A DNA stretch of 64,000 nt, from assembly GCF_003984625.1 (NCBI RefSeq), contig NZ_RWKH01000001.1, positions 248,001 to 312,000 of the forward strand. The letters run 5' to 3'. Source of the stretch: Variovorax sp. DXTD-1. Its GTDB lineage: Bacteria > Pseudomonadota > Gammaproteobacteria > Burkholderiales > Burkholderiaceae_C. Made by a program: the position numbers and the translations under genes. Positions 1 to 64,000 of the stretch are shown here, piece after piece. Each line of letters starts with the position of its first letter. Positions within the stretch are counted from its first letter, which is position 1. The notes under the pieces are model-generated. The model was not told the origin of the DNA, did not search any database, and saw only the letters and a program-made list of their open reading frames with translations.

Positions 1-257
1 ACGCCCAGGTAGGTAACGTCGGCCACGGGGCTGGCCTTCTCGGCGACGAGCTGCGCGAGCGACTGGCCCGAGTTCTTGTTGTCGGCCGGCACGGTGATGC
101 CGGTTTTGGCCTTGATGGCCTTGAGCTGCGTGCCCCAGTCGGCCCATTCGGTCGGGCAGTTGTAGCAAATGGCGGTCTGTGCCACGGCGCTGCCGGCGGC
201 GACCAGCGCGGCGGTGAGCAAGCCCAGGCGGGCCATGCGGGAGATGCGGAGAGACAT
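1..257 (-). CDS. ABC transporter extracellular solute-binding protein, N-terminal part (cut by window edge)
   Basis: Only the first 85 codons are inside the window; the gene runs off the left edge. Residues 1-26 form a classical signal peptide (basic MSLRISRMAR, hydrophobic core, AVA cleavage site before Q27). The mature protein then opens with ICYNCPTEWADWG and continues in a style typical of family 1 solute-binding proteins of ABC importers. A strong AAGGAG ribosome binding site lies about 8 bases upstream of the ATG. It lies 51 bases downstream of, and on the same strand as, the LacI regulator, so the two are probably co-transcribed and the regulator probably controls this uptake system. 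The transported substrate cannot be read from this fragment. Confidence 0.75.
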   Translation of the reverse strand, partial: MSLRISRMARLGLLTAALVAAGSAVAQTAICYNCPTEWADWGTQLKAIKAKTGITVPADNKNSGQSLAQLVAEKASPVADVTYLG

Positions 258-308
258 GAAAGAACTCCTTGATGTGGATGTAAGGGTTGAGGCGGGTGAG
301 AGGGGTGA

Positions 309-1319
309 TCAGTCGTCGGCGATATCGCGTGCGGATGCGCACGATTCGCCGTCGCGGAAGAAGCAAGGCAGCAGCAGGCTCGCGTCGGCTTGCAGCGTGG
401 TGCCGCCGGCCATGGCCTGGATCAGCAACTCGACGCTGCGGCGGCCGATGTCGCTGTTGGGTTGCGCGATGGTGGTGAGCGCCGGCGTGAGGTCTTCGCC
501 GAGCGCAATGCCGTCGAAGCCGACCACGCTGAGGTCGTCGGGTACGGAGAGTCCGCTCATGTGCGCGGCGCGAATGCTGCGGATGGCGAGCAGGTCGTTC
601 GAGCAGACCAGCGCGGTGGGACGATCGTCGGCCTGCAACACGTTGACGACCGCACCGACCGCGCTTTCGACGAAGGGCACCTCGATGAGCGGCGGCGCAT
701 CGAGCCCGGCATCGGCCATGCCTTTCTCGTAGCCCCGGTAGCGCTGCTGCGCCCGGTCGGAGGCGGCCAGCGTGCCGCTGACCATGGCGATGCGGCGGTG
801 CCCCAGCAGTACCAGGCGTGCGACCGCGTCGGCCACGGCAGCTTCGCCGTCGACGGTCACGCAGGGGTGATCAGGGTGCCGGTTGTAGGCCAGCACATAA
901 GGCGTGCCGGTGGTGCGAAGCCGTGCGAGGGCCGCCGAAGTGGAGGGGTTCGATACCACCAGGATCAACCCGTCGACATTGCCCGCCATCAGCAGATGGA
1001 CCGCGCGTTCTTCTTCGTCGAGCCGGTAGCCGGTGGTGACGGGAATGATGGCGTAGCCGCCTGCCATGGCTGCACGCGCAATGCCTTGCAAGCACTCGGC
1101 GAAGGTCGGATTCAGAAGCGTCGGCAGCACCACGCCCAATGCGCGGCTGCGCTGGGTGCGCAAGGTGCGCGCGCTGGCGTTGGGCACGTAGTGGAGCTCG
1201 CGCGCCACGCGTTCCACCAACTCACGCGTGGCTGGCGTGACCTTGTCGGGGAAGTTGAACGCCCGCGACACGGTGGCCACGGAAACCCCGGCTTTGGCTG
1301 CAACGGATTGAATGCTCAT
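309..1319 (-). CDS. LacI family transcriptional regulator
   Basis: 336 residues, normal for the LacI/GalR family. Residues 2-22 are the helix-turn-helix (SIQSVAAKAGVSVATVSRAF), followed by the hinge helix with the LRTQRSRALGVVLP boundary and a periplasmic-binding-protein-like effector domain to the C-terminus. Members bind DNA as dimers and release it, or bind tighter, on small-molecule binding. It is followed 51 bases later by a solute-binding protein gene, so it probably senses that transporter's ligand. A perfect 16-base palindrome lies 11 bases before its own start, suggesting autoregulation of the whole unit. The effector is unknown; a sugar is the family default but is not shown here. 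Confidence 0.9.
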   Translation of the reverse strand: MSIQSVAAKAGVSVATVSRAFNFPDKVTPATRELVERVARELHYVPNASARTLRTQRSRALGVVLPTLLNPTFAECLQGIARAAMAGGYAIIPVTTGYRLDEEERAVHLLMAGNVDGLILVVSNPSTSAALARLRTTGTPYVLAYNRHPDHPCVTVDGEAAVADAVARLVLLGHRRIAMVSGTLAASDRAQQRYRGYEKGMADAGLDAPPLIEVPFVESAVGAVVNVLQADDRPTALVCSNDLLAIRSIRAAHMSGLSVPDDLSVVGFDGIALGEDLTPALTTIAQPNSDIGRRSVELLIQAMAGGTTLQADASLLLPCFFRDGESCASARDIADD

Positions 1320-1330
1320 CGTGCGGTGCT

Positions 1331-1346
1331 ATGTAATCGATTACAT
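1331..1346. promoter_or_regulatory. LacI-type operator palindrome
   Basis: ATGTAATCGATTACAT is a perfect 16-base palindrome centred on CG, the usual symmetry of LacI/GalR operators. It sits 11 bases upstream of the LacI-family start codon. That the regulator binds here is inferred from position and symmetry. Confidence 0.7.
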
Positions 1347-1422
1347 TGCACCGCGGCAGTATGACCCCGCTATGACAGGCCAAGAAAGCCGGGAAAAACC
1401 CTCGCGTTGAGTCTTAAAGAGA

Positions 1423-1441
1423 AAGGGCCCGAAGGCCCCTT
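1423..1441 (-). terminator. Terminator after ribF-ileS-lspA
   Basis: On the minus strand, downstream of the lspA stop, AAGGGGCC and GGCCCTT arms flank a TTCG tetraloop (one bulge) and are followed by a pyrimidine-rich TTTCTCTTT tail. This is a plausible intrinsic terminator for the operon. Confidence 0.6.
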
Positions 1442-1452
1442 GAGAAACTGGC

Positions 1453-1965
1453 TTACTTCCCGCGCCGAACCCGCCGGATCTCGTCCACGATCAGGCAGAT
1501 GGCCCCCAGCGTGATCGCACTGTCCGCCGCGTTGAAGGCCGGAAAGTACCAGTTCCCCGCGTGAAAGCTCAGGAAGTCGACCACGTACCCGTGCATCATC
1601 CGGTCGATCACGTTGCCGATGGCGCCGCCCAGGATGCAGGCCATCGCGAACGAAAACAGCTTCTGTCCCGCGTGCGATTTCAGCATCCACACGATGAACA
1701 CTGCGGCCGCAAGGCCAATGGCCGTGAAGAACCAGCGCTGCCATCCCGAATGGTCGGCCAGGAACGAGAACGCGGCACCCGTGTTGTGCGCGCGGACCAC
1801 GTTGAAGAAGCTCGTGACGTAGGTTGCGTCACCGAGCTTGTAGTAGCCCAGGATCAGCGTCTTGGTGAACTGGTCGATGATCAGGATGATCGCCGCCAGC
1901 CCGAGCCAAGGCCAGATGCTGCCGCTGCGCGAACGCGATGCCGACATGGAGCGAGCGGCCGCCAT
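1453..1965 (-). CDS. lspA: Lipoprotein signal peptidase (signal peptidase II)
   Basis: 170 residues. LspA is the inner-membrane aspartyl protease that removes the signal peptide from prolipoproteins after diacylglyceryl transfer. Four hydrophobic segments are visible, starting around residues 17-32 and ending around 150-162. The family motifs are present: NTGAAFS (61-67), GNVIDR with catalytic Asp121, and FNAADSAI with catalytic Asp148. The ATG overlaps the ileS stop by one base (TGATG), so translation is probably coupled to ileS. An in-frame extension further upstream is open but lies inside ileS and carries no LspA homology. Third gene of the conserved ribF-ileS-lspA order; a hairpin with a T-rich tail follows. 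Confidence 0.95.
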
Positions 1966-4814
1966 CAGGCAAAGCTCCGTGCTTCGCCGGCGCCGAACAA
2001 ATTGCTCGTGCAACGGCCGCAGATCGTCGGATGCGCCGTGTCGTGGCCCACGTCGTCGCGGTAGTGCCAGCAGCGATCGCACTTCTGCGCGCTGCTCGGC
2101 GTTACCGTCGTCGAGAGCGCTTCGCCGGCAGCGATTGCGATGGCCGAGGTGATGAAGACGAACTTCAGGTCATCACCCAGCGAACCCAGCAGCGCGAAGT
2201 CGTCGGCCGGTGCGGTGAGCTGCAGGTTGGCCTGCAGCGACGAACCGACCTTGCCTTCGGCGCGCACCGCCTCGATGTCCTTGTTGACCACATCGCGGAT
2301 CTCGCGGATGCGGCCCCACTTGGCAAGCAGTGCTTCGTCGGGCGCGGCGAATTTGCTGAATGTCTGCGCAAAGATCGATTCGCCCGGCTTGCCGGTGCTC
2401 ACGAACTTCCACGCCTCTTCGGCGGTGAAGCTCAGGAACGGCGCCATCCAGCGCAGCATGGCTTGCGAGATGTGCCAGAGCGCGGTCTGCGCGCTGCGGC
2501 GCGCGAGCGAGCCCGGCGCCGTCGTGTAGAGCCGGTCTTTCAGGATGTCGAGGTAGAACCCGCCCAGGTCTTCCGAGCAGTAGATCTGCAGCTTGGCCAC
2601 CACCGGGTGGAACTCGTACACCTTGTAGTGCGCAAGGATCTCGGCCTGGAACTGCGAAGCGCGCGCAAGCGCATAGCGGTCGATTTCGAACAGCTGGTCG
2701 AGCGGCACCGCGTCCTTGGCGATGTCGAAGTCGCTGGTGTTCGCCATCAGGAAACGCAGCGTGTTGCGGATGCGGCGGTACGAGTCGACCACGCGCGCGA
2801 GGATCTTGTCGTCGCCCGCGATGTCGCCCGAGTAATCGCTCGCAGCCACCCACAGGCGGATGATTTCGGCGCCCAGCTTGCTGCTGATTTCCTGCGGGTC
2901 GATGCCATTCTTGAGCGACTTGCTCATCTTGATGCCCTTGGCATCCACCGTGAAACCGTGCGTGAGCAGGCCGCGGTACGGCGCGCGGTCTTCCAGCGCG
3001 CAGGCGATCAGGAGCGACGAGTGGAACCACCCGCGATGCTGGTCGTGGCCCTCCAGGTACAGGTCGGCCTCGGGCCCCGTTTCGTGGTGCACGTTGGGGT
3101 GCGTGCCGCGCAGCACGTGATAGAAGGTCGAGCCCGAGTCGAACCACACCTCGAGGATGTCGGTGCTCTTGGTGTAGTGCGGCGCGTCTTCGGCGCCCAG
3201 GATTTCTTCGACGGTGACCCGGCTCCAGGCCTCGATGCCGCCCTTTTCGACGATGTCAGCGGCCTGGTCGAGGATTTCCATCGTCCGCGGATGCAGCTCG
3301 CCCGAATCCTTGTGCAGGAAGAACGGGATCGGCACGCCCCAGCTGCGCTGGCGGCTGATGCACCAGTCGGGCCGGTTGGCAATCATGTCGTGCAGGCGCG
3401 CCTTGCCGTTCTCCGGATAGAAGCTCGTCTTCTCGATGGCTTCGAGCGCGGTCTGGCGCAGCGTCTTGGGCGCCTTGTCCTTGGTGAACACGCCTTCGCC
3501 TTCGTCCATGCGCACGAACCACTGCGCCGCGGCGCGGTAGATCACCGGCGTCTTGTGGCGCCAGCAATGCGGGTAGCTGTGCGTGATGGTCTCGGTGGTG
3601 AGCAGGCGGTTGGCGTCGCGCAGCGCGGCGATGATCACCGGCACTGCCTTCCAGATGTTCTGGCCGCCGAAGAGCGGAAAGTCGGGCGCGTAGCTGCCGT
3701 TGCCCTGCACCGGGTTCAGGATGTCGTCATACGCCACGCCGTGGGCGATGCAGGAGTTGAAGTCGTCCACGCCGTAAGCGGGCGAGGAGTGCACGAGGCC
3801 GGTGCCGTCGGTGGCGGTGGCGTAGTCGGCCAGGTACACCGGCGACAGGCGCTTGTAGCCAGCATCGACGTCGTACAGCGGGTGCTCGAATTCCAGGCCC
3901 CCGAGCTTCTCGCCCTTGACCGTGGCCAGCACCTTGCCATCGAGCGCGTAGCGCGTCATGCACATCTCGACGAGCGAGTTGGCCAGGATCAGCAGGCCGC
4001 GCTCGGTGTCGACCAGCGAATACTCGATCTCGGGGTTCAGGTTGATCGCCTGGTTGGCCGGGATGGTCCACGCGGTGGTGGTCCAGATCACGGCAAAGAT
4101 GTCGCCGAGGATCGTGTGGTCGGTCTCGAAGGCCTTCAGCACCTTCTCGCGGTCGTGCGCCTTGAAGGCGACGTCGATGGTCTGGCTCTTCTTGTCGGCG
4201 TATTCGATTTCGAACTCGGCGAGCGACGAGCCGCAGTCGAAGCACCAGTACACGGGCTTCAAGCCGCGGTAGACAAAGCCGCGCTCGATCACGCGCTTGA
4301 ACGCGCGCAGCTCGCCGGCTTCGTTCGCGAAATCCATCGTCTTGTAGGGATGGTCCCATTCGCCCAGCACGCCCAGGCGCTGGAAGTCGGCCATTTGCTG
4401 CGCGATCTGTTCCGTGGCGTAGGCGCGGCTCTTGGCCTGCATTTCGTCGCGGCTCAGGTTGCGGCCGTACTGCTTTTCGATGGCGTTCTCGATCGGCAGG
4501 CCGTGGCAGTCCCAGCCGGGCACGTACAGCGCGTCGTAGCCTTCGAGCTGGCGCGCCTTGGTGATCATGTCCTTCAGGATCTTGTTCACCGCGTGGCCCA
4601 TGTGGATCTGGCCGTTGGCGTAGGGCGGGCCGTCGTGCAGGATGAACTTGGGCGCGCCGTGGCGGGCGTCGCGGAGGCGCTGGTAGCGGCCTTCGTCATT
4701 CCATTCCTTCACCCAGCCCGGTTCGCGCTTGGGCAGGTCGCCGCGCATCGGGAAGGGGGTGTCGGGCAGGTTCAGCGTGGAACGGTAATCGGTGGTGGAG
4801 GCGGCGTCAGACAT
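1965..4814 (-). CDS. ileS: Isoleucyl-tRNA synthetase
   Basis: 949 residues, full length for the bacterial class I enzyme that charges tRNA-Ile and edits valine. The HIGH-type signature is HMGH at 71-74 and the KMSKS loop is at 629-633. Conserved core phrases such as [11 protein letters not shown] and [15 protein letters not shown] are intact, and the editing domain lies between the halves of the Rossmann fold. The C-terminus carries a four-cysteine zinc knuckle ([10 protein letters not shown] then CGRC). It follows ribF across a 121-base gap holding a REP-like inverted repeat, and its stop overlaps the lspA start. No T-box-like leader is seen, as expected in a betaproteobacterium. Confidence 0.97.
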
Positions 4815-4835
4815 GTTGGGGTGCGAAACAGAGGG

Positions 4836-4911
4836 GCTTCGACAGGCTCAGCCCGAACTGCATTGAGCGGTCGGTGCGGAAGAAAAGCCGTTCGCCCTGA
4901 GCTTGTCGAAG
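4836..4911. repeat. REP-like inverted repeat between ribF and ileS
   Basis: Two imperfect inverted arms of about 23 bases, GCTTCGACAGGCTCAGCCCG at 4836 onward and the complement of CCTTCGACAAGCTCAGGGCG ending at 4911, flank about 31 bases. The arms match the widespread palindromic CTTCGACAAGCTCAGG repeat of betaproteobacterial and xanthomonad genomes (from memory). It sits inside an operon, so it may act on the ribF-ileS mRNA as a hairpin. I noticed no second copy in the window. Confidence 0.7.
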
Positions 4912-4935
4912 GGCGGCAGCACGGTGCGTGCAGGG

Positions 4936-5973
4936 CTAAATTCGATCGCGTGTCGTCTGGCGATGGGTTTCGGCGTGGGTCGACGCAAAGAACGCGCGCG
5001 CGTCGCGCCCATCCTTCGCGATGCCCGCAGTGAGGGCCTCAAGGCTGGTGTAGCGCAATTCGTCGTGCAGTTTGTGCAGGAGTTCCACGCGGACGATTTT
5101 ACCGTAGGCACCTTCGGCTCCCAGATGCGAGGGCCACTCCAGGCAATGCGTCTCCAGCAAAACCCGGCCGGCGTTGACGTCGTTGGCGTCCAGGGAGGGG
5201 CGCACGCCCAGGTTGGCCACGCCGGGCAGGGGCTGGTCGGCCAGCCCGTGCACCAGCACCGCGAAGATGCCGCTCGCGGCCGGTTTCCAGTGCTTGAAGC
5301 GCAGGTTGAGGGTGCGAAACCCGTCGTCCTTGCCGGGTTCGGAGGCGCCCAGTGCGCGGCCGAGCTTGCGGCCATGGACCACGTGGCCGGAGATCGTGTA
5401 GGGCCGGCCGAGCAGGTGATGGGCGTCGGCCATGCGGCCCTCGGCCAGCGCCTCGCGCACGGCCGAGCTCGAAACGCGCAGGCCGTGGACCTCGTAGCTG
5501 TTCATGCGCGCCACGTCGAAGCCGTGGGCATCGCCGGCCGCGTCGAGCATGGCGTAGTCGCCCGCCCGCTTGGCGCCGAAGCGGAAGTCGTCGCCTACCA
5601 GTACGTAGCGTGCGCCCAAGCCGTCGATCAGCACGTTCTGGATGAATTCGTCAGGCGACTGGGATGCCAGCCGTCCGTCGAAGGGCAGCACGATCGTCTG
5701 CGCCACGCCGCAGGCCGCAAGCTCGGTCAGCTTGTCGCGCAGGGTGCCGATGCGCGCCGGGGCCAGGTCGGGCTTTTTGGTGACGGCGGCGAAATAGTCG
5801 CGCGGGTGCGGCTCGAACGTGAGTACGCAGCTCGGCAGCCCGCGATGGCGCGCCTCGGTCTGCAGCAGCGCCAGCATGGCCTGGTGGCCACGGTGCACGC
5901 CGTCGAAATTGCCTATGGTGAGGGCGCAGGCCGGAGCCACGCCCGGGTGCCGGAAGCCGCGGAAAACCTGCAT
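4936..5973 (-). CDS. ribF: Bifunctional riboflavin kinase / FAD synthetase
   Basis: 345 residues. RibF phosphorylates riboflavin to FMN and adenylylates FMN to FAD. The N-terminal nucleotidyltransferase domain shows GNFDGVHRGH at 21-30, TFEPHPRDYF, and the conserved VSSSAVREAL segment (ISSTxIR variant) before the kinase. The C-terminal flavokinase domain begins near GRPYTISGHVVHGRKLGR and includes PGVANLGVRPS. It is the first gene of the ribF-ileS-lspA unit, the classical proteobacterial order. No FMN riboswitch-like structure was recognised upstream. A 7-base inverted repeat lies 60-83 bases before the start in the region shared with the divergent HNH gene. Confidence 0.96.
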   Translation of the reverse strand: MQVFRGFRHPGVAPACALTIGNFDGVHRGHQAMLALLQTEARHRGLPSCVLTFEPHPRDYFAAVTKKPDLAPARIGTLRDKLTELAACGVAQTIVLPFDGRLASQSPDEFIQNVLIDGLGARYVLVGDDFRFGAKRAGDYAMLDAAGDAHGFDVARMNSYEVHGLRVSSSAVREALAEGRMADAHHLLGRPYTISGHVVHGRKLGRALGASEPGKDDGFRTLNLRFKHWKPAASGIFAVLVHGLADQPLPGVANLGVRPSLDANDVNAGRVLLETHCLEWPSHLGAEGAYGKIVRVELLHKLHDELRYTSLEALTAGIAKDGRDARAFFASTHAETHRQTTRDRI

Positions 5974-6032
5974 TGGTGAGTATCTTTTTGATAGCGCCTT
6001 GCGCCCGTCAATTGGGCGAATCAGGCCGTTTT

Positions 6033-6056
6033 GTCACAAAGCCGGTATATTGTGAC
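6033..6056. promoter_or_regulatory. Inverted repeat in the ribF/HNH divergent region
   Basis: GTCACAA (6033-6039) and TTGTGAC (6050-6056) are perfect 7-base inverted arms separated by 10 bases. The spacing puts the half-site centres about 17 bases apart. A TATATT hexamer lies inside. It is operator-like; no regulator is assigned. Confidence 0.4.
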
Positions 6057-6139
6057 TCAGTGCGTCGCTTGAAGTGGTCTCCGGCGCGCTCCGTGTCCCT
6101 GGTCTTTCCGTGATTCTTCCCTTTTTGAGGAGGCGTGTG

Positions 6140-6700
6140 GTGAAGGTCTTGAAGCTGTCGGCCCAAGGGCTGCCCCAGTCGTGGATATCGCTCGAACAGG
6201 CGGTTATTCACTATGCAGCGGACGAAGTCCGCTGGGAGGTGGGCGCGCAGGTGGCTGTGTTCCGCGGGGGACACAACGCCATCACGGGCGAGCAATCGCA
6301 GATTGCCATCAACAGCATCATCGGCACCAAGGGCGTGCCGCGCATCAACCCCTTCACCCAGCGCCCAGGGCTTACCAACAGCAAGCTTTTTGCGCGGGAC
6401 CGCAATGTCTGCGCCTATTGCGGGGGGCATTTCCACGAAGACGAACTCACGCGCGAGCACATCATTCCGTTCGCGCAAAAGGGCATCGACACCTGGATGA
6501 ACGTGGTCACGGCCTGCAAGCCATGCAACCACCGCAAGAGCAGCCGCACGCCGGAGCAGGCCAACATGCCGCTCTTGTACGCGCCCTATGTGCCCAGCCT
6601 CTGGGAAGATTTCATTCTGCGAAACCGCCGCATCCTGGCGGACCAGATGGAATTTCTTATGGCGCATCTGCCGCAGAGCTCACGGCTTCACGACAGCTAG
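6140..6700 (+). CDS. HNH endonuclease family protein
   Basis: 186 residues from a GTG start chosen because AGGAGG ends 6 bases upstream; an ATG 66 bases earlier would add a non-conserved leader. The centre of the protein has a zinc-type HNH fold: CAYCGG, then LTREHIIPF with the HNH histidine, then NVVTACKPCNHRKSSRT with the second CxxC pair and the final Asn-His. Proteins of this chromosomal type are widespread single genes in Burkholderiales and are not tied to a restriction system or intron here. The cellular substrate is unknown. It converges with the crotonase gene 8 bases downstream and diverges from ribF. Confidence 0.8.
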   Translation: MKVLKLSAQGLPQSWISLEQAVIHYAADEVRWEVGAQVAVFRGGHNAITGEQSQIAINSIIGTKGVPRINPFTQRPGLTNSKLFARDRNVCAYCGGHFHEDELTREHIIPFAQKGIDTWMNVVTACKPCNHRKSSRTPEQANMPLLYAPYVPSLWEDFILRNRRILADQMEFLMAHLPQSSRLHDS

Positions 6701-6708
6701 CCTGCGGC

Positions 6709-7500
6709 TCAGCGCCTCCAGCCGGGCGGGCGTTTCTCGATGAAGGCCTGAACGCCTTCGAGCGCGCTCTCGTCCATCATGTTGCAGGCCATGGTCTGAC
6801 TGGCGTCGGCCAGGGCGGCTTCGATGCCGGTTTCGAGTTGGCGATAGAAAAGGGCCTTGCCCAGCGCAAGTGCCTTGCGGGGCTTGGCGACGATGCTGGC
6901 AACCAGCGCCTCGACCGCGGCATCGAGCTCGGCCGGCTCGGCGACCCGGTTGACCAGGCCCTTATGCCTGGCCTCCTGCGCATCGATGAACTCACCGGTC
7001 ACGAGCATTTCGAACGCCTCCTTGCGGCCGAGGTTGCGCGAGAGGGTGACGCTGGGCGTGGCGCAGAACAGGCCCACGTTCACGCCGCTGACCGCGAAAC
7101 GCGCCTCGCTGGAGGCCACCGCCAGGTCGCACACTGCCACCAGCTGGCAGCCCGCGGCGGTCGCGATGCCGTGCACGCGCGCGATCACGGGCACGGAGAG
7201 CCGCTGGATCGACAGCATCATCGCGCCGCAGCGCTCGAAAAGCTGCTGGTAATAGCCGAGCGACGGTTCCGCGCGCATTTCCTTCAGGTCATGGCCCGCG
7301 CAGAAGGCCTTGCCGGCCGCGGCGATGACGACCGCGCGCACGTTCTCGTCCACCGCAATTTCGGCGATGGCCTGCTCGAGCGCGCCGAGCATGCCCTCCG
7401 AAAGCGCGTTGAACGAGGCCGGACGGTTCAGCGTCAGCGTGACCACGCCGCGCGCATCGCGTGCCTTCAGCACGAAAGGGGAGGAAGCCGCGTCGTTCAT
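6709..7500 (-). CDS. Enoyl-CoA hydratase/isomerase family protein, ECHDC3-like
   Basis: 263 residues of the crotonase fold. The first oxyanion-hole segment is clear (GKAFCAGHDLKEM near residues 59-71). The second is VNVGLFCATPSVTLSRNLGR, followed by EAFEMLVTGEFIDAQEA. The Glu residues that catalyse hydration in true enoyl-CoA hydratases are not at the usual place in that second segment, which instead matches the ECHDC3 subgroup as I remember it. The exact reaction is therefore uncertain, and hydratase should be read as a family name. It starts 11 bases after the stop of the alpha/beta hydrolase on the same strand and is probably co-transcribed with it. Confidence 0.8.
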   Translation of the reverse strand: MNDAASSPFVLKARDARGVVTLTLNRPASFNALSEGMLGALEQAIAEIAVDENVRAVVIAAAGKAFCAGHDLKEMRAEPSLGYYQQLFERCGAMMLSIQRLSVPVIARVHGIATAAGCQLVAVCDLAVASSEARFAVSGVNVGLFCATPSVTLSRNLGRKEAFEMLVTGEFIDAQEARHKGLVNRVAEPAELDAAVEALVASIVAKPRKALALGKALFYRQLETGIEAALADASQTMACNMMDESALEGVQAFIEKRPPGWRR

Positions 7501-7511
7501 GCTGTTGCCCC

Positions 7512-8864
7512 TCAGTAAGTCAGCTCGAGCACCGTCACATGCTGTTGTGAGGCCGGCCAGGTGAGGCCGGTGATGCGCTCGCCGTTGAATTCACCGGTCA
7601 CGGCGCGCTGAGGCTCCGCCGCGGCAACGCGCAGCCGGGAGCTCGACACGCCCGAGCCCTTGGGCGGCACGCCGGGCGGCGGGCTCTGGCCGTCGAAGCG
7701 CATGGTGTCGCGCTGCGCATCGAAATATCCGCGAGGGCGCGTGAAGACGACCACTGCATTGGCGCTGGCATCGGCCGCGGCCAGGCGTTCGGGGCGCAGG
7801 TTTACCACGCTGCTGCTGCGCGGAAACGCGCTGCGGTAGATGTGCGTGATGCCGTAGCCCGGCGCGCTGAGGACGAATTCATCGGCTGTGTCGCCGCGCG
7901 CGCTGAAGGGCCCCCAGCGGCCGTCCGCTCCGATGTTCTTGCTGTGCACCGCATTGCCCCGCCGCGCGCCCGTGGCGGGATCGACCGCGTAAACGGTCAC
8001 GTGGCCGCCGTTCAGCGAGAGGTTTTCCGCGCCGACGGCACGGCCATCGAGCACGACATTCGTTTCGGCTGCAATCGCCGTGCTGCGCGGCGGCTCGCCC
8101 GTCAGGAACTGCCAGGTCGCGGCAAAGGCGGCGGGGGAGAACGAGGTCTCGCGATGGTCCACGCGCGGCAGCACCACGTTGGTCGCGCCCTTGAGCGCCG
8201 GCCCGTCGAAGCCGATGTTGGTCGGCTGGCCTGGCACGCCGATCCACAGCCCATCGGGCTGCGCATATTTGTCGTTGTTGTCGGAGCGCAGCGTGAGCCA
8301 TTTCACGCCCGGCGTGACCTCATCGCCGTTCGGTCCCTTGGGCGCATTGAGCTGCTGCATGAAGGCCGACAGGCCCGAGAACTCGTTGTTCTCGCGGAAG
8401 CCCTTCACGGCCCAGATGCCGTGCGCCGGGTTGCCGCCCAGCACCACATGGCTCACCACGGCGGAGCCGCCGCCGTTCTGTACGTAATTCCGGATCGTGT
8501 TGCCGCCGCGCGAGTTGCCGATCAGCACCACCTTGCTCGCACCCGTGGCCTTCAGCACCTTCTCGACTTCGGCCTTCAGGAAGGCGGCCGAATCGGCGGT
8601 CGAGCTGCGGCCCGGTTGCGCCACGGTGTCGTCGTCGCGCGCCAGCGGATAGGGCTGATCGACCGCAAAGAGCCGGTTGCGCGGCCAGCCGTTCGATTCG
8701 AAGCGCCAGATCGTCGTTTGCCAGAGCGCGGCGGAGTCGCCGTTGCCGTGCATGAAGACGATCGGCGGGCGTTCGCTGAACGAAGGCGAGGGTGCGGTGG
8801 CGCAAGCGGTCAGCATGGCGGTCGATGCGAGCCCGAGGGCAAGAAGGGTGCGGCGTGATGGCAT
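7512..8864 (-). CDS. Exported alpha/beta hydrolase (lipoprotein signal)
   Basis: 450 residues from the ATG at 8864; a longer reading to 8909 would bury the signal peptide. The N-terminus MPSRRTLLALGLASTAMLTA runs into a Cys at about residue 21, a lipobox-like LTAC site with an adjacent twin arginine. The catalytic region starts with PPIVFMHGNGDSAALW and has the nucleophile elbow GNSRGG. The last 150 residues form an extra beta-rich domain of the carboxypeptidase-regulatory style, so the enzyme probably acts on a polymer or ester outside the cytoplasm. Polyhydroxyalkanoate depolymerase is possible, but no specific substrate is shown. It is followed by the ECHDC3-like gene. Confidence 0.75.
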   Translation of the reverse strand: MPSRRTLLALGLASTAMLTACATAPSPSFSERPPIVFMHGNGDSAALWQTTIWRFESNGWPRNRLFAVDQPYPLARDDDTVAQPGRSSTADSAAFLKAEVEKVLKATGASKVVLIGNSRGGNTIRNYVQNGGGSAVVSHVVLGGNPAHGIWAVKGFRENNEFSGLSAFMQQLNAPKGPNGDEVTPGVKWLTLRSDNNDKYAQPDGLWIGVPGQPTNIGFDGPALKGATNVVLPRVDHRETSFSPAAFAATWQFLTGEPPRSTAIAAETNVVLDGRAVGAENLSLNGGHVTVYAVDPATGARRGNAVHSKNIGADGRWGPFSARGDTADEFVLSAPGYGITHIYRSAFPRSSSVVNLRPERLAAADASANAVVVFTRPRGYFDAQRDTMRFDGQSPPPGVPPKGSGVSSSRLRVAAAEPQRAVTGEFNGERITGLTWPASQQHVTVLELTY

Positions 8865-8889
8865 GTTTTGTTCCTGGCTGGTTCCAAGT

Positions 8890-8923
8890 AAAAACGCCCG
8901 CCGGCGCAAGGCGGGCGGGCGTT
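8890..8923 (-). terminator. Intrinsic terminator of the acyl-CoA dehydrogenase pair
   Basis: AACGCCCGCC (8893-8902) pairs perfectly with GGCGGGCGTT (8914-8923); on the minus strand the stem is followed directly by five T residues. It lies just after the 8946-10061 gene and before the hydrolase gene on the same strand. Confidence 0.85.
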
Positions 8924-8945
8924 GGATGCTATGGGAAAAACATCG

Positions 8946-10061
8946 TCAGGCGAAGACGCCCGCGGTGTCCTGCATGCGGGCCGACACTTCGCCCAGGTGG
9001 TGCAGGGTGTCGCCGAAAGTCATTTCAAGCTGCGTGAGCTTGCGGAAATAGTGGCTGCCGATGTATTCGTCCGTCACGCCGATGCCGCCGTGCAGCTGCA
9101 CCGAGTTGGCTGCCACGAAGCGCATCGAAACGCCCAGCTGGTACTTGGCGCGCGCCAGGGCCTGGCGCCGCTCGTCGGCCGGCGCGTTGAGCTTGAGCGT
9201 GGCGTAGTAGCTCATCGAGCGTGCGAGCTCGAGTTGCATCTTCATGTCGGCCACGCGATGGCGCAGCGCCTGGAAGGTGGAGATGACCACGCCGAACTGC
9301 TTGCGCTGGTTCATGTAGTCGACCGTGAGGGCCACGGTCTTGTCCATGACGCCGACCGCCTCGGCGCATGTGGCGGCAATGCCCACGTCGACTGCGTACT
9401 CGAGCGCAGCCAACCCGTCCGCGGTGATCAGCGTGGCGTCTGCCTTGTCGAACACGACCTCGGCCGCTCGGCTGCCGTCTTGCGTGCCGTAGCCGCGTGC
9501 CTCGACACCGCTGGCGCTGCGCTCGACCAGGAAGACGGCGATCTTGCCGTCGGCCTGCGCGGGCACGATGTAAGCGTCGGCTTCGTCGCCCACGGGCACC
9601 ACGCTCTTGGCGCCGGTCAGCGACCAGCCGTCGCCGGCCTTCACGGCCTTGGCCTCGCACACGTCCAGCCGGTAGCGCGACTTGCGCTCCTGATAAGCCA
9701 GCACCACGATGGCCTGGCCGCCTGCAATGCGGGGCAGCCAGTTGTCCTTGAGGTCGGCGCCGGCGTAGCCGCTGAGCACGGCGCCGGCAATCAGCGTCTG
9801 CGCGAAGGGCTCCAGCACGATGCCGCGGCCCAGTTCTTCCATCACCACCATGCCGGCCACCGGGCCCATGCCCAGGCCGCCGTCGTCTTCGGCGATGTAG
9901 AGGCCGCCCAGGCCGAGCTCGGCCAGCTCGTCCCATGCTTCGCGCGAGAAGCCGCCCTTGGCCTCGATGCCGCGGCGGCGCTCGAAGTCGTAGCCCTTGT
10001 CGACCCATTTGCGCACGGCGTCGCGCAGCTGTTCCTGGTCGTCAGAAAAATTGAAATCCAT
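8946..10061 (-). CDS. Acyl-CoA dehydrogenase, pimeloyl-CoA dehydrogenase small subunit-like
   Basis: 371 residues of the acyl-CoA dehydrogenase fold: N-terminal helical domain (MDFNFSDDQEQLRDAVRKWV), a middle beta domain around 120-220, and a C-terminal helical domain with MNQRKQFGVVISTFQALRHR and LHGGIGVTDEYIGSHYFRKL. It resembles the small subunit of the two-component pimeloyl-CoA dehydrogenase of Rhodopseudomonas (PimD type), and the large-subunit-like gene lies 12 bases upstream on the same strand. The pair probably oxidises a medium or dicarboxylic acyl-CoA as a heteromer with FAD. The rest of a pim operon (ligase, thiolase) is not adjacent, so the substrate remains inferred. An intrinsic terminator follows. 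Confidence 0.85.
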   Translation of the reverse strand: MDFNFSDDQEQLRDAVRKWVDKGYDFERRRGIEAKGGFSREAWDELAELGLGGLYIAEDDGGLGMGPVAGMVVMEELGRGIVLEPFAQTLIAGAVLSGYAGADLKDNWLPRIAGGQAIVVLAYQERKSRYRLDVCEAKAVKAGDGWSLTGAKSVVPVGDEADAYIVPAQADGKIAVFLVERSASGVEARGYGTQDGSRAAEVVFDKADATLITADGLAALEYAVDVGIAATCAEAVGVMDKTVALTVDYMNQRKQFGVVISTFQALRHRVADMKMQLELARSMSYYATLKLNAPADERRQALARAKYQLGVSMRFVAANSVQLHGGIGVTDEYIGSHYFRKLTQLEMTFGDTLHHLGEVSARMQDTAGVFA

Positions 10062-10073
10062 GTTCTTGTCTCC

Positions 10074-11255
10074 TCAGCCCAGTACCGTCTGCGCGACGAT
10101 GTTGCGTTGCACTTCGTTCGAGCCGCCGTAGATGGTGGTCTTGCGCATGTTGAAGAAGGTCGATGCGAGCGGCGCAAGCGCCGGGTTGCCGCCCGGGAAG
10201 TCGCCCTGCCAACCCGCTTCCATGGCTTCGCGGATGAGGGGCAGCGAATACGCGCCGCCTGCCAGCATCATCAGTTCGCTGTAGCGCTGCTGGATTTCGC
10301 TGCCGCGGATCTTGAGCAGGCCCGCGACGTCCAGCGAGTTCTTGCCAGAGGTGGCGGCCGAGAGCACGCGCAGCACCATCATCTCGAGCGCGACGATGTC
10401 GACTTCGAGCTTGGCGATCTCGTCGCGGAAGCGCAGGTCGTCGTACACGCCTTCGCTCTTGGCAATGCGCTTCAGGCGCTCGAGCTCGCGCTTGGCGCGG
10501 TTCACGTCGGCAATGTTGGTGCGCTCGTGCGAGAGCAGGTGCTTGGCGTAGGTCCAGCCCTTGTTCTCTTCGCCGATCAGGTTCTCGGCCGGCACTTCGA
10601 CGTTGTCGAAGAACACCTCGTTCACTTCATGGCTGCCGTCGAGCAGCTTGATGGGCCGCACGGTAACGCCGGGCGACTTCATGTCGAGCAGCAAGAAGCT
10701 GATGCCGGTTTGCGGCTTGCCTTCGTTGCTGGTGCGCACGAGGTTGAACATCCAGTCGCCGTACTGGCCGAGCGTGGTCCAGGTCTTCTGGCCGTTGACG
10801 ATGTATTTGTCACCCTTGCGCTCGGCCTTGGTCTTGACCGAAGCCAAGTCGGAGCCCGAGCCGGGTTCGCTGTAGCCCTGGCTCCACCAGACTTCACCGC
10901 TCGCGATGCCGGGCAGAAAGCGCTTCTGCTGCTCGGCATTGCCGAACGCCATGATCACCGGAGCCACCATCACCGGGCCGAACGGCACGATGCGCGGCGC
11001 GCCGGCCAGGGCGGTTTCTTCCTCGAACAGGTGGCGCTGGATGGCCGTCCAGCCCGGGCCGCCGAATTCCTTCGGCCAGCCGTAGCCCAGCCAACCCTTC
11101 TTGCCGAGGATCTTGGCCCAGCCTTGCAGATCGTCGCGCGTCAGCTCGAGCGCGTTGTGCACCTTGTGCGAAATCTCCTTGGGGAGGTTGTCCCTGACCC
11201 ATGCGCGAATTTCCTCGCGGAACTTCTGTTCTTCGGGCGTGAAGCTCAAATCCAT
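10074..11255 (-). CDS. Acyl-CoA dehydrogenase, pimeloyl-CoA dehydrogenase large subunit-like
   Basis: 393 residues. The FAD-binding signature YSEPGSGSDL is at 128-137, NGQKTWT at 154-160, and the C-terminal IYGGSNEVQRNI segment closes the active site. Overall it follows the PimC-type large subunit of pimeloyl-CoA dehydrogenase. It is the first gene of a two-gene unit with the small-subunit-like gene 12 bases downstream; the paired arrangement is the main reason for calling both a heteromeric enzyme rather than two independent dehydrogenases. A perfect AGCACG-GT-CGTGCT palindrome lies 73-86 bases upstream and probably controls it. Confidence 0.87.
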   Translation of the reverse strand: MDLSFTPEEQKFREEIRAWVRDNLPKEISHKVHNALELTRDDLQGWAKILGKKGWLGYGWPKEFGGPGWTAIQRHLFEEETALAGAPRIVPFGPVMVAPVIMAFGNAEQQKRFLPGIASGEVWWSQGYSEPGSGSDLASVKTKAERKGDKYIVNGQKTWTTLGQYGDWMFNLVRTSNEGKPQTGISFLLLDMKSPGVTVRPIKLLDGSHEVNEVFFDNVEVPAENLIGEENKGWTYAKHLLSHERTNIADVNRAKRELERLKRIAKSEGVYDDLRFRDEIAKLEVDIVALEMMVLRVLSAATSGKNSLDVAGLLKIRGSEIQQRYSELMMLAGGAYSLPLIREAMEAGWQGDFPGGNPALAPLASTFFNMRKTTIYGGSNEVQRNIVAQTVLG

Positions 11256-11327
11256 GCGTGCCTCGCTGTGTTGATCGGTCCGCCGCCATCGCGCCGATGG
11301 CGGTGTGTCTCCGGAACTTCGAGTTTT

Positions 11328-11341
11328 AGCACGGTCGTGCT
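11328..11341. promoter_or_regulatory. TetR-style palindrome upstream of the acyl-CoA dehydrogenase pair
   Basis: AGCACGGTCGTGCT has perfect 6-base arms around a 2-base centre. Palindromes of this build are typical targets of TetR-family repressors of fatty acid catabolism in Proteobacteria. It lies between the dehydrogenase operon and the divergent purN. No TetR gene is in the window. Confidence 0.5.
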
Positions 11342-11409
11342 GTGAATCGGTGTCCGCGCGGCGACAAGTTCAGGGTGGCCGGAGCCGAGCACAGATAATC
11401 CCGCGTCCC

Positions 11410-12006
11410 ATGAAGAACATCGTGATCCTTATTTCCGGCGGCGGCTCCAACATGGCGGCCATCGTGCGCGCCGCCGAGCGCGACCGCTGGGCCGAGCGGT
11501 TTAGCGCCCGCATTGCCGCGGTGGTCAGCAACAAGCCCGAAGCGGGCGGGCTTGCGATTGCCGCCACGCACGGCATCGCAACTGCCGTGGTTCCGCACAA
11601 GGAATTTCCGACGCGCGAAGCTTTCGACGAGGCATTGGCCAAGGTGGTCGATGCGCACGCGCCGGCGCTCGTGGTGCTGGCGGGCTTCATGCGCATCCTG
11701 ACGCCGGGCTTTGTGGGCCGCTACGCCGGGCGCCTGATCAATATCCACCCCTCGCTGCTGCCTGCGTTTCCGGGGCTGCACACCCACCAGCGGGCCATCG
11801 ACGCGGGCTGCAAAGTGGCTGGAGTCACCGTGCACCAGGTGACGACCGAACTCGACCACGGGCCGATCCTGGCGCAGGCCGTGGTGCCCGTGCTGCCGGA
11901 CGACACGGCCGCCACCCTGGCCGGCCGCGTGCTGGCGCAGGAACATCAGTTGTATCCACGCGCCATTGCTGGATGGCTTGCAGATACATCAGGTCACATT
12001 CTTTAA
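11410..12006 (+). CDS. purN: Phosphoribosylglycinamide formyltransferase
   Basis: 198 residues. PurN transfers a formyl group from 10-formyltetrahydrofolate to GAR in de novo purine synthesis. The phosphate-binding loop ISGGGSNM starts at residue 8, the folate-site phrase VLAGFMRIL is present, and the catalytic region INIHPSLLPAFPGLHTH with its Asn-His is followed by GVTVHQVTTELDHGPIL carrying the catalytic Asp. The ATG at 11410 is used; the upstream open frame has no homology. It diverges from the acyl-CoA dehydrogenase pair. A small lipoprotein gene follows 37 bases later and may be read through. Confidence 0.95.
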   Translation: MKNIVILISGGGSNMAAIVRAAERDRWAERFSARIAAVVSNKPEAGGLAIAATHGIATAVVPHKEFPTREAFDEALAKVVDAHAPALVVLAGFMRILTPGFVGRYAGRLINIHPSLLPAFPGLHTHQRAIDAGCKVAGVTVHQVTTELDHGPILAQAVVPVLPDDTAATLAGRVLAQEHQLYPRAIAGWLADTSGHIL

Positions 12007-12043
12007 AGTTGTTTATATTCGCGGGTTTTCGGGAGAAGACAAG

Positions 12044-12367
12044 TTGAAAACCCAATCACTACTGTTCATCGTTGCCGGCGCTGTCTTGATGACGGCTTGT
12101 GCCACGCAAGGCTCAACCCCTGCGGTAACCCCCGCTGCAGCTGCTCGGGCACCCGAGCCGGTGTTCCAGTGCAATGCCGATGGCGCGCGCTTCGCCGTCG
12201 GCCAGCCGCTTTCGCCCCAACTCGAAGCCGCGGCCCGCGTTCGCGCCGGTGCGGGCACGGTGCGGGCTCTGAAGCCCGGTGAGGTGGTCACGATGGAACT
12301 CAATGGCGGACGCCTCAACCTCGATGTGGACGCCCGCGGCCGCGTGACGGACGTTCGCTGCGGCTGA
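12044..12367 (+). CDS. I78 family peptidase inhibitor-like lipoprotein
   Basis: 107 residues from a TTG start with GGGAGA 7 bases upstream; no ATG is suitably placed. The N-terminus (KTQSLLFIVAGAVLMTAC) is a lipoprotein signal with lipobox LMTAC. The mature part matches the I78 (Elastase inhibitor AFLEI/flagellar-type) family: FQCNADGARFAVGQPLSP, then the hallmark VRALKPGEVVTMELNGGRLN and a C-terminal VDARGRVTDVRCG. The two mature Cys residues could form a disulfide. It probably protects periplasmic or surface proteins from serine proteases. It converges on the DUF1653 gene. Confidence 0.75.
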   Translation: MKTQSLLFIVAGAVLMTACATQGSTPAVTPAAAARAPEPVFQCNADGARFAVGQPLSPQLEAAARVRAGAGTVRALKPGEVVTMELNGGRLNLDVDARGRVTDVRCG

Positions 12368-12401
12368 GCGCCGTCCATGACGCTATCGAATACGTAGCGG
12401 C

Positions 12402-12635
12402 CTAGACAGGGGTGAAGCGCAATTGGCGAACACCGTCGATCTCCACGGTTTCACCGAACATCGCGGCGGGCCGAACCCACAACCCCTTGGCGCCGTAAAG
12501 GGCACGGTACAGCGTCATCGGCTCCAGCGTTTCGCTGTGGCGCACGGTGCCCAGCACGTCGTATTCGCCCCCCTTGTAGTGGCGATAACGGCCGGGCGGC
12601 GTCTCTATCAGGGGTGGCAGGTCGTTGTCGTTCAC
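12402..12635 (-). CDS. DUF1653 domain protein
   Basis: 77 residues from a GTG start with an AAAGAAG-type ribosome binding site. The whole protein is one DUF1653 domain: GRYRHYKGGEYDVLGTVRHS, then LEPMTLYRALYG and GLWVRPAAMFGE. Proteins of this family are small cytoplasmic proteins of unknown function found across Proteobacteria. An in-frame open reading frame continues far upstream but is antisense to the M48 protease gene and has no homology. The gene diverges from the M48 protease gene 45 bases away and converges with the I78 lipoprotein. Confidence 0.8.
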   Translation of the reverse strand: MNDNDLPPLIETPPGRYRHYKGGEYDVLGTVRHSETLEPMTLYRALYGAKGLWVRPAAMFGETVEIDGVRQLRFTPV

Positions 12636-12680
12636 GGTCTTGCTTCTTTCAAACTGTAGGGTCGGTTGGGGAAAAGTCGG

Positions 12681-14534
12681 ATGGATCGCGCTGATTTTGT
12701 TCACCTTGTCCGCCTGAGCGAGCATGCCAGCGCGGACGACAGTGCGCGCTACCGGCGCAGCGTCGCGGCATTTGCCGCACTCGGCTACCTGTGGGTGCTG
12801 GCCTGCCTGGCGCTCTCCGTCGGCATCATCGCCTGGGTTGCGCTGTCGGCCGGACAGGGACGCTTCAGTTTCGGGCGCGGCTGGCTGGCTCTGTTTGCGT
12901 TGGGCCTGCTCTGGGCCACGCTGCGCGCGCTCTGGGTGCGGTTCGACGAACCCGAGGGGCGGGAGCTTTCGCGCGCGGATGCGCCGGCGCTGTTCGAGGC
13001 GCTCGACCGCATACGCAAGAAGATCAAGGGCCCGCGGGTTCACCGCGTTTACCTGGACGACGAATTCAACGCCAGCATCCGGCAGGTGCCGCGTTTCGGG
13101 CTGTTTGGCGGCGCGGTCAATTCCCTCAGCATCGGGCTGCCGTTGCTCATGATGCTGGACCGGCGGCGGCTGCTGTCGGTGCTTGCGCATGAGTACGGAC
13201 ACCTGCGCGGCAACCACGGCAAGCTCAGCGCCTGGATCTACCGAACGCGGCTGTCGTGGCTCAAGCTCGACGCCAGCCTGCAGCGCGACGAAGGCGTGAT
13301 GGCACTGGTGTCGCAGAGCTTCTTTCGCTGGTATTTTCCGCGTTTTGCGGCCCGCACTTTCGCGCTCGCCCGGCAGGACGAGTACGAGGCCGACCGCATT
13401 TCGGGCCGCCTCCTGGGCACGACCGTCGCCGCTGCCGCGCTGACGGAAATTGCCATCAAGGCGAACTGGTATGCCGATGAGTTCTGGGCTTCGCACTGGG
13501 CCCGTGCCGAAAGGGAGCCGCAGCCGCCGGGCCCTTTCAAGGCGCTGAAGGAGCTTGCCGCCACGCCGCCCAGCGACGAATTCGCGCGCCGGGCATTGCG
13601 CGACGCCATGCGGCGCGTCAGCGATCTCGAAGACACACATCCGGTGTTGCGCGACCGGCTCGAGGCGCTCGGCCAGAAGGCCGTGGTGCCGCCCTGGTCG
13701 GCCGAGCCCGCGCTGGGCATGCTGGCCGACAGCGCCAAGTGGATCGAGCATTTCGACAACCAGTGGCGGCGCAACCACGCCAGCGACTGGAAGCAGCACC
13801 ATGCGCACCGGTCCCGCATCCGGGAACGCGTCGAGCTTCTGGCGGCGCGGGGCGAGCGCAATACCCCTGACGACCTCGTCGAATGGGCCGATTCAGAGCG
13901 GCGGCTCGATCCGGCGGCACCCGTGCGCGTTCGGTACGAACGTGCGCTCCAGGTCTCGCCCGAGCATGTCGGCGCCTTGCGGGGACTGTCCCAGATGCTC
14001 CCCGTGCGCGATCGCGCAGCACGTCTTGCCGTGCTCGAGCGCTTGCACGGGTCCAGTGCCGCCAGCCGCTGGTGGGCCGCAAAAAGCGCCGTGGCCGCAC
14101 TCGAAAATCCCGACGCCGGAGCTCACGACGAAGAAGCACTCAAGCTCTGGCGCGGCCGCCTCAAGGAGGCGGAAGAAGCCGAAGCGCGGGCCTGGGAGGA
14201 GATCACAGAGACGCCCTTCTTCAGCCAGATCGCACGGCATGATCTGAGCGACTATGAATTGGGCGAGCTGCAGGCGGACCTGGCGCGGTGCCTTCCCATT
14301 TCGCGCGCCTGGCTGGTGCGCAAGACGCTGCGCGAATTTCCGTGGCGCCGGGCCTACATCGTGTTCGTCGATCTGCCGGGCATGGACGACGAGGACCGCT
14401 GGCAGCTTTGCCGCCACCTCGAACACACCTTGAGCCTGCCGGGGGCGGCGCTGGTTCTGTGGGCCGGCCATTCGCCTACGCTGGCCGACATTGAACGACA
14501 GGCTTTCGGGCCGATCTGGACGCGCCGGGCGTAG
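12681..14534 (+). CDS. M48 family membrane-associated zinc metalloprotease
   Basis: 617 residues from the ATG at 12681. Two hydrophobic segments near residues 30-56 and 66-85 anchor the protein. The zinc motif HEYGH is at 170-174 (LSVLAHEYGHLRGNH) and the third ligand Glu follows in DEYEADRIS near 236. M48 peptidases of this build resemble HtpX/Ste24 and degrade or mature membrane proteins, but the roughly 380-residue helical C-terminal extension is not in HtpX and looks repeat-like and scaffold-like. It is followed 28 bases later by the RsmB-like gene on the same strand. The substrate is unknown. Confidence 0.8.
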   Translation: MDRADFVHLVRLSEHASADDSARYRRSVAAFAALGYLWVLACLALSVGIIAWVALSAGQGRFSFGRGWLALFALGLLWATLRALWVRFDEPEGRELSRADAPALFEALDRIRKKIKGPRVHRVYLDDEFNASIRQVPRFGLFGGAVNSLSIGLPLLMMLDRRRLLSVLAHEYGHLRGNHGKLSAWIYRTRLSWLKLDASLQRDEGVMALVSQSFFRWYFPRFAARTFALARQDEYEADRISGRLLGTTVAAAALTEIAIKANWYADEFWASHWARAEREPQPPGPFKALKELAATPPSDEFARRALRDAMRRVSDLEDTHPVLRDRLEALGQKAVVPPWSAEPALGMLADSAKWIEHFDNQWRRNHASDWKQHHAHRSRIRERVELLAARGERNTPDDLVEWADSERRLDPAAPVRVRYERALQVSPEHVGALRGLSQMLPVRDRAARLAVLERLHGSSAASRWWAAKSAVAALENPDAGAHDEEALKLWRGRLKEAEEAEARAWEEITETPFFSQIARHDLSDYELGELQADLARCLPISRAWLVRKTLREFPWRRAYIVFVDLPGMDDEDRWQLCRHLEHTLSLPGAALVLWAGHSPTLADIERQAFGPIWTRRA

Positions 14535-14562
14535 AGAGCCATCCGGCTGAGACAATCGGGGT

Positions 14563-15834
14563 ATGCACCCCAAAGCCCTGTTGGAGGCCACCGCCGATCT
14601 GGTCGGCCTTGTCCTGAAATTCGATCACCCGGCCGACCAGGTCGTTTCGCGATTTTTTCGCGACCACCGCGAGTTCGGCCCCCGAGAGCGCGCCACGCTT
14701 GCCGAGACGGTCTACACCGTGTTGCGCAAGAAGCTCCTGTTCGACCACCTGTCGCCCTCGGGCAGCGGCTCCAAGGAGCGCCGCATGGCGATCCTCGGCT
14801 TTCATGGCCCGCGCGACTTTCTGAAGAGCGCGCTCAACGACACCGAAAAGCGCTGGCTCGACAACTGCGAAGCCGTCAAGCCCGAAGACCTGCTGGAACG
14901 CCATCGCCACAATCTCCCCGAGTGGCTGGTCGCGCCGCTCAAGGCGCAATTGGGCGACGGTTTCTGGCCGATGGTCGAAAGCCTGCAGCAGCCCGCGCCG
15001 CTCGATCTCCGGGTCAATGCACTCACCGACAAACGCGCCGAAGTCAAGGCGGAGCTTGCCAAGGCTGCTATCAAATCCGAAGTAACGCCGTTCTCGCCGT
15101 GGGGCTTGCGCATCGACGGCAAGCCGGCGCTGACCAAGCTGGACGCGTTCGCCCGAGGCGCCGTCGAGGTGCAGGACGAGGGTTCCCAGTTGCTGGCGCT
15201 GCTGCTGGACGCGAAGCGAGGCGAGATGGTGGTCGACTTCTGTGCCGGCGCCGGCGGCAAGACGCTGGCGGTTGGCGCAACCATGCGCAACACCGGCCGG
15301 CTCTATGCCTTCGATACGTCGGCGCACCGGCTCGATGCGCTCAAGCCGCGGCTGGCGCGCAGCAAGCTTTCGAACGTTCATCCGGCCGCCATTGCGCATG
15401 AGCGCGACGACCGCATCAAGCGCCTGGCTGGCAAGATCGACCGGGTGCTGGTCGACGCCCCGTGTTCGGGCCTGGGAACACTGCGCCGCAATCCCGACCT
15501 GAAATGGCGCCAATCGGCTAAGTCGGTCGAGGAGCTGACGGTCAAGCAGGCGGCCATCCTGCAGAGCGCGGCACGCCTTCTGAAATCGGGCGGGCGTCTC
15601 ATTTATGCCACCTGCAGCGTGCTGCCGGAGGAAAACGAGGCCATTGCCGAGGCTTTCAGCGCCGCCAACCCCGATTTCGTGCCCCAGGACGCGGCGGAAC
15701 TGCTGCAGGGCCTGAAGGTAGAGGGCTTCGAGGCCCTTTGCGCCGGCGGCGAGGACGGACGGCGCTACCTGCGGCTATGGCCCCACCGCCACGCCACGGA
15801 CGGTTTCTTTGCGGCGGTGTGGAACCGCAAATAG
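14563..15834 (+). CDS. RsmB-like RNA (cytosine-5) methyltransferase
   Basis: 423 residues. The N-terminal third resembles the NusB-like RNA-binding region of RsmB. The SAM-dependent domain shows motif I VDFCAGAGGKTLAVG, motif IV DAPCSGLGTLRRNPD with one active-site Cys, and motif VI YATCSVLPEEN with the nucleophilic Cys. This is the RsmB/NOP2/SUN fold that makes m5C in rRNA. True RsmB modifies C967 of 16S rRNA and usually sits next to fmt, which is not here; this could be a paralogue, so no gene symbol is given. It follows the M48 gene closely. Confidence 0.85.
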   Translation: MHPKALLEATADLVGLVLKFDHPADQVVSRFFRDHREFGPRERATLAETVYTVLRKKLLFDHLSPSGSGSKERRMAILGFHGPRDFLKSALNDTEKRWLDNCEAVKPEDLLERHRHNLPEWLVAPLKAQLGDGFWPMVESLQQPAPLDLRVNALTDKRAEVKAELAKAAIKSEVTPFSPWGLRIDGKPALTKLDAFARGAVEVQDEGSQLLALLLDAKRGEMVVDFCAGAGGKTLAVGATMRNTGRLYAFDTSAHRLDALKPRLARSKLSNVHPAAIAHERDDRIKRLAGKIDRVLVDAPCSGLGTLRRNPDLKWRQSAKSVEELTVKQAAILQSAARLLKSGGRLIYATCSVLPEENEAIAEAFSAANPDFVPQDAAELLQGLKVEGFEALCAGGEDGRRYLRLWPHRHATDGFFAAVWNRK

Positions 15835-15966
15835 GCTCGGCACTCCAAAGTAGGGTAAATCTGCGCTATTAAGGAAGGGTAAAAGGCCTCATTTTGGCCT
15901 TGCCACCTTAAAATCGTGGGTTAACTGAAGGCTGCACCTTCGTGTGGCCATGGAGTACTTAATTCA

Positions 15967-17181
15967 ATGTTGATTCCTGACTCTGCCGTTTTGAGCGCGG
16001 CCCTCCAGTGGCTCGGTCACGGCTTGTGGGACCTGACATGGTGGCAGATCGTGTTGTACACGCTCGTCACCACGCACATCACGATCGCCGCGGTCACCAT
16101 CTTCCTGCACCGTACGCAGACGCACCGGGCCATGGACCTGGGGCCGATCCCCTCGCACTTCTTCCGTTTGTGGCTCTGGCTGGGCACCGGCATGGTCACC
16201 AAGGAATGGGTGGCCATTCACCGCAAGCACCACGCCAAGTGCGAATCCGAGGAAGACCCGCACAGCCCGCAGGTCAAGGGCATCGACGAAGTCCTCTGGC
16301 GCGGCGCCGAGTTGTATCGCGCCGAGTCGAAGAACAAGGAAACGATGGACCGCTACGGTCACGGCACGCCCGACGACTGGATCGAACGCAACCTGTACAC
16401 CCGCTACAGCTGGCAAGGCGTGGGCCTCATGCTGGTCATCAACCTGGCGCTCTTCGGCGCGCTGGGCCTGACCGTCTGGGCCGTGCAGATGCTGTGGATT
16501 CCCATCACCGCCGCCGGCATCATCAACGGCATTGGCCACTACTGGGGCTACCGCAACTTCGAGGCACCCGACGCCAGCCGCAATGTCTCGCCCTGGGGCC
16601 TGATCATTGGCGGTGAAGAGCTGCACAACAACCACCACACGTATCCCACGTCGGCCAAGTTTTCGGTCAAGAAGTACGAATTCGACATCGGCTGGGTCTA
16701 CATCCAGATGATGCAGGCGATCGGCTGGGCCAAGGTCAAAAAGGTGCCGCCGAAGATGCAGATGGGCGACATCCAGCCCGTGGCCAACGAAAAGACGCTC
16801 GAGGCCGTCATTGCGAATCGCTACGAAGTCATGGCCGGCTACGCCCGCGAAATGCGCCGCGTGACCAAGGCCGAGCTGATTGCGCTCAAGACCAAGGGCG
16901 GCGACATCTCGGTGCTCAAGGCGGCCAAGAACTGGCTGCATCGCGACGACGACAAGGTGCCGGCGTCGGCCCGCACGCACCTGGTGCAGGCGCGCGCTGC
17001 CCACCCGGTGATCGACAAGATGGTCACGATGCGCGAAGAGCTGCGCCAGCTCTGGCTCAACACTTCGCACTCGCGCGAGCAACTGGCCGCCGACCTGGCT
17101 GCCTGGTGCCATCGTGCCGAAGCCAGCGGCATTGCCGGCCTGCGCGAGTTCTCGACGCGTCTGCGCGCTGCACGAGCCTGA
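15967..17181 (+). CDS. Membrane acyl-CoA/fatty acid desaturase
   Basis: 404 residues. Three histidine boxes of membrane di-iron desaturases are visible: HRTQTH at 48-53, HRKHH at 85-89 and HNNHHTYP near 219. Hydrophobic segments lie around 25-46, 64-80 and two more between 155 and 190. The enzyme probably introduces a delta-9 double bond into saturated acyl chains to tune membrane fluidity. The roughly 130-residue C-terminal cytoplasmic tail is longer than in minimal bacterial desaturases. It is transcribed alone, with a strong intrinsic terminator 33 bases downstream and about 130 bases of untranslated upstream region. Confidence 0.9.
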   Translation: MLIPDSAVLSAALQWLGHGLWDLTWWQIVLYTLVTTHITIAAVTIFLHRTQTHRAMDLGPIPSHFFRLWLWLGTGMVTKEWVAIHRKHHAKCESEEDPHSPQVKGIDEVLWRGAELYRAESKNKETMDRYGHGTPDDWIERNLYTRYSWQGVGLMLVINLALFGALGLTVWAVQMLWIPITAAGIINGIGHYWGYRNFEAPDASRNVSPWGLIIGGEELHNNHHTYPTSAKFSVKKYEFDIGWVYIQMMQAIGWAKVKKVPPKMQMGDIQPVANEKTLEAVIANRYEVMAGYAREMRRVTKAELIALKTKGGDISVLKAAKNWLHRDDDKVPASARTHLVQARAAHPVIDKMVTMREELRQLWLNTSHSREQLAADLAAWCHRAEASGIAGLREFSTRLRAARA

Positions 17182-17213
17182 TCGATCAGAAGAGGCGGGG
17201 AACCGCGCTCCTC

Positions 17214-17246
17214 ATAAAAAAGCCGGCTTCGAGCCGGCTTTTTTAC
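17214..17246 (+). terminator. Intrinsic terminator after the desaturase
   Basis: AAAAAAGCCGGCT, a TCG centre, and AGCCGGCTTTTTT form a near-perfect hairpin with A and T tracts on both sides. It can stop transcription in either direction. Confidence 0.92.
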
Positions 17247-17289
17247 GCCCGTTTTCTGCGCCCAGGGAAGCGAGAATGAAGCGGGCAAC

Positions 17290-17326
17290 AAAAAACCCCG
17301 CTGGGCAAGCCCGGCGGGGTTTCTTG
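17290..17326 (-). terminator. Intrinsic terminator after rpmB-rpmG
   Basis: AAACCCCGC and GCGGGGTTT arms surround a TGGGCAAGCCCG inner stem-loop; the minus strand continues into a run of T residues. It lies 20 bases after the rpmG stop. Confidence 0.88.
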
Positions 17327-17346
17327 TTGGTGGAACCAGCGCTGAA

Positions 17347-17520
17347 TTACTTCAGCTTGATTTCCTTGTATTCGACGTGCTTGCGCGCCTTGGGGTCGAA
17401 CTTCATGATCGACATCTTTTCAGGCATCGTCTTCTTGTTCTTGCTGGTCGTGTAGAAGTGGCCGGTACCCGCGGTGGATTCCAGCTTGATCTTTTCGCGT
17501 CCGCCTTTGCTCGTTGCCAT
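17347..17520 (-). CDS. rpmG: 50S ribosomal protein L33
   Basis: 57 residues, basic: [16 protein letters not shown] at the N-terminus and [17 protein letters not shown] at the C-terminus, the standard L33 sequence of betaproteobacteria. It lacks the two CxxC pairs of zinc-binding L33, so it is the zinc-independent form. It follows rpmB by 11 bases in the conserved rpmB-rpmG unit and is followed by an intrinsic terminator. L33 sits near the E site of the large ribosomal subunit. Confidence 0.97.
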
Positions 17521-17531
17521 GATTTAGCTCC

Positions 17532-17765
17532 TTAAGCTTGGCCGCGTGCGCGCAGGTCTGCGAGCACGGCGTCGATGCCGTTCTTGTCGATCAGGCGCAG
17601 CGCGGCGCTCGAAACACGCAGGCGAACCCAGCGGTTTTCGGTTTCGACCCAGAAACGGCGGTATTGCAGGTTCGGCAGGAACCGGCGCTTGGTTTTGTTG
17701 TTGGCGTGGGAAACATTGTTTCCGACCATCGGGCCTTTGCCCGTTACGTCGCATACGCGTGCCAT
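17532..17765 (-). CDS. rpmB: 50S ribosomal protein L28
   Basis: 77 residues. [20 protein letters not shown] opens the protein, followed by [20 protein letters not shown], the usual L28 sequence. Only one Cys is in the N-terminal region, so it is the zinc-free type. It is the first gene of the rpmB-rpmG operon, with a TATAAT promoter element about 155 bases upstream at the end of trxB. The ATG at 17765 is used because longer in-frame readings lack homology. Confidence 0.97.
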
Positions 17766-17919
17766 GAGGACACTCTTTCTTGAACAGCTGGCACCGGCGC
17801 AACCGTGGAGATTGCAGGTGTTTTGCAGCTTGACCTCGCCAGAAACGGGTGGCGGTACCCCGGCTTGCCCGAACGCTGAAGGCCACCACAAGAGCGGCCT
17901 CATTTCGGCAAAGCCTTGG

Positions 17920-19074
<1,155 letters not shown>

Positions 19075-19088
19075 TCAGGGATTGATAA

Positions 19089-19763
19089 ATGTCGATGCTG
19101 TCCAATCTTGAATTGCTGCGGCGCGTTCCGCTGTTTGCCTCGCTGACGTCCTCTCAGTCGTCGAGCATTGCGGATGCGATTGTCAAGAAGCGTCTCAAGC
19201 GAGCGGAAATCATTGTGGAGCAGGGCAAGAAGTCCGATGCGCTCTACATCATCCTGACCGGCCGGGCGCGCGTCACCAGCGCCGATAGCCGCGGCCGCGA
19301 AGTGATTCTTGCGACACTGCACCCCGGCGACTACATCGGTGAAATGAGCCTGATCGACGACGAGCCGCATTCGGCCACGGTGCGCACCGAAATCCAGTGC
19401 GACGTTCTCATGCTCGGCCGGGATGCGTTTGCGCGCTGCCTGCCCGAAAACTCCTCCATGGCCTACAACATCATGCGCGGGCTCGTGCAGCGCCTGCGCC
19501 ATGCGGATCGCAAGATCGAGTCGCTCGCGCTCATGGATGTGTATGGCCGCGTGGCACGCTCGCTGCTCGAGTTCGCCATCGACGACGGCGCGGGTAACCT
19601 CAAGGTGCGCGACAAGATATCCCGCCAGGACCTTGCGAAAATGGTCGGTGCCTCGCGTGAGATGGTGAGCCGCGTGATGAAGGACCTGGAAGAGCGCGGA
19701 TTCGTGCAGACGCAGGACGACGGCTCCATGCTCGTCAAGGAACGGCTCCTGTCGCTGACTTGA
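19089..19763 (+). CDS. Crp/Fnr family transcriptional regulator
   Basis: 224 residues. Residues 12-130 form the cyclic-nucleotide-binding fold with [20 protein letters not shown], and a Crp-type helix-turn-helix occupies 178-204 ([20 protein letters not shown]). The N-terminal cysteines that hold the 4Fe-4S cluster of Fnr are absent, so it is not an oxygen-sensing Fnr. The Arg and Ser of the cAMP pocket are partly kept (PHSATV), leaving a nucleotide ligand possible. It is upstream of ftsK and divergent from trxB. Its regulon is not apparent from the sequence. Confidence 0.88.
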
Positions 19764-19854
19764 GCCGTCACTGGCGCTCCTGGCGGCCAAGTCCTTTTGT
19801 TGTAGTGTTCAGGCCTCCAGCCGCCGCTTCCGAGCGCTGGGTGCTGTGTTTTTC

Positions 19855-22257
19855 ATGACCTATTCGCTCAATACGCTTCAATCTTCTTCGGCTACCGAGG
19901 GGCAACCCGTGCGCGTTCGCGCCATGCGCTTCGCCCACGAAATCACGCTGATCGCGGGATTTGCCGCGTTGCTGTTCTGGCTGCTTGCCATGCTGAGCTT
20001 CACGCCTTCAGATGCAGCCTGGTCGACCTCCGGCACCGGAGGAGAAATCAAGAATTGGGCGGGCCGCATCGGCGCATGGCTGGCGGACGGCAGCTATTTC
20101 CTGGCTGGCTATTCGGTCTGGTGGTGCCTGGCCGCGGGACTCCGGGCCTGGCTGTCTTCCCTGGCCAACTGGCTTCGCGGAGGCGAGGCCGCGCCAGCCG
20201 AGCAGCCGGTGCGCGGCCGGTTCAACCGCAGCCGGCTGGCGTTCTGGTTCGGCCTTGTGTTGCTGCTCTGTGCAAGCACCACGCTGGAGTGGTCGCGCCT
20301 GTACCGGCTCGAATCGTATTTGCCGGGTTCAGGCGGCGGCGCGCTCGGCTATCTCGTCGGGCCCGCAAGCGTTCGCTGGCTCGGCTTCACAGGCTCCGCG
20401 CTGGTGGCCATTGCTGCCGGCGTGATCGGCTCGGCGCTGGTGTTCCGTTTCTCGTGGAGCCTGATCGCCGAACGAATCGGCGCACGGGCCTACTCGCTGT
20501 TTGAATCGCGCCGCGAAAAGCGCGAACTGGCGGCCGACATTGCCATGGGCAAGCAGGCCGCCCGCGAACGCGCGGAAGCCGAGGAGCCCGTGTTCTCGCG
20601 TGAACCGGGTGGTGCCGTCGAGCCGATGGGCGCCGACGACGACGAAGAGCTGCGCATCGAGCCGCGCCCCAAGCGAAGGGTGCCCTCTCCGCCGGTGCAG
20701 ATCGAACCCGCGATGACCGAAGTGCCCAGGAGCGACCGCGTCGTCAAGGAACGACAGAAGCCGCTCTTCAAGGAACTGCCCGACAGCAAGCTGCCGCAGG
20801 TCGACCTGCTCGACGCCGCGCAGGCGCGCCAGGAAACGGTTTCTCCCGACACGCTCGAGATGACCTCGCGCATGATCGAGAAGAAGCTCAAGGACTTCGG
20901 CGTCGAGGTGCGGGTGGTACTGGCCTCGCCGGGCCCCGTGATCACGCGCTACGAAATCGAGCCTGCCACCGGCGTCAAGGGCTCGCAGATCGTCGGCCTT
21001 GCCAAGGACCTTGCGCGCTCGCTCTCGCTGGTGTCGATCCGCGTGGTCGAAACCATTCCGGGCAAGAACTACATGGCGCTCGAGTTGCCGAACGCCAAGC
21101 GCCAGTCGATCAAGCTCAGCGAAATCCTGGGCTCGCAGGTCTACAACGAAGGCAAGTCGTTCCTCACGATGGGCCTGGGCAAGGACATCATCGGCAACCC
21201 CGTGGTGGCCGATCTTGCAAAGATGCCGCACGTGCTGGTGGCCGGTACCACGGGTTCGGGCAAGTCGGTGGGTATCAACGCCATGATCCTGTCGCTGCTC
21301 TACAAGGCCGAGGCGCGCGACGTTCGCCTGCTCATGATCGACCCGAAGATGCTCGAAATGTCGGTCTACGAAGGCATTCCGCACCTGCTGGCCCCCGTGG
21401 TCACCGACATGCGCCAAGCCGCGCACGGGCTGAACTGGTGCGTGGCCGAAATGGAGCGTCGTTACAAGCTCATGAGCAAGCTGGGCGTGCGCAACCTGGC
21501 CGGCTACAACGCCAAGATCGACGAAGCCAAGGCGCGTGAAGAGTTCATCTACAACCCGTTCAGCCTCACGCCCGACGATCCCGAGCCGCTCAAGCGCGAG
21601 CCGCACATCGTCGTCGTGATCGACGAACTGGCCGACCTGATGATGGTGGTCGGCAAGAAGATCGAAGAGCTCATCGCCCGCCTGGCGCAGAAGGCGCGCG
21701 CCGCCGGCATTCACCTGATTCTTGCCACGCAGCGGCCCAGCGTCGACGTGATCACCGGCCTCATCAAGGCCAACATTCCGACCCGCATCGCATTCCAGGT
21801 GTCGAGCAAGATCGACAGCCGCACCATCCTCGACCAGATGGGCGCCGAAGCGCTGCTCGGCATGGGCGACATGCTCTACATGCCCAGCGGCACCGGCCTG
21901 CCGATCCGCGTGCACGGCGCGTTCGTGAGCGACGAAGAAGTGCACCGCGTGGTGGCCTACCTCAAGAGCCAGGGCGAGCCCGACTACATCGAAGGCGTGC
22001 TCGAAGGCGGCACGGTCGACGGCGACGGCGACATGCTGGGCGAGGGCGGCGACGCCGAGAAGGACCCGATGTACGACCAGGCCGTGGAGGTGGTGCTCAA
22101 GAACCGCAAGGCCAGCATTTCGCTGGTGCAGCGCCACCTGAAGATCGGCTACAACCGCGCGGCGCGGCTGGTCGAAGACATGGAAAAGGCGGGCCTGGTG
22201 AGTGCCATGAGCGGCAGCGGGCAACGCGAAATCCTGGTGCCGGCACGCGCGGAATAG
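19855..22257 (+). CDS. ftsK: DNA translocase FtsK
   Basis: 800 residues from the ATG at 19855. Four membrane segments near 27-48, 79-97, 127-144 and 177-199 anchor it at the septum, followed by a short acidic and proline-containing linker to about 300. The motor has Walker [11 protein letters not shown] at 464-473, [13 protein letters not shown] as Walker B, and [15 protein letters not shown]. The C-terminal gamma domain (from about 730) carries the winged helix that reads KOPS sites ([20 protein letters not shown]). FtsK pumps DNA through the division septum and activates XerCD at dif. The next gene is lolA, the common order in this group. Confidence 0.96.
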
Positions 22258-22300
22258 CCGGCAAACACCTGCGAGCCCAGGCGTCCCGCGCCGACAGGCA

Positions 22301-22330
22301 CGTTGCAAAAGCTGCAATAACGTTGCAAAA
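22301..22330. repeat. Short direct repeats upstream of lolA
   Basis: CGTTGCAAAA occurs at 22301-22310 and again at 22321-22330, exactly 20 bases apart, about two helical turns. The middle segment contains a related GCTGCAATAA. They lie about 80-110 bases before the lolA start. Confidence 0.6.
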
Positions 22331-22410
22331 CTTCATCAAACCCCGCACATGCCGCAATGCGTGGCGGGGTAAGGTCGCTTCAACGCCACTGCTTTTCCGA
22401 GGAATCCAAA

Positions 22411-23043
22411 TTGAAATTTCGTCATTGGCTGTTGATCGGCCTTCTCTCATCCGCCAACGCCTGGGCCGGTGGCCTGGAGAGCCTCGAAGCCTTCGTGAAG
22501 ACGGTCAAGTCGGGCCGCGCCGAGTTCACCCAGACCGTTACCGCGCCGCCGCGCGAAGGGCAGCCGGGCCGCGTCAAGACATCGAACGGCACTTTCGAAT
22601 TCCAGCGCCCCGGTAAATTCAAGTTCGACTATCAGAAGCCATTCGCCCAGGTCATCGTGGCCGACGGCAAGACGCTCTGGCTGTACGACGCCGACCTGAA
22701 CCAGGTGACGCAGCGTGCGCAGTCGCAGGCGCTGGGCTCCACGCCGGCCGCTTTGATTGCCGCGGCCCCGGACGTGCGCGCGCTGCAGGCCGATTTCACG
22801 CTCGAGGCCGCGCCGGAGCGCGACGGCCTGCAGTGGGTGAAGGCCACGCCCAAGAACAAGGACGGCCAGTTGCAGAATGTGCTGGTCGGTTTCCAGGGCG
22901 ATTCCCTGGCGGCGCTTGAAATTCTCGACAGCTTTGGACAGCGCTCGGTGCTCAAGTTCAGCAAGGTCGAAGTGAACCCGGCGCTCAATGCCAGCGTGTT
23001 CGAATTCAAGGCGCCGGCCGGTGCCGACGTCATCAAGCAATAG
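22411..23043 (+). CDS. lolA: Outer-membrane lipoprotein carrier protein
   Basis: 210 residues from a TTG start with GAGGA 7 bases upstream. A signal peptide ends near AWAGG around residue 20, so the protein is periplasmic. The mature part follows LolA: SGRAEFTQTV, GTFEFQRPGKFKFDYQKPF, and VADGKTLWLYDADLNQVT. LolA ferries lipoproteins released by LolCDE to LolB at the outer membrane. It lies between ftsK and rarA, the conserved ftsK-lolA-rarA order of Proteobacteria. Two 10-base direct repeats precede it. It probably shares its transcript with rarA, which starts 22 bases after the stop. Confidence 0.93.
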   Translation: MKFRHWLLIGLLSSANAWAGGLESLEAFVKTVKSGRAEFTQTVTAPPREGQPGRVKTSNGTFEFQRPGKFKFDYQKPFAQVIVADGKTLWLYDADLNQVTQRAQSQALGSTPAALIAAAPDVRALQADFTLEAAPERDGLQWVKATPKNKDGQLQNVLVGFQGDSLAALEILDSFGQRSVLKFSKVEVNPALNASVFEFKAPAGADVIKQ

Positions 23044-23065
23044 CAGATCAGACAGACAGGCAGGT

Positions 23066-24358
23066 TTGGCCACCAGTTCGCATCAACCCCTTGCCGAGCG
23101 CCTGCGTCCGAAGACGCTGGGCGAGGTGATCGGCCAGCAGCATCTGCTGGGGCCGGGCATGCCGCTGCGCATTGCCTTCGAATCGGGCCAGCCGCATTCC
23201 TGCATCCTCTGGGGGCCGCCGGGCACAGGCAAGACGACCATTGCGCGTCTCATGGCCGATGCCTTCGATGCGCAGTTCCTCAGCATCAGCGCCGTGCTTG
23301 GCGGCGTGAAAGACATCCGCGAGGCGGTGGAACGCGCCACCGCGGCGCGCGACGGCCTGGAGCAGCGGCGCACCATCGTTTTCGTCGACGAGGTGCACCG
23401 GTTCAACAAGAGCCAGCAGGACGCGTTCCTGCCGCATGTGGAGTCGGGGCTTTTCACCTTCATCGGCGCCACCACCGAAAACCCATCGTTCGAGGTCAAC
23501 TCGGCCCTGCTTTCGCGGGCGGCGGTGTATGTGCTGCAACCGCTCACCGAGGCCGATCTCAAGCAGATCGTGGCCAAGGCGCAGGCCATCCAGGCCGTGC
23601 CCGCCATCGAAGGCGCGGCCGTCGACCGGCTCGTCGCCTATGCCGACGGCGATGCGCGGCGCCTGCTCAACACGCTCGAAACGCTGGCCGTAGCGGCCAA
23701 GGCCGAGAAGCTCGACAACATCACCGACGAATGGCTGCTGCGCGTGCTTGGCGAGCGCATGCGGCGCTACGACAAGGGCGGCGAGCAGTTCTACGACACC
23801 ATCAGCGCGCTGCACAAGTCGGTGCGCGGCAGCGACCCCGACGCCTCGCTCTACTGGTTCGTGCGCATGCTCGATGGCGGCGCCGACCCGCGCTACATGG
23901 CGCGGCGGCTGGTGCGCATGGCCAGCGAGGACATCGGCCTGGCCGATCCGCGCGCGCTGCGGCTGGCGCTCGACGCGGCCGAGGTCTATGAGCGGCTCGG
24001 CACGCCGGAGGGCGAGCTTGCGCTGGCCGAGTGCGTGATCTACCTGGCCATGGCGCCCAAGTCGAACGCCGTGTACACCGCCTACAACGCCGTGCGCGCG
24101 CTCATCAAGAAAGACAGCACGCGTCCGGTGCCCATGCACCTGCGCAACGCGCCCACCAAGCTCATGAAGGAGCTCGACTACGGCAAGGGCTACCGCTACG
24201 CGCACGACGAGGAGGGCGGTTTTGCCGCCGGCGAGCGCTACCTGCCCGAAGGCCTCGAGGGCCAAGTTTTCTACCAGCCCGTGGAACGCGGACTCGAGAT
24301 CCGCATAGCAGAAAAACTGCGCGAGCTTCGACGCCTCAACAGCCAGCGCGACGAGTAA
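23066..24358 (+). CDS. rarA: Replication-associated recombination protein A (AAA ATPase)
   Basis: 430 residues from a TTG start; no ATG or GTG lies near the conserved N-terminus SSHQPLAERLRPKTLGEVIG. Walker A GPPGTGKT is at 50-57 and Walker B IVFVDEVHRF near 102-111, with sensor 1 in GATTENPSF. The C-terminal tetramerisation region contains ALHKSVRGSDPDASLYWFVR, typical of RarA/MgsA/WRNIP1. The protein acts at stalled replication forks. The start is less certain than usual because the ribosome binding site is weak (ACAGGCAGG). It follows lolA by 22 bases, and a hairpin with a T tract lies about 130 bases after the stop. Confidence 0.93.
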   Translation: MATSSHQPLAERLRPKTLGEVIGQQHLLGPGMPLRIAFESGQPHSCILWGPPGTGKTTIARLMADAFDAQFLSISAVLGGVKDIREAVERATAARDGLEQRRTIVFVDEVHRFNKSQQDAFLPHVESGLFTFIGATTENPSFEVNSALLSRAAVYVLQPLTEADLKQIVAKAQAIQAVPAIEGAAVDRLVAYADGDARRLLNTLETLAVAAKAEKLDNITDEWLLRVLGERMRRYDKGGEQFYDTISALHKSVRGSDPDASLYWFVRMLDGGADPRYMARRLVRMASEDIGLADPRALRLALDAAEVYERLGTPEGELALAECVIYLAMAPKSNAVYTAYNAVRALIKKDSTRPVPMHLRNAPTKLMKELDYGKGYRYAHDEEGGFAAGERYLPEGLEGQVFYQPVERGLEIRIAEKLRELRRLNSQRDE

Positions 24359-24486
24359 GGTGCCGCATGCACGCTTGCGTGCGTGCGATGCATGGCTTCA
24401 CTTACATATAGCATGACTTGAGCGGGTAAACCCCGGTGAGCGCGCACCAAATCGGCGCTGGCGCGTGCTTACAATCCCGCCCACAA

Positions 24487-24517
24487 ATCAGCCAGCGACA
24501 CATGTTGGCTGGTTTTT
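24487..24517 (+). terminator. T-tract hairpin between rarA and livH (terminator or leader element)
   Basis: AAATCAGCCAGC pairs with GTTGGCTGGTTT (two G-T wobbles), followed by TTTT. It could end rarA transcription. It also lies 80-110 bases before livH and 12 bases after a TACAAT hexamer, so it may be part of a regulated leader for the liv operon. Confidence 0.65.
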
Positions 24518-24585
24518 TGCTTATCAAGCCAAGGTGCCAAACCGGTGCCACGGTGGGTGAATGGCACCCTGCAACGGTGCAATAA
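24502..24585 (+). other. Possible leader peptide ORF upstream of livH (27 codons)
   Basis: An ATG at 24502 opens 27 codons ending in TAA 13 bases before livH. The first eight residues are MLAGFLLI, with three Leu codons and an Ile codon, fitting a branched-chain amino acid sensor. Against this, there is no clear ribosome binding site, and the T-tract hairpin overlaps the ORF start instead of following it. GGTGCCA at 24533-24539 and 24544-24550 can each pair with TGGCACC at 24562-24568. Treated as speculative. Confidence 0.25.
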
Positions 24586-24598
24586 ATAGGAACGCGTT

Positions 24599-25528
24599 AT
24601 GGAAATATTGCTGCAGCAGATCATCAACGGTCTGGTCCTCGGCAGCATGTATGCCTTGATAGCCTTGGGCTACACAATGGTGTACGGCATCATCAATCTG
24701 ATCAACTTTGCGCACGGCGAGGTGCTGATGGTGGGGGCGCTTACGAGCTGGACCATCATCGGGCTCATGCAGGAATCGATGCCCGGCACGCCCGGATGGT
24801 TGATCCTCATCATCTCGCTGGTCATTGCGTGCGTGGTGGCCGCCACGCTCAACTTCGTGATCGAGAAGGTCGCCTACCGTCCCCTTCGCAACAGCCCCAA
24901 GCTCGCGCCGCTCATCACTGCCATCGGCATGTCGATCCTGCTGCAGACGCTGGCAATGATCATCTGGAAGCCCACCAACAAGGCGTATCCCAACCTGCTG
25001 TCCACCACGCCCATCGAGGTGGGCGGCGCGGTGATCTCGCCCACGCAGGTCATGATCCTGAGCGTCACGGCGTTCTCGCTCGTGGTGCTGATGTGGCTGG
25101 TCAACTACACCAAGCTCGGCCGCGCCATGCGCGCCACCGCCGAGAACCCGCGCGTCGCGGCGCTCATGGGCATCCGGCCCGACATGGTCATTTCGGCCAC
25201 GTTCATCATCGGCGCCGTGCTCGCGGCCATTGCCGGAGTGATGTACGCCTCGAACTACGGCATTGCGCAGCACGCCATGGGCTTCCTGCCCGGCCTCAAG
25301 GCCTTCACCGCGGCAGTGTTCGGCGGCATCGGCAACCTGGCCGGCGCGGTGGTCGGCGGCATCCTGCTCGGGTTGATCGAAGCCATCGGCTCCGGCTACA
25401 TCGGTGCGATCACCGGTGGCGTGCTCGGCAGCAACTACAGCGACATCTTCGCTTTCATCGTGTTGATCGTCATGCTCACGCTGCGGCCCTCGGGCCTGCT
25501 CGGCGAGCGTGTGGCGGATCGGGCCTGA
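24599..25528 (+). CDS. livH: Branched-chain amino acid ABC transporter permease LivH
   Basis: 309 residues, hydrophobic throughout with about eight membrane segments. It starts MEILLQQIINGLVLGSMYAL and has the family phrases GYTMVYGIINLINFAHGEVL and MRATAENPRVAALMGI. LivH and LivM form the channel of the high-affinity leucine/isoleucine/valine importer. It is the first gene of livHMGF (spacing 13, 19 and 1 bases); the periplasmic LivJ/K binding protein is not in the cluster, so it must be supplied from elsewhere. A hairpin and a short Leu-rich ORF lie in its leader. Confidence 0.93.
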   Translation: MEILLQQIINGLVLGSMYALIALGYTMVYGIINLINFAHGEVLMVGALTSWTIIGLMQESMPGTPGWLILIISLVIACVVAATLNFVIEKVAYRPLRNSPKLAPLITAIGMSILLQTLAMIIWKPTNKAYPNLLSTTPIEVGGAVISPTQVMILSVTAFSLVVLMWLVNYTKLGRAMRATAENPRVAALMGIRPDMVISATFIIGAVLAAIAGVMYASNYGIAQHAMGFLPGLKAFTAAVFGGIGNLAGAVVGGILLGLIEAIGSGYIGAITGGVLGSNYSDIFAFIVLIVMLTLRPSGLLGERVADRA

Positions 25529-25541
25529 GGAGCAGCACACC

Positions 25542-26738
25542 ATGAAGAACAGCAAGAACCTCGCTCTCTACATCCTCGGCGTCGTCGCGGTGCTCGCACT
25601 GCCGATCTTCCTGCAAAGCCAGGGCAATGCCTGGGTGCGCATCGCCGACATCGCGTTGCTCTACGTGATGCTCGCGCTCGGCCTGAACATCGTCGTCGGC
25701 TACGCCGGCCTGCTCGACCTGGGCTACGTCGCCTTCTTTGCCGTGGGCGCGTACCTCTTCGCGCTCATGGGCTCGTCGCACCTTTCGGACACCTTCCCGT
25801 GGTTCAAGGCCATGTTCCCGAACGGGCTGCACACCTCGCTGCTCATCGTGGTACCGCTGGCATTGGTGGTGGCGGGGGTGCTCGGCGTGATGCTCGGTGC
25901 GCCCACGCTCAAGCTGCGCGGCGACTACCTGGCCATCGTGACGCTCGGCTTCGGCGAAATCATCCGGGTGTTCCTGAACAACCTCGACCAGCCGATCAAC
26001 ATCACCAACGGACCCAAGGGCATCACCGCCATCGACTCCATCAAGTTCTGGGGGCTCGACCTCGGCAAGGCATGGAAGTTCGACGGCTTCACGATCTCGT
26101 CGGTCACGCTCTACTACTACCTGTTCCTTGCGCTGGTGATCGCCACGATCATCATTTCGCACCGCCTGCAGATCTCCCGCATCGGCCGCGCCTGGATGGC
26201 CATCCGCGAAGACGAAATCGCCGCTAAGGCCATGGGCATCAACACCCGCAACATGAAGCTGCTGGCCTTCGGCATGGGCGCGAGCTTCGGCGGCGTGTCG
26301 GGTGCCATGTTCGCGGCCTTCCAGGGCTTCGTGTCGCCCGAATCGTTCAGCCTCATGGAGTCGGTGATGATCGTCGCCATGGTGGTGCTGGGCGGCATCG
26401 GCCACCTGCCGGGCGTGATCCTCGGCGCCGTGCTGCTGGCCGCCTTGCCCGAAGTGCTGCGCTATGTGGCCGGCCCGCTCCAAGCCATGACCGACGGCCG
26501 CCTCGACGCGTCCATCCTGCGCCAGCTCTTCATTGCGCTGGCCATGATCGTCATCATGCTGATGCGCCCGCGCGGCCTCTGGCCTTCGCCCGAGCATGGC
26601 AAGACCTTGCAGCGCAAGGGCGTGGCCCCGGATGCTCCTGTGGCCCCGGGCTCGCTCCAGACTCATGCGCCCGGCATCGATACACCCGCCGACGAATTGC
26701 CCGGTGCGGCTTCGCGTCCCATGTCGATCAATCCGTGA
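25542..26738 (+). CDS. livM: Branched-chain amino acid ABC transporter permease LivM
   Basis: 398 residues from the ATG at 25542, preceded by GAGGAGC. About ten hydrophobic segments are visible. Family phrases include ALGLNIVVGYAGLLDLGYVAF, LRGDYLAIVTLGFGEIIRV and IGRAWMAIREDEIAAKAMGI. The C-terminal 40 residues (from about PRGLWPSPEHG) are proline and alanine rich and probably cytoplasmic. It forms the second half of the Liv channel with LivH. It sits between livH and livG in one operon. Confidence 0.93.
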   Translation: MKNSKNLALYILGVVAVLALPIFLQSQGNAWVRIADIALLYVMLALGLNIVVGYAGLLDLGYVAFFAVGAYLFALMGSSHLSDTFPWFKAMFPNGLHTSLLIVVPLALVVAGVLGVMLGAPTLKLRGDYLAIVTLGFGEIIRVFLNNLDQPINITNGPKGITAIDSIKFWGLDLGKAWKFDGFTISSVTLYYYLFLALVIATIIISHRLQISRIGRAWMAIREDEIAAKAMGINTRNMKLLAFGMGASFGGVSGAMFAAFQGFVSPESFSLMESVMIVAMVVLGGIGHLPGVILGAVLLAALPEVLRYVAGPLQAMTDGRLDASILRQLFIALAMIVIMLMRPRGLWPSPEHGKTLQRKGVAPDAPVAPGSLQTHAPGIDTPADELPGAASRPMSINP

Positions 26739-26757
26739 GCCGAAGGAAGCAATCAAC

Positions 26758-27531
26758 ATGACGACAGACACCATCCTCGACGTTCGCGGAATTTCGAAGC
26801 GCTTCGGCGGCCTGCAGGCGCTTTCCGACGTCGGCATCACCATCAAGCGCGGCCAGGTCTATGGCCTGATCGGCCCCAACGGCGCCGGCAAGACCACGTT
26901 CTTCAATGTGATCACCGGGCTCTACACGCCCGACAGCGGCAGCTTCGAATTGGCCGGCAAGCCCTACCAGCCCACGGCCGTGCATGAAGTGGCTAAGGCC
27001 GGCATTGCGCGCACCTTCCAGAACATTCGCCTGTTCTCCGAAATGACGGCGCTCGAGAACGTCATGGTCGGCCGCCACATCCGCACCCATTCGGGCGTGT
27101 TCGGCGCCATGCTGCGCACGCGTTCGTTCAAGGCCGAGGAAAAAGCCATTGCCGACCGCGCACAGGAGCTGCTCGACTACGTGGGCATCGGCAAGTTTGC
27201 CGACTACAAGGCGCGCACGCTCTCGTACGGCGACCAGCGCCGCCTCGAAATTGCGCGCGCATTGGCCACCGACCCACAGCTCATCGCGCTCGACGAGCCC
27301 GCCGCCGGCATGAACTCCACCGAGAAGGTGCTGCTGCGCGAACTGATCGACCGCATCCGCAAGGACGACCGCACCATCCTGATCATCGAACACGACGTCA
27401 AGCTCATCATGGGCCTGTGCGACCGCGTCACCGTGCTCGACTACGGCAAGCAGATCGCCGAAGGCACGCCCTACGACGTGCAGAAGAACGAGAAGGTGAT
27501 CGAGGCTTACCTCGGCACCGGAGGACATTGA
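26758..27531 (+). CDS. livG: Branched-chain amino acid ABC transporter ATP-binding protein LivG
   Basis: 257 residues from the ATG at 26758. Walker A GPNGAGKTTF, signature LSYGDQRRLEIARAL and Walker B LIALDEPAAGM are all intact, followed by the switch IIEHDVKLIMG. The phrase ARTFQNIRLFSEMTALENV is characteristic of LivG. It powers the LivHM channel with LivF. An in-frame reading from 26596 lies inside livM and is ignored. One base separates its stop from the livF start. Confidence 0.95.
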   Translation: MTTDTILDVRGISKRFGGLQALSDVGITIKRGQVYGLIGPNGAGKTTFFNVITGLYTPDSGSFELAGKPYQPTAVHEVAKAGIARTFQNIRLFSEMTALENVMVGRHIRTHSGVFGAMLRTRSFKAEEKAIADRAQELLDYVGIGKFADYKARTLSYGDQRRLEIARALATDPQLIALDEPAAGMNSTEKVLLRELIDRIRKDDRTILIIEHDVKLIMGLCDRVTVLDYGKQIAEGTPYDVQKNEKVIEAYLGTGGH

Positions 27532-27532
27532 A

Positions 27533-28333
27533 ATGGCGACGACGACGATGACGAGCGCAGAAGAAACAACGACAGCAACGGCAACTGCAACCCTGCTGAA
27601 GACTGCGGCCAATGCCCCAGGCAAGACGCTGCTCAAGGTCAGCGGCCTGAAGGTCGGCTACGGCGGCATCCAGGCCGTGAAGGGTGTGGACTTCGAGGTC
27701 CACGAAGGCGAACTGGTGTCGCTCATCGGCTCCAACGGCGCCGGCAAGACCACCACCATGAAGGCGATCACCGGCACGCTGCCGGCGGGCGCCGGCAGCA
27801 TCGAGTTCCTGGGCCGCAACATCAAGGGCCGCGGGGCGTGGGACCTGGTGGGCGAGGGCCTCGTCATGGTGCCCGAAGGCCGCGGCGTGTTCACGCGCAT
27901 GACGATCACCGAGAACCTGCAGATCGGCGCCTACATCCGCAAGGACAAGGCCGAGATCGCCAGCGACATGGAGCGGGTGTTCGTGACCTTCCCGCGCCTG
28001 CGCGAGCGCAAGGACCAGCTCGCGGGCACCATGTCGGGCGGTGAACAGCAGATGCTGGCCATGGGCCGCGCGCTCATGGCGCGCCCCAAGGTGCTGCTGC
28101 TCGACGAGCCGACCATGGGCCTGTCGCCCATCATGTGCGACAAGATCTTCGAGGTGGTGCAGACCGTGGCCGCGCAGGGCGTGACCATTCTGCTGGTAGA
28201 GCAGAACGCCAATCGCGCACTGCAACTGGCCGACCGAGGCTACGTGATGGAGTCGGGGCTCATCACCATGACCGGCGATGCCAAGGAACTGCTGCGCGAC
28301 CCGCGCGTGCGGGCCGCCTACCTCGGCGAATAA
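27533..28333 (+). CDS. livF: Branched-chain amino acid ABC transporter ATP-binding protein LivF
   Basis: 266 residues. Walker A GSNGAGKTTT, signature MSGGEQQMLAMGRALM and Walker B VLLLDEPTMGL are intact, with VPEGRGVFTRMTITENL typical of LivF. The first 30 residues (MATTTMTSAEETTTATATAT...) are a Thr/Ala/Glu low-complexity extension that ordinary LivF proteins lack; the ABC domain begins near LLKVSGLKVGYGG. No alternative start with a good ribosome binding site is seen closer to the domain. Last gene of livHMGF, ending 15 bases from the convergent Bug receptor gene. Confidence 0.94.
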   Translation: MATTTMTSAEETTTATATATLLKTAANAPGKTLLKVSGLKVGYGGIQAVKGVDFEVHEGELVSLIGSNGAGKTTTMKAITGTLPAGAGSIEFLGRNIKGRGAWDLVGEGLVMVPEGRGVFTRMTITENLQIGAYIRKDKAEIASDMERVFVTFPRLRERKDQLAGTMSGGEQQMLAMGRALMARPKVLLLDEPTMGLSPIMCDKIFEVVQTVAAQGVTILLVEQNANRALQLADRGYVMESGLITMTGDAKELLRDPRVRAAYLGE

Positions 28334-28348
28334 ACCAAACCACGAGGG

Positions 28349-29326
28349 TCAATCGACCCTTGCGCCGGTGGTCTTCACCACGGTTTCGTACTTGGAGAGC
28401 TCGCTCTTCATGAACGCGCCGAACTGCTCCGGCGAGCTCGCCACCGGCTCGGCCAGCAGCGTGGCAAAACGGGTCTTCGTTTCCGGTGCGTTGAGCGCCG
28501 CCACAAAGGCCTGGTTGAGCTTTGCGAGCACGTCGTGCGGTGTGCCGGCCGGTGCGACCAGCCCCCACCAGGTATCGATCGAAAAGCCCTTGAGCGTGTC
28601 GGCCACAGGCGGCACGTCGGGCATGGCGCTGCTGCGCTGCAAGGTGGTCACGGCAATGGCCTTGAGCTTGCCCGAGCGGATGTTCGGTGCCGCCGTGGCA
28701 AGGTTGTCGAAATTGAAGTCGACCTGGCCCGAGAGCAGCGCCAGTTGCGCCGGATTGCCGCCGTTGTACGGAATGTGCAGCGCGAAGATGCCGGCTTGCT
28801 TCTTGAACAGTTCGCCCGCGAGGTGCCCGGCGCTACCGTTGCCGCCGCTGCCGTAGTTGAGCTTGGCCGGGTTGGCCTTGGCGTAGCGGATCAGGTCGGC
28901 CACGGTGTTGATCTTCAGGCGCTGCGCCGTTTCCGCGTTCATTACCAGCACATTGGGTACGCGCACCATCTGCGTGATGGGCGCGAAGTCGCTGGCCGCG
29001 TTGAACGGAATCTTGCTGTAGAGCCACGGATTGACCGCATGCGTGGCCGTGGCCGCAATGCCGATGGTGAGCCCGTCAGGCGCGGCCTTGGCCACCGCGT
29101 CGGCGCCGATGTTGCCGCCCGCGCCCGGCTTGTTGTCGATGATGACCGTGCCCAGGGTGTCCTTCACGCGCTCGGCCAGGATGCGGGCCGTCACGTCGAT
29201 CGGGCCGCCCGCGGCGTACGGCACCACAAGGCGGATCGGGCGCTGCTGCTGCGCTGCGGCCTGGCCGGTGGCAAGCAGTGCGGCGGCGCTTGCGAGGAGG
29301 GTGATGAGGAAGTGTCTCGTTTTCAT
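28349..29326 (-). CDS. Bug/TctC family tripartite tricarboxylate transporter receptor
   Basis: 325 residues from the ATG at 29326. A signal peptide ends in QAAA before Q26, so the protein is periplasmic. Mature sequence follows the Bug fold: RPIRLVVPYAAGGPIDVTAR at the start, KPGAGGNIGADAVAKAAPDG, and HIPYNGGNPAQLALLSGQVD. These receptors bind carboxylates and related acids for TctAB carriers, but no tctA or tctB gene is in the window, the usual orphan situation in this order. It converges with livF and follows the flavoprotein gene at 29358-30425 by 31 bases on the same strand. The ligand is unknown. Confidence 0.9.
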   Translation of the reverse strand: MKTRHFLITLLASAAALLATGQAAAQQQRPIRLVVPYAAGGPIDVTARILAERVKDTLGTVIIDNKPGAGGNIGADAVAKAAPDGLTIGIAATATHAVNPWLYSKIPFNAASDFAPITQMVRVPNVLVMNAETAQRLKINTVADLIRYAKANPAKLNYGSGGNGSAGHLAGELFKKQAGIFALHIPYNGGNPAQLALLSGQVDFNFDNLATAAPNIRSGKLKAIAVTTLQRSSAMPDVPPVADTLKGFSIDTWWGLVAPAGTPHDVLAKLNQAFVAALNAPETKTRFATLLAEPVASSPEQFGAFMKSELSKYETVVKTTGARVD

Positions 29327-29357
29327 TTTTCTGTGTTGTCCAAGGGAGGCAGGCCGA

Positions 29358-30425
29358 TCAGGGCAGCGCCTTGTCGGCCTCGGTGGTGAACGCGTCGGCA
29401 AAGAATTCTTCTTCGGGAAGGCCGGCCAACGCCACGTAGTCGTGCTTGGCCGAATCGACCACGATCGGCGCGCCGCAGGCGTACACCTGATGGCCAGAAA
29501 GGTCGGCAAAGTCTTCCAGCACTGCCCGATGGACGAAGCCCGTGCGGCCGGTCCAGTTGTCTTCCGGTGTGGCGTTGGAAACGACCGGCACGTAGCGCAG
29601 GTTCGGCATTTCCGCCAACTGCTCGCGCACCCAGTCGTCCATGTACAGGTCTTCGGGCCGGCGGCCGCCCCAGTAGAGCGCGGCCGGCCGGTCGATGCCC
29701 TTGAACTTCATGTGTTCGAGAAGCGCCTTGATGGGCGCGAAGCCCGTACCGGAGGCCAGCAGGATCATCGGCTTGCTGGAGTCTTCGCGCAGGAAAAAGC
29801 TGCCGTACGGGCCTTCGATGCGAAGGATCTCCTTTTCCTTCATCACGCCGAACACGTGATCGGTGAACTTGCCGCCCGGCAAATGCCGCAGGTGCAGTTC
29901 GATGCCTGTGCCGGGTCCGGCGGACAGCGTGTGCGGCGCATTGGCCATCGAATAGCTGCGGCGCGCGCCGTCGCGCAGGATGAATTCCACGTACTGGCCC
30001 GCGTGGAACTGCAGCGGCTCGCCGGCCGGCAACTGCAGGCGCAGCTTCATCACGTCGTGTGACAGGCGCGTGAGCGCCAGCACCCGCACGGGCATCTTGC
30101 GGATTGGAAAAGCACCGGCTTCCGTGACCTGGCGCGACTCGAGCACCACGTCGCTCTTGGCATGGGCGCAGCAGGTCAGCACGAAGCCGGCCAGCTGCTC
30201 CTCGGCGCTCAGGGCCTTGCTCTGGTGCGGCCCCAGCTCCACCTCGCCTGAGAGCTTCTTGCACTTGCAAGAGCCGCAGGCGCCGTCCTTGCAGCCATAG
30301 GGAAGGCCGATGCCTTGCCGGATGCCGGCCGCGAGAATGGTTTCGTCGCCATGCACCACGAAATGACGCCCGCTGGGCTCGACGGTGATGGAAAAGCCCG
30401 CGTCATGCGGCGCTGCAACAGTCAT
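29358..30425 (-). CDS. 2Fe-2S ferredoxin/FAD/NAD reductase flavoprotein (CDP-6-deoxy-glucoseen reductase-like)
   Basis: 355 residues. An N-terminal plant-type ferredoxin domain has the cluster cysteines Cys45, Cys50, Cys53 (GCKDGACGSC) and Cys85. The reductase half binds FAD (RRSYSMANAP) and NAD(P) (ILLASGTGFAPIKALLEHM) and ends with the YACGAPIVVD segment. Databases often name such proteins CDP-6-deoxy-delta-3,4-glucoseen reductase, but in betaproteobacteria the gene is rarely near sugar synthesis genes and more likely feeds electrons to an oxygenase or other acceptor. Here no oxygenase partner is adjacent. It diverges from the epimerase gene across 64 bases. Confidence 0.85.
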   Translation of the reverse strand: MTVAAPHDAGFSITVEPSGRHFVVHGDETILAAGIRQGIGLPYGCKDGACGSCKCKKLSGEVELGPHQSKALSAEEQLAGFVLTCCAHAKSDVVLESRQVTEAGAFPIRKMPVRVLALTRLSHDVMKLRLQLPAGEPLQFHAGQYVEFILRDGARRSYSMANAPHTLSAGPGTGIELHLRHLPGGKFTDHVFGVMKEKEILRIEGPYGSFFLREDSSKPMILLASGTGFAPIKALLEHMKFKGIDRPAALYWGGRRPEDLYMDDWVREQLAEMPNLRYVPVVSNATPEDNWTGRTGFVHRAVLEDFADLSGHQVYACGAPIVVDSAKHDYVALAGLPEEEFFADAFTTEADKALP

Positions 30426-30489
30426 CGGTATTCTTCGGCTTGTTTCAGCCTGTGGCAGAAAAGAGAAAAAAGGGAAAGGAAACCGGATT

Positions 30490-31422
30490 TTGCCTTCAAT
30501 CAATAGCCCTTCCGGCGCGCTGCCGGCGCGCTTCCGCCGCGAGCGCCTGCTCATTGTCGGTTGCGGAGACGTCGGCCAGCGCGTGGCCCGCGATCTGCGC
30601 GGCCGCATGCAGCTGGTGGCGCTCACTTCATCGGCTGAGCGGGTGCAGGCGCTGCGGGCCGCCGGCATCCGTCCGCTCGTGGGCGATCTTGACGATCCCG
30701 CCACGCTTCGCCGGCTGGCCGGCGTGGCCACCCGCGTGCTGCACCTGGCGCCGCCGGCCCGCGACGGCGGCGCCGCCTGGTGGCGCGACCAGCGCACCAC
30801 CGCGCTGGCGCGTGCACTGCGGCTGCGTTCCACGCCGCTCGCGTTCGTCTATGGCTCCACCAGCGGGGTTTACGGCGACTGCGGCGGTGCGCGCGTGAGC
30901 GAAACGCGCACGGTGCGACCCGATACACCCCGTGCCCACCGCCGCGTGGACGCCGAGCGCGCCGTGCGCTGGCTCGGCCGCAGTGCGGGCGTGCGCGCGA
31001 GCATCCTGCGCATTCCGGGCATCTATGCGCCCGACCGGGAGGGCGGCACACCGCGCCAGCGCTTGCAGCGTGGCACGCCCGTGCTGCGGCGCGAGGACGA
31101 CGTGTTCACCAGCCACATTCATGCCGACGATCTTGCGCGCGCCTGCGTGGCGGCGCTGTTCCGTGGCCGGCCGCAGCGCATCGTGCATGCCGCCGACGAC
31201 ACCGAGCTGCGCATGGGCGACTACATCGACCTGGCCGCGGACATGTACGGCATGCCGCGCCCTCCGCGCGTGGCCCGCGACGAAGCCGAGCGCCAGTTGC
31301 CGCTGCAATTGCTGAGTTTCATGGGGGAATCGCGCAGGCTGGACAACACGCGGCTCAAGCGCGAGCTGCGCGTGCGGCTTGCGCATCCGACGGTGCATAC
31401 AGGGCTGCGCGAGGCGGCCTGA
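30490..31422 (+). CDS. NAD(P)-dependent SDR / epimerase-type protein
   Basis: 310 residues from a TTG start with AGGGAAAGGA 9 bases upstream. The extended SDR Rossmann fold starts RLLIVGCGDVGQRVARDL, and YGSTSGVYGDCGG holds the active-site region, although the canonical YxxxK lysine is not obvious. The protein resembles YeeZ-type NAD-dependent epimerase/dehydratase-like proteins of unknown substrate. The C-terminal half contains TPRQRLQRGTPVLRREDDVF and TSHIHADDLARACVAAL, typical of the group. It diverges from the ferredoxin reductase and converges on tRNA-Leu 16 bases later. Confidence 0.78.
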   Translation: MPSINSPSGALPARFRRERLLIVGCGDVGQRVARDLRGRMQLVALTSSAERVQALRAAGIRPLVGDLDDPATLRRLAGVATRVLHLAPPARDGGAAWWRDQRTTALARALRLRSTPLAFVYGSTSGVYGDCGGARVSETRTVRPDTPRAHRRVDAERAVRWLGRSAGVRASILRIPGIYAPDREGGTPRQRLQRGTPVLRREDDVFTSHIHADDLARACVAALFRGRPQRIVHAADDTELRMGDYIDLAADMYGMPRPPRVARDEAERQLPLQLLSFMGESRRLDNTRLKRELRVRLAHPTVHTGLREAA

Positions 31423-31438
31423 ATGCCAGTCGAAAATA

Positions 31439-31523
31439 TGGTGCCCGGGGCCGGAATCGAACCGGCACACCTTTCGGTGGGGGATTTTGAGTCCCCTGCG
31501 TCTACCAATTTCACCACCCGGGC
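31439..31523 (-). tRNA. tRNA-Leu (anticodon CAA)
   Basis: 85 bases including an encoded CCA. The acceptor stem is GCCCGGG/CCCGGGC; the D arm contains GAAATTGGTAGAC; the anticodon stem GGGGA/TCCCC holds loop CTCAAAA with anticodon CAA, reading UUG. A variable arm (ACCGAAAGGT) and the T arm GCCGGTTCGAATCCGGC complete the class II tRNA-Leu fold. Confidence 0.97.
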
Positions 31524-31590
31524 AGGGTTCTGAACGAAGCCCAAAATTATGGCACAGTGGGAAAATGACTTGCCCCCACGCTCATTACTT

Positions 31591-32493
31591 ATGAATTATC
31601 CGACGATCGAAGACGCCATCGGCAAGACCCCCTTGGTGGCACTGCAACGCATCGATGCCGCCGAAAACGCCAAGCGCGGCAACGTGATCCTCGGCAAGCT
31701 GGAAGGCAACAATCCCGCGGGTTCGGTCAAAGACCGGCCCGCCCTTTCGATGATCAAGCGCGCCGAGGAGCGCGGTGAAATCAAGCCTGGCGACACGCTG
31801 ATCGAAGCCACTTCGGGCAACACCGGCATTGCGCTGGCCATGGCTGCGGCCATCAAGGGCTACCGCATGGTGCTGATCATGCCGGAGGACCTGTCCGTGG
31901 AACGCGCTCAGACCATGAAGGCCTTCGGCGCCGAGCTGGTGCTCACGCCCAAGAGCGGCGGCATGGAATACGCGCGAGACCTGGCCGAGCAGATGGTGAC
32001 GCAGGGAAAGGGCCGGGTGCTCGACCAGTTTGCCAACCCTGACAACCCGCGCATCCACTACGAGACCACCGGCCCTGAAATCTGGGCCGACACCAAGGGC
32101 AAGATCACGCATTTCGTGAGCGCCATGGGCACCACCGGCACCATCACCGGCGTCTCGCGCTTCCTCAAGGAAAAGAACCCCGCGGTGCGCATCATCGGTG
32201 CGCAGCCGGCCGAGGGCTCGCGCATTCCGGGCATTCGCAAATGGCCGGCAGAATACCTGCCCAAGATCTACGACGCGAGCCGGGTCGATGAAGAAATCAG
32301 CGTGAGCCAGGACAACGCCGAAGAAATGTGCCGGCGCCTCGCGCGCGAAGAGGGCATCTTCGGTGGCATTTCCGCGGCCGGTGCGCTGTGGGTGGCGCTC
32401 GAGGTTGCAAAGACGGTCGAAAACGCCACCATCGTGTTCGTCGTGTGCGACCGCGGCGACCGTTATCTTTCGACCGGCGTGTTCCCCGCCTGA
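31591..32493 (+). CDS. cysM: Cysteine synthase B (O-acetylserine sulfhydrylase)
   Basis: 300 residues from the ATG at 31591. The PLP lysine lies in NNPAGSVKDRPALSM, the substrate-binding loop is ATSGNTGIALAMAA and the phosphate loop SAMGTTGTITGVSRFL. CysM makes cysteine from O-acetylserine, using sulfide or thiosulfate. The next two genes are a Nudix hydrolase and a TusA-type sulfur carrier, spaced 9 bases and overlapping by 11 bases, so sulfur assimilation genes appear to share one transcript. The start 14 codons upstream (31549) lacks homology. Confidence 0.94.
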   Translation: MNYPTIEDAIGKTPLVALQRIDAAENAKRGNVILGKLEGNNPAGSVKDRPALSMIKRAEERGEIKPGDTLIEATSGNTGIALAMAAAIKGYRMVLIMPEDLSVERAQTMKAFGAELVLTPKSGGMEYARDLAEQMVTQGKGRVLDQFANPDNPRIHYETTGPEIWADTKGKITHFVSAMGTTGTITGVSRFLKEKNPAVRIIGAQPAEGSRIPGIRKWPAEYLPKIYDASRVDEEISVSQDNAEEMCRRLAREEGIFGGISAAGALWVALEVAKTVENATIVFVVCDRGDRYLSTGVFPA

Positions 32494-32502
32494 CAGAAGC
32501 CC

Positions 32503-33081
32503 ATGCCCCATCCCAAGTTCTGCCAGGCCTGCGCCACGCCGCTCGAATGGATCGCGCTGATGGAGGACGGCGGCGCCAAGGAGCGCCTGCGCTGCCCCAA
32601 CTGCGGCCACACCCACTGGAACAACCCCACGCCCGTGCTCGCGGCCATCGTCGAATACCGCGGCCAGGTGCTGCTGGCGCGAAACGCCGCCTGGCCGGTG
32701 AAGATGTATGCGCTGATCACCGGCTTCATGGAAGCCGGCGAAACGCCTGAAGAAGGCATTGCGCGCGAGGTGAAGGAAGAAACCAACCTCGACGTGAGCG
32801 CGACCAAGCTCGTCGGCGCCTACGACTTCCAGCGCATGAACCAGATCATCATCGCGTACCACGTGGTGGCCGACGGCGAGGTGAAGCTCTCGCCCGAGCT
32901 GCTGGACTACCGCCTCTACGACCTGCCCGATCTCAAGTGCTGGCCCGCCGGCACCGGCTACGCGCTGGCCGACTGGCTGCGCACGCGGGGACACGAGCCG
33001 GTGTTCTTTACAGCGGCGGAAAACGAAGAGCGGCGGCGCGGCCTGAACTTGCCGCCCGAGGAGCCGAAGCATGCAAATTGA
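32503..33081 (+). CDS. Nudix hydrolase with N-terminal zinc ribbon
   Basis: 192 residues. CQAC near residue 7 and CPNC near residue 32 form a zinc ribbon, as in NADH pyrophosphatase NudC and related proteins. The Nudix box is complete, GFMEAGETPEEGIAREVKEE, with the REVKEE catalytic helix. The substrate is probably an NDP-linked compound; the protein is shorter than NudC, so a NudC call is not made. It lies between cysM and the TusA-like gene and overlaps the latter by 11 bases, implying translational coupling. Confidence 0.85.
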   Translation: MPHPKFCQACATPLEWIALMEDGGAKERLRCPNCGHTHWNNPTPVLAAIVEYRGQVLLARNAAWPVKMYALITGFMEAGETPEEGIAREVKEETNLDVSATKLVGAYDFQRMNQIIIAYHVVADGEVKLSPELLDYRLYDLPDLKCWPAGTGYALADWLRTRGHEPVFFTAAENEERRRGLNLPPEEPKHAN

Positions 33082-33298
33082 TCGCGAACTCGACACGCGG
33101 GGCCTGAACTGCCCGCTGCCCATTCTCAAGGCGAAGAAATCGCTGAACGACATGGCCAGCGGCCAGCTGCTGAAGGTGGTGTCGACCGACCCGGGCTCGC
33201 TGCGCGACTTTCAGGCCTTCTCGCGCCAGACCGGCAACGAACTGGTCGAGCAGCAGACCGTCGGCAGCGACTTCATCCACGTGCTGAAGAGGCGCTGA
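33071..33298 (+). CDS. TusA/SirA family sulfur carrier protein
   Basis: 75 residues. RELDTRGLNCPLPILKAKKSL holds the catalytic Cys of the CPxP motif, and the rest matches the SirA/TusA two-layer fold. Members carry persulfide sulfur in tRNA thiolation, molybdenum cofactor or general sulfur trafficking. It overlaps the Nudix gene by 11 bases and is third in the cysM operon; a strong terminator follows. Which pathway it serves cannot be told from sequence alone. Confidence 0.9.
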   Translation: MQIDRELDTRGLNCPLPILKAKKSLNDMASGQLLKVVSTDPGSLRDFQAFSRQTGNELVEQQTVGSDFIHVLKRR

Positions 33299-33320
33299 GC
33301 AGCAGCAAAACTGGCCGGCA

Positions 33321-33355
33321 AAAAGAAAAGGGCCCCGCAGGGCCCCTTTTCTTTT
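33321..33355. terminator. Bidirectional terminator between tusA-like gene and galU
   Basis: AAAAGAAAAGGGCCC and GGGCCCCTTTTCTTTT form a long hairpin (one bulged C, loop CGCA) with A and T tracts on both sides. It serves both convergent genes. Confidence 0.9.
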
Positions 33356-33363
33356 TCTTTCTT

Positions 33364-34254
33364 TCAGAGCTCCAGGCTCTTCAAGTATTCGCGGAACTGT
33401 GCGCCCACTTCGGGGTGCGCCAGTGCAAGCTCCACGGAGGCCTGCAGAAAGCCTTCCTTGCTGCCGCAGTCGTAGCGGATGCCCTTGTAGGCATAGGCAT
33501 AGACCGATTCCTTCTTCATCAGCGACGCAATGCCGTCCGTGAGCTGGATCTCGCCGCCCGCGCCCTTGGGTTGGTTGCGGATTTCATCGAACACGCCGGG
33601 CGTGAGGATGTAGCGGCCCGCCACGCCGAGGCGCGATGGTGCCTTGTCCGGCGATGGCTTCTCGATCATGCGGTCGACCTTCACGAGATCGTCACCGATG
33701 GATTCGCCGGCCACGATGCCGTAGCGCTTCACGTGCTCGAGCGGCACTTCCTGCACCGCAAGCACCGAGGCGCCCAGCTTGCCGAAGGCAGCCGTCATCT
33801 GCGCGAGCACCGGTGCGCCACCCACCGGGCCGACCATCAAGTCGTCGGCCAGCAGCACGGCAAAAGGTTCGTTGCCGACCAGATGTTCGGCGCACAGCAC
33901 CGCATGGCCAAGGCCCAGCATGCGCGGTTGGCGCACGTAGGAGCAGGTCATGTCGTCGGGCATCACCGAGCGCGCAATGTCGAGCAATGCGTGCTTGCCG
34001 CTGGCTTCGAGTTGGCTCTCGAGCTCGTAGGCGGTGTCGTAGTGGTCTTCGATGGCACGTTTGTTTCGGCCAGTTACGAAAATCATGTCGCGAATGCCCG
34101 CCGCGTAGGCTTCCTCAACCGCGTATTGGATGAGTGGCTTGTCGACAACCGGCAGCATTTCCTTTGGCTGCGCCTTGGTGGCGGGCAGAAAGCGGGTGCC
34201 GAAACCTGCAACAGGAAATACGGCCTTGCGGATGCGTGTCGAGGGAGTGGGCAT
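33364..34254 (-). CDS. galU: UTP-glucose-1-phosphate uridylyltransferase
   Basis: 296 residues from the ATG at 34254; a TTG two codons earlier is possible. The nucleotidyltransferase signature [18 protein letters not shown] is followed by [13 protein letters not shown], and [14 protein letters not shown] and LADDLM hold the metal and sugar-binding region. GalU makes UDP-glucose for lipopolysaccharide, exopolysaccharide and related glycans. It stands alone, between the terminator shared with the TusA-like gene and the valS 3' end about 105 bases away. Full length for the family. Confidence 0.95.
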
Positions 34255-34360
34255 GGACAAATTGGGCGTCGGTTCGTTCGGTTGAAGAATAAGGTCTTAC
34301 AGTCAACGGCGGCGCAAAAGCCGCCGTTGCCATGCTAAACCCTGACCCGACCCAAGTGTG

Positions 34361-37258
34361 TCAGCCGAGGCGCACAAGCTGGTCCCGCAGGCGCTCCATC
34401 GTGGTGCTGAAATCGGTCAGGCGCTTGCGCTCCTGCTCGATCACGGTGGGAGGTGCCTTAGCTACAAAGGCCTCATTTCCCAGCTTGCTGTTCACTTTGA
34501 GGATCTCGCCCTCGATGCGAGCAATTTCCTTGCCGATGCGGGCACGTTCGGCCGCTTTGTCGATTTCCATGTGCAGGCACAGGCGTGCCGAGCCGACCAC
34601 GGCCACGGGCGCTGCTTCAGCCGCCGCAGACCACGAAGCCTCGTCGTCGAAGACCTTCACCTCCTTGAGCTTGGCCAGGGCCTGCAGCACCGGCGCTGAG
34701 TCGCGCAGGAACGCCGCGCCTTCGGCATCGTCGGCCACCGCGTAGAGCGGCAGGCGCACCGCAGGCGACACGTTCATTTCGCCGCGCAAGGTGCGGCAGG
34801 CGTCGACCAGCGCCTTCAGCCGTGCCACATGCGCTTCGGCCGCTTCGTCGATCTTTTCCGGCTGGCTCTTCGGATAGGCCGCCACCATGATCGATTCGCC
34901 TTCGCGCCCAGCGACGGGCGCCACTTTCTGCCAAAGCTCTTCGGTGATGAATGGAATCACCGGATGTGCAAGCCGCAGCAGCGCTTCGAGCGTGCGGATC
35001 AGCGTGCGGCGCGTGGCGCGTTTTTGCGAATCGTCGCCGGTCTGAATCTGCACCTTGGCAATTTCCAGGTACCAGTCGCAGAACTCGTCCCATGCAAACT
35101 GGTAGATGGCGTTGGCCACGTTGTCGAGACGGTATTCCTCGAAGCCCTTGGCCACCTCGGCCTCGACGCGCTGCAACTGCGACGCGATCCAGAAATCGGC
35201 GCGGCTGAATTTCAGGTAGCCGTGGGCCGGGCCGCCGACCGCGCACTCTTCCTTGGTGTGCTCGCGCAGGCCGCAATCCTGGCCCTCGCAGTTCATCAGC
35301 ACGAAGCGCGTGGCGTTCCAGAGCTTGTTGCAGAAGTTGCGATAGCCCTCGCAGCGCTTGCTGTCGAAGTTGATGCTGCGGCCCAGCGATGCGAGCGATG
35401 CAAAGGTGAAGCGCAGCGCATCGGCGCCGAAGGCCGGAATGCCGTCCGGAAATTCTTTTTGCGTGTTCTTGCGCACTGCGGGTGCGGTCTCGGGCTTGCG
35501 CAAGCCCTGCGTGCGCTTGTCGAGCAGCTCGGGCAGCGCAATGCCGTCGATCAGGTCCACCGGGTCGAGCACGTTGCCCTCGGACTTGCTCATCTTCTTG
35601 CCCTGCGCATCGCGCACCAGGCCGTGGATGTACACGTCCCTGAACGGCACCTTGCCGGTGAAGTGCTTGGTCATCATGATCATCCGGGCGACCCAGAAGA
35701 AGATGATGTCGTAGCCCGTCACCAGCACGCTCGAGGGCAGGTACAGCTCCAGGTCTTTGGTCTTCTCTGGCCAGCCAAGCGAAGAGAAGGGCACCAGCGC
35801 CGACGAATACCAGGTGTCGAGCACGTCTTCGTCGCGGCGCAGCTTCTTGCCCGGCGCCTTGGCCTCGGCCTCCGCCTCGTCGTGCGCCACGTACACATTG
35901 CCTTCGTCGTCGTACCAGGCCGGGATCTGGTGGCCCCACCAGAGCTGGCGCGAGATGGTCCAGTCCTGGATGTTCTCCATCCAGTGGTTGTAGGTGTTGA
36001 CCCAGTTCTCGGGCACGAAGCGCACCTCGCCGGTCTTCACCACGTCGATGGCCTTCTGCGCGATCGACTGGCCGTCGGCGCCAGGCCGCGTCATGGCCAC
36101 GTACCACTGGTCGGTGAGCATCGGCTCGACAATGGCGCCCGAGCGTGCGCAGCGCGGCACCATCAGCTTGTGCTTCTTCACCTCGACCATGAGACCGAGC
36201 GCCTCGAGGTCGGCCACGACGGCCTTGCGCGCCACGAAGCGGTCCATGCCGCGGTACTTCTCGGGCGCGTTGTCGTTGATGGTCGCGTCGAGCGTTAGGA
36301 TGCCGATCAGCTCGAGCTTGTGCCGCTGGCCGACCGCGTAGTCGTTGTAGTCGTGCGCGGGCGTCACCTTGACCACTCCGGTGCCGAATTCCTTGTCGAC
36401 ATAGTCGTCGGCAATGATGGGGATCAGGCGGTCCACCAGCGGCAGCTTCACGCGCTGGCCGATCAGGTGCTTGTAGCGCTCGTCTGCGGGGTGAACCATC
36501 ACCGCCGTGTCGCCGAGCATGGTTTCAGGGCGGGTGGTGGCCACAGTGAGCGTGCCGCTGCCATCCTCGAGCGGATAGGCGATGTGCCAGAGCGAGCCGT
36601 CTTCCTCTTCGCTTTCGACTTCGAGATCGCTCACCGACGTCTTGAGCACCGGGTCCCAGTTGCCCAGGCGCTTGCCGCGGTAGATCAGGCCTTCTTCATA
36701 CAGCGAGACGAAGGTTTGCGTGACCACCTTCGACAGGTCGTCGTCCATCGTGAAGTATTCGCGGCTCCAGTCGACCGTGTCGCCCATGCGGCGCATCTGG
36801 CCCGTAATGGTGTTGCCGCTCTTTTCCTTCCACTCCCACACCTTGGCAACGAAGTTCTTGCGCGCCTCGGCGGGCGTGGGGCCCATGTCGTGGCGGCTGA
36901 TCTTCTGTTCCTGCAGCTGCCGCTCCACCACGATCTGCGTTGCAATGCCCGCATGGTCGGTGCCCGGCACCCACAGCGTGTTGTCGCCCTTCATGCGGTG
37001 GTAGCGCGTGAGGCTGTCCATGATGGTCTGGTTGAACGCATGCCCCATGTGCAGCGTGCCCGTCACGTTGGGCGGCGGCAGCTGAATGGCGAAGGAATCG
37101 GCGCCTTCCTTGGGCTGCTGGGTGCCGCGGAAGCCTGCCTTGGCATAGCCGCGTTTTTCCCACTCCGGGCCCCAGTGCGCCTCGATGGCGGCGGGTTCGA
37201 ACGATTTGGACAGGCTGTCCAGTCCAGGTTGGGCGGTGGGAGTGGTGGATTCGCTCAT
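34361..37258 (-). CDS. valS: Valyl-tRNA synthetase
   Basis: 965 residues from the ATG at 37258. HIGH-type HMGH is at 70-73 and KMSKS at 555-559 in [13 protein letters not shown]. Core phrases include [17 protein letters not shown] and [17 protein letters not shown]. The last 70 residues form the coiled-coil arm ([16 protein letters not shown]). ValS charges tRNA-Val and edits threonine. The track-independent alternative start 7 codons upstream (MPFCILP) shows no homology. It diverges from yaaA across about 110 bases. Confidence 0.97.
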
Positions 37259-37366
37259 GGGGAGAATGCAAAACGGCACCCGCGGGTGCCGTCGGTCACA
37301 GGGTGGGAATGGTGCTGATTTTACCGGGGAGGTATCCCGTCATCGGCGCGCCCGATAATTCCGCGA

Positions 37367-38149
37367 ATGCTGTTTCTGCTCTCCCCTGCGAAGTCGCTCG
37401 ACTACGACACGCCCGTTCCCGATGAAATCCCGGCCACCAAACCCCATTTCGAGGCCCCGCGCGGCCCTTCGGCCGAACTGATCAAGCTGCTGCGCGAGAA
37501 GTCGCCGCAGCAGATCTCGGAGCTCATGCACCTGTCGGACAAGCTCTCCACCCTCAACGTGGCCCGCTACCACGCCTGGGCCGGCAAAAGCACGCCGAAG
37601 AACGCCCGCCAGGCGGCCTTCGCGTTCGACGGCGACGTGTACGGCGGCCTCGATGCCCGCTCGCTGACCCCCGCGCAGCTGGCCTGGGCGCAGGAGCGCG
37701 TCTGCATCCTGAGCGGCCTCTACGGCCTGTTGCGCCCGCTCGACCTGCTGCAGCCGTATCGCCTGGAGATGGGCACGCCGCTTGCCAATCGGCATGGCAA
37801 GGACTTGTATGCCTTCTGGGGCTCGCGCATCGCGGAGCACCTCAACCAGCGCCTGGCGGCGGACCGCACGCCCGTGGTCGTGAATGTCGCGTCGCAGGAA
37901 TACTTCAAGTCGATCGACAAGAAGGCGCTCAAGGCGCGCGTGGTCGAATGCGTGTTCGAGGAGTGGAAGGGCGACAGGTACAAGATCGTGAGCTTCTATG
38001 CCAAGCGCGCCCGCGGCCTGCTCGCGCGCTGGGCGGTGCTGCACAAGGCCGCGACGCCCAAGGCGCTGGAAAAGTTCGATCTCGAGGGTTATGGTTTCGA
38101 CGCCGAGGTATCGACGGCCGAAAAGCTGGTGTTCAGAAGGAAGACTTGA
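37367..38149 (+). CDS. yaaA: Peroxide stress protein YaaA
   Basis: 260 residues, full length for the YaaA (DUF328) family. Hallmarks are LFLLSPAKSLDY at the N-terminus, AFDGDVYGGLDA, LSGLYGLLRPLDL and VVNVASQEYFKSI. In Escherichia coli YaaA limits intracellular iron and protects against hydrogen peroxide. Here it begins a four-gene run (yaaA, 2OG oxygenase, hydrolase, queF) with 1, 9 and -4 base gaps, so co-transcription is very likely. Diverges from valS. Confidence 0.93.
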   Translation: MLFLLSPAKSLDYDTPVPDEIPATKPHFEAPRGPSAELIKLLREKSPQQISELMHLSDKLSTLNVARYHAWAGKSTPKNARQAAFAFDGDVYGGLDARSLTPAQLAWAQERVCILSGLYGLLRPLDLLQPYRLEMGTPLANRHGKDLYAFWGSRIAEHLNQRLAADRTPVVVNVASQEYFKSIDKKALKARVVECVFEEWKGDRYKIVSFYAKRARGLLARWAVLHKAATPKALEKFDLEGYGFDAEVSTAEKLVFRRKT

Positions 38150-38150
38150 T

Positions 38151-38990
38151 ATGTCACAGGCGATCAGTCCCGAGTTGAAGGAATGGCTGGTGTCGCAGCT
38201 CGCGGCGGGGCATTCGGTGCCCGCGCTGCGCGCCTCGATGCGTGCGGCCGGCTGGCAGGACGCCGCCACCGACCTCGCGCTGGCGCAGCTCGAGGCTGGG
38301 TTCCCACATGTGGAGGTTTCCAAGCCACGCCGCACCGACATGCCCGGCCCCAACCTGGAAGGCGCGCCGCTCTATATCGATGCCGGCGACCGCCGCGTCC
38401 AGGTGCTGCACACCATGCAGCATCCGCGTGTCGTCGTCTTCGGCAACCTCTTGTCCCCTGAAGAGTGCGAAGGCCTGATTGCCGCCGCGCGCGTGCGCCT
38501 TGCGCGATCGCTCACGGTCGAAACCCGCACCGGCGGCGAGGTGCTGAATGTCGACCGCACCAGCGACGGCATGTTCTTCGAACGCGGTGAAAACGAAATC
38601 GTCGCCCGCCTCGAGCAGCGCATTGCCGCGCTGCTTCGCTGGCCGGTGGAGTTCGGTGAAGGCCTGCAGATCCTGCGCTACGCGCCCGGCGCCCAGTACC
38701 GCCCGCACTACGACTACTTCGACCCCGGCGAGCCGGGCACGCCGACCATCCTCAAGCGCGGCGGCCAGCGCGTGGCCACGCTGGTGATGTACCTGCAGGA
38801 GCCCGAGCAGGGCGGCGCCACCACCTTCCCGGACGTCGGCCTGGAAGTGGCGCCCGTGCGCGGCACCGGCGTGTTCTTCAGCTACGAAGAACCCGACCCC
38901 GCCACCCGCACGCTGCACGGCGGCGCACCGGTGCTCGCGGGCGAGAAGTGGGTGGCCACCAAGTGGCTGCGCGAACGCGAATTCAAATAG
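38151..38990 (+). CDS. 2-oxoglutarate-Fe(II) oxygenase, prolyl 4-hydroxylase type
   Basis: 279 residues. A helical N-terminal region (about 1-60) is followed by the double-stranded beta-helix domain. The iron ligands are HYDYFD (His-x-Asp) and the distal His in LHGGAPV, and the 2OG-binding Lys is in EKWVATKWLRE. It matches bacterial prolyl-4-hydroxylase-like enzymes that hydroxylate proline or another residue in a protein. The target is not known; nearby genes do not point to one. It starts one base after yaaA. Confidence 0.87.
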   Translation: MSQAISPELKEWLVSQLAAGHSVPALRASMRAAGWQDAATDLALAQLEAGFPHVEVSKPRRTDMPGPNLEGAPLYIDAGDRRVQVLHTMQHPRVVVFGNLLSPEECEGLIAAARVRLARSLTVETRTGGEVLNVDRTSDGMFFERGENEIVARLEQRIAALLRWPVEFGEGLQILRYAPGAQYRPHYDYFDPGEPGTPTILKRGGQRVATLVMYLQEPEQGGATTFPDVGLEVAPVRGTGVFFSYEEPDPATRTLHGGAPVLAGEKWVATKWLREREFK

Positions 38991-38999
38991 AACGAACCC

Positions 39000-39899
39000 A
39001 TGAAGCTCCAAGCCAACGGATTGCAGATCGAGGTCGAAGACACCGGCGGCGAAGGGCGCCCGGTCGCCTTGCTCATCATGGGTCTGGGCATGCAGCTCGT
39101 CGGTTGGCCGCAGCCTTTTGTGCAGGCGCTGGTCGATGCGGGCTTTCGCGTGGTGCGCCACGACAACCGCGACATCGGCCTGAGCCAGGGCTTCGATCAT
39201 GCGGGGACCGGCAACATCGTGTGGGAAAGCATTCGCCAGCGCCTGGGCCTGCAGGTGCGCTCGGCCTACACCCTGCAAGACATGGCGCGCGATTCGCTCG
39301 GCGTGCTCGACGCACTGGGCATCAAGCATGCGCACGTCATCGGCGCCTCGATGGGCGGCATGATTGCGCAGCACCTGGCCGCCGACGCACCCGACCGCGT
39401 GGCCAGCCTCGTGAGCATCATGAGTTCGAGCGGTGCGCGCGGCCTGCCCGGCCCCCGGAGCGACGTGGCCGCCATGCTGCTGCGCCGTCCGCTGGGCGGC
39501 GGAGAGGCTGAACTGGTGGCGCACAGCATCAAGCTGCTCAGGCTCATCCAGAGCCCCGCCTATCCGCAAAGCACCGAAGAGCTGGCCGAGCGCCTCACCT
39601 TCAGCATGCGCCGCGCCTACCGTCCGGCCGGCATGTTCCGCCAGATGCTCGCCATCGGCGCCGACTCGCGCCGGCCCGAGGTGCTGCCGCGCATCAAATG
39701 CCCGACGCTCGTGCTGCATGGCGAGGCCGATGCGCTGGTGCCGATGGTCTGCGGGCAGGACACCGCCAAGCGCATTCCCGGCTCGAAATTCATCAGCATT
39801 CCCGGCATGGGCCACGACCTGCCGCCCGAGGTGTGCGCCATCCTCGTCAATCACATCGCCCCGTTCCTGCACGCGGCCGAAGAACACCACAAGCCATGA
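39000..39899 (+). CDS. Alpha/beta-fold hydrolase
   Basis: 299 residues. [15 protein letters not shown] leads to the oxyanion region, [14 protein letters not shown] follows, and the nucleophile elbow is [12 protein letters not shown]. The acid (GEADALVP) and His (GMGHDLPP) complete the triad. No signal peptide. The fold covers esterases, lipases and C-C hydrolases; similar proteins are often called carboxylesterase or 3-oxoadipate enol-lactonase-like. It overlaps the queF start by four bases (ATGA), so translation is coupled. The substrate is not evident. Confidence 0.85.
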
Positions 39900-40783
39900 G
39901 CCTGGACAACATTCCCCCCAACCCGAACCCAAATTCGAACACGCCCGAGCAGTCGCAACTGGGCCGCGCCTCGGACTACGCCGACAAGTACGACGCCTCG
40001 CTGCTCTTTCCGATTGCGCGCGCCACACAGCGTGAAGCCATGGGCATTGCCGCCGGTGCGCTGCCTTTCTTCGGCGCCGACCTCTGGACCGCCTTCGAAG
40101 TGAGCTGGCTCAACCTGCGCGGCAAGCCGCAACTGGCCATCGCGCACTTCACCATTCCCTGTGAAACGCCCAACATCATCGAGAGCAAGTCGTTCAAGCT
40201 GTATCTCAACAGCTTCAACAGCACCGCTTTCGCGAGCATCGATGCCGTGCGCGATCGCATGCGCGCCGACCTGACCGAGGCGCTCTGGCGCGGCGGCGAC
40301 CACTCCGCCGGCATTGGCGTGAAGCTGCTCGCGCCGGACATGTTCGACCGCGAGCCCGTGCATGAACTCGACGGGCTCGACCTTGATCGGCTCGACATCG
40401 AGTGCACCCACTACCAGCCCGCGCCCGAGCTGCTGTCGAGCGACGCCACCCAGCCGCCCGTCAACGAAACGCTCACCAGCCGCCTGCTCAAGAGCAATTG
40501 CCTCGTCACCGGGCAGCCCGACTGGGGCAGCGTGCAGATCCGCTATAGCGGCCCTGCCATCGACCAGGCCGGCCTGCTGGCGTACATCGTGAGCTTTCGC
40601 AACCACCACGAGTTTCACGAGCCGTGTGCCGAGCGCATCTTCACGGACATCTGGAACCGCTGCAAACCGAACAAGCTTGCGGTGTATGCGCGCTACACGC
40701 GGCGCGGCGGGCTCGACATCAACCCGTTCCGCACCAGTTGGCCGCAGGCGCTGCCGCCGAACATCCGCACCGCGCGGCAATAA
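39896..40783 (+). CDS. queF: NADPH-dependent 7-cyano-7-deazaguanine reductase
   Basis: 295 residues, the long bimodular (YqcD/QueF type II) form. The QueF signature ESKSF is at 96-100, the catalytic Cys202 in [15 protein letters not shown] with Asp209, and [10 protein letters not shown] holds substrate contacts. QueF reduces preQ0 to preQ1 in queuosine synthesis. The start ATG overlaps the hydrolase stop. Other que genes are not in the window. The N-terminal 20 residues are Asn/Pro rich and variable in the family. Confidence 0.95.
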
Positions 40784-40811
40784 CGAAGAGGGTGCCGCCG
40801 AAGCCCCTCTT

Positions 40812-40883
40812 CGGAAATCCGGAACTCGCCAGCCGGACCCTGTGGCATTCTGGAACTGCCCGTGAACTGCGGGCGGATTTCCG
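40812..40883. promoter_or_regulatory. Long-spaced inverted repeat upstream of the SDR gene
   Basis: CGGAAATCCG (40812-40821) and CGGATTTCCG (40874-40883) are perfect 10-base inverted arms 52 bases apart, the second ending 12 bases before the SDR start codon. They could be paired operator half-sites or a large hairpin. A small CCGAAG/CTTCGG hairpin (40798-40814) overlaps the first arm. Confidence 0.45.
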
Positions 40884-40895
40884 GAGCAGGCACAC

Positions 40896-41801
40896 ATGGT
40901 TGAAGGAAAAGTGGTCGTTGTTACTGGCGCGGGCGGCGGTATCGGCCGCGACATCGCGCTGGCAATGGCGAAGAGCGGCGCCAAGGTGGTGGTCAACGAC
41001 ATCGGCGCCGCACTCGACGGCGCGGGCGGCAACGCCGGCCCCGCGCAGCAGGTGGTCGACGAGATTCGTGCCGCCGGTGGCCAAGCCGTGCCCAACACCG
41101 ACAGCGTGGCCGAAGCGGCCAGTGCGGCGCGCATCGTCGAATGCGCGGTCGAGAGCTTCGGCCGCATCGACGCCGTGGTCAACAACGCCGGCATCCTGCG
41201 CGACCGCTTCTTCCACAAGATGTCGGTCGACGAATGGGACGCCGTGATCAAGGTGCACCTCTACGGCGCCTACTACGTGAGCCGCGCGGCGGCCACGCAC
41301 TTCAAGGAACAGAACTCCGGCGCCATGGTGCACATGACCTCGACCTCGGGCCTCATCGGCAATTACGGCCAGGCCAATTACGCGGCGGCCAAGCTCGGCA
41401 TCGCGGCGCTGTCCAAGTCGATTGCGCTCGACATGCTCAAGTTCAACGTGCGCTCCAACTGCATTGCGCCCTTCGCGTGGAGCCGCATGATCGGCGCCAT
41501 TCCCACCGACACCGACGAGCAGCGCGCCCGCGTCGACAAGATCAAGCAGATGACGCCCGCCAAGGTCGCGCCGCTCGCGGTGTACCTTGCGAGCGAAGCG
41601 GCCGACGCGGTCAACGGCCAGATCTTCTCGGTGCGCAACAACGAAATTTCGCTCATCAGCCAGCCGCGGCCGGTGCGCTCCATTCACCGCTCCGAGGGCT
41701 GGACACCGCAGAGCATTGCCGAGCACGCCATGCCCGCCATGCGCGCGAGCTTCTATCCGCTGGACCGCTCGGCGGACGTGTTCAGCTGGGACCCGGTCTG
41801 A
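40896..41801 (+). CDS. SDR family dehydrogenase, 3-hydroxyacyl-CoA dehydrogenase-like
   Basis: 301 residues. The cofactor loop TGAGGGIGRD, NNAGILRD, the catalytic Ser in MTSTSGLIGN and YxxxK in YAAAKLGIAAL are all present. Sequence style matches the (3R)-hydroxyacyl-CoA dehydrogenase part of multifunctional enzyme type 2 and bacterial homologues, with a 60-residue C-terminal extension after the usual core. It opens a long block of genes containing acyl-CoA dehydrogenases, a CoA ligase and arylmalonate decarboxylase, so an oxidation step in the same pathway is likely. Substrate unknown. Two LysR genes follow. Confidence 0.82.
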   Translation: MVEGKVVVVTGAGGGIGRDIALAMAKSGAKVVVNDIGAALDGAGGNAGPAQQVVDEIRAAGGQAVPNTDSVAEAASAARIVECAVESFGRIDAVVNNAGILRDRFFHKMSVDEWDAVIKVHLYGAYYVSRAAATHFKEQNSGAMVHMTSTSGLIGNYGQANYAAAKLGIAALSKSIALDMLKFNVRSNCIAPFAWSRMIGAIPTDTDEQRARVDKIKQMTPAKVAPLAVYLASEAADAVNGQIFSVRNNEISLISQPRPVRSIHRSEGWTPQSIAEHAMPAMRASFYPLDRSADVFSWDPV

Positions 41802-41838
41802 GGTCAAACCCCGAGAAGGGCGCGCGCAGCGCCATTCG

Positions 41839-41881
41839 CCGGACAATGCAGGCTTCTTTCCTTTCTGGCGTGCTTGTCCGG
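41839..41881. promoter_or_regulatory. Inverted repeat overlapping the first LysR start
   Basis: CCGGACAA (41839-41846) and TTGTCCGG (41874-41881) are perfect 8-base inverted arms; the last base of the second arm is the first base of the LysR GTG start. This is well placed for autoregulation. Confidence 0.4.
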
Positions 41882-42771
41882 TGAACCTGCATTTCGACCT
41901 GTTCGACCTGAAACTGTTCGTCTACGTGGCGGACGCGCGCAGCCTCACGCGCGGCGCCGAGAAAGCCTGCATCTCGCTGGCGGCCGCTTCCACGCGCATC
42001 AAGCAGATGGAAGAGGCCGTGGGCGGCAAGCTGCTGCACCGCAGCGCGCAGGGCGTGAGCCTCACGGCCGCGGGGCAGGCGGTGCTCTATCACGCCAAGC
42101 GCGTGATGCAGCAGATGGAGCATCTGCGCTGCGACATGCAGGACTTCGGCAAGGGCATCAAGGGCCACGTGCGCGTGTTCGCCAACACCACCTCGATCAC
42201 CGAATACCTGCCGCAGAAGCTCGCGGGTTTTCTCACGCAGCATCCGGCCGTGCAGGTGGACCTGCGCGAATACCTGAGCGAGGAGATCGTTCGCGCCGTG
42301 GCCGACGGCGAGGCCGACATCGGCATCCTGGCCGGCGACGTGCACACCGGCGAATTCGACGCGCGCCCCTTCGGCCGCAACCAGCTCGTGCTGGTGGTGC
42401 CCAAGACGCATCACCTGGCGGGGGCGCCTTCGGTAGCCTTCGCCGACACGCTCGACGAGCAGCATGTGGGCCTGCACCACGGCAGTGCCATTCACCGCTT
42501 TTTGCAGCGCCGCGCCGAGCTGGCCGGCCGCGGCTTCAATCCGCGCATCCAGGTCAGCAGCTTCGAGGCCATCTGCCTGATGATCGAAGCGGGCGTGGGC
42601 GTCGGCGTGCTGCCGGCCTCGTCGGCGCAGCGGCTGTCGATGGCAATGCGGATCTCGACGGTGGCACTCAGCGATGAATGGGCGGAGCGAGAACTCAAGC
42701 TGATCGCGCGCGACCGCGAGCAGCTGCCGGCTTCGGCGCGCGAGCTGTTCGATCACCTCGCCGTGGCCTGA
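41881..42771 (+). CDS. LysR family transcriptional regulator (first of tandem pair)
   Basis: 296 residues from a GTG start. The helix-turn-helix lies at about 20-55 (SLTRGAEKACISLAAASTRI), followed by the linker and a periplasmic-binding-like effector domain with VRVFANTTSITEYLPQKL and IQVSSFEAICLMIEAGVGVG. The next gene, 17 bases downstream, is a clear paralogue with the same LAAAS recognition segment. An 8-base inverted repeat overlaps its start codon. Given its position it probably controls the carboxylate-degradation genes that follow; the inducer is unknown. Confidence 0.88.
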   Translation: MNLHFDLFDLKLFVYVADARSLTRGAEKACISLAAASTRIKQMEEAVGGKLLHRSAQGVSLTAAGQAVLYHAKRVMQQMEHLRCDMQDFGKGIKGHVRVFANTTSITEYLPQKLAGFLTQHPAVQVDLREYLSEEIVRAVADGEADIGILAGDVHTGEFDARPFGRNQLVLVVPKTHHLAGAPSVAFADTLDEQHVGLHHGSAIHRFLQRRAELAGRGFNPRIQVSSFEAICLMIEAGVGVGVLPASSAQRLSMAMRISTVALSDEWAERELKLIARDREQLPASARELFDHLAVA

Positions 42772-42788
42772 AAAAAAGACGTGCAGCC

Positions 42789-43676
42789 ATGTCCGCCGAT
42801 CTGAAGTCGCTGCGCCTGTTCGTGGCCGTGGCCGATCACGGCAGCATCAGTGAAGGGGCCAAGCGCTGCCATATTGCGCTGGCAGCCGCGAGCAAGCGCA
42901 TCTCCGATCTCGAGGCCCGCGCACGGCTGCCCCTGCTGGTGCGCCATGCGCGCGGCGTCACGCTCACTTCAGCCGGCCACGGTCTGCTGCTGCATGCGCG
43001 TGCCGTGCTCTCGGCCATGGACCGGCTGGGCGCGGAGCTCGACGACTTCCAGAACGGCGTGGCGGGCGTGGTCAGCATCACGGCCAACGCGTCCACCATT
43101 GCGCAGTTCCTGCCCGCGCAGATCGGCTCCTTCCTGCGGCTGCATCCCGTGCTCAAGATCGACCTGCAGGAGCGCGCCAGCACCGAGGTGGTGAAAGCCG
43201 TGCAGGCCGGCCTGGCGGACATCGGCGTGATCGAGGGCAACACGCCAGCCGACATGCTCGAATGCCTGCCCTACCGCAGCGATGAACTGGCCGTGGTGGT
43301 GGCGCGCGACCATCCGCTGGCCAGGCGCAAGCGCATCGGCGTGGAGGAAGTGCTGCGGCACGACCATATCGTGGTGCGCGAAGGCACGGCGCTGCACCGC
43401 GTGCTGCTGAACGCGGCGCTGGAGGCGCAGCTGCCGCTCAAGGTGCGCATGCAGGTGGGCAGCTTCGACATGGTGTGCCGCATGGTGGAGCAGGGCGTGG
43501 GCATCGGCGTGCTGCCCTACGCGGCCATCCTGCCGCAGCTGCAGATATTGAAGCTGCGCTGCCTGAAGCTCGATGCGCCGTGGGCGGTGCGCCGCCACCT
43601 GCTGTGCGTGCGGCGGCAGCAAGACCTGACCGCCGCAGCGCGCTCGGTGCTGGAACATCTGGGCCGGCCCGACTGA
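42789..43676 (+). CDS. LysR family transcriptional regulator (second of tandem pair)
   Basis: 295 residues from the ATG at 42789. N-terminal helix-turn-helix (SISEGAKRCHIALAAASKRI) and an effector domain with VVSITANASTIAQFLPAQI and MQVGSFDMVCRMVEQGVGIG. These segments align closely with the upstream LysR, so the two arose by tandem duplication. The pair precedes the enolase-superfamily, Bug receptor and decarboxylase genes and probably regulates them, perhaps responding to different ligands. A 9-base-pair hairpin follows directly after the stop. Confidence 0.88.
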   Translation: MSADLKSLRLFVAVADHGSISEGAKRCHIALAAASKRISDLEARARLPLLVRHARGVTLTSAGHGLLLHARAVLSAMDRLGAELDDFQNGVAGVVSITANASTIAQFLPAQIGSFLRLHPVLKIDLQERASTEVVKAVQAGLADIGVIEGNTPADMLECLPYRSDELAVVVARDHPLARRKRIGVEEVLRHDHIVVREGTALHRVLLNAALEAQLPLKVRMQVGSFDMVCRMVEQGVGIGVLPYAAILPQLQILKLRCLKLDAPWAVRRHLLCVRRQQDLTAAARSVLEHLGRPD

Positions 43677-43682
43677 GCCCGG

Positions 43683-43703
43683 GCCTTCGCGCGGCGCGAA
43701 GGC
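43683..43703 (+). terminator. Strong hairpin after the second LysR gene
   Basis: GCCTTCGCG and CGCGAAGGC pair perfectly around a CGG loop, seven bases after the LysR stop. No T tract follows, so it is either a Rho-assisted end or an mRNA-protecting/processing hairpin separating the regulators from the structural genes. Confidence 0.4.
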
Positions 43704-43783
43704 TCGTGTCCGCCAAAAACGAATTGTTCCCCGCAGCCTGCGCGCCAAGAATGGTGGCGCAACCGCAAGCAAAGGAGACATTC

Positions 43784-44938
43784 TTGAAGATCACCCGCGT
43801 CAGCGCCACGCCGCTGAACATTCCCGTCACCATCGACGTGCTGGGGCTGAACAAGCAGACCTCGCTCTCCCTGTGCCTGACCGAGGTCGAGACCGACACC
43901 GGCCTCGTCGGCCATGGCATGACGGCCATCACCGAAGAAGAGATCATTGCCGCCGCCGTGCGCGAGGTGGCCGGCCCGGCGCTCGTCGGCGAAGACCCGA
44001 TGGCCACCGAGCGGCTGTGGGAGAAGCTCTACTGGCTGCTCTCCCCCCGCGGCCAGACCGGCTATGCAAGCCACACCATCGCCGCGCTCGACATCGCGCT
44101 GTGGGACCTGAAGGGCAAGGCGCTCGGCCAGCCGCTGTGGCGCCTGCTGGGCGGTGCCCGTTCGAAAGTGCCGGTCTATGCGACCTTCGGCTTCGGCTTC
44201 TTCGAGCGCGACCAGCTCGCCGCCGCCGCCAAGCTCTGGGTTTCGCAAGGCTTCCAGCGGCTGAAGATGACGGTCGGCGGCCATGCGCTCGCGCGGCGCG
44301 ACGAGCCGCGGCCCATCGACGAGGTCATTGCAGAAGACGTGCGCCGCGTGGCCGCCGTGCGCGAGGCGGTCGGGCCCGACGTGAAGCTGTATGTCGATGC
44401 CAACTGCGGCCTCGACCTGTTCCACGCGACCGAGCTCGCGCGCCGCATCGAGCCTTACGGCATCAGCTTCTTCGAGGAGCCGCTCACGCAGAATGACGTG
44501 CGCCAGATGGCCCAGCTGCGTGCGCGCACCAGCATTCCGCTGGCCTGCGGCCAGAACGAAGGGCTGGCCTTCCGCTTTCGCGACCTGCTGGTGAACCAGG
44601 CGGCCGACGTGCTGCAGCCCAACGTGACCATCTCAGGCGGCTATTCGCAGTGCCTGAAGATCGCGGGCATGGCGCAGGCCTTCAACGTGCCGATCGACAA
44701 CGGCGGCGCCTGGCCCTTTCACAACATGCACCTGCATGCGGGTGTTTCGAACGGCGGCATGGCCGAATACCACTACGTGGCGGTGCAGATGCTCAAGCAG
44801 ATCTTCGACGGCCTGCCGGTACCGCAAGACGGCTGGCTGCATCTGCCAGAGACCCCGGGCCTGGGCTTCGCGCCCAATGCCGAGCGGGTGCGCGAGCTCG
44901 CGAAGCTGCCCACTTCTCACGGCAAGGGAAAAGCCTAG
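43784..44938 (+). CDS. Enolase-superfamily protein (mandelate racemase/muconate lactonizing enzyme-like) with altered active site
   Basis: 384 residues from a TTG start with AAAGGAG 6 bases upstream. The N-terminal capping domain and the TIM barrel are complete (ASHTIAALDIALWDLKGKAL, LGGARSKVPVYATFGFG). By alignment with mandelate racemase from memory: Lys161 replaces K164, Thr163 replaces K166; Asp205 (YVDANCG) and Glu231 (FFEEPL) are the first two metal ligands; Gln257 (ACGQNEG) stands at the third ligand E247; Asn280 (LQPNVTISGG) at D270; no His is clear at H297. The scaffold is therefore clear but the chemistry is not the standard racemase or dehydratase. It begins the decarboxylase gene run. 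Some catalytic assignments could shift with a structural alignment. Confidence 0.8.
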   Translation: MKITRVSATPLNIPVTIDVLGLNKQTSLSLCLTEVETDTGLVGHGMTAITEEEIIAAAVREVAGPALVGEDPMATERLWEKLYWLLSPRGQTGYASHTIAALDIALWDLKGKALGQPLWRLLGGARSKVPVYATFGFGFFERDQLAAAAKLWVSQGFQRLKMTVGGHALARRDEPRPIDEVIAEDVRRVAAVREAVGPDVKLYVDANCGLDLFHATELARRIEPYGISFFEEPLTQNDVRQMAQLRARTSIPLACGQNEGLAFRFRDLLVNQAADVLQPNVTISGGYSQCLKIAGMAQAFNVPIDNGGAWPFHNMHLHAGVSNGGMAEYHYVAVQMLKQIFDGLPVPQDGWLHLPETPGLGFAPNAERVRELAKLPTSHGKGKA

Positions 44939-44975
44939 AAATGAACGCCCCCCGAAGGGCCGTATTGGAGACACG

Positions 44976-45980
44976 ATGAAAGCCAGAGATATTGTTCGCC
45001 CTGCACGCCGCGAGGCGCTGCGTGCTGCCATGGCACTGGGCCTCGCGGGCCTGTTTGCCGCGCCCGCCGCGTGGGCCCAAAGCTACCCTGACAAGCCGAT
45101 CCGGCTCGTGGTCGGCTACTCGGCCGGAGGCGGCGTCGATGCGGTCGCGCGCCTGCTTGGAACGCGGCTTTCAGCGGTCCTGGGTCAGCAAGTGATGATC
45201 GACAACCGCACCGGCGCCACCGGGCTGATCGCGGCCGAGTTCGTCGCCAAGGCGCCGCCCGACGGCTACACGCTCATGATGGGGGACAGCGCCTTGCTCA
45301 TCGCCAAGCTGCTGCAGCCGAAGATCGGGCTCGATCCGCTCACCAGCTTCAAGCCGGTGGCGGGCGCTTTCGTCTCGCCGCTGATGATTGTCACGGGCAA
45401 CGACTTTCCGGCCAAGACGCCGGCCGAACTGGTGAAGGAGCTCAAGGCCAACCCCGGGCGCTATTCGTTCGCCACCTCGGGCGTTGGCACGGTGCAGCAC
45501 CTGGGTTTCGAGATGCTGAAGCAATCGAGCGGGAGCAACGTGGTGCACGTGCCTTACCGCGGCGCCGCGCAGATCGTGCCCGACGTGGTCGGCGGGCAGG
45601 TGCCCATTGGCGTGGTCAGCGCCACGGCCGGCATGGCGCAAGCCAAGGCCGGCAAGCTGCGCGCAATTGCGCTCATGAACACCGCGCGGCTCGAAGGCGC
45701 CGAGAGCGTGCCGCCGCTGGCCGATGCGCTGCCGGGCTTCGACGTGGCACCGCGGATCTTTGTGCTTGCGCCCGCCGGCACGCCCGACGAAATCGTCGAC
45801 AAGCTCTCGGCCGCCGTAAAGGCGGTACTCGGCACGCCCGAGGCGGGCGCCGCGGCCGCTGCGCAGGGCACGCTGCGCGCCTACGCCACACCGGCGCAGC
45901 TCGGCAAGGACATGGCCGAAGAAACCAGGCGCTGGCAGCGCATCATTGCCGAGCAGAACATCGTGGCGGAGGGCAAGTAG
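44976..45980 (+). CDS. Bug/TctC family receptor, decarboxylase-linked
   Basis: 334 residues from the ATG at 44976 (TTGGAG upstream). A signal peptide with an RRE basic stretch ends AWA before Q35. The mature fold starts YPDKPIRLVVGYSAGGGVDA and contains NRTGATGLIAAEFVAKAPPDG and HVPYRGAAQIVPDVVGGQV. It is sandwiched between the enolase-superfamily gene (37-base gap) and arylmalonate decarboxylase (no gap; the decarboxylase ribosome binding site lies inside its end). It probably captures the substrate of that enzyme, a malonate-like acid. No tctAB carrier is nearby. Confidence 0.9.
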   Translation: MKARDIVRPARREALRAAMALGLAGLFAAPAAWAQSYPDKPIRLVVGYSAGGGVDAVARLLGTRLSAVLGQQVMIDNRTGATGLIAAEFVAKAPPDGYTLMMGDSALLIAKLLQPKIGLDPLTSFKPVAGAFVSPLMIVTGNDFPAKTPAELVKELKANPGRYSFATSGVGTVQHLGFEMLKQSSGSNVVHVPYRGAAQIVPDVVGGQVPIGVVSATAGMAQAKAGKLRAIALMNTARLEGAESVPPLADALPGFDVAPRIFVLAPAGTPDEIVDKLSAAVKAVLGTPEAGAAAAAQGTLRAYATPAQLGKDMAEETRRWQRIIAEQNIVAEGK

Positions 45981-46697
45981 ATGGCACCGCTGCCGCACCT
46001 TGGCCTGATCGTGCCGCCAGCGGCCGGCGCCGTGCCGGTCGATGGCCCGCTGCTGTACGGCGAGCGCATCCGCTTCAGCGCGCTCGGCCTGGGCCTCGGC
46101 GAAATCTCGACGCGCGGATACACCGAGGTGATCGATTCGGTGGTGGAGAAGGCGGTAGCGCTCAAGGCAGAAGGCGTTTCCGCGGTCTCGCTCATGGGCA
46201 CCTCGTTGAGCTTTTTTCGCGGGGCAGATTTCAATGCGCAACTGCAGGCCGAGATGGCACGGGCGACCGGCTTGCCCTGCACCACCATGAGCAACGCCAT
46301 CGTCGGCGCGCTGCGTCAGCTGGGCGTGCGGCGCGTGGCAGTGGCCACCGCCTACATCGACGAGGTCAACGCACACCTGCGGCGCTACCTCGAACAGAGC
46401 GGCTTCGAGCCGCTGGCGCTCGAAGGGCTGGCGATCTCCGACGTGCAGGCAGTGGGCCAAGTGCCTACGCAGGTTCTGGTCGACCTGTGCCTGCGGGTGT
46501 TCGATGCACAGCCCGGGGCGGACGGCATTCTCATCTCGTGCGGCGGGCTGGTCACGCTCGATGCGGTGCGCGAAGTGGAAGCGCGGTTGCAGCTGCCGGT
46601 GGTGTCGAGCTCGCCAGCCGGCTTCTGGGACCTGGTGCGCACCGCGGGCTTCGATGCGCGCTCGGCCGGGCAGGGCCGGCTCTTCGCCGAGGCCTGA
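45981..46697 (+). CDS. Arylmalonate decarboxylase (Asp/Glu racemase fold)
   Basis: 238 residues. Arylmalonate decarboxylase (AMDase, EC 4.1.1.76) removes CO2 from aryl- or alkenyl-malonates without cofactor to give chiral monocarboxylates. The active-site residues of the Bordetella bronchiseptica enzyme appear one position lower here: Tyr47, Gly73-Thr74-Ser75 in SLMGTSLSFFRG (Gly where racemases have the first Cys), Tyr125 in ATAYIDEVN, and Cys187-Gly-Gly in SCGGLVTLD. LIVPPAAGAVPVDG and VSSSPAGFWDLVR are also shared. The gene starts at the base after the Bug receptor stop, so it is coupled to it. Maleate isomerase and Asp/Glu racemase are excluded because the first catalytic Cys is Gly. The natural substrate is unknown. 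Confidence 0.88.
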   Translation: MAPLPHLGLIVPPAAGAVPVDGPLLYGERIRFSALGLGLGEISTRGYTEVIDSVVEKAVALKAEGVSAVSLMGTSLSFFRGADFNAQLQAEMARATGLPCTTMSNAIVGALRQLGVRRVAVATAYIDEVNAHLRRYLEQSGFEPLALEGLAISDVQAVGQVPTQVLVDLCLRVFDAQPGADGILISCGGLVTLDAVREVEARLQLPVVSSSPAGFWDLVRTAGFDARSAGQGRLFAEA

Positions 46698-46725
46698 GGG
46701 CCAAACAAAGTTACGGGAAGACCCC

Positions 46726-48087
46726 TCAGCCGAGCCAGCGGCCGACGCGCGGCGCGGTTTCGAGCTGCCAGATGCGCTCGCACAGCGCCCTGGCTTCTTC
46801 GGCCGTGGCGCCCTCGCCGTAGTGCACCAGGCGCTGCATCTTGTCTTCGATTTCGGCGCGGCTCAGCGTGTTGCCCGGGTCGCCCTTGGGTTCGTCCACG
46901 CGGCCCTGCAGCGTGCGGCCGTCGCGGGTCTGTACGCTGACCTTGCCGATCCAGCGCGCGGGGTACGCGGTATCGACTTCTGCATCGAGCTCCATCGCCA
47001 CCTTGTCGCGGAACGCGGCCACCTCGGGCGCGAGAAAGTCGCGGTCGAACTCGCCCAGCCCGGCGCGGCCATGCACCGCAATCAGGCCCAGTACCGTGCC
47101 CATCGAGAACTTGCCCTGGTGCACCGTGGCCGGCACCGTGACGCGGCCCAGCACGTCGATGGCGCCTTGGTGCACATGCGTGGTCACGCGGGCCACATCG
47201 TCGGGCTTGAGCCTGTGCTGCGTCACCACCTGAAGCAACGCATCGGCCGCGGGATGGGTGTGACGGCACGAGGCGTGGTACTTGAACGAGGTTTCGGCCA
47301 GTGCCCAGCGGGTGCCGAGGCGATCGGTGAGGCGGGCCGGATCGGCGTCGCTCGACATACCCACGCCAAGGCCCTGTGCGCCTTCGAGCACCTTGGCGGC
47401 ACCCGTGAAGCCGTCCTGCGCAAGGTAGGCCGACATGAGCCCGCTGGCTGCCGCATGGGCACAGTGCAGCTGCTTGGAGTCGGCCGCATCGCGCAGAAAC
47501 TCCCAAACCCCCGCTGACTGCGTGCCGGCCGAGCCGAAGGAATGCAGCATCTGCTGCGGTGTGAGCTTCAGCAGGCTGCCCACCGCGGCGGCCGCCGCCA
47601 GCGTGCCCGCCGTTGCCGTGGTGTGAAAGGTCTTGTAATGCGAGCGGCCCAGGAATTCGCCCACGCGGATGCCCACCTCATAGCCTGCAACGACAGCGGT
47701 CAGCAGCTGCGCGCCGGTCGCGCCGATGCTCTGTGCCACGGCCAGCGCCGGTGCGATGACCACCGCGGCGGGGTGGAACACCGAGCCGTTGTGCACGTCG
47801 TCCTGTTCCACGTAGTGCGAAGCCGCCGCGTTGACCAGCGCCGCGAACACCGGCGAGCTGGTGCGGCGCGAGGTGAGTATTTCGCTCGGCCCATCGGCGG
47901 GGCCCATCATCTGCGCAAAGCGCTCGATGGAGCGCACCGGCCGCGCAGTGCGGGCCGCGAGCACCGAGCCCAGCCAATCGAGCATCAGGTCTTCGGTGCG
48001 GCGCAGAACGGGCGCGGGAATGTCCGCGACCTGCAGTTCGGCGGCAAAGGTGGCGAGCACTTTGCTCGGGTGGTTCGAATCGGTCAT
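46726..48087 (-). CDS. MmgE/PrpD family protein
   Basis: 453 residues, full length. The family includes 2-methylcitrate dehydratase (PrpD) and cis-aconitate decarboxylase. Seen here are LDWLGSVLAAR, VNAAASHYVEQDDVHNGSVFHPAA with the conserved Asp-His region, GYEVGIRVGEFLG and KYHASCRHTHPAADA. Exact chemistry within this family cannot be set by sequence; a dehydratase or decarboxylase of a branched hydroxyacid is likely. It is 13 bases downstream of an acyl-CoA dehydrogenase on the same strand and converges with arylmalonate decarboxylase 28 bases away. Confidence 0.88.
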   Translation of the reverse strand: MTDSNHPSKVLATFAAELQVADIPAPVLRRTEDLMLDWLGSVLAARTARPVRSIERFAQMMGPADGPSEILTSRRTSSPVFAALVNAAASHYVEQDDVHNGSVFHPAAVVIAPALAVAQSIGATGAQLLTAVVAGYEVGIRVGEFLGRSHYKTFHTTATAGTLAAAAAVGSLLKLTPQQMLHSFGSAGTQSAGVWEFLRDAADSKQLHCAHAAASGLMSAYLAQDGFTGAAKVLEGAQGLGVGMSSDADPARLTDRLGTRWALAETSFKYHASCRHTHPAADALLQVVTQHRLKPDDVARVTTHVHQGAIDVLGRVTVPATVHQGKFSMGTVLGLIAVHGRAGLGEFDRDFLAPEVAAFRDKVAMELDAEVDTAYPARWIGKVSVQTRDGRTLQGRVDEPKGDPGNTLSRAEIEDKMQRLVHYGEGATAEEARALCERIWQLETAPRVGRWLG

Positions 48088-48100
48088 TGGATCAGTCCCT

Positions 48101-49264
48101 TCAGAACGAGCGCGGCAGGCCGAGCATGTGCTCCGCCACGTAGCTCAGGATGAGGTTGGTCGAGATCGGCGCGACCTGGTACAGCCGCGTCTCGCGGAAT
48201 TTGCGCTCGATGTCGTATTCGCACGCAAAGCCGAAGCCGCCATGGAACTGCAGGCAGGCATTCGCCGCTTCCCAGCTCGCCTTGGCCGCCAGGTACTTCG
48301 CCATGTTGGCTTGCGCGCCGCAGGGCTGGCGCGCATCGAACAGGCGGCAGGCTTCATAGCGCATGAGGTTCGCGGCTTCGATCTCGATGAAGGCTTCGGC
48401 AATGGGGAACTGCACGCCCTGGTTCTGGCCGATGGGCCGGCCGAAGACCACGCGCTCCTTGGTATAGGCCGTGACCTTGTCGATGAACCAGTAGCCGTCG
48501 CCGATGCATTCGGCCGCAATGAGCGTGCGTTCGGCATTGAGGCCGTCGAGGATGTACTTGAAGCCCTGGCCTTCTTCGCCGATCAGGTTCTCGGCCGGGA
48601 TCTCGAGGTTTTCGAAGAAGAGCTCGTTGGTCTCGTGGTTCACCATGTTCAGGATGGGCCGCACCGTCATGCCGTTGCCGATGGCCTCGCGCAGGTCGAC
48701 GATGAAGATCGACATGCCTTCGGACTTTTTCTTCACGTCCGCCAGCGGCGTGGTGCGTGCCAGCAGGATCATCAGGTCCGAGTGCTGGATGCGCGAGATC
48801 CACACCTTCTGCCCGTTGACGACGTACCGGTCGCCCTTCTTCACGGCCGTGGTCTTGATCTTGGTGGTGTCGGTGCCCGTGCTGGGCTCGGTCACGCCCA
48901 TCGACTGCAGCCGCAGCTCGCCGGTGGCAATGCGCGGCAGGTAGTTGCGCTTTTGCGCCTCGCTGCCGTGGCGCAGCAGCGTGCCCATGTTGTACATCTG
49001 GCCGTGGCAGGCGCCGGAGTTGCCACCGCAGCGGTTGATTTCTTCCATGATCACCGAGGCCTCGGTGAGCCCGAGACCGGAGCCGCCGTACTCCTGCGGA
49101 ATGAGCGCGGCCATCCAGCCGGCCTTGGTGAGCGCATCGACGAACTCGGCGGGGTAGCCGCGCGCTTCGTCGACCTTGCGGAAATACTCGTTGGGAAATT
49201 GCGCGCACAGGTCGCGCACGGCGTCGCGGATATCGGAAAAACGGGTGTCGTTGCTGCTGTTCAT
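48101..49264 (-). CDS. Acyl-CoA dehydrogenase
   Basis: 387 residues. MGVTEPSTGTDTTKIKTTAV is the flavin-binding segment, RYVVNGQKVWISR follows, and HGGFGFACEYDIERKFRETR holds the catalytic Glu region and the C-terminal Arg of the fold. It resembles short/branched-chain and glutaryl-type acyl-CoA dehydrogenases more than the PimC/D types at 8946-11255. First gene of a two-gene unit with the MmgE/PrpD gene, divergent from the double acyl-CoA dehydrogenase across 106 bases. Probably oxidises the CoA ester of the island's substrate. Confidence 0.87.
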   Translation of the reverse strand: MNSSNDTRFSDIRDAVRDLCAQFPNEYFRKVDEARGYPAEFVDALTKAGWMAALIPQEYGGSGLGLTEASVIMEEINRCGGNSGACHGQMYNMGTLLRHGSEAQKRNYLPRIATGELRLQSMGVTEPSTGTDTTKIKTTAVKKGDRYVVNGQKVWISRIQHSDLMILLARTTPLADVKKKSEGMSIFIVDLREAIGNGMTVRPILNMVNHETNELFFENLEIPAENLIGEEGQGFKYILDGLNAERTLIAAECIGDGYWFIDKVTAYTKERVVFGRPIGQNQGVQFPIAEAFIEIEAANLMRYEACRLFDARQPCGAQANMAKYLAAKASWEAANACLQFHGGFGFACEYDIERKFRETRLYQVAPISTNLILSYVAEHMLGLPRSF

Positions 49265-49370
49265 CCACCGAATCTATGCCTCTCCCGCGCGAGGCGGTTC
49301 TGTGATTGCGAAACCCTCCCTTCGCCAAATGCAAATGCCGCGCGAGGGGGTGTTCTGTCACGCTGCGGCG

Positions 49371-51698
49371 ATGGACACCGAATCACTCTCTGCCATACGC
49401 GAAGCCGCGCTCGATTACTTCGTTCGCAGCCGTTCCATCCAGCGCCGGCGCGAGCGCATGGAACACCCCGATGCCGGCGAGACGCAAGGCTGGAGCGCGC
49501 TCGCCGAACTGGGCTGGACCGGCATGCTGGCGCCTGAATCGGCCGGCGGTCTGGCCCTGGGCCTCACGGGTGCCGCGCAAATACTGCGGGCGGCCGGCGA
49601 GCACGTCGCCCCCGAACCGCTGCTGGCGGTGGCGGGCCTCAGCGCGCTGCTGCTGGCGCGGCTCGAATCGAAGAGCGCGCAGCCGCTGCTGGCGGACCTC
49701 GTGGCCGGCCGCAGCCTGCCCGCATTGGCTTGGCAGGAGAGCGCGGGCGACCTGAGTGCCGTGCCGCTGGCATGCGGCTGCGAGCCGCGCGCGGGCCATG
49801 CGGGCGGCGTGCTGCTGCAGGGCGAGAAGCTCATGGTGGTGCCCGGCGCGGCGGCCAGCGGCTGGCTGGTGTCGGCGAGGGGCAGCGACGACGCGGTGCT
49901 GCTGTGGGTGCCGCGCGGCACCGCCGGCGTGAGCGAAACCCTGATGCCGCTGGTGGACGGCAGCCAGGCCGCGAGCCTGCGCTTCGAACAGGTGGAGTTG
50001 CCGTCCGAAGCGGTGCTGGCGGAAGGCCCCGCTGCGCAGGACGCGCTGCGCCATGCGCTGGCTGCCGGACAGATCCTGCAGGCCGCCGAGCTGCTGGGCG
50101 TGGGGCAGGCCATGCTCACCCAGACGCTGGCTTACCTGCGCACCCGCTCGCAGTTCGGCAAGCCCATCGGCAGCTTCCAGGCGCTGCAGCACCGCTGCGT
50201 GGACATGTTCATTCACCTCGAGGTGGCGCAAGCCACGTTGGCGGAGGTGCTGTCGCTCGCCAGCCAGGGGCTCGCGGCCGACCGGCTCGAAGCCGAGGCA
50301 AGCCGCGTGAATGCCCGCTGTACCGCCGCGGCGCTGCAGGTTTCGCGTGCGGCCGTGCAGTTGCATGGCGCCATCGGCTACACGCAGGAGTGCGACCTGA
50401 GCCTGTACTACAAGCGCACGCTGTGCCTTTCGGCGTGGCTCGGCAATGCCGCTGCGCACCAGCGCCGCCATGCCATGCTGGCTGACAGCGGGGAAGCACG
50501 AACGGGCATGGCCGATTGGGAGGGCGAGTTTCCGCGCACCGCTGCCTGGAGCGAAATGCCCGAAGCGGATTTCCGCCGCATGGTGCGCGGCTTTCTGCAG
50601 CAGCGCTATCCGCAGCAGTTGCGCTACCTTTCGCACCGGGCCCGCTGGAGCGAGATACGCGACTGGTATCTCACGCTCTCGGCGCAAGGCTGGATCGCGC
50701 CGGCCTGGCCCCAGGCGCATGGCGGCATGGGCCTGCCCGCCGACAAGCTCATTGCATGGATCGAGGAGCTCGAGCAGTACGGCGTCGCGCGCACGCCAGA
50801 CCAGGGCATCGTGATGATCGGCCCACTGTTGATCCAGCACGGCACGCCCGAACAGCAGAGCCGCTTTCTGCCGCGCATATTGAGCGGCGAGCATGTGTGG
50901 TGCCAAGGCTATTCGGAGCCCAACGCCGGCTCCGACCTGGCCGGGCTGCGCACCGAGGCCGTGGCGGGGCGCGATGCAGAGGGCGACCACTTCATCGTCA
51001 ACGGCCAGAAGATCTGGACCACGCTCGCGCAGGACGCCAATCACATCTTCATGCTCGTGCGTACCGACAAGGCCGCGCGCAAGCAAGAGGGCATCAGCTT
51101 TCTGCTGTGCGACCTGCGCACGCCGGGCATCACGGTGCGGCCGATTCACACGCTTTCGGGCGAGCCGGAGTTCTGCGAGGTGTTCTTCGACAACGTGCGC
51201 GTGCCGGCCGAAAACCTGGTGGGCAAGCTGCACGGTGGCTGGACCATTGCCAAGGCGCTGCTGGGCTTCGAGCGCATCTTTCTCGGCAGTCCCAAGCAGT
51301 CGCAGTACGCACTCGGCCAACTGGCGCGGCTTGCGCAGGCGCGGCGCCTTTTTGCAGACCCGGTGTTCGCGCAGCGCTTTGCAGCACTGCGGCTCGACGT
51401 GCTCGACCTGTCGGCCGCCTACACGGGCTTTGCCGACATCGTGCGCGCGGGCAAGCCGCTGCCTGCATCGGTGTCGCTGCTGAAGATCTGGGCCAGCGAA
51501 ACCTATCACCGCATTGGCGCAATGCTGATCGAGGCCGGGGAAGAGCAGGGCGCCGTGGCCGGCGACCAGGTGCTCGACGGACAGACCTTCAACGTGCTGT
51601 CGCCGCTGATCGGTTCGACGGCCGCAATGATCTATGGCGGCACCAACGAGATCCAGCGAAACATCCTCGCGCGGCAGGTGCTCGATCTGCCTGTTTGA
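49371..51698 (+). CDS. Double-domain acyl-CoA dehydrogenase (fusion)
   Basis: 775 residues from the ATG at 49371, about twice the usual length. Residues 1 to about 375 are one dehydrogenase domain (FGKPIGSFQALQHRCVDMFI, LHGAIGYTQECDLSLYYKR), resembling the small-subunit type. From about 385 a second complete domain follows (GYSEPNAGSDLAGLR, NGQKIWTTLAQDANHIF, IYGGTNEIQRNILARQVLD), resembling the PimC-like large subunit. The two halves thus reproduce on one chain the paired subunits seen at 8946-11255. No frameshift is present at the junction. It is followed by a Bug receptor and a CoA ligase gene, so it probably acts on the CoA thioester of the imported acid. Confidence 0.88.
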   Translation: MDTESLSAIREAALDYFVRSRSIQRRRERMEHPDAGETQGWSALAELGWTGMLAPESAGGLALGLTGAAQILRAAGEHVAPEPLLAVAGLSALLLARLESKSAQPLLADLVAGRSLPALAWQESAGDLSAVPLACGCEPRAGHAGGVLLQGEKLMVVPGAAASGWLVSARGSDDAVLLWVPRGTAGVSETLMPLVDGSQAASLRFEQVELPSEAVLAEGPAAQDALRHALAAGQILQAAELLGVGQAMLTQTLAYLRTRSQFGKPIGSFQALQHRCVDMFIHLEVAQATLAEVLSLASQGLAADRLEAEASRVNARCTAAALQVSRAAVQLHGAIGYTQECDLSLYYKRTLCLSAWLGNAAAHQRRHAMLADSGEARTGMADWEGEFPRTAAWSEMPEADFRRMVRGFLQQRYPQQLRYLSHRARWSEIRDWYLTLSAQGWIAPAWPQAHGGMGLPADKLIAWIEELEQYGVARTPDQGIVMIGPLLIQHGTPEQQSRFLPRILSGEHVWCQGYSEPNAGSDLAGLRTEAVAGRDAEGDHFIVNGQKIWTTLAQDANHIFMLVRTDKAARKQEGISFLLCDLRTPGITVRPIHTLSGEPEFCEVFFDNVRVPAENLVGKLHGGWTIAKALLGFERIFLGSPKQSQYALGQLARLAQARRLFADPVFAQRFAALRLDVLDLSAAYTGFADIVRAGKPLPASVSLLKIWASETYHRIGAMLIEAGEEQGAVAGDQVLDGQTFNVLSPLIGSTAAMIYGGTNEIQRNILARQVLDLPV

Positions 51699-51743
51699 GC
51701 CGGTTGCGTTCGCCCAAGAAATAAACAACAGGAGACAAAGCCA

Positions 51744-52733
51744 ATGGAAACCACGGACTTCACACGGCGGCAAGCCGTCGCCGCGCTGGCAGGCAGCGCA
51801 CTGCTGGCCGCACTGCCTTCGCGCGCCTTCGCACAGCCACAGCAGCTGCCGCCACTCATCAAGCTGGTGGTCGGCTACTCCGCGGGCGGGCCGGTGGACG
51901 GCGCGGCGCGCCTGCTTGCGCCCGCGCTGGGCCAGGAGCTCGGCACGCAGGTCATCGTGGAAAACCGGCCCGGCGCCAGCGGCTCGGTAGGTGGCGACGC
52001 GGTCGCCAAGGCTGCGCCCGATGCCGCAATGCTGTTCTTCGGCGCGAGCCCGACGATCACCATCAACCCGAACATCCAGCGCAAGATGCCCTTCGACCCG
52101 ATGAAGGACCTGACGCCCATCGCGCCGCTGGTGGACTACACCAACGTACTCGTGGTCAACAAGGATCTGCCGGTGCACAGCGTGCCCGAGCTGCTGGCCT
52201 ACGCGAAGGCGCGCCCTGGCAAGGTGTTCTACGGCTCGGCGGGCATCGGCGCCTCGAACCACCTGAGCGGCGCGCTGCTCGAGAAGATGGCCGGCGTGCA
52301 GCTGACGCATGTGCCGTACAAAGGCAGCGCGCCCGCGCTGGCCGACGTGATGGGCGGCACCGTGACGATGATGTTCGACATCATCGCCACCTCGCGCCCG
52401 TTCATCCAGTCGGGCAAGCTGCGCGCGCTGGCGGTCACATCGCGCCAGCGCAACCGCATGCTGCCCGAGGTGCCGACGATGATCGAATCGGGCGTGGCCG
52501 GGTATGACGTGGGCGGATGGTTCGGCCTGTACGGCCCCGCGCGCATGGACCCGTCGCTGGTCGGCCGCCTGAATGCGGCCGCGCAGAAGGCCATGGCACG
52601 CGAGGACATCGCCAATCGCCTGCGCGAGCAGGGCTACGAGGTGTGGACGGGTGCTGCGGAACTGCTGGCCACCAAGGGCCAGGCCGACCGGAAGCTCTGG
52701 GCCATCGCGTCCAAGGGCATCGAGGCGGAATAG
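51744..52733 (+). CDS. Bug/TctC family receptor, CoA-ligase-linked
   Basis: 329 residues. The signal region TRRQAVAALAGSALLAALPS has an Arg-Arg near its start and ends RAFA before Q31, so Tat export is possible. The mature part contains IKLVVGYSAGGPVDGAAR, VENRPGASGSVGGDAVAKAAPD and HVPYKGSAPALADVMGG. It differs clearly from the receptor at 44976, so the island encodes two receptors, perhaps for related acids. It ends 3 bases before the acyl-CoA ligase gene, suggesting that capture and activation are coupled. No carrier genes nearby. Confidence 0.9.
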   Translation: METTDFTRRQAVAALAGSALLAALPSRAFAQPQQLPPLIKLVVGYSAGGPVDGAARLLAPALGQELGTQVIVENRPGASGSVGGDAVAKAAPDAAMLFFGASPTITINPNIQRKMPFDPMKDLTPIAPLVDYTNVLVVNKDLPVHSVPELLAYAKARPGKVFYGSAGIGASNHLSGALLEKMAGVQLTHVPYKGSAPALADVMGGTVTMMFDIIATSRPFIQSGKLRALAVTSRQRNRMLPEVPTMIESGVAGYDVGGWFGLYGPARMDPSLVGRLNAAAQKAMAREDIANRLREQGYEVWTGAAELLATKGQADRKLWAIASKGIEAE

Positions 52734-52736
52734 CCG

Positions 52737-54233
52737 ATGGTACCCACGCGAATCCACGAGCTGCTCGAAGAACGCGCATCGCGCTCGCCCGAAGCGGTTT
52801 TTCTTTTCGGGCCCGCGGGCACCGTGTCGTATGCGGCGTTGCAGGCCATGGCAGAGGCCGCCGCCCAAGACCTGCTGGCGGCTGGCGTGCGGCCGACCGA
52901 CCGCGTGCTGCTGGTGGCCGAGAACTGCGTCGCGCACATTGCGCTGATCATGGCGTGCAGCCGTGTCGGTGCCTGGTCGTGCGGCGTCAATGCGCGCATG
53001 TCTCCGGGCGAGATCGCGGCCATTGCCGAGCGCGCGGATGCGCGTGTGTGCTACCTCACCACGGGCGCCTCGGACGCCGCGCTCCAGCATGCGAGCCGCG
53101 CCGGCGCAGTGCCGTCTGCACTGCCGGGCGTGATGCGATCAGCCGTCCGCGCCGAGGCCCGACTGGAGGCCGACCCCGCGCTGGCGGATGCGGCTGCCAT
53201 CATCTTCACATCCGGCACCTCGGGCACGCCGAAGGGCGTGATGGTGTCGCACCGCGGGCTGCTGCATTTCGGCCGCGTGTCGGCCCGCGTGCGCTCACTG
53301 AACGAGCGCGATCGGGTTTACGCCTTCTTGCCGATGACGCACATCTTCGGCATTGGCACGGTGCTGATGGCCGCGCTCACCGGCGGCGCTGCGCTGGTGC
53401 TGCGCGCCAGCTTTTCGCCCGCCGACATGCTGCAGGCACTCGCGCATGAGCAGGTGTCGAACCTGCTCGGCCCGCCCACCATGTATGCGCGCCTGCTGGC
53501 GCACGTCGAGGCGGAGCGCGTTGCGATTCGCTTTCCGGCGCTGCGCTACGTCTACACGGGTTCCGCGCCGCTCGACCTGGGGCTCAAGCAGCGCGTCGAG
53601 GCGCTGTTCGGCCAGCCGCTGCACTATGGCTACGGCCTCTCGGAATACGCGGGCTCGGTGTTCCTGACGCGCGTCGAAGCTCCGCGCGCGGACACGGCCG
53701 CGGGCTACGTGGTGGAAGGCGGCGAGGCACGCATCGTCGACTCGGGCGGCAACGATGTCGCGCCGGGTGAGACAGGCGAAATCTGGCTGCGCGGCCCCGG
53801 CCTCATGCTGGGCTACTTTCGCGATGCGGCGGCCACGGCGCAGGTCATGCGTCCGGGCGGCTGGTATGCGAGCGGCGACCTCGGGCGCTTCGATGCGGAC
53901 GGCGCACTGTTCGTGGTCGGCCGGCTCAAGGAAATGATCATCCGCTCGGGCTTCAACGTCTACCCCGCCGAGATCGAAGCGGTGATCGGCCGCTTCGACG
54001 GCGTGCACCTTTGCGCGGTGGTGGGTGTGCCCGAGGCGGACGGCAACGAGCAGATCGTCGCCTTCGTCGAAATGAAGCCCGGCGCGGTGCTGGAGGAGCC
54101 CGCTCTGCGCACGTACCTGGCCGAGCATCTGTCGCCCTACAAGCGGCCGGCGCGCATCGAGGCGATCGGCGCCATGCCGACCACGGCCAATGGCAAGGTG
54201 CTCAAGCGCGAACTGCAGGCGCGCTGCAGATAG
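52737..54233 (+). CDS. AMP-forming acyl-CoA ligase
   Basis: 498 residues of the adenylate-forming (class I) ligase family. The P-loop is IIFTSGTSGTPKGVMVS, A5 YGYGLSEYAGS, A7/A8 GWYASGDLGRFDADG with GRLKEMIIRSGFNVYP, and the C-terminal catalytic Lys in TTANGKVLKREL. It activates a carboxylic acid to its CoA ester with ATP. The fatty or aromatic acid cannot be chosen from sequence. As the last gene of the catabolic island it likely supplies the CoA thioester for the dehydrogenases. It starts 3 bases after the Bug receptor stop. Confidence 0.9.
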   Translation: MVPTRIHELLEERASRSPEAVFLFGPAGTVSYAALQAMAEAAAQDLLAAGVRPTDRVLLVAENCVAHIALIMACSRVGAWSCGVNARMSPGEIAAIAERADARVCYLTTGASDAALQHASRAGAVPSALPGVMRSAVRAEARLEADPALADAAAIIFTSGTSGTPKGVMVSHRGLLHFGRVSARVRSLNERDRVYAFLPMTHIFGIGTVLMAALTGGAALVLRASFSPADMLQALAHEQVSNLLGPPTMYARLLAHVEAERVAIRFPALRYVYTGSAPLDLGLKQRVEALFGQPLHYGYGLSEYAGSVFLTRVEAPRADTAAGYVVEGGEARIVDSGGNDVAPGETGEIWLRGPGLMLGYFRDAAATAQVMRPGGWYASGDLGRFDADGALFVVGRLKEMIIRSGFNVYPAEIEAVIGRFDGVHLCAVVGVPEADGNEQIVAFVEMKPGAVLEEPALRTYLAEHLSPYKRPARIEAIGAMPTTANGKVLKRELQARCR

Positions 54234-54254
54234 CGGCCTTGTGCGCTGCATGCA

Positions 54255-54671
54255 TCAGCCGAAGATGCAGGCGTGGCCTTTCTGCGTATCCATGTACTCG
54301 CGCATGCGGGCGATGCGCCCGTCCCGGAGTTCGAAGATGAAGCAGTAGTCGTTGTCGTACTTTCTGCCGTTCGCAAGCAGGGCCTGCAAGCGCAGTTCGA
54401 CGATCACGGTGTTGCCTTCGCAGTACCTGCTGCGGAAATCGACGGTGACATCGGAGACGAAAAGCTTCGGGAACATCTCGGCCAGAAAGTGCACGACGGC
54501 CTTCTGTCCGATCATGTGGTCGGGAATGCCAAGCGCCAGCGCAGTGGCGTTGCGCTGCGGCGCGAGCCACTCGGCGTCTTCCGTGAACCAGGCGGCAATG
54601 CGTGCCGCATCGTGGCTTGCGAAGGCCTTCCATGCGTCGGAAACGGTGCGCTTGTTCTGTTCGGGGGTCAT
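54255..54671 (-). CDS. SnoaL-like / NTF2-fold protein
   Basis: 138 residues from the ATG at 54671. An alpha-beta cone typical of the NTF2/SnoaL-like superfamily: QNKRTVSDAWKAFASHDAAR, FTEDAEWLAP, and KYDNDYCFIFELRDGRIARM. Members include small cyclases, isomerases, dehalogenase-like enzymes and non-catalytic ligand-binders, so no reaction is assigned. It converges with the acyl-CoA ligase gene 21 bases away; it may handle an intermediate of that pathway, but this is only a neighbourhood argument. Confidence 0.72.
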   Translation of the reverse strand: MTPEQNKRTVSDAWKAFASHDAARIAAWFTEDAEWLAPQRNATALALGIPDHMIGQKAVVHFLAEMFPKLFVSDVTVDFRSRYCEGNTVIVELRLQALLANGRKYDNDYCFIFELRDGRIARMREYMDTQKGHACIFG

Positions 54672-54884
54672 GCGGTATTCAGTGCGGGAAGTGATCGAGC
54701 GCTGAAGATAGGTGCGAGGCCATCGCCGCGCGCGCCGCTTCCGGACATCTCCAACGCCGACGGTCCCGTGCGGCACTGGACTCCTGTTCGGACTTTTCCT
54801 GCATCGAGCCGCGCCGCCGTCCTCCAGTGCCGTGCAGAAAAGGAGCGCATCGTGTGTGCTTCGATCAAGGAGCATCCAACCACC

Positions 54885-55064
54885 ATGGCAGACGATCCCA
54901 GCAAGCGCGGCCCGCAAGACCGGAGCCGCATCAACGTGAACGAGCCGCACGAGGTGCGCTACTGGACCCAGACCCTGGGCGTGACCGAGGCGCAACTGCG
55001 CTCAGCCGTCGCAGCCGCGGGCGTGGAGGTAAAGGACGTGCGGGTCTACCTCGGCAAACCGTAG
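54885..55064 (+). CDS. DUF3606 small protein
   Basis: 59 residues from the ATG at 54885 with a nearby AAGGAG. The whole sequence is one DUF3606 domain: MADDPSKRGPQDRSRINVNE, then EVRYWTQTLGVTEAQLRSAV and AGVEVKDVRVYL. The fold is small and helical, with a pattern like a short DNA- or protein-binding motif. The family is common in soil Proteobacteria and its function is unknown. The 220-base upstream and 214-base downstream regions show no other gene. Confidence 0.8.
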   Translation: MADDPSKRGPQDRSRINVNEPHEVRYWTQTLGVTEAQLRSAVAAAGVEVKDVRVYLGKP

Positions 55065-55278
55065 CCTTGCGTCCACCCCGAAAACCTGGTTTCTCCAATG
55101 CCCAAAGCGTAGGCACGCTCCTACACCCGCTGAAGAAGGCGGGGCCGATACTTGTGGACTTTCCTTCGCTCAGGAAGCGCAAAGTGAACGTGCCCATTGC
55201 CGTCCCCCGACCTGCAGGCCGCAGCCGTCTGCCGGCCTGTCCACAAAACGAGGCGAAGCCCTTGGGCGCCGCCGTGCA

Positions 55279-55956
55279 ATGAAGGCCTCGCCAGGAGCCC
55301 GCAGCTGGATCGCCGCCGGCGTCCGCCATGAATTGCTCACTCGCGCGTTGCCGGCATTGCGGCACGACATGGCGGCGCCGGTCTCGGTCATCCGCATGGC
55401 ATTGCTCATGCTCAAGCGCCAGGTCGGCGCCACGCCCATCGACCCCTCCGCCTGCGAAGAGCGCGTGGCGCTTATCGACAACCAGGTGTCCGAGCTCGTG
55501 GAAGGCATCCGCTCGCTGCGCGACTGGGAATTGGCCACGGCGGATGACGGCATCACGCGCAGCGCGCTGGTGGCGCAATGCGTGGGCCTGATGCGCGCGG
55601 CCTTCGACATGCACGGCGTGACGCTGGATGTCGACCCCGCGCTCGATCCGCTCGAGGGCGAACCCCGCAGGCCGCAGGGAGCCGCATTGCGCTATCTGCT
55701 TCTCGGCGGGCTCGGCTATCTGCACGACAGCGTGCCGGAGGCCGGCGCCATACGCATCGATGCCGATGGGGCTGACGCGCTTCGCTTGAGTGCCTTGCCG
55801 CGCGAATCCGGGGGCGTGAGCCCGGTGCTCGGTGCGCATCGTGCGCCGCGCGCCTTGGCCATCGACGCCATTGCGCTGCAAAGCCTGGCCGAAGACCTGG
55901 GCTACACGGTGGCGCTGGAACGCGACAGCGTTCGCTTCTCGCTCGCCACGGGCTGA
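55279..55956 (+). CDS. Unrecognised protein with a histidine-kinase-like H-box
   Basis: 225 residues; not confidently assigned. Residues 25-45 (PALRHDMAAPVSVIRMALLM) look like the phospho-acceptor region of a histidine kinase: His29-Asp30 with Pro34, the HDxxxP pattern. The next helix (55-85) would complete a four-helix-bundle dimer. The rest (about 100-225) has the position of a GHKL ATPase domain, but no N, G1 or G2 boxes are visible, so kinase activity is doubtful. It may be a phosphotransfer (ChpT-like) or degenerate dimerisation protein. It starts 214 bases after the DUF3606 gene and overlaps topoisomerase IB tail-to-tail by 55 bases. Confidence 0.45.
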   Translation: MKASPGARSWIAAGVRHELLTRALPALRHDMAAPVSVIRMALLMLKRQVGATPIDPSACEERVALIDNQVSELVEGIRSLRDWELATADDGITRSALVAQCVGLMRAAFDMHGVTLDVDPALDPLEGEPRRPQGAALRYLLLGGLGYLHDSVPEAGAIRIDADGADALRLSALPRESGGVSPVLGAHRAPRALAIDAIALQSLAEDLGYTVALERDSVRFSLATG

Positions 55957-57182
55957 GCAGGCCTTTGCCGCGCCGGCGGGCGCCGCGTGGGCCGGGGCGC
56001 CGCCGTCGGGCTGCCTTTGCCGCTCGCCTTCCGTGCTTTCGATGCCTCGCGCAGTTCGCGTGCCAGCCGTTGCCGGTGCGCCCGCAAGAAGGCGAGCAGC
56101 CGCTCCTCCGCGGCGTGGAGCCCGCGCGTGCGCCGGGCCGCGGTGCGGGCCGACATCTTTCGCAGCACTTCCGCCGACTCGTCTTCTCCATCGCCCGCAA
56201 GCGCGCTGCCCAGCGCCAGCACCGCGGGGTGCACATAGGCCTTCTTGCACACCGCGGGCGTGTTGCCCAACTGCTTGGCCACTGCTGTCAGGATTTCCTT
56301 GGCGCTGTAGCGGCTGCCGTCGGCGGCGGTCCGGCCCGGTTCGCAGGCCAGCCGCGTGAGCTCCAGCGCCTGCACGGTGCCATGCCAGGTCCTGAAGTCC
56401 TTGGCGGTAAAGCGCTCGCCCGGCGATGCTTCGGCGAGGTAGTCGTTCACGTCGGTGGACGACACGCTGCGCAGCTCGCCGTCCTCGTCCTGGTACTGAA
56501 AGAGCGCCTGGCCGGGCAGCTGCTGGCATTGGCGCACCACCTTCGCCACTCGCGGATCGTCCAGCAGGGCTTCGTGCATGACGCCGCTCTTGCCGCGAAA
56601 GCGCAGCCGGAGCGCCGCGCCCTGCACGGCGGCGTGCCGGTTGCGCAGCGTGGTGAGGCCGTAGGAGCCGTTGCTGCTCGCGTACTCTTCATTGCCCACG
56701 CGCAGCAGCGTGGTGTCGAGCAGGCGCACCAGCGCCGCCAGCACCAGTTGGCGCCCCGGCGCGGCGGCCTTGCCGCCCTCTTGCAGGTCGCGCGCCACGC
56801 GTGCGCGGATGCGCGGCAGCGCAAGCCCGAAGGCTTCGAGCCGCTCGAACTTGGTTTCGTCCTTGAAGAGCCGCCAGTCGGGATGGTAGCGGTACTGCTT
56901 GCGGCCCCGCGCATCGATGCCGGTGGCCTGCAGATGGCCGTTGGGCAGCGGGCAGATCCACACCTGCGCATAGGCCGGCGGAATCGCCAGCATGCGGATG
57001 CGCGAGAGTTCGTCCGGGTCGCGCACCCACTGCCCCTTTGCATCGCGGTAGCGAAAGCGGTCCCCGTGCTTCAGGCGCCGGATGCCGGGCATGTCGGGGT
57101 TCACATAGACCAGGCCGTTGGCGATCGGCGTCGGCTTGGAAGGCGGCGAGGACGGTGGAGACGATGTGGAGCGTGCCGGCAT
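55902..57182 (-). CDS. DNA topoisomerase IB (poxvirus-type)
   Basis: 426 residues from the ATG at 57182. Compared with the vaccinia enzyme from memory: Arg161 (R130), Lys198 in FRGKSG (K167), Arg264 in KDFRTWHGT (R223), Asn307 in NTPAVCKKAY (H265 position) and the nucleophile Tyr316 (Y274). His-to-Asn at that position is known in some bacterial enzymes. The last 75 residues are Arg/Lys/Ala rich and probably bind DNA. The enzyme relaxes supercoils by transient 3'-phosphotyrosine links. It overlaps the convergent gene by 55 bases. Confidence 0.92.
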   Translation of the reverse strand: MPARSTSSPPSSPPSKPTPIANGLVYVNPDMPGIRRLKHGDRFRYRDAKGQWVRDPDELSRIRMLAIPPAYAQVWICPLPNGHLQATGIDARGRKQYRYHPDWRLFKDETKFERLEAFGLALPRIRARVARDLQEGGKAAAPGRQLVLAALVRLLDTTLLRVGNEEYASSNGSYGLTTLRNRHAAVQGAALRLRFRGKSGVMHEALLDDPRVAKVVRQCQQLPGQALFQYQDEDGELRSVSSTDVNDYLAEASPGERFTAKDFRTWHGTVQALELTRLACEPGRTAADGSRYSAKEILTAVAKQLGNTPAVCKKAYVHPAVLALGSALAGDGEDESAEVLRKMSARTAARRTRGLHAAEERLLAFLRAHRQRLARELREASKARKASGKGSPTAAPRPTRRPPARQRPAQPVASEKRTLSRSSATV

Positions 57183-57303
57183 GTGGTTTGCTTGGTGAAG
57201 GTACCCAGCGCTTGTGCCTGCACCGACAATGGCCGCCTGTAGGACGCCGCAATCGCCGCTGGTGCGATGGAGGCGCTTTGTTCTTTCCTGGAGTCCCAAA
57301 CAA

Positions 57304-58386
57304 ATGATGTTCTTCCATCGGCCGTTCCCGTCCTCCTGCGTGCGCTGGCTCTCGGCTTGCAGCGCGGCGCTGCTTGTCACGGCCTGTGCTTCGCCGACCT
57401 CGCCTGTTTCGACCACTGCGCCCGTGCCCGCTGCGCGCTCGGCCGCCGCCACGGCCGCGCCCATCAAGGTGAAGGTCTTCGTCGCGGCCATGTTCGAGAT
57501 CGGCCAGAACACAGGCGACCGGGCCGGCGAGTTCCAGCACTGGTACGAGCGCTATTGGAAGGGCGCCGCGCCGATGGCCGTGCCCGGCGCATTGCAGCCC
57601 GTGTATTGCAATGCCGACGGCGTGTGCGGCGCGGTGCTGGGCATGGGCAAGGTCAATTCCTCGTCGTCGATGCAGGCCATCCTGCTGAACCCGCAGTTCG
57701 ATTTTTCGCAGGCCTACTACGTGATTTCCGGCGTGGCCGGCACGCCGCCCGCGCGCGGCACCATCGGCGAGGTGAGCTGGGCCACCTGGCTCGTGGACTA
57801 CGACCTCGGCCACCGCTGGGCGCCCGAAGAGAACAAGCCCGGAGAGCCCACCTTCATGCCGCGCAAGGGCTACGAGGAATATCGCCGTTTCAAGCTCAAC
57901 CCCGACCTCGTGGGCTGGGCGATGAAGCTCTCGTCCCATACGCCGCTCAAGGACTCGGACAGCGCACGCAAGTACCGGCTGCGCTACCCCGACGCGGCGG
58001 CGCGGCGCGCGCCCTTCGTGGGCACCGGCACCCACATGACGGGCGACACCTTCTTCCACGGACCCGGCATGTCGAAGCAGGCGCAGTACATCGCCAAGCT
58101 CTACGGCGCCGACGACTATGTGATCACCGAAATGGAAGCTGCCGCCATCACCCTCGTGATCAAGCGCACCCATGGCACCGACCGCGTGATGAGCCTGCGC
58201 GGCGCCGTCAACTTCGACCAGGGCAACCCGAAGGAAAGCACGCTGCAGCACCTGGACCCGGCCCCGGGCGAGACGGCCGGCGGCTTTGCCGAGACGGTGG
58301 AGAACATCGCGCTGGTGGGCACGCGCGTGGTGGACCACATCGTCGCCAATTGGCCGCAGTGGCAGGCCGGCGTGCCGAAGCCCTGA
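57304..58386 (+). CDS. Purine nucleoside permease (NUP) family lipoprotein
   Basis: 360 residues from the ATG at 57304. The N-terminus has a lipoprotein signal with lipobox LLVTAC near residue 27. The rest is one NUP-family domain: KVFVAAMFEIGQNTGDR, CGAVLGMGKVNSSSSM, PRKGYEEYRRFKLNPDL and ITEMEAAAITLVIKRTHG. Fungal members are called purine nucleoside permeases, but the fold resembles nucleoside phosphorylases and the bacterial protein has no membrane segments besides the signal, so transport is doubtful; a periplasmic nucleoside-binding or -cleaving role fits better. Diverges from topoisomerase IB and converges with the DUF2459 gene. Confidence 0.82.
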   Translation: MMFFHRPFPSSCVRWLSACSAALLVTACASPTSPVSTTAPVPAARSAAATAAPIKVKVFVAAMFEIGQNTGDRAGEFQHWYERYWKGAAPMAVPGALQPVYCNADGVCGAVLGMGKVNSSSSMQAILLNPQFDFSQAYYVISGVAGTPPARGTIGEVSWATWLVDYDLGHRWAPEENKPGEPTFMPRKGYEEYRRFKLNPDLVGWAMKLSSHTPLKDSDSARKYRLRYPDAAARRAPFVGTGTHMTGDTFFHGPGMSKQAQYIAKLYGADDYVITEMEAAAITLVIKRTHGTDRVMSLRGAVNFDQGNPKESTLQHLDPAPGETAGGFAETVENIALVGTRVVDHIVANWPQWQAGVPKP

Positions 58387-58392
58387 ACGGGC

Positions 58393-59085
58393 TCAGGGCC
58401 GCACCGGCTGCAGGTGCCACGTCACATTGAAGTCGAAGGGCGTCCAGCGGCTCGCCTTGACCCCCGCCTGCCGCAGGCCCCGCCCGGTCCAGGTGTTGCA
58501 GGTCTCGAAGAGGTGGTAGCCGCCTTCGGCTTCGTAGAAGGCGTCGTCGTTGCCGTAGTGTGCACCGGCAATCGGCGTTGCGCGGCCTGCCGGCAGGGCG
58601 GCACGCACGTAGTTCGCGAGCTGTGCGTACTGCGCCTCGGAAAGCGGCAGGTGGAAGGCGTTGTGCCGCAGCTGCGCGCGGCGCAGGTAGGTGACATGCA
58701 GCAGGGCGCGGTTGCCGCCGAGCATGGCACCGAATGCGCGCGACACCGTCAGGTCGCCCCATGTCGGCGTGTTCAGGTAGAACTCGCGGTCGCCCCAGCC
58801 GATGGCGATGAACTCGGCATCGGCCGGCACGGCCTTGAAATGCGCGAGCGGGGAGAGCTGCCGCCAGTCGACGGTTGCCGAGCGGATCGGAAACACCAGG
58901 TCGGTGTGTACGCCGTTGCTCAAGACCCAGGCGGGCACTCCGGGCGTGTTTGCGGTGATTGCGTTTCGAGGCTCTGCGTTGGCGGGCCAGAACATCAGCG
59001 CACAGGCCGTGCCCACATAAAGCCCAGCCAGCAGCGGCAGCGCCAGCAGTGCAATGGCAATGCGCCGGGGCCAGCGGTTCGGCAT
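58393..59085 (-). CDS. DUF2459 family protein (TIGR02117-like)
   Basis: 230 residues. A single N-terminal membrane segment (about 8-27) anchors or exports it. The rest fits the DUF2459 family as I remember it: WVLSNGVHTDLVFPI, AIGWGDREFYLNTPTW, TYLRRAQLRHNAFHLPLS and FETCNTWTGRGLRQAGV. The His/Asp, Trp-Gly-Asp and Cys-Asn-Thr-Trp pattern suggests a papain-like (NlpC-type) hydrolase, but that is inferred. Some relatives sit near polyhydroxyalkanoate genes; here the neighbours are NUP and dinB. It starts 12 bases after the dinB stop on the same strand. Confidence 0.75.
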   Translation of the reverse strand: MPNRWPRRIAIALLALPLLAGLYVGTACALMFWPANAEPRNAITANTPGVPAWVLSNGVHTDLVFPIRSATVDWRQLSPLAHFKAVPADAEFIAIGWGDREFYLNTPTWGDLTVSRAFGAMLGGNRALLHVTYLRRAQLRHNAFHLPLSEAQYAQLANYVRAALPAGRATPIAGAHYGNDDAFYEAEGGYHLFETCNTWTGRGLRQAGVKASRWTPFDFNVTWHLQPVRP

Positions 59086-59097
59086 CGAGCCGAGAAC

Positions 59098-60342
59098 CTA
59101 GAAGAGCGACGCGGTGGTCGCCGCGTCCGCTGGTGCACGCGTGGCTCCCGCGCCGGAAGGCGCCATCGCCTCGGGGCTGCCCGCCTTTGCAAGCGCACCC
59201 ACGCGCACGCCCAACAGGCGCAGCGGCCGCTCGAGCGGCACGCGCTTCAGGCACAGCCCGCCAATCTGGCGGATGGTCTTGCCGTCGGCGATGTAGCGGT
59301 CGATGGTCTGGTCGCGCGTGGCAATCTTGAAGTCGTCATAACGCAGCTTGATGCCGATGGTCTTGCCCACGTAGCCCTTGCGCTGCAGGTCTTCGGCCAG
59401 CTTCTCGCACAGGTGGGTGAAGATGGCGCCGAGCTCGGCGCGGTCGCGCACCGCATGCAGGTCGCGGTCGAACGTGGTTTCTCGGCTCATCGACACGGGC
59501 TCGCTTTCGGTCACCACCGGCCGGTTGTCGCGCCCCCAGGCCACCTCGTGCATCCACGCGCCGGTGGACTTGCCGAAATTCTGAATGAGCCAATCCCTGT
59601 CGCGCGCCGCGAGCTGGCCCACCGTCTCGATGCCGAAGCGCTTGAGCTTTTCGTCGGCCTTGGGGCCGATGCCGTTCACCTTGCGGCAAGGCAGCGGCCA
59701 GATGAGCGTCTGCAAGTCGTCCTCGTAGACGACCGAGATGCCGTTGGGCTTGTTGAACTCGCTCGCCATCTTGGCAATGAGCTTGTTGGGCGCCACGCCA
59801 ATGGAGCAGGTGAGGCCGGTCGCGTCGAGAATCGCTTTCTGGATCAGCCGCGCGAGCGAGCGCCCGCCGTCGCGCTGGCCGCCGGGCACGTCGGTGAAGT
59901 CGATGTACACCTCGTCCACGCCCCGGTCTTCCATCAGCGGCGCGACCTCCCTGATGATCTGCTTGAAGGTGCGCGAGTATTTGCGGATCTCGTCGAAATC
60001 CACCGGCAGGATGATTGCCTGCGGGCACAGCTTGGCCGCCTTCATGAGCCCCATGGCCGAGCCCACGCCGAACTGCCGCGCGGGGTAGGTGGCGGTGGTG
60101 ATCACGCCGCGGCCCGCGTAGTCCCTGAGGCGCGGAAAGGCGTCGACCGGAATGTCGGCCAGCGTGCCGCCCTCGGGCACATGGCGAATCGCCTCGTCCA
60201 CGCTGCGCCGCCCGCCGCCGATCACCACCGGCAAGCCCTTGAGCTGCGGATAGCGAAGCAGCTCGACGGACGCGAAGAAGGCGTCCATGTCGAGGTGGGC
60301 GATGCGGCGGATCGGAGGCTTTGGCAAAGGCTGGGAACTCAC
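59098..60342 (-). CDS. dinB: DNA polymerase IV (Y-family)
   Basis: 414 residues from a GTG start at 60342. Metal ligands are in HLDMDAFFASVE near residue 17 and in DEVYIDFTD. ATATYPARQFGVGSAM, CSIGVAPNKLIAKMASEFNK and VNGIGPKADEKLKRFGI follow. The C-terminal TTASLF is a sliding-clamp-binding motif type. Pol IV performs error-prone bypass of lesions. The enzyme would be SOS induced in many bacteria, but no clear LexA box was recognised between it and the toxin gene. In-frame extension to 60660 lies antisense to the toxin gene and is ignored. Confidence 0.94.
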   Translation of the reverse strand: MSSQPLPKPPIRRIAHLDMDAFFASVELLRYPQLKGLPVVIGGGRRSVDEAIRHVPEGGTLADIPVDAFPRLRDYAGRGVITTATYPARQFGVGSAMGLMKAAKLCPQAIILPVDFDEIRKYSRTFKQIIREVAPLMEDRGVDEVYIDFTDVPGGQRDGGRSLARLIQKAILDATGLTCSIGVAPNKLIAKMASEFNKPNGISVVYEDDLQTLIWPLPCRKVNGIGPKADEKLKRFGIETVGQLAARDRDWLIQNFGKSTGAWMHEVAWGRDNRPVVTESEPVSMSRETTFDRDLHAVRDRAELGAIFTHLCEKLAEDLQRKGYVGKTIGIKLRYDDFKIATRDQTIDRYIADGKTIRQIGGLCLKRVPLERPLRLLGVRVGALAKAGSPEAMAPSGAGATRAPADAATTASLF

Positions 60343-60463
60343 GGGCCGATTGTCTCGCGGCCGGGCCGTATCTGCCCGCCGGCGTGTGCATGCCAGAATG
60401 CAGCGGACCGCGGTTTCGGCCGCCCGATGGCATCGAAAAGCATGGCAAGGAAAGGGAACTGGC

Positions 60464-61303
60464 ATGAGTGACGAAGTCGAAGGCATGACCATTGCGCTGA
60501 CGCCGGTGCAGATGGCCGGCGTTCTGGGCGGGCAGGACGTGCCCGAATCCGCCAGCCTGAGCAACCGGCTCTGGGGTACCGTCGGGCTGGTGGGCGGCGT
60601 CGTGGAACTGGTGGGCGCCGGCGTGCTCTGCCTGGCGCCAGAGCCCACGATGGTGACCAAGGCAGGCTGCGTGGTGCTTGGCGTTCACGGCTTCGATACC
60701 CTGGCCACCTCGGGCCGCCAGGTCTGGACGGGCACTCCGCAGCGCACCGCCACCGCCGTTACCGCCAGCTCGGCGGCCGAAGCGCTGGGCGCCTCGCGTG
60801 AAACGGCCGACGGTATCGGGCTTGCGGTCGATGTGGCGGTTCCCTTGGTCGTGGCCGCGGGCCTCGGAGCCGCCCGCATCATTGCCGTGACGCGCGGCGG
60901 CCGCATTCGCCTGGCCGAGCATGAAGCCGCCGCCGGATCGAGGCTCGGCGGGCACACCATGGCACGGCACGTCGGCCAGACCGACGCGCAACTGCTGGCC
61001 AGGGTGCGAACCGCCACCCGGCCGGGTCCCAAGGCCGTGTCTACCTTTGCCGACCTGGCCACGGCGGAACGCGCGATCACCGAAACGCTGCGCGCCAATG
61101 CAGCCGCCGTGCAAGCCTGGTCACGCAGTGCGGCCGCAGGCAGCAAGTCGCCGGAGCTCGAGCACGTGCTGGGTTATGTGGTGGGGCGGGGCGTGCAGTT
61201 CGGCAGCACGGCGGTCAACGACCTCTCGGCCGTGCGGATCATCCTGAAAATGGAAAGCTACAACGGCAAGCCGTTCTACATCCTGACGGCGTATCCGATC
61301 TGA
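60464..61303 (+). CDS. Probable antibacterial toxin with C-terminal RNase A-like (CdiA-CT type) domain
   Basis: 279 residues. The N-terminal 145 residues contain two hydrophobic glycine-rich stretches (about 37-58 and 118-141) and no cleavable signal peptide. Residues about 150-279 match the bacterial RNase A-like toxin domain (PF18431 type): LGGHTMARHVGQTDAQLLAR, a middle STFADLATAERAITETL, and a C-terminal YILTAYPI. Against the Yersinia kristensenii CdiA-CT RNase, His169 and Arg180 (spacing 11 as His175/Arg186) and Thr275-x-Tyr277 (as Thr276-x-Tyr278) are all conserved, so the domain looks catalytically intact and would cleave cellular RNA. The small size and hydrophobic N-terminus fit a type VI effector rather than a CDI protein. 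A gene converging 19 bases downstream may be its immunity partner. Confidence 0.8.
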   Translation: MSDEVEGMTIALTPVQMAGVLGGQDVPESASLSNRLWGTVGLVGGVVELVGAGVLCLAPEPTMVTKAGCVVLGVHGFDTLATSGRQVWTGTPQRTATAVTASSAAEALGASRETADGIGLAVDVAVPLVVAAGLGAARIIAVTRGGRIRLAEHEAAAGSRLGGHTMARHVGQTDAQLLARVRTATRPGPKAVSTFADLATAERAITETLRANAAAVQAWSRSAAAGSKSPELEHVLGYVVGRGVQFGSTAVNDLSAVRIILKMESYNGKPFYILTAYPI

Positions 61304-61322
61304 CCTTGCTCCGAGGGTTGCG

Positions 61323-61946
61323 CTAAGGAAGCGAAGGCACCTCGCCCGTGGTCCACACATCGGCGCCGAACTCTTTGGCAAGATGGGCCACGATCTTCAC
61401 GGTGCGCTCGCGCAGCGGCGCAATGCGGGCCTGCAGGCCCGCCCGGGGCAGCGCAACGGCCTGGCCGGGGTCATCGTCGGAATCGGGGTCGCTTTGGCGG
61501 ATGTAGAGCGTGCCGTTGCGAGCCCAGACCTCCACGGCCCAGCCCTGGTCCTGGTCGTCGTAGATCATGCCTTGGCCGTTGCCGGCTATTGCGGCAAGAA
61601 AATGGTCCATCGTGGCAAAGGTGTCGTACCAGGGGAACGACAGCTGAACGCCGGCTTCCTCGTTGTCCAGCTGCAGATCCATCCAGAAGTAGTGCCGCAC
61701 CTGGCTGAGTGTGAGCGCGTGGCGGCGGGCCGCCGCAACCACCTGTGCGTAGTAGGCGGCAAGCTCCGCCTCGTGCCCCACCACCTCGCGGGTGCGCGCC
61801 AGCAAACGCTCGGCGCGCGGAAACCCGGGCAAGGCGAGCGGTTCGGCCGGCCCCCCCGAAACGGGACGGAACTCGTCCTGCAAATGAAAAGCGATCTCGG
61901 GCTCCAGCGAGTCGATCGGCTTGGCATGGGCGAACCAGGATTCCAA
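61323..61946 (-). CDS. Unrecognised acidic protein, possible immunity partner
   Basis: 207 residues from a TTG start with AGGAG 7 bases upstream. I cannot assign it to a named family. It is acidic (SLEPEIAFHLQDEFRP; IRQSDPDSDDDPG) with a mixed alpha/beta pattern: two helical segments around 50-85 (AERLLARTREVVGHEAELAA) and a sheet-like middle (QLSFPWYDTFATMDHF, WAVEVWARNGTLYIRQ). No signal peptide or membrane segment, so it is cytoplasmic. Its acidic charge would suit binding the basic toxin encoded 19 bases away on the other strand, but immunity genes are usually on the same strand and smaller, so this is only a possibility. It diverges from the DUF1089 gene. Confidence 0.5.
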   Translation of the reverse strand: MESWFAHAKPIDSLEPEIAFHLQDEFRPVSGGPAEPLALPGFPRAERLLARTREVVGHEAELAAYYAQVVAAARRHALTLSQVRHYFWMDLQLDNEEAGVQLSFPWYDTFATMDHFLAAIAGNGQGMIYDDQDQGWAVEVWARNGTLYIRQSDPDSDDDPGQAVALPRAGLQARIAPLRERTVKIVAHLAKEFGADVWTTGEVPSLP

Positions 61947-62040
61947 TTGCGCGCTCCTCTGAATGGTCGGGCGTACGATGTTAGCTCGCCATGCACGACA
62001 AGGCTTGCCTGTTGCTCCCGCACGCGCCATCATCCGCGGC

Positions 62041-62601
62041 ATGCAAACCGTCGCTTCCATCCTGTGGCGCAGGCTCGATGCACCGGGCCATGACGCCTGC
62101 CGCCTCGAACGCAACGCCACTGCATGGCAGCTCGACGGCGCCGCCGTATTCCGGCTCGAAGACCGCCGCATTGCGCAACTGCACTACCGCGTGCGCTGCG
62201 ACCTGCACTGGCACGCGCAATGGGGCACCGTGCGCGGGTGGCTCGGCGCCGACGCCGTCGATTTGTCGATTGCCCGCGACGCGCGCGGGCATTGGAAACT
62301 CAACGACGAAGCGGTGCCGGACCTTTCGCATTGCGTGGACCTCGACCTTGGCTTTACGCCAGCCACCAACCTGCTGCAATTGCGCCGGCTCAATCTTGCA
62401 CAAGGCGAAGGGGCCGATGCGCCGGCGGCCTGGGTCGACCTGGAGGGCGGCGTGCTGAGCGAGCTGATGCAGCGCTACGAACGCACCGCGAGCGATGAAT
62501 ACGCCTACGATGCGAAGCGCTTCGACTACGCGGCAACGCTGAGCGTCACCTCCGATTGCTTCGTGCGCGACTACCCCGGTCTCTGGATCGCCGAAGAGTA
62601 G
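62041..62601 (+). CDS. Putative glycolipid-binding family protein (DUF1089)
   Basis: 186 residues from the ATG at 62041. The sequence matches the PF06475 family (formerly DUF1089, named putative glycolipid-binding): LWRRLDAPGHDACRLERNAT, LHYRVRCDLHWHAQWGTVRG, GHWKLNDEAVPDLSHCVDLD and KRFDYAATLSVTSDCFVRDYPG. No signal peptide or membrane segment. The glycolipid link comes from a structure-based proposal and is unproven. It diverges from the gene at 61323-61946 and converges with the MFS pseudogene 20 bases away. Confidence 0.78.
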   Translation: MQTVASILWRRLDAPGHDACRLERNATAWQLDGAAVFRLEDRRIAQLHYRVRCDLHWHAQWGTVRGWLGADAVDLSIARDARGHWKLNDEAVPDLSHCVDLDLGFTPATNLLQLRRLNLAQGEGADAPAAWVDLEGGVLSELMQRYERTASDEYAYDAKRFDYAATLSVTSDCFVRDYPGLWIAEE

Positions 62602-62621
62602 CGCCGCGCGCGGGGGACGGG

Positions 62622-63955
62622 TCAGTGGTCGTGGTGCAGGTAAGCCGCCTGCCGCGGCAGGCGCAGGCTCACCAGGAACGCGATCACCATCATCGCGCTC
62701 ACGTACCAGAAGAACGCCGATTCGTGCCCCAGCGACTTGAGGCCCAGCGCCACGTACTCGGCCGAGCCGCCGAAGATGGCGTTGGCGACCGCATAGGCCA
62801 GCCCCACGCCCAGCGCACGCACCTCGGGCGGAAACATCTCCGCCTTCACGATGCCGCTGATCGAGGTGTAGAAGCTCACGATCGCCAGCGCGACGATGAT
62901 CAGCACGAAGGCCATCACCGGGTTGGTGGTGTGCTGCAGCGCCGTGAGAATCGGCACCGTGGCCAGCGCGCCGAGCCCGCCGAACAGCAGCATGTTGTTG
63001 CGCCGCCCGATGCGGTCCGACAGCGCGCCGAACACCGGCTGCATGCACATGTAGACGAATAGCGCGCCGGTCATCACGTAGCTCGCGGTCTTGATCGGCA
63101 GGTGCACCGTGTTCACCAGGTACTTCTGCATGTAGGTGGTGAAGGTATAGAAGATGAGCGAGCCACCTGCCGTGTACCCCAGCACCGTGAGGAATGCCGG
63201 CGTGTGGTGCTTGAACAGCCCGGCGATGGTGCCGGCCTCCTTGTTGGCCTTGGCCTCGGCGCTCTGGGTTTCGTGCAGCGTGCGGCGCAGCAGCAGCGCC
63301 ACCACGGCAGCCACAGCGCCCACCACGAACGGAATGCGCCAGCCCCAGGCCTTGAGCTCGGCCTCGGTGAGCAGCTGTTCGAGCACCACGATCACCAGCA
63401 CCGCGAGCAGCTGCCCGCCGATCAGCGTGACGTACTGGAACGACGAGAAGAAGCCGCGCTGCCCACGCAGCGCCACCTCGCTCATGTAGGTGGCGGTGGT
63501 GCCGTATTCGCCGCCCACCGAAAGGCCTGGAACAGCCGGCAAACCAGCAGCAGGAAGGGCGCCCACGCGCCGATCTGCGCATAGGTCGGCAAGAAAGCGA
63601 TGACCAGCGAACCGCCGCACATCATCGTGACGGAGATCAGCATCGAGGTCTTGCGCCCGATCTTGTCGGCAATGCGCCCGAAGAGCCAGCCGCCGATGGG
63701 CCGCATCAGGAAGCCGGCCGCGAACACGCCCGCGGTGTTCAGCAGCTGCACGGTCGGGTCCGACTTGGGAAAGAAGGCCGACGCGAAGTACAGCGCCGAA
63801 AAGGCGTACACGTAGAAGTCGAACCACTCGACCAGGTTGCCCGACGAGGCGGCCATGATCGAGAAGACGCGGTGGCGCTTTTCTTCCGCCGTGTACTGGC
63901 GGGGAGGGGGTGCGGAGGCCGAAGGGCCTTCCGTGACAGGCGTGACTGCGCTCAT
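62622..63955 (-). pseudogene. MHS-type MFS transporter broken by a one-base frameshift
   Basis: The ATG at 63955 ([20 protein letters not shown]) begins an MFS protein with [16 protein letters not shown] and [13 protein letters not shown], typical of the metabolite:H+ symporter (KgtP/ProP-like) group. In frame it reads LLLVCRLFQ and then leaves homology (AFRWAAN). The family-continuing [15 protein letters not shown] and the remaining membrane segments down to [11 protein letters not shown] lie in the next frame. On the coding strand CAGGCCTTTCG at about 63526-63530 would be in frame with one more G (CAGGGCCTTTCG). The protein would then be about 444 residues, normal for the family. It is either a sequencing error or a real recent inactivation. 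It would carry an organic acid such as 2-oxoglutarate or shikimate; the substrate is not known. Confidence 0.85.
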
Positions 63956-64000
63956 GATGGGTTTTGCCGCCCGTGCGGGGCGATGTTGTTGGAAGCAACA

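Follow-up and report, generated by a model that had tools for sequence, protein, structure and literature searches.

Arylmalonate decarboxylase (AMDase) is a well-known and much-used industrial biocatalyst. Papers of 2015 and 2016 (PMC4996985), in the portions available to us, call its natural substrate unknown, and the accessible part of another study describes alpha-hydroxymalonates as good substrates that are turned into (R)-2-hydroxy acids (PMC4517146). In the sections of Maimanakos et al. (2016; PMC4996985) on which we could draw, AMDase gene clusters are sorted into types TTT-I to TTT-V, TRAP and ABC; like the locus described here, they place AMDase beside an enolase of the MR/MLE type (61% of their sequences) and have orphan TctC/Bug receptors in Betaproteobacteria, with full TTT systems in Alphaproteobacteria. 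Those same sections differ from our analysis in giving no cassette boundary, presence/absence test, hydroxyacid dehydrogenase link or check of the enolase catalytic residues. The link between AMDase, enolase and Bug was already published in 2016; the cassette borders, the dehydrogenase link and the altered enolase site were not found in the papers searched, and a literature search turned up nothing on aryltartronate or phenylmalonic-semialdehyde routes. The mandelate pathway of Pseudomonas putida, our second point of comparison, consists of mandelate racemase, (S)-mandelate dehydrogenase, benzoylformate decarboxylase and benzaldehyde dehydrogenase.

The window, a stretch of 64,000 nucleotides from Variovorax sp. 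DXTD-1, encodes what is, judged by its sequence, a genuine member of the AMDase family. With NF052327 it reaches 378.7 bits, above the cut-off of 225; the protein can be aligned over its whole length with AMDase structures from B. bronchiseptica (3dtv, E 6.5e-80) and carries the residues of Table 4 in PMC4996985 (P14 P15, L40, Y48, G74, T75, S76, Y126, V156, C188 and G189 in Bordetella numbers); at V43 and M159 we read isoleucine and valine, and the published rule, in the part of the paper giving it, permits similar residues there (PMC4996985). A first-pass annotation of this DNA had described an intact catalytic pattern (Gly73, Thr74, Ser75, Tyr125, Cys187), which a motif check recovered, and a base-to-base junction between the first Bug receptor and AMDase, which is exact (TAG ending at 45980, ATG starting at 45981). 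Across 40 related clade-A loci (L067-L106) this gap ranges from -17 to +4 bp at 29 loci (0 at 8 of these) and from 66 to 319 bp at the other 11; no match to TctA was found near Bug1 in these loci, making it an orphan receptor (PF03401 without TctA). Within the genus, 53 of 101 genomes have an AMDase above cut-off, as do 4 of 399 sampled genomes of the order (two of the four from this genus) and 2 of 398 of the phylum (both from this genus). The enzyme of Bordetella bronchiseptica KU1201 (3dtv, 2vlb) resembles that of the window in its full-length alignment and catalytic Gly/Cys pattern, but belongs to an Alcaligenaceae clade, the prototype's, in whose examined flanks no enolase of the type found beside the window's AMDase appeared. 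In two Achromobacter loci of this clade a GMC oxidoreductase is encoded downstream.

The gene families named in the first-pass annotation held up (Table 1): Pfam identified the enolase, MmgE/PrpD, the single acyl-CoA dehydrogenase (ACAD) and the two-domain fusion, both TctC/Bug receptors, the AMP-binding ligase and LysR2, and LysR1 is a LysR by similarity to LysR2. The enolase reading frame can start at an ATG at 43751, not only at 43784. The SDR gene is an additional member of the resident island, beyond the genes listed at first.

Table 1. Features of the AMDase locus and its surroundings (window positions).
Feature	Position	Strand	Basis and remarks
SDR oxidoreductase	40896..41801	+	PF00106; resident island, outside cassette
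LysR1, resident-island regulator, outside cassette	41881..42771	+	Similarity to LysR2; retained in AMDase-negative loci
AMDase cassette	42764..46732	.	Present or absent as one unit; empty-site alignment against L131 and L132
LysR2, cassette regulator gene	42789..43676	+	PF03466 and PF00126; at this site only alongside cassette genes
AMDase-associated enolase (AAE), MR/MLE fold, altered active site	43751..44938	+	PF02746 and PF13378 (Pfam)
Bug1, TctC-type periplasmic receptor, no TctA nearby	44976..45980	+	PF03401; closest solved 2dvz, next 5oei, BugD
Arylmalonate decarboxylase	45981..46697	+	NF052327, PF17645, 3dtv, motif check
MmgE/PrpD, resident island	46726..48087	-	PF03972 and PF19305; orthologue in AMDase-negative genomes
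ACAD1 (acyl-CoA dehydrogenase), resident island	48101..49264	-	PF00441, PF02770, PF02771
Fused double acyl-CoA dehydrogenase, resident island	49371..51698	+	Halves match PimD-/PimC-type models, below their cut-offs
Bug2 receptor, resident island	51744..52733	+	PF03401
AMP-forming acyl-CoA ligase, resident island	52737..54233	+	PF00501 and PF13193

Alignment of related loci indicates that the four cassette genes (LysR2, enolase, Bug1 and AMDase) are either all there or all missing when related genomes are compared, and that they lie inside a separate resident catabolic island. In place of the 3,969 bp of the window, the AMDase-negative loci L131 and L132 have 41 bp, the flanking blocks (40001-42763 and 46733-54500) aligning to both; the breaks fall within LysR1 and PrpD, a few bases from their ends. 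A second empty site opposes 65 bp in an AMDase-negative genome (L251 of G086) to 5,247 bp in an AMDase-carrying one (L113 of G051), a stretch with genes for AMDase, LysR, enolase, Bug and an FMN 2-hydroxyacid dehydrogenase; it belongs with the related cassettes that a second Variovorax clade (clade B) carries at another genomic site. A ten-gene guess is thereby narrowed to a four-gene cassette with exact borders.

The counts agree with this division. The related loci compared are the best 80 of 151 confirmed places, further lineages existing beyond these, and genes were called from reading frames and matches to reference proteins, so that families lacking a reference could be missed. Among the 76 loci tabulated, cassette and island are both complete in 26 (the window and 25 further), 15 have the full island (SDR, LysR1, PrpD, two ACADs, Bug2 and CoA ligase) with no cassette gene, and another 15 carry the cassette but none of PrpD, ACADs, Bug2 and CoA ligase; three more (L083, L085 and L089) keep the cassette while SDR, ACAD fusion, Bug2 and ligase are absent together. 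AMDase, Bug1 and enolase occur together in every tabulated AMDase locus except a fragment at a contig end (L157); they do not do so at L118 in G054, where a divergent AMDase has neither partner. The enolase is found in 52 of the 53 AMDase-positive genomes of the genus, and in the four genomes that have the enolase but lack an AMDase above cut-off it sits close to or at an end of contigs 4.2-9.5 kb long.

The first-pass annotation had read all these genes as a single pathway, in which Bug receptors import a malonate-like acid for decarboxylation by AMDase and the product, once activated by the ligase, is oxidised to completion with the help of ACADs, PrpD and enolase. Adjacency of all the genes in 26 loci and gene directions befitting an island speak for this, but the separate occurrences in 15 and 15 loci, the three cassettes lacking four island genes and the two empty sites make it very improbable. 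On the PrpD tree we detected no association between cassette and ACAD fusion, although with six pairs on supported branches these are too few to exclude a link. What survives of the proposed unit is the grouping of AMDase, Bug1, enolase and their own LysR, while PrpD, ACADs, Bug2 and ligase stand apart. The annotation had itself suggested comparing AMDase neighbourhoods and had named those lacking the other genes as the outcome speaking against it, which is what the 15 cassette-only loci are. Since cassette and island are found separately, CoA activation of the AMDase product is left without comparative support.

The enolase has the capping domain and barrel of the MR/MLE-type superfamily, and databases label it a mandelate racemase, although the catalytic residues of that enzyme are absent. 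Compared with mandelate racemase (1mns, 1mdr), the general bases K166 and H297 are replaced by T/V and G, E247 by Q and D270 by N in all 133 aligned sequences, the window's included, so that of the metal ligands D195 and E221 are kept and the third is a glutamine. A canonical mandelate racemase is thus ruled out. Across these 133 sequences, whose sources include Alpha- and Betaproteobacteria, K164, D195, N197, E221, E317 and the Q247/E249/N270 pattern are invariant. The replaced bases and acidic residues would suit a homologue that has lost catalysis and is retained as a partner in binding or regulation, but this we find highly improbable given the invariance, which favours a selected active site. 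Our structure model informs on the fold only (mean pLDDT 75.5; residues 307-329, where the altered site lies, score below 50). Enolases 85-89% identical to the window's are named for Ottowia, Methylocella and Beijerinckia-like bacteria.

Alternatively, AAE could act first on the imported acid, producing by elimination or ring opening an alkenyl malonate for AMDase, with the hydroxyacid dehydrogenase working on a branch product. Enolases with Q247/N270 are indeed found without AMDase beside TctCBA in Halostagnicola, TctC and TctA in Paracoccus, TctA in Neorhizobium and BenE in Burkholderia arboris, and the exchanges E247Q and D270N, in removing two negative side chains, would fit a substrate bearing one more carboxylate. 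These relatives are, however, 40-54% identical to the window enolase, and the Paracoccus enolase lacks E249, so their role may differ; we consider this order of events quite unlikely. To our knowledge no reaction is known for any of them. Our best guess is that AAE uses non-classical residues for a stereochemical or isomerising conversion of a hydroxy acid or its precursor.

A hydroxy acid is suggested as the natural AMDase product by the gene content of the sister cassettes. In 9 of 11 clade-B loci the cassette includes an FMN 2-hydroxyacid dehydrogenase that forms its own clade in the tree, apart from the core paralogue; L107 and L110 have the core-type copy only. We therefore favour, at a little short of an even chance, a role in which Bug1 would deliver a dicarboxylic acid of the hydroxymalonate class, LysR2 would respond to it, AMDase would convert an alpha-hydroxy-alpha-(aryl or alkenyl)malonate into the (R)-2-hydroxy acid, and a flavin-dependent 2-hydroxyacid dehydrogenase, in the window's genome presumably an unlinked core enzyme, would oxidise the product. 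Flavin 2-hydroxyacid oxidases are usually (S)-specific, and because AMDase yields the (R) form a stereo-inverting step is required; against the hydroxy-acid role stands the enolase, which lacks both mandelate-racemase bases. The substrate question becomes a short assay list of three enzymes and one receptor, alpha-hydroxymalonates first, with a partner named whose active site is unexplained and a hydroxyacid dehydrogenase sharing the cassette in sister strains.

The fullest likeness to the mandelate pathway is on a Ponticoccus plasmid (L243), where the genes for the enolase and a hydroxyacid oxidase overlap by one base and the other strand reads TctC-TctB-TctA-AMDase-aldehyde dehydrogenase-ThDP enzyme. 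The best single-domain solved relative of the oxidase is (S)-mandelate dehydrogenase, its scores being under every curated cut-off listed, and the ThDP enzyme is weakly similar to benzoylformate decarboxylase. All four mandelate-type families are thus represented, as in P. putida, but entry is by AMDase and a TTT importer, and the enolase has no racemase bases. Clade-B cassettes have the dehydrogenase without ThDP enzyme or aldehyde dehydrogenase, and the window cassette has the enolase only; we do not class it as a mandelate operon, though its function may resemble the opening part of such an operon. More tentatively, and in our view somewhat unlikely, AMDase would be the entry to a tartronate-type branch of the mandelate pathway, comprising hydroxymalonate import, formation of the (R)-acid, inversion or isomerisation by a new enolase class with neutralised acid/base positions and flavin oxidation, encoded in a four- to five-gene cassette spreading between genomes. 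If true, this would explain the strict (R)-selectivity of AMDase and its long-missing substrate.

Another possibility is that AMDase decarboxylates a plain malonate carrying an alpha-aryl or alpha-alkenyl group, such as a relative of phenylmalonate, to an arylacetic or 2-arylpropionic acid, the dehydrogenases serving another substrate. The first AMDase strain was obtained by phenylmalonate enrichment (PMC4424294), and at many AMDase loci, the prototype's clade among them, no 2-hydroxyacid dehydrogenase is seen close by. We rate it as unlikely, for it leaves unexplained the dehydrogenase inside the clade-B cassette and the gene overlap in Ponticoccus.

The distribution of the dehydrogenase bears on both the hydroxy-acid and the plain-malonate reading. 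The window cassette contains no dehydrogenase gene, and the flanking DNA examined for clade-A loci L067-L106 and for L131-L153 has none above 100 bits. The nearest copy found, just past the window end (G000:C1:312077-313216), belongs to a core group that 98 of 101 genomes share whether or not they have AMDase; as a genus-wide partner the family is uninformative, and weight attaches to the copy inside the cassette alone. Because the core gene is close to the clade-B site, some of the proximity seen there reflects inherited position. Outside the two Variovorax clades, a flavin 2-hydroxyacid dehydrogenase lies within 10 kb of AMDase in 5 of 11 enolase-positive versus 2 of 60 enolase-negative loci (leaving out L121 and L122, not AMDases by motif, and 14 duplicate loci), a contrast whose Fisher test ignores relatedness and which partly compares different families, since the enolase-negative count includes a 39-row AMDase-like clade, mostly with VIGTSLTF/VMGTSLTF motifs, that perhaps are not true AMDases. 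The two enolase-negative cases, an Achromobacter insolitus gene 9.2 kb away and a SAR86 gene 5.9 kb away on the opposite strand, we do not accept as links. The other 6 of the 11 enolase-positive loci show no dehydrogenase in the flanks examined, some of which are short. Benzoylformate decarboxylase, scored by NF005485 above cut-off, has no clear genome-wide association with AMDase (16 of 53 AMDase-positive versus 11 of 48 other genomes). In favour of the hydroxy-acid role, Nitratireductor pb3 has an FAD-linked oxidase 7.2 kb before AMDase; against it, the oxidase of Pseudacidovorax, which is of the clade-B kind, resembles glycolate oxidase and hydroxyacid oxidase 1 more closely than mandelate dehydrogenase.

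The first-pass annotation had read the genes around an arylmalonate decarboxylase (AMDase) in this window as one pathway, possibly the physiological one for this enzyme. Its observation of the genes was right, and the question it raised about the natural role of AMDase is a real one. The AMDase is genuine, since curated family score, alignment with solved AMDases and catalytic motif all agree; it is the sole match of its family in this 5.25 Mb assembly (the window being G000:C1:248001-312000), and shares up to 96% identity with a Variovorax paradoxus protein (P0015), on which basis the genus is taken as Variovorax. In the accessible text of Maimanakos et al., 2016 (PMC4996985), an MR/MLE gene adjoins the AMDase gene in 61% of sequences, orphan TctC/Bug genes lie beside AMDase genes in Betaproteobacteria, and the natural substrate of AMDase is stated as unknown, as it is in Yoshida et al., 2015 (PMC4424294). 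Going by that text, the core association of AMDase, enolase-superfamily protein (hereafter enolase) and Bug receptor was already published and is therefore not new here. Our search of the open-access literature, partly in excerpt and with subscription papers mostly outside it, found neither a link between AMDase and a hydroxyacid dehydrogenase nor a residue analysis of the AMDase-associated enolase. The analysis adds a variation on that published association, together with a testable proposal for the natural role of AMDase.

Genes of the AMDase region, in window coordinates
Gene	Position	Strand
SDR	40896-41801	+
LysR1	41881-42771	+
LysR2	42789-43676	+
Enolase	43751-44938	+
Bug1	44976-45980	+
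AMDase	45981-46697	+
PrpD	46726-48087	-
ACAD1	48101-49264	-
Fused ACAD	49371-51698	+
Bug2	51744-52733	+
CoA ligase	52737-54233	+

Comparison of loci separates a cassette (LysR2, enolase, Bug1, AMDase) from the resident island formed by the other genes. We tabulated 76 loci: the window, 51 more loci with AMDase from the genus (L067-L117), 23 with a PrpD orthologue (L131-L153, of which L152 and L153 come from genomes with an AMDase at another place) and one AMDase fragment. The complete island accompanies the cassette in 26 and stands without LysR2, enolase, Bug1 and AMDase in 15; in another 15 the cassette occurs without PrpD, ACAD1, fused ACAD, Bug2 and CoA ligase in the sequence examined. These last are the 11 loci of a second Variovorax cassette clade (clade B, L107-L117) and four from the window's own clade (clade A, L067-L106), namely L099, which retains the SDR, L103, L104 and L106, whose contig is 11.9 kb long. 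Three loci (L083, L085, L089) have cassette, LysR1, PrpD and ACAD1, and lack SDR, fused ACAD, Bug2 and CoA ligase together; because of this joint absence, the four genes may be a further functional unit of their own. In the window, the counterparts of these four genes lie to either side of the cassette, at 40896-41801 and 49371-54233. The remaining 17 loci are partial, some being ended by contig or stretch limits.

In two of the loci with a PrpD orthologue, L131 and L132, only 41 bp lie between the counterparts of window positions 40001-42763 and 46733-54500, an empty site that sets the cassette borders at about 42764-46732. Together with the 15 island-only and 15 cassette-only loci, this site leaves the reading of the region as a single pathway unsupported. 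Among 20 loci without AMDase (L131-L150), the gap from the matched LysR1 end to the matched PrpD end is 25-45 bp in ten, 81-82 bp in two, 247-266 bp in three, 852-1011 bp in four and 3.5 kb in one. A PrpD tree of 61 rows requires at least ten changes of cassette state, at least seven of them on well-supported branches, with gain, loss and exchange by recombination counted alike. On this tree the AMDase state showed no association with the fused-ACAD state, with only six informative pairs.

Within the genus, 53 of 101 genomes have an AMDase above the family cut-off, as do 4 of 399 sampled across the order (two of them in the genus) and 2 of 398 sampled across the phylum (both in the genus). A PrpD orthologue (at least 80% identity) is present in 22 of the 48 genus genomes without such an AMDase, one of which (G099) has part of an AMDase where a contig ends. 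The window's enolase was found in 56 of the 101: in 52 of the 53 AMDase-positive genomes, the exception (G054) having a divergent AMDase, and in G066, G067, G099 and G100, on contigs of 4,754, 6,934, 4,162 and 9,491 bp, respectively. In G066, G099 and G100 the contig stops at the enolase or close to it, on the flank where AMDase would be expected next; in G067, which has the other of the two gene orders, the space before the enolase could hold at most part of an AMDase.

Clade B cassettes lie at a different genomic place from those of clade A, in the order AMDase-LysR-enolase-Bug; relative to the window their AMDase is 56-59% identical and their LysR only 35-40%. Here a second empty site was found: an AMDase-negative genome (G086, L251) and an AMDase-positive one (G051, L113) match on both cassette flanks, which enclose 65 bp in the former versus 5,247 bp in the latter, comprising AMDase, LysR, enolase, Bug and an FMN-dependent 2-hydroxyacid dehydrogenase. 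The left border is not clean in G029 (L117), where about 7 kb of extra sequence lies between flank and AMDase. This dehydrogenase and the core Variovorax copy form separate clades (SH-aLRT 100), which, with the empty site, makes the 2-hydroxyacid dehydrogenase a cassette gene in this one clade. The cassette type occurs in 9 of the 11 clade B loci; in the other two (L107, L110) the sole copy is of the core type, situated 4.5-5 kb downstream from where AMDase starts. No 2-hydroxyacid dehydrogenase above 100 bits was found in the flanks examined of the clade A loci or of L131-L153. The core copy of this genome (G000:C1:312077-313216, in contig coordinates) starts 77 bp beyond the window end, about 17 kb from AMDase, and is no evidence for a link to it because relatives of the cassette dehydrogenase occur in 98 of the 101 genus genomes. 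It is 72% identical to the cassette copy of Pseudacidovorax.

In another lineage, on plasmid p-SCP4 of Ponticoccus alexandrii (L243, deposited annotation), one strand carries MarR, a hydroxyacid oxidase and an enolase, the last two overlapping by 1 base; the opposite strand carries TctC-TctB-TctA-AMDase-aldehyde dehydrogenase-ThDP enzyme, TctA and AMDase overlapping by 4 bases. Two long lactate-oxidase chains, aligned in four pieces, head the oxidase's solved relatives, and (S)-mandelate dehydrogenase comes next; the oxidase itself scores below every NCBIfam cut-off listed. The best solved relative of the ThDP enzyme, a weak match, is benzoylformate decarboxylase. Unlike this oxidase, the Pseudacidovorax one, nearest to the clade B kind, is closest to glycolate oxidase. 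In Nitratireductor pacificus (L239), one enolase adjoins an oxidase that shares 61% identity with the Ponticoccus enzyme, and a second enolase adjoins AMDase; in Nitratireductor pb3 (L238), AMDase and an enolase are accompanied by TRAP-importer-like genes and an FAD-linked oxidase (PF01565, PF02913). Of the 122 distinct loci with an AMDase or AMDase-like gene, 71 fall outside the two Variovorax clades, and a flavin 2-hydroxyacid dehydrogenase lies within 10 kb in 5 of the 11 with an enolase versus 2 of the 60 without (Fisher p 0.0006, uncorrected for kinship). Mapped onto the AMDase tree, the enolase label has to change eight times, and well-supported branches account for at least four of these changes. 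The Bordetella bronchiseptica AMDase groups with Alcaligenaceae sequences, whose loci have no such enolase in the sequence examined.

The available text of PMC4517146 reports that AMDase decarboxylates alpha-hydroxy malonates bearing alpha-aryl, -heteroaryl or -alkenyl groups to enantioenriched hydroxy acids, assigned (R), as for mandelate. Taking this reported activity together with the dehydrogenase of the clade B cassette and the gene cluster of Ponticoccus, we propose a hydroxy-acid route. Bug1 would import the substrate, possibly using a shared TctAB; AMDase would decarboxylate it to an (R)-2-hydroxy acid; the enolase would convert this acid, and a flavin-dependent oxidation would follow, succeeded in some hosts by ThDP decarboxylation and aldehyde oxidation. 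The facts established here are those of the genes; every enzymatic step in this organism is inferred. Hydroxyacid oxidases of this type are typically (S)-specific, whereas the AMDase product is (R), a mismatch that an enolase inverting the acid would meet. That role is uncertain because the active site is altered, and a main rival explanation is that the enolase acts upstream of AMDase and not, as in our route, on its product.

We aligned Pseudomonas putida mandelate racemase with 133 AMDase-type enolases, drawn from the database relatives of the window's own enolase and from AMDase loci. All 133 retain K164, D195, N197, E221 and E317 (mandelate racemase numbering), and all replace K166 (by T in 112, V in 21), E247 (Q), W249 (E), D270 (N) and H297 (G, in a gapped stretch where N is a possible reading). 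Because most rows share 70% identity or more with the window's enolase, 133 of 133 is a count of related sequences, among which the alphaproteobacterial rows are the more telling. With these catalytic residues replaced, the customary label of mandelate racemase or muconate lactonising enzyme is not supported as a description of the enolase's chemistry. Two other AMDase-locus enolases (L193, L183) retain E247 and D270. Enolases with Q247 and N270 also occur beside importer genes, with no AMDase within 8 kb, in four hosts: after a complete TctCBA on a plasmid of the haloarchaeon Halostagnicola larsenii (L248), and beside TctC and TctA in Paracoccus pantotrophus, TctA in Neorhizobium and BenE in Burkholderia arboris.

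Some further neighbourhoods deserve mention. A GMC oxidoreductase gene lies downstream of AMDase in Achromobacter anxifer (L198) and A. insolitus (L201), in the prototype's clade; in A. insolitus it is accompanied by gluconate-2-dehydrogenase subunit 3 and cytochrome c, which is why these genes perhaps serve a periplasmic alcohol oxidation step. Three Antarcticimicrobium loci (L196, L213, L218) have a 3-hydroxyisobutyrate-dehydrogenase-type gene directly 5' of AMDase and a kynureninase-type gene past it on the opposite strand. Metagenome bins titled Bordetella parapertussis, titles that resemble automatic best-hit names, contain a VLGTSLTF-type AMDase-like gene (L162, L163, L164). Finally, enolases 85-89% identical to the window's (P0127, P0133, P0158, P0160, P0164) carry the names of Ottowia, Methylocella, Beijerinckia-like bacteria and other Rhizobiales, an identity that suggests recent transfer between proteobacterial classes.
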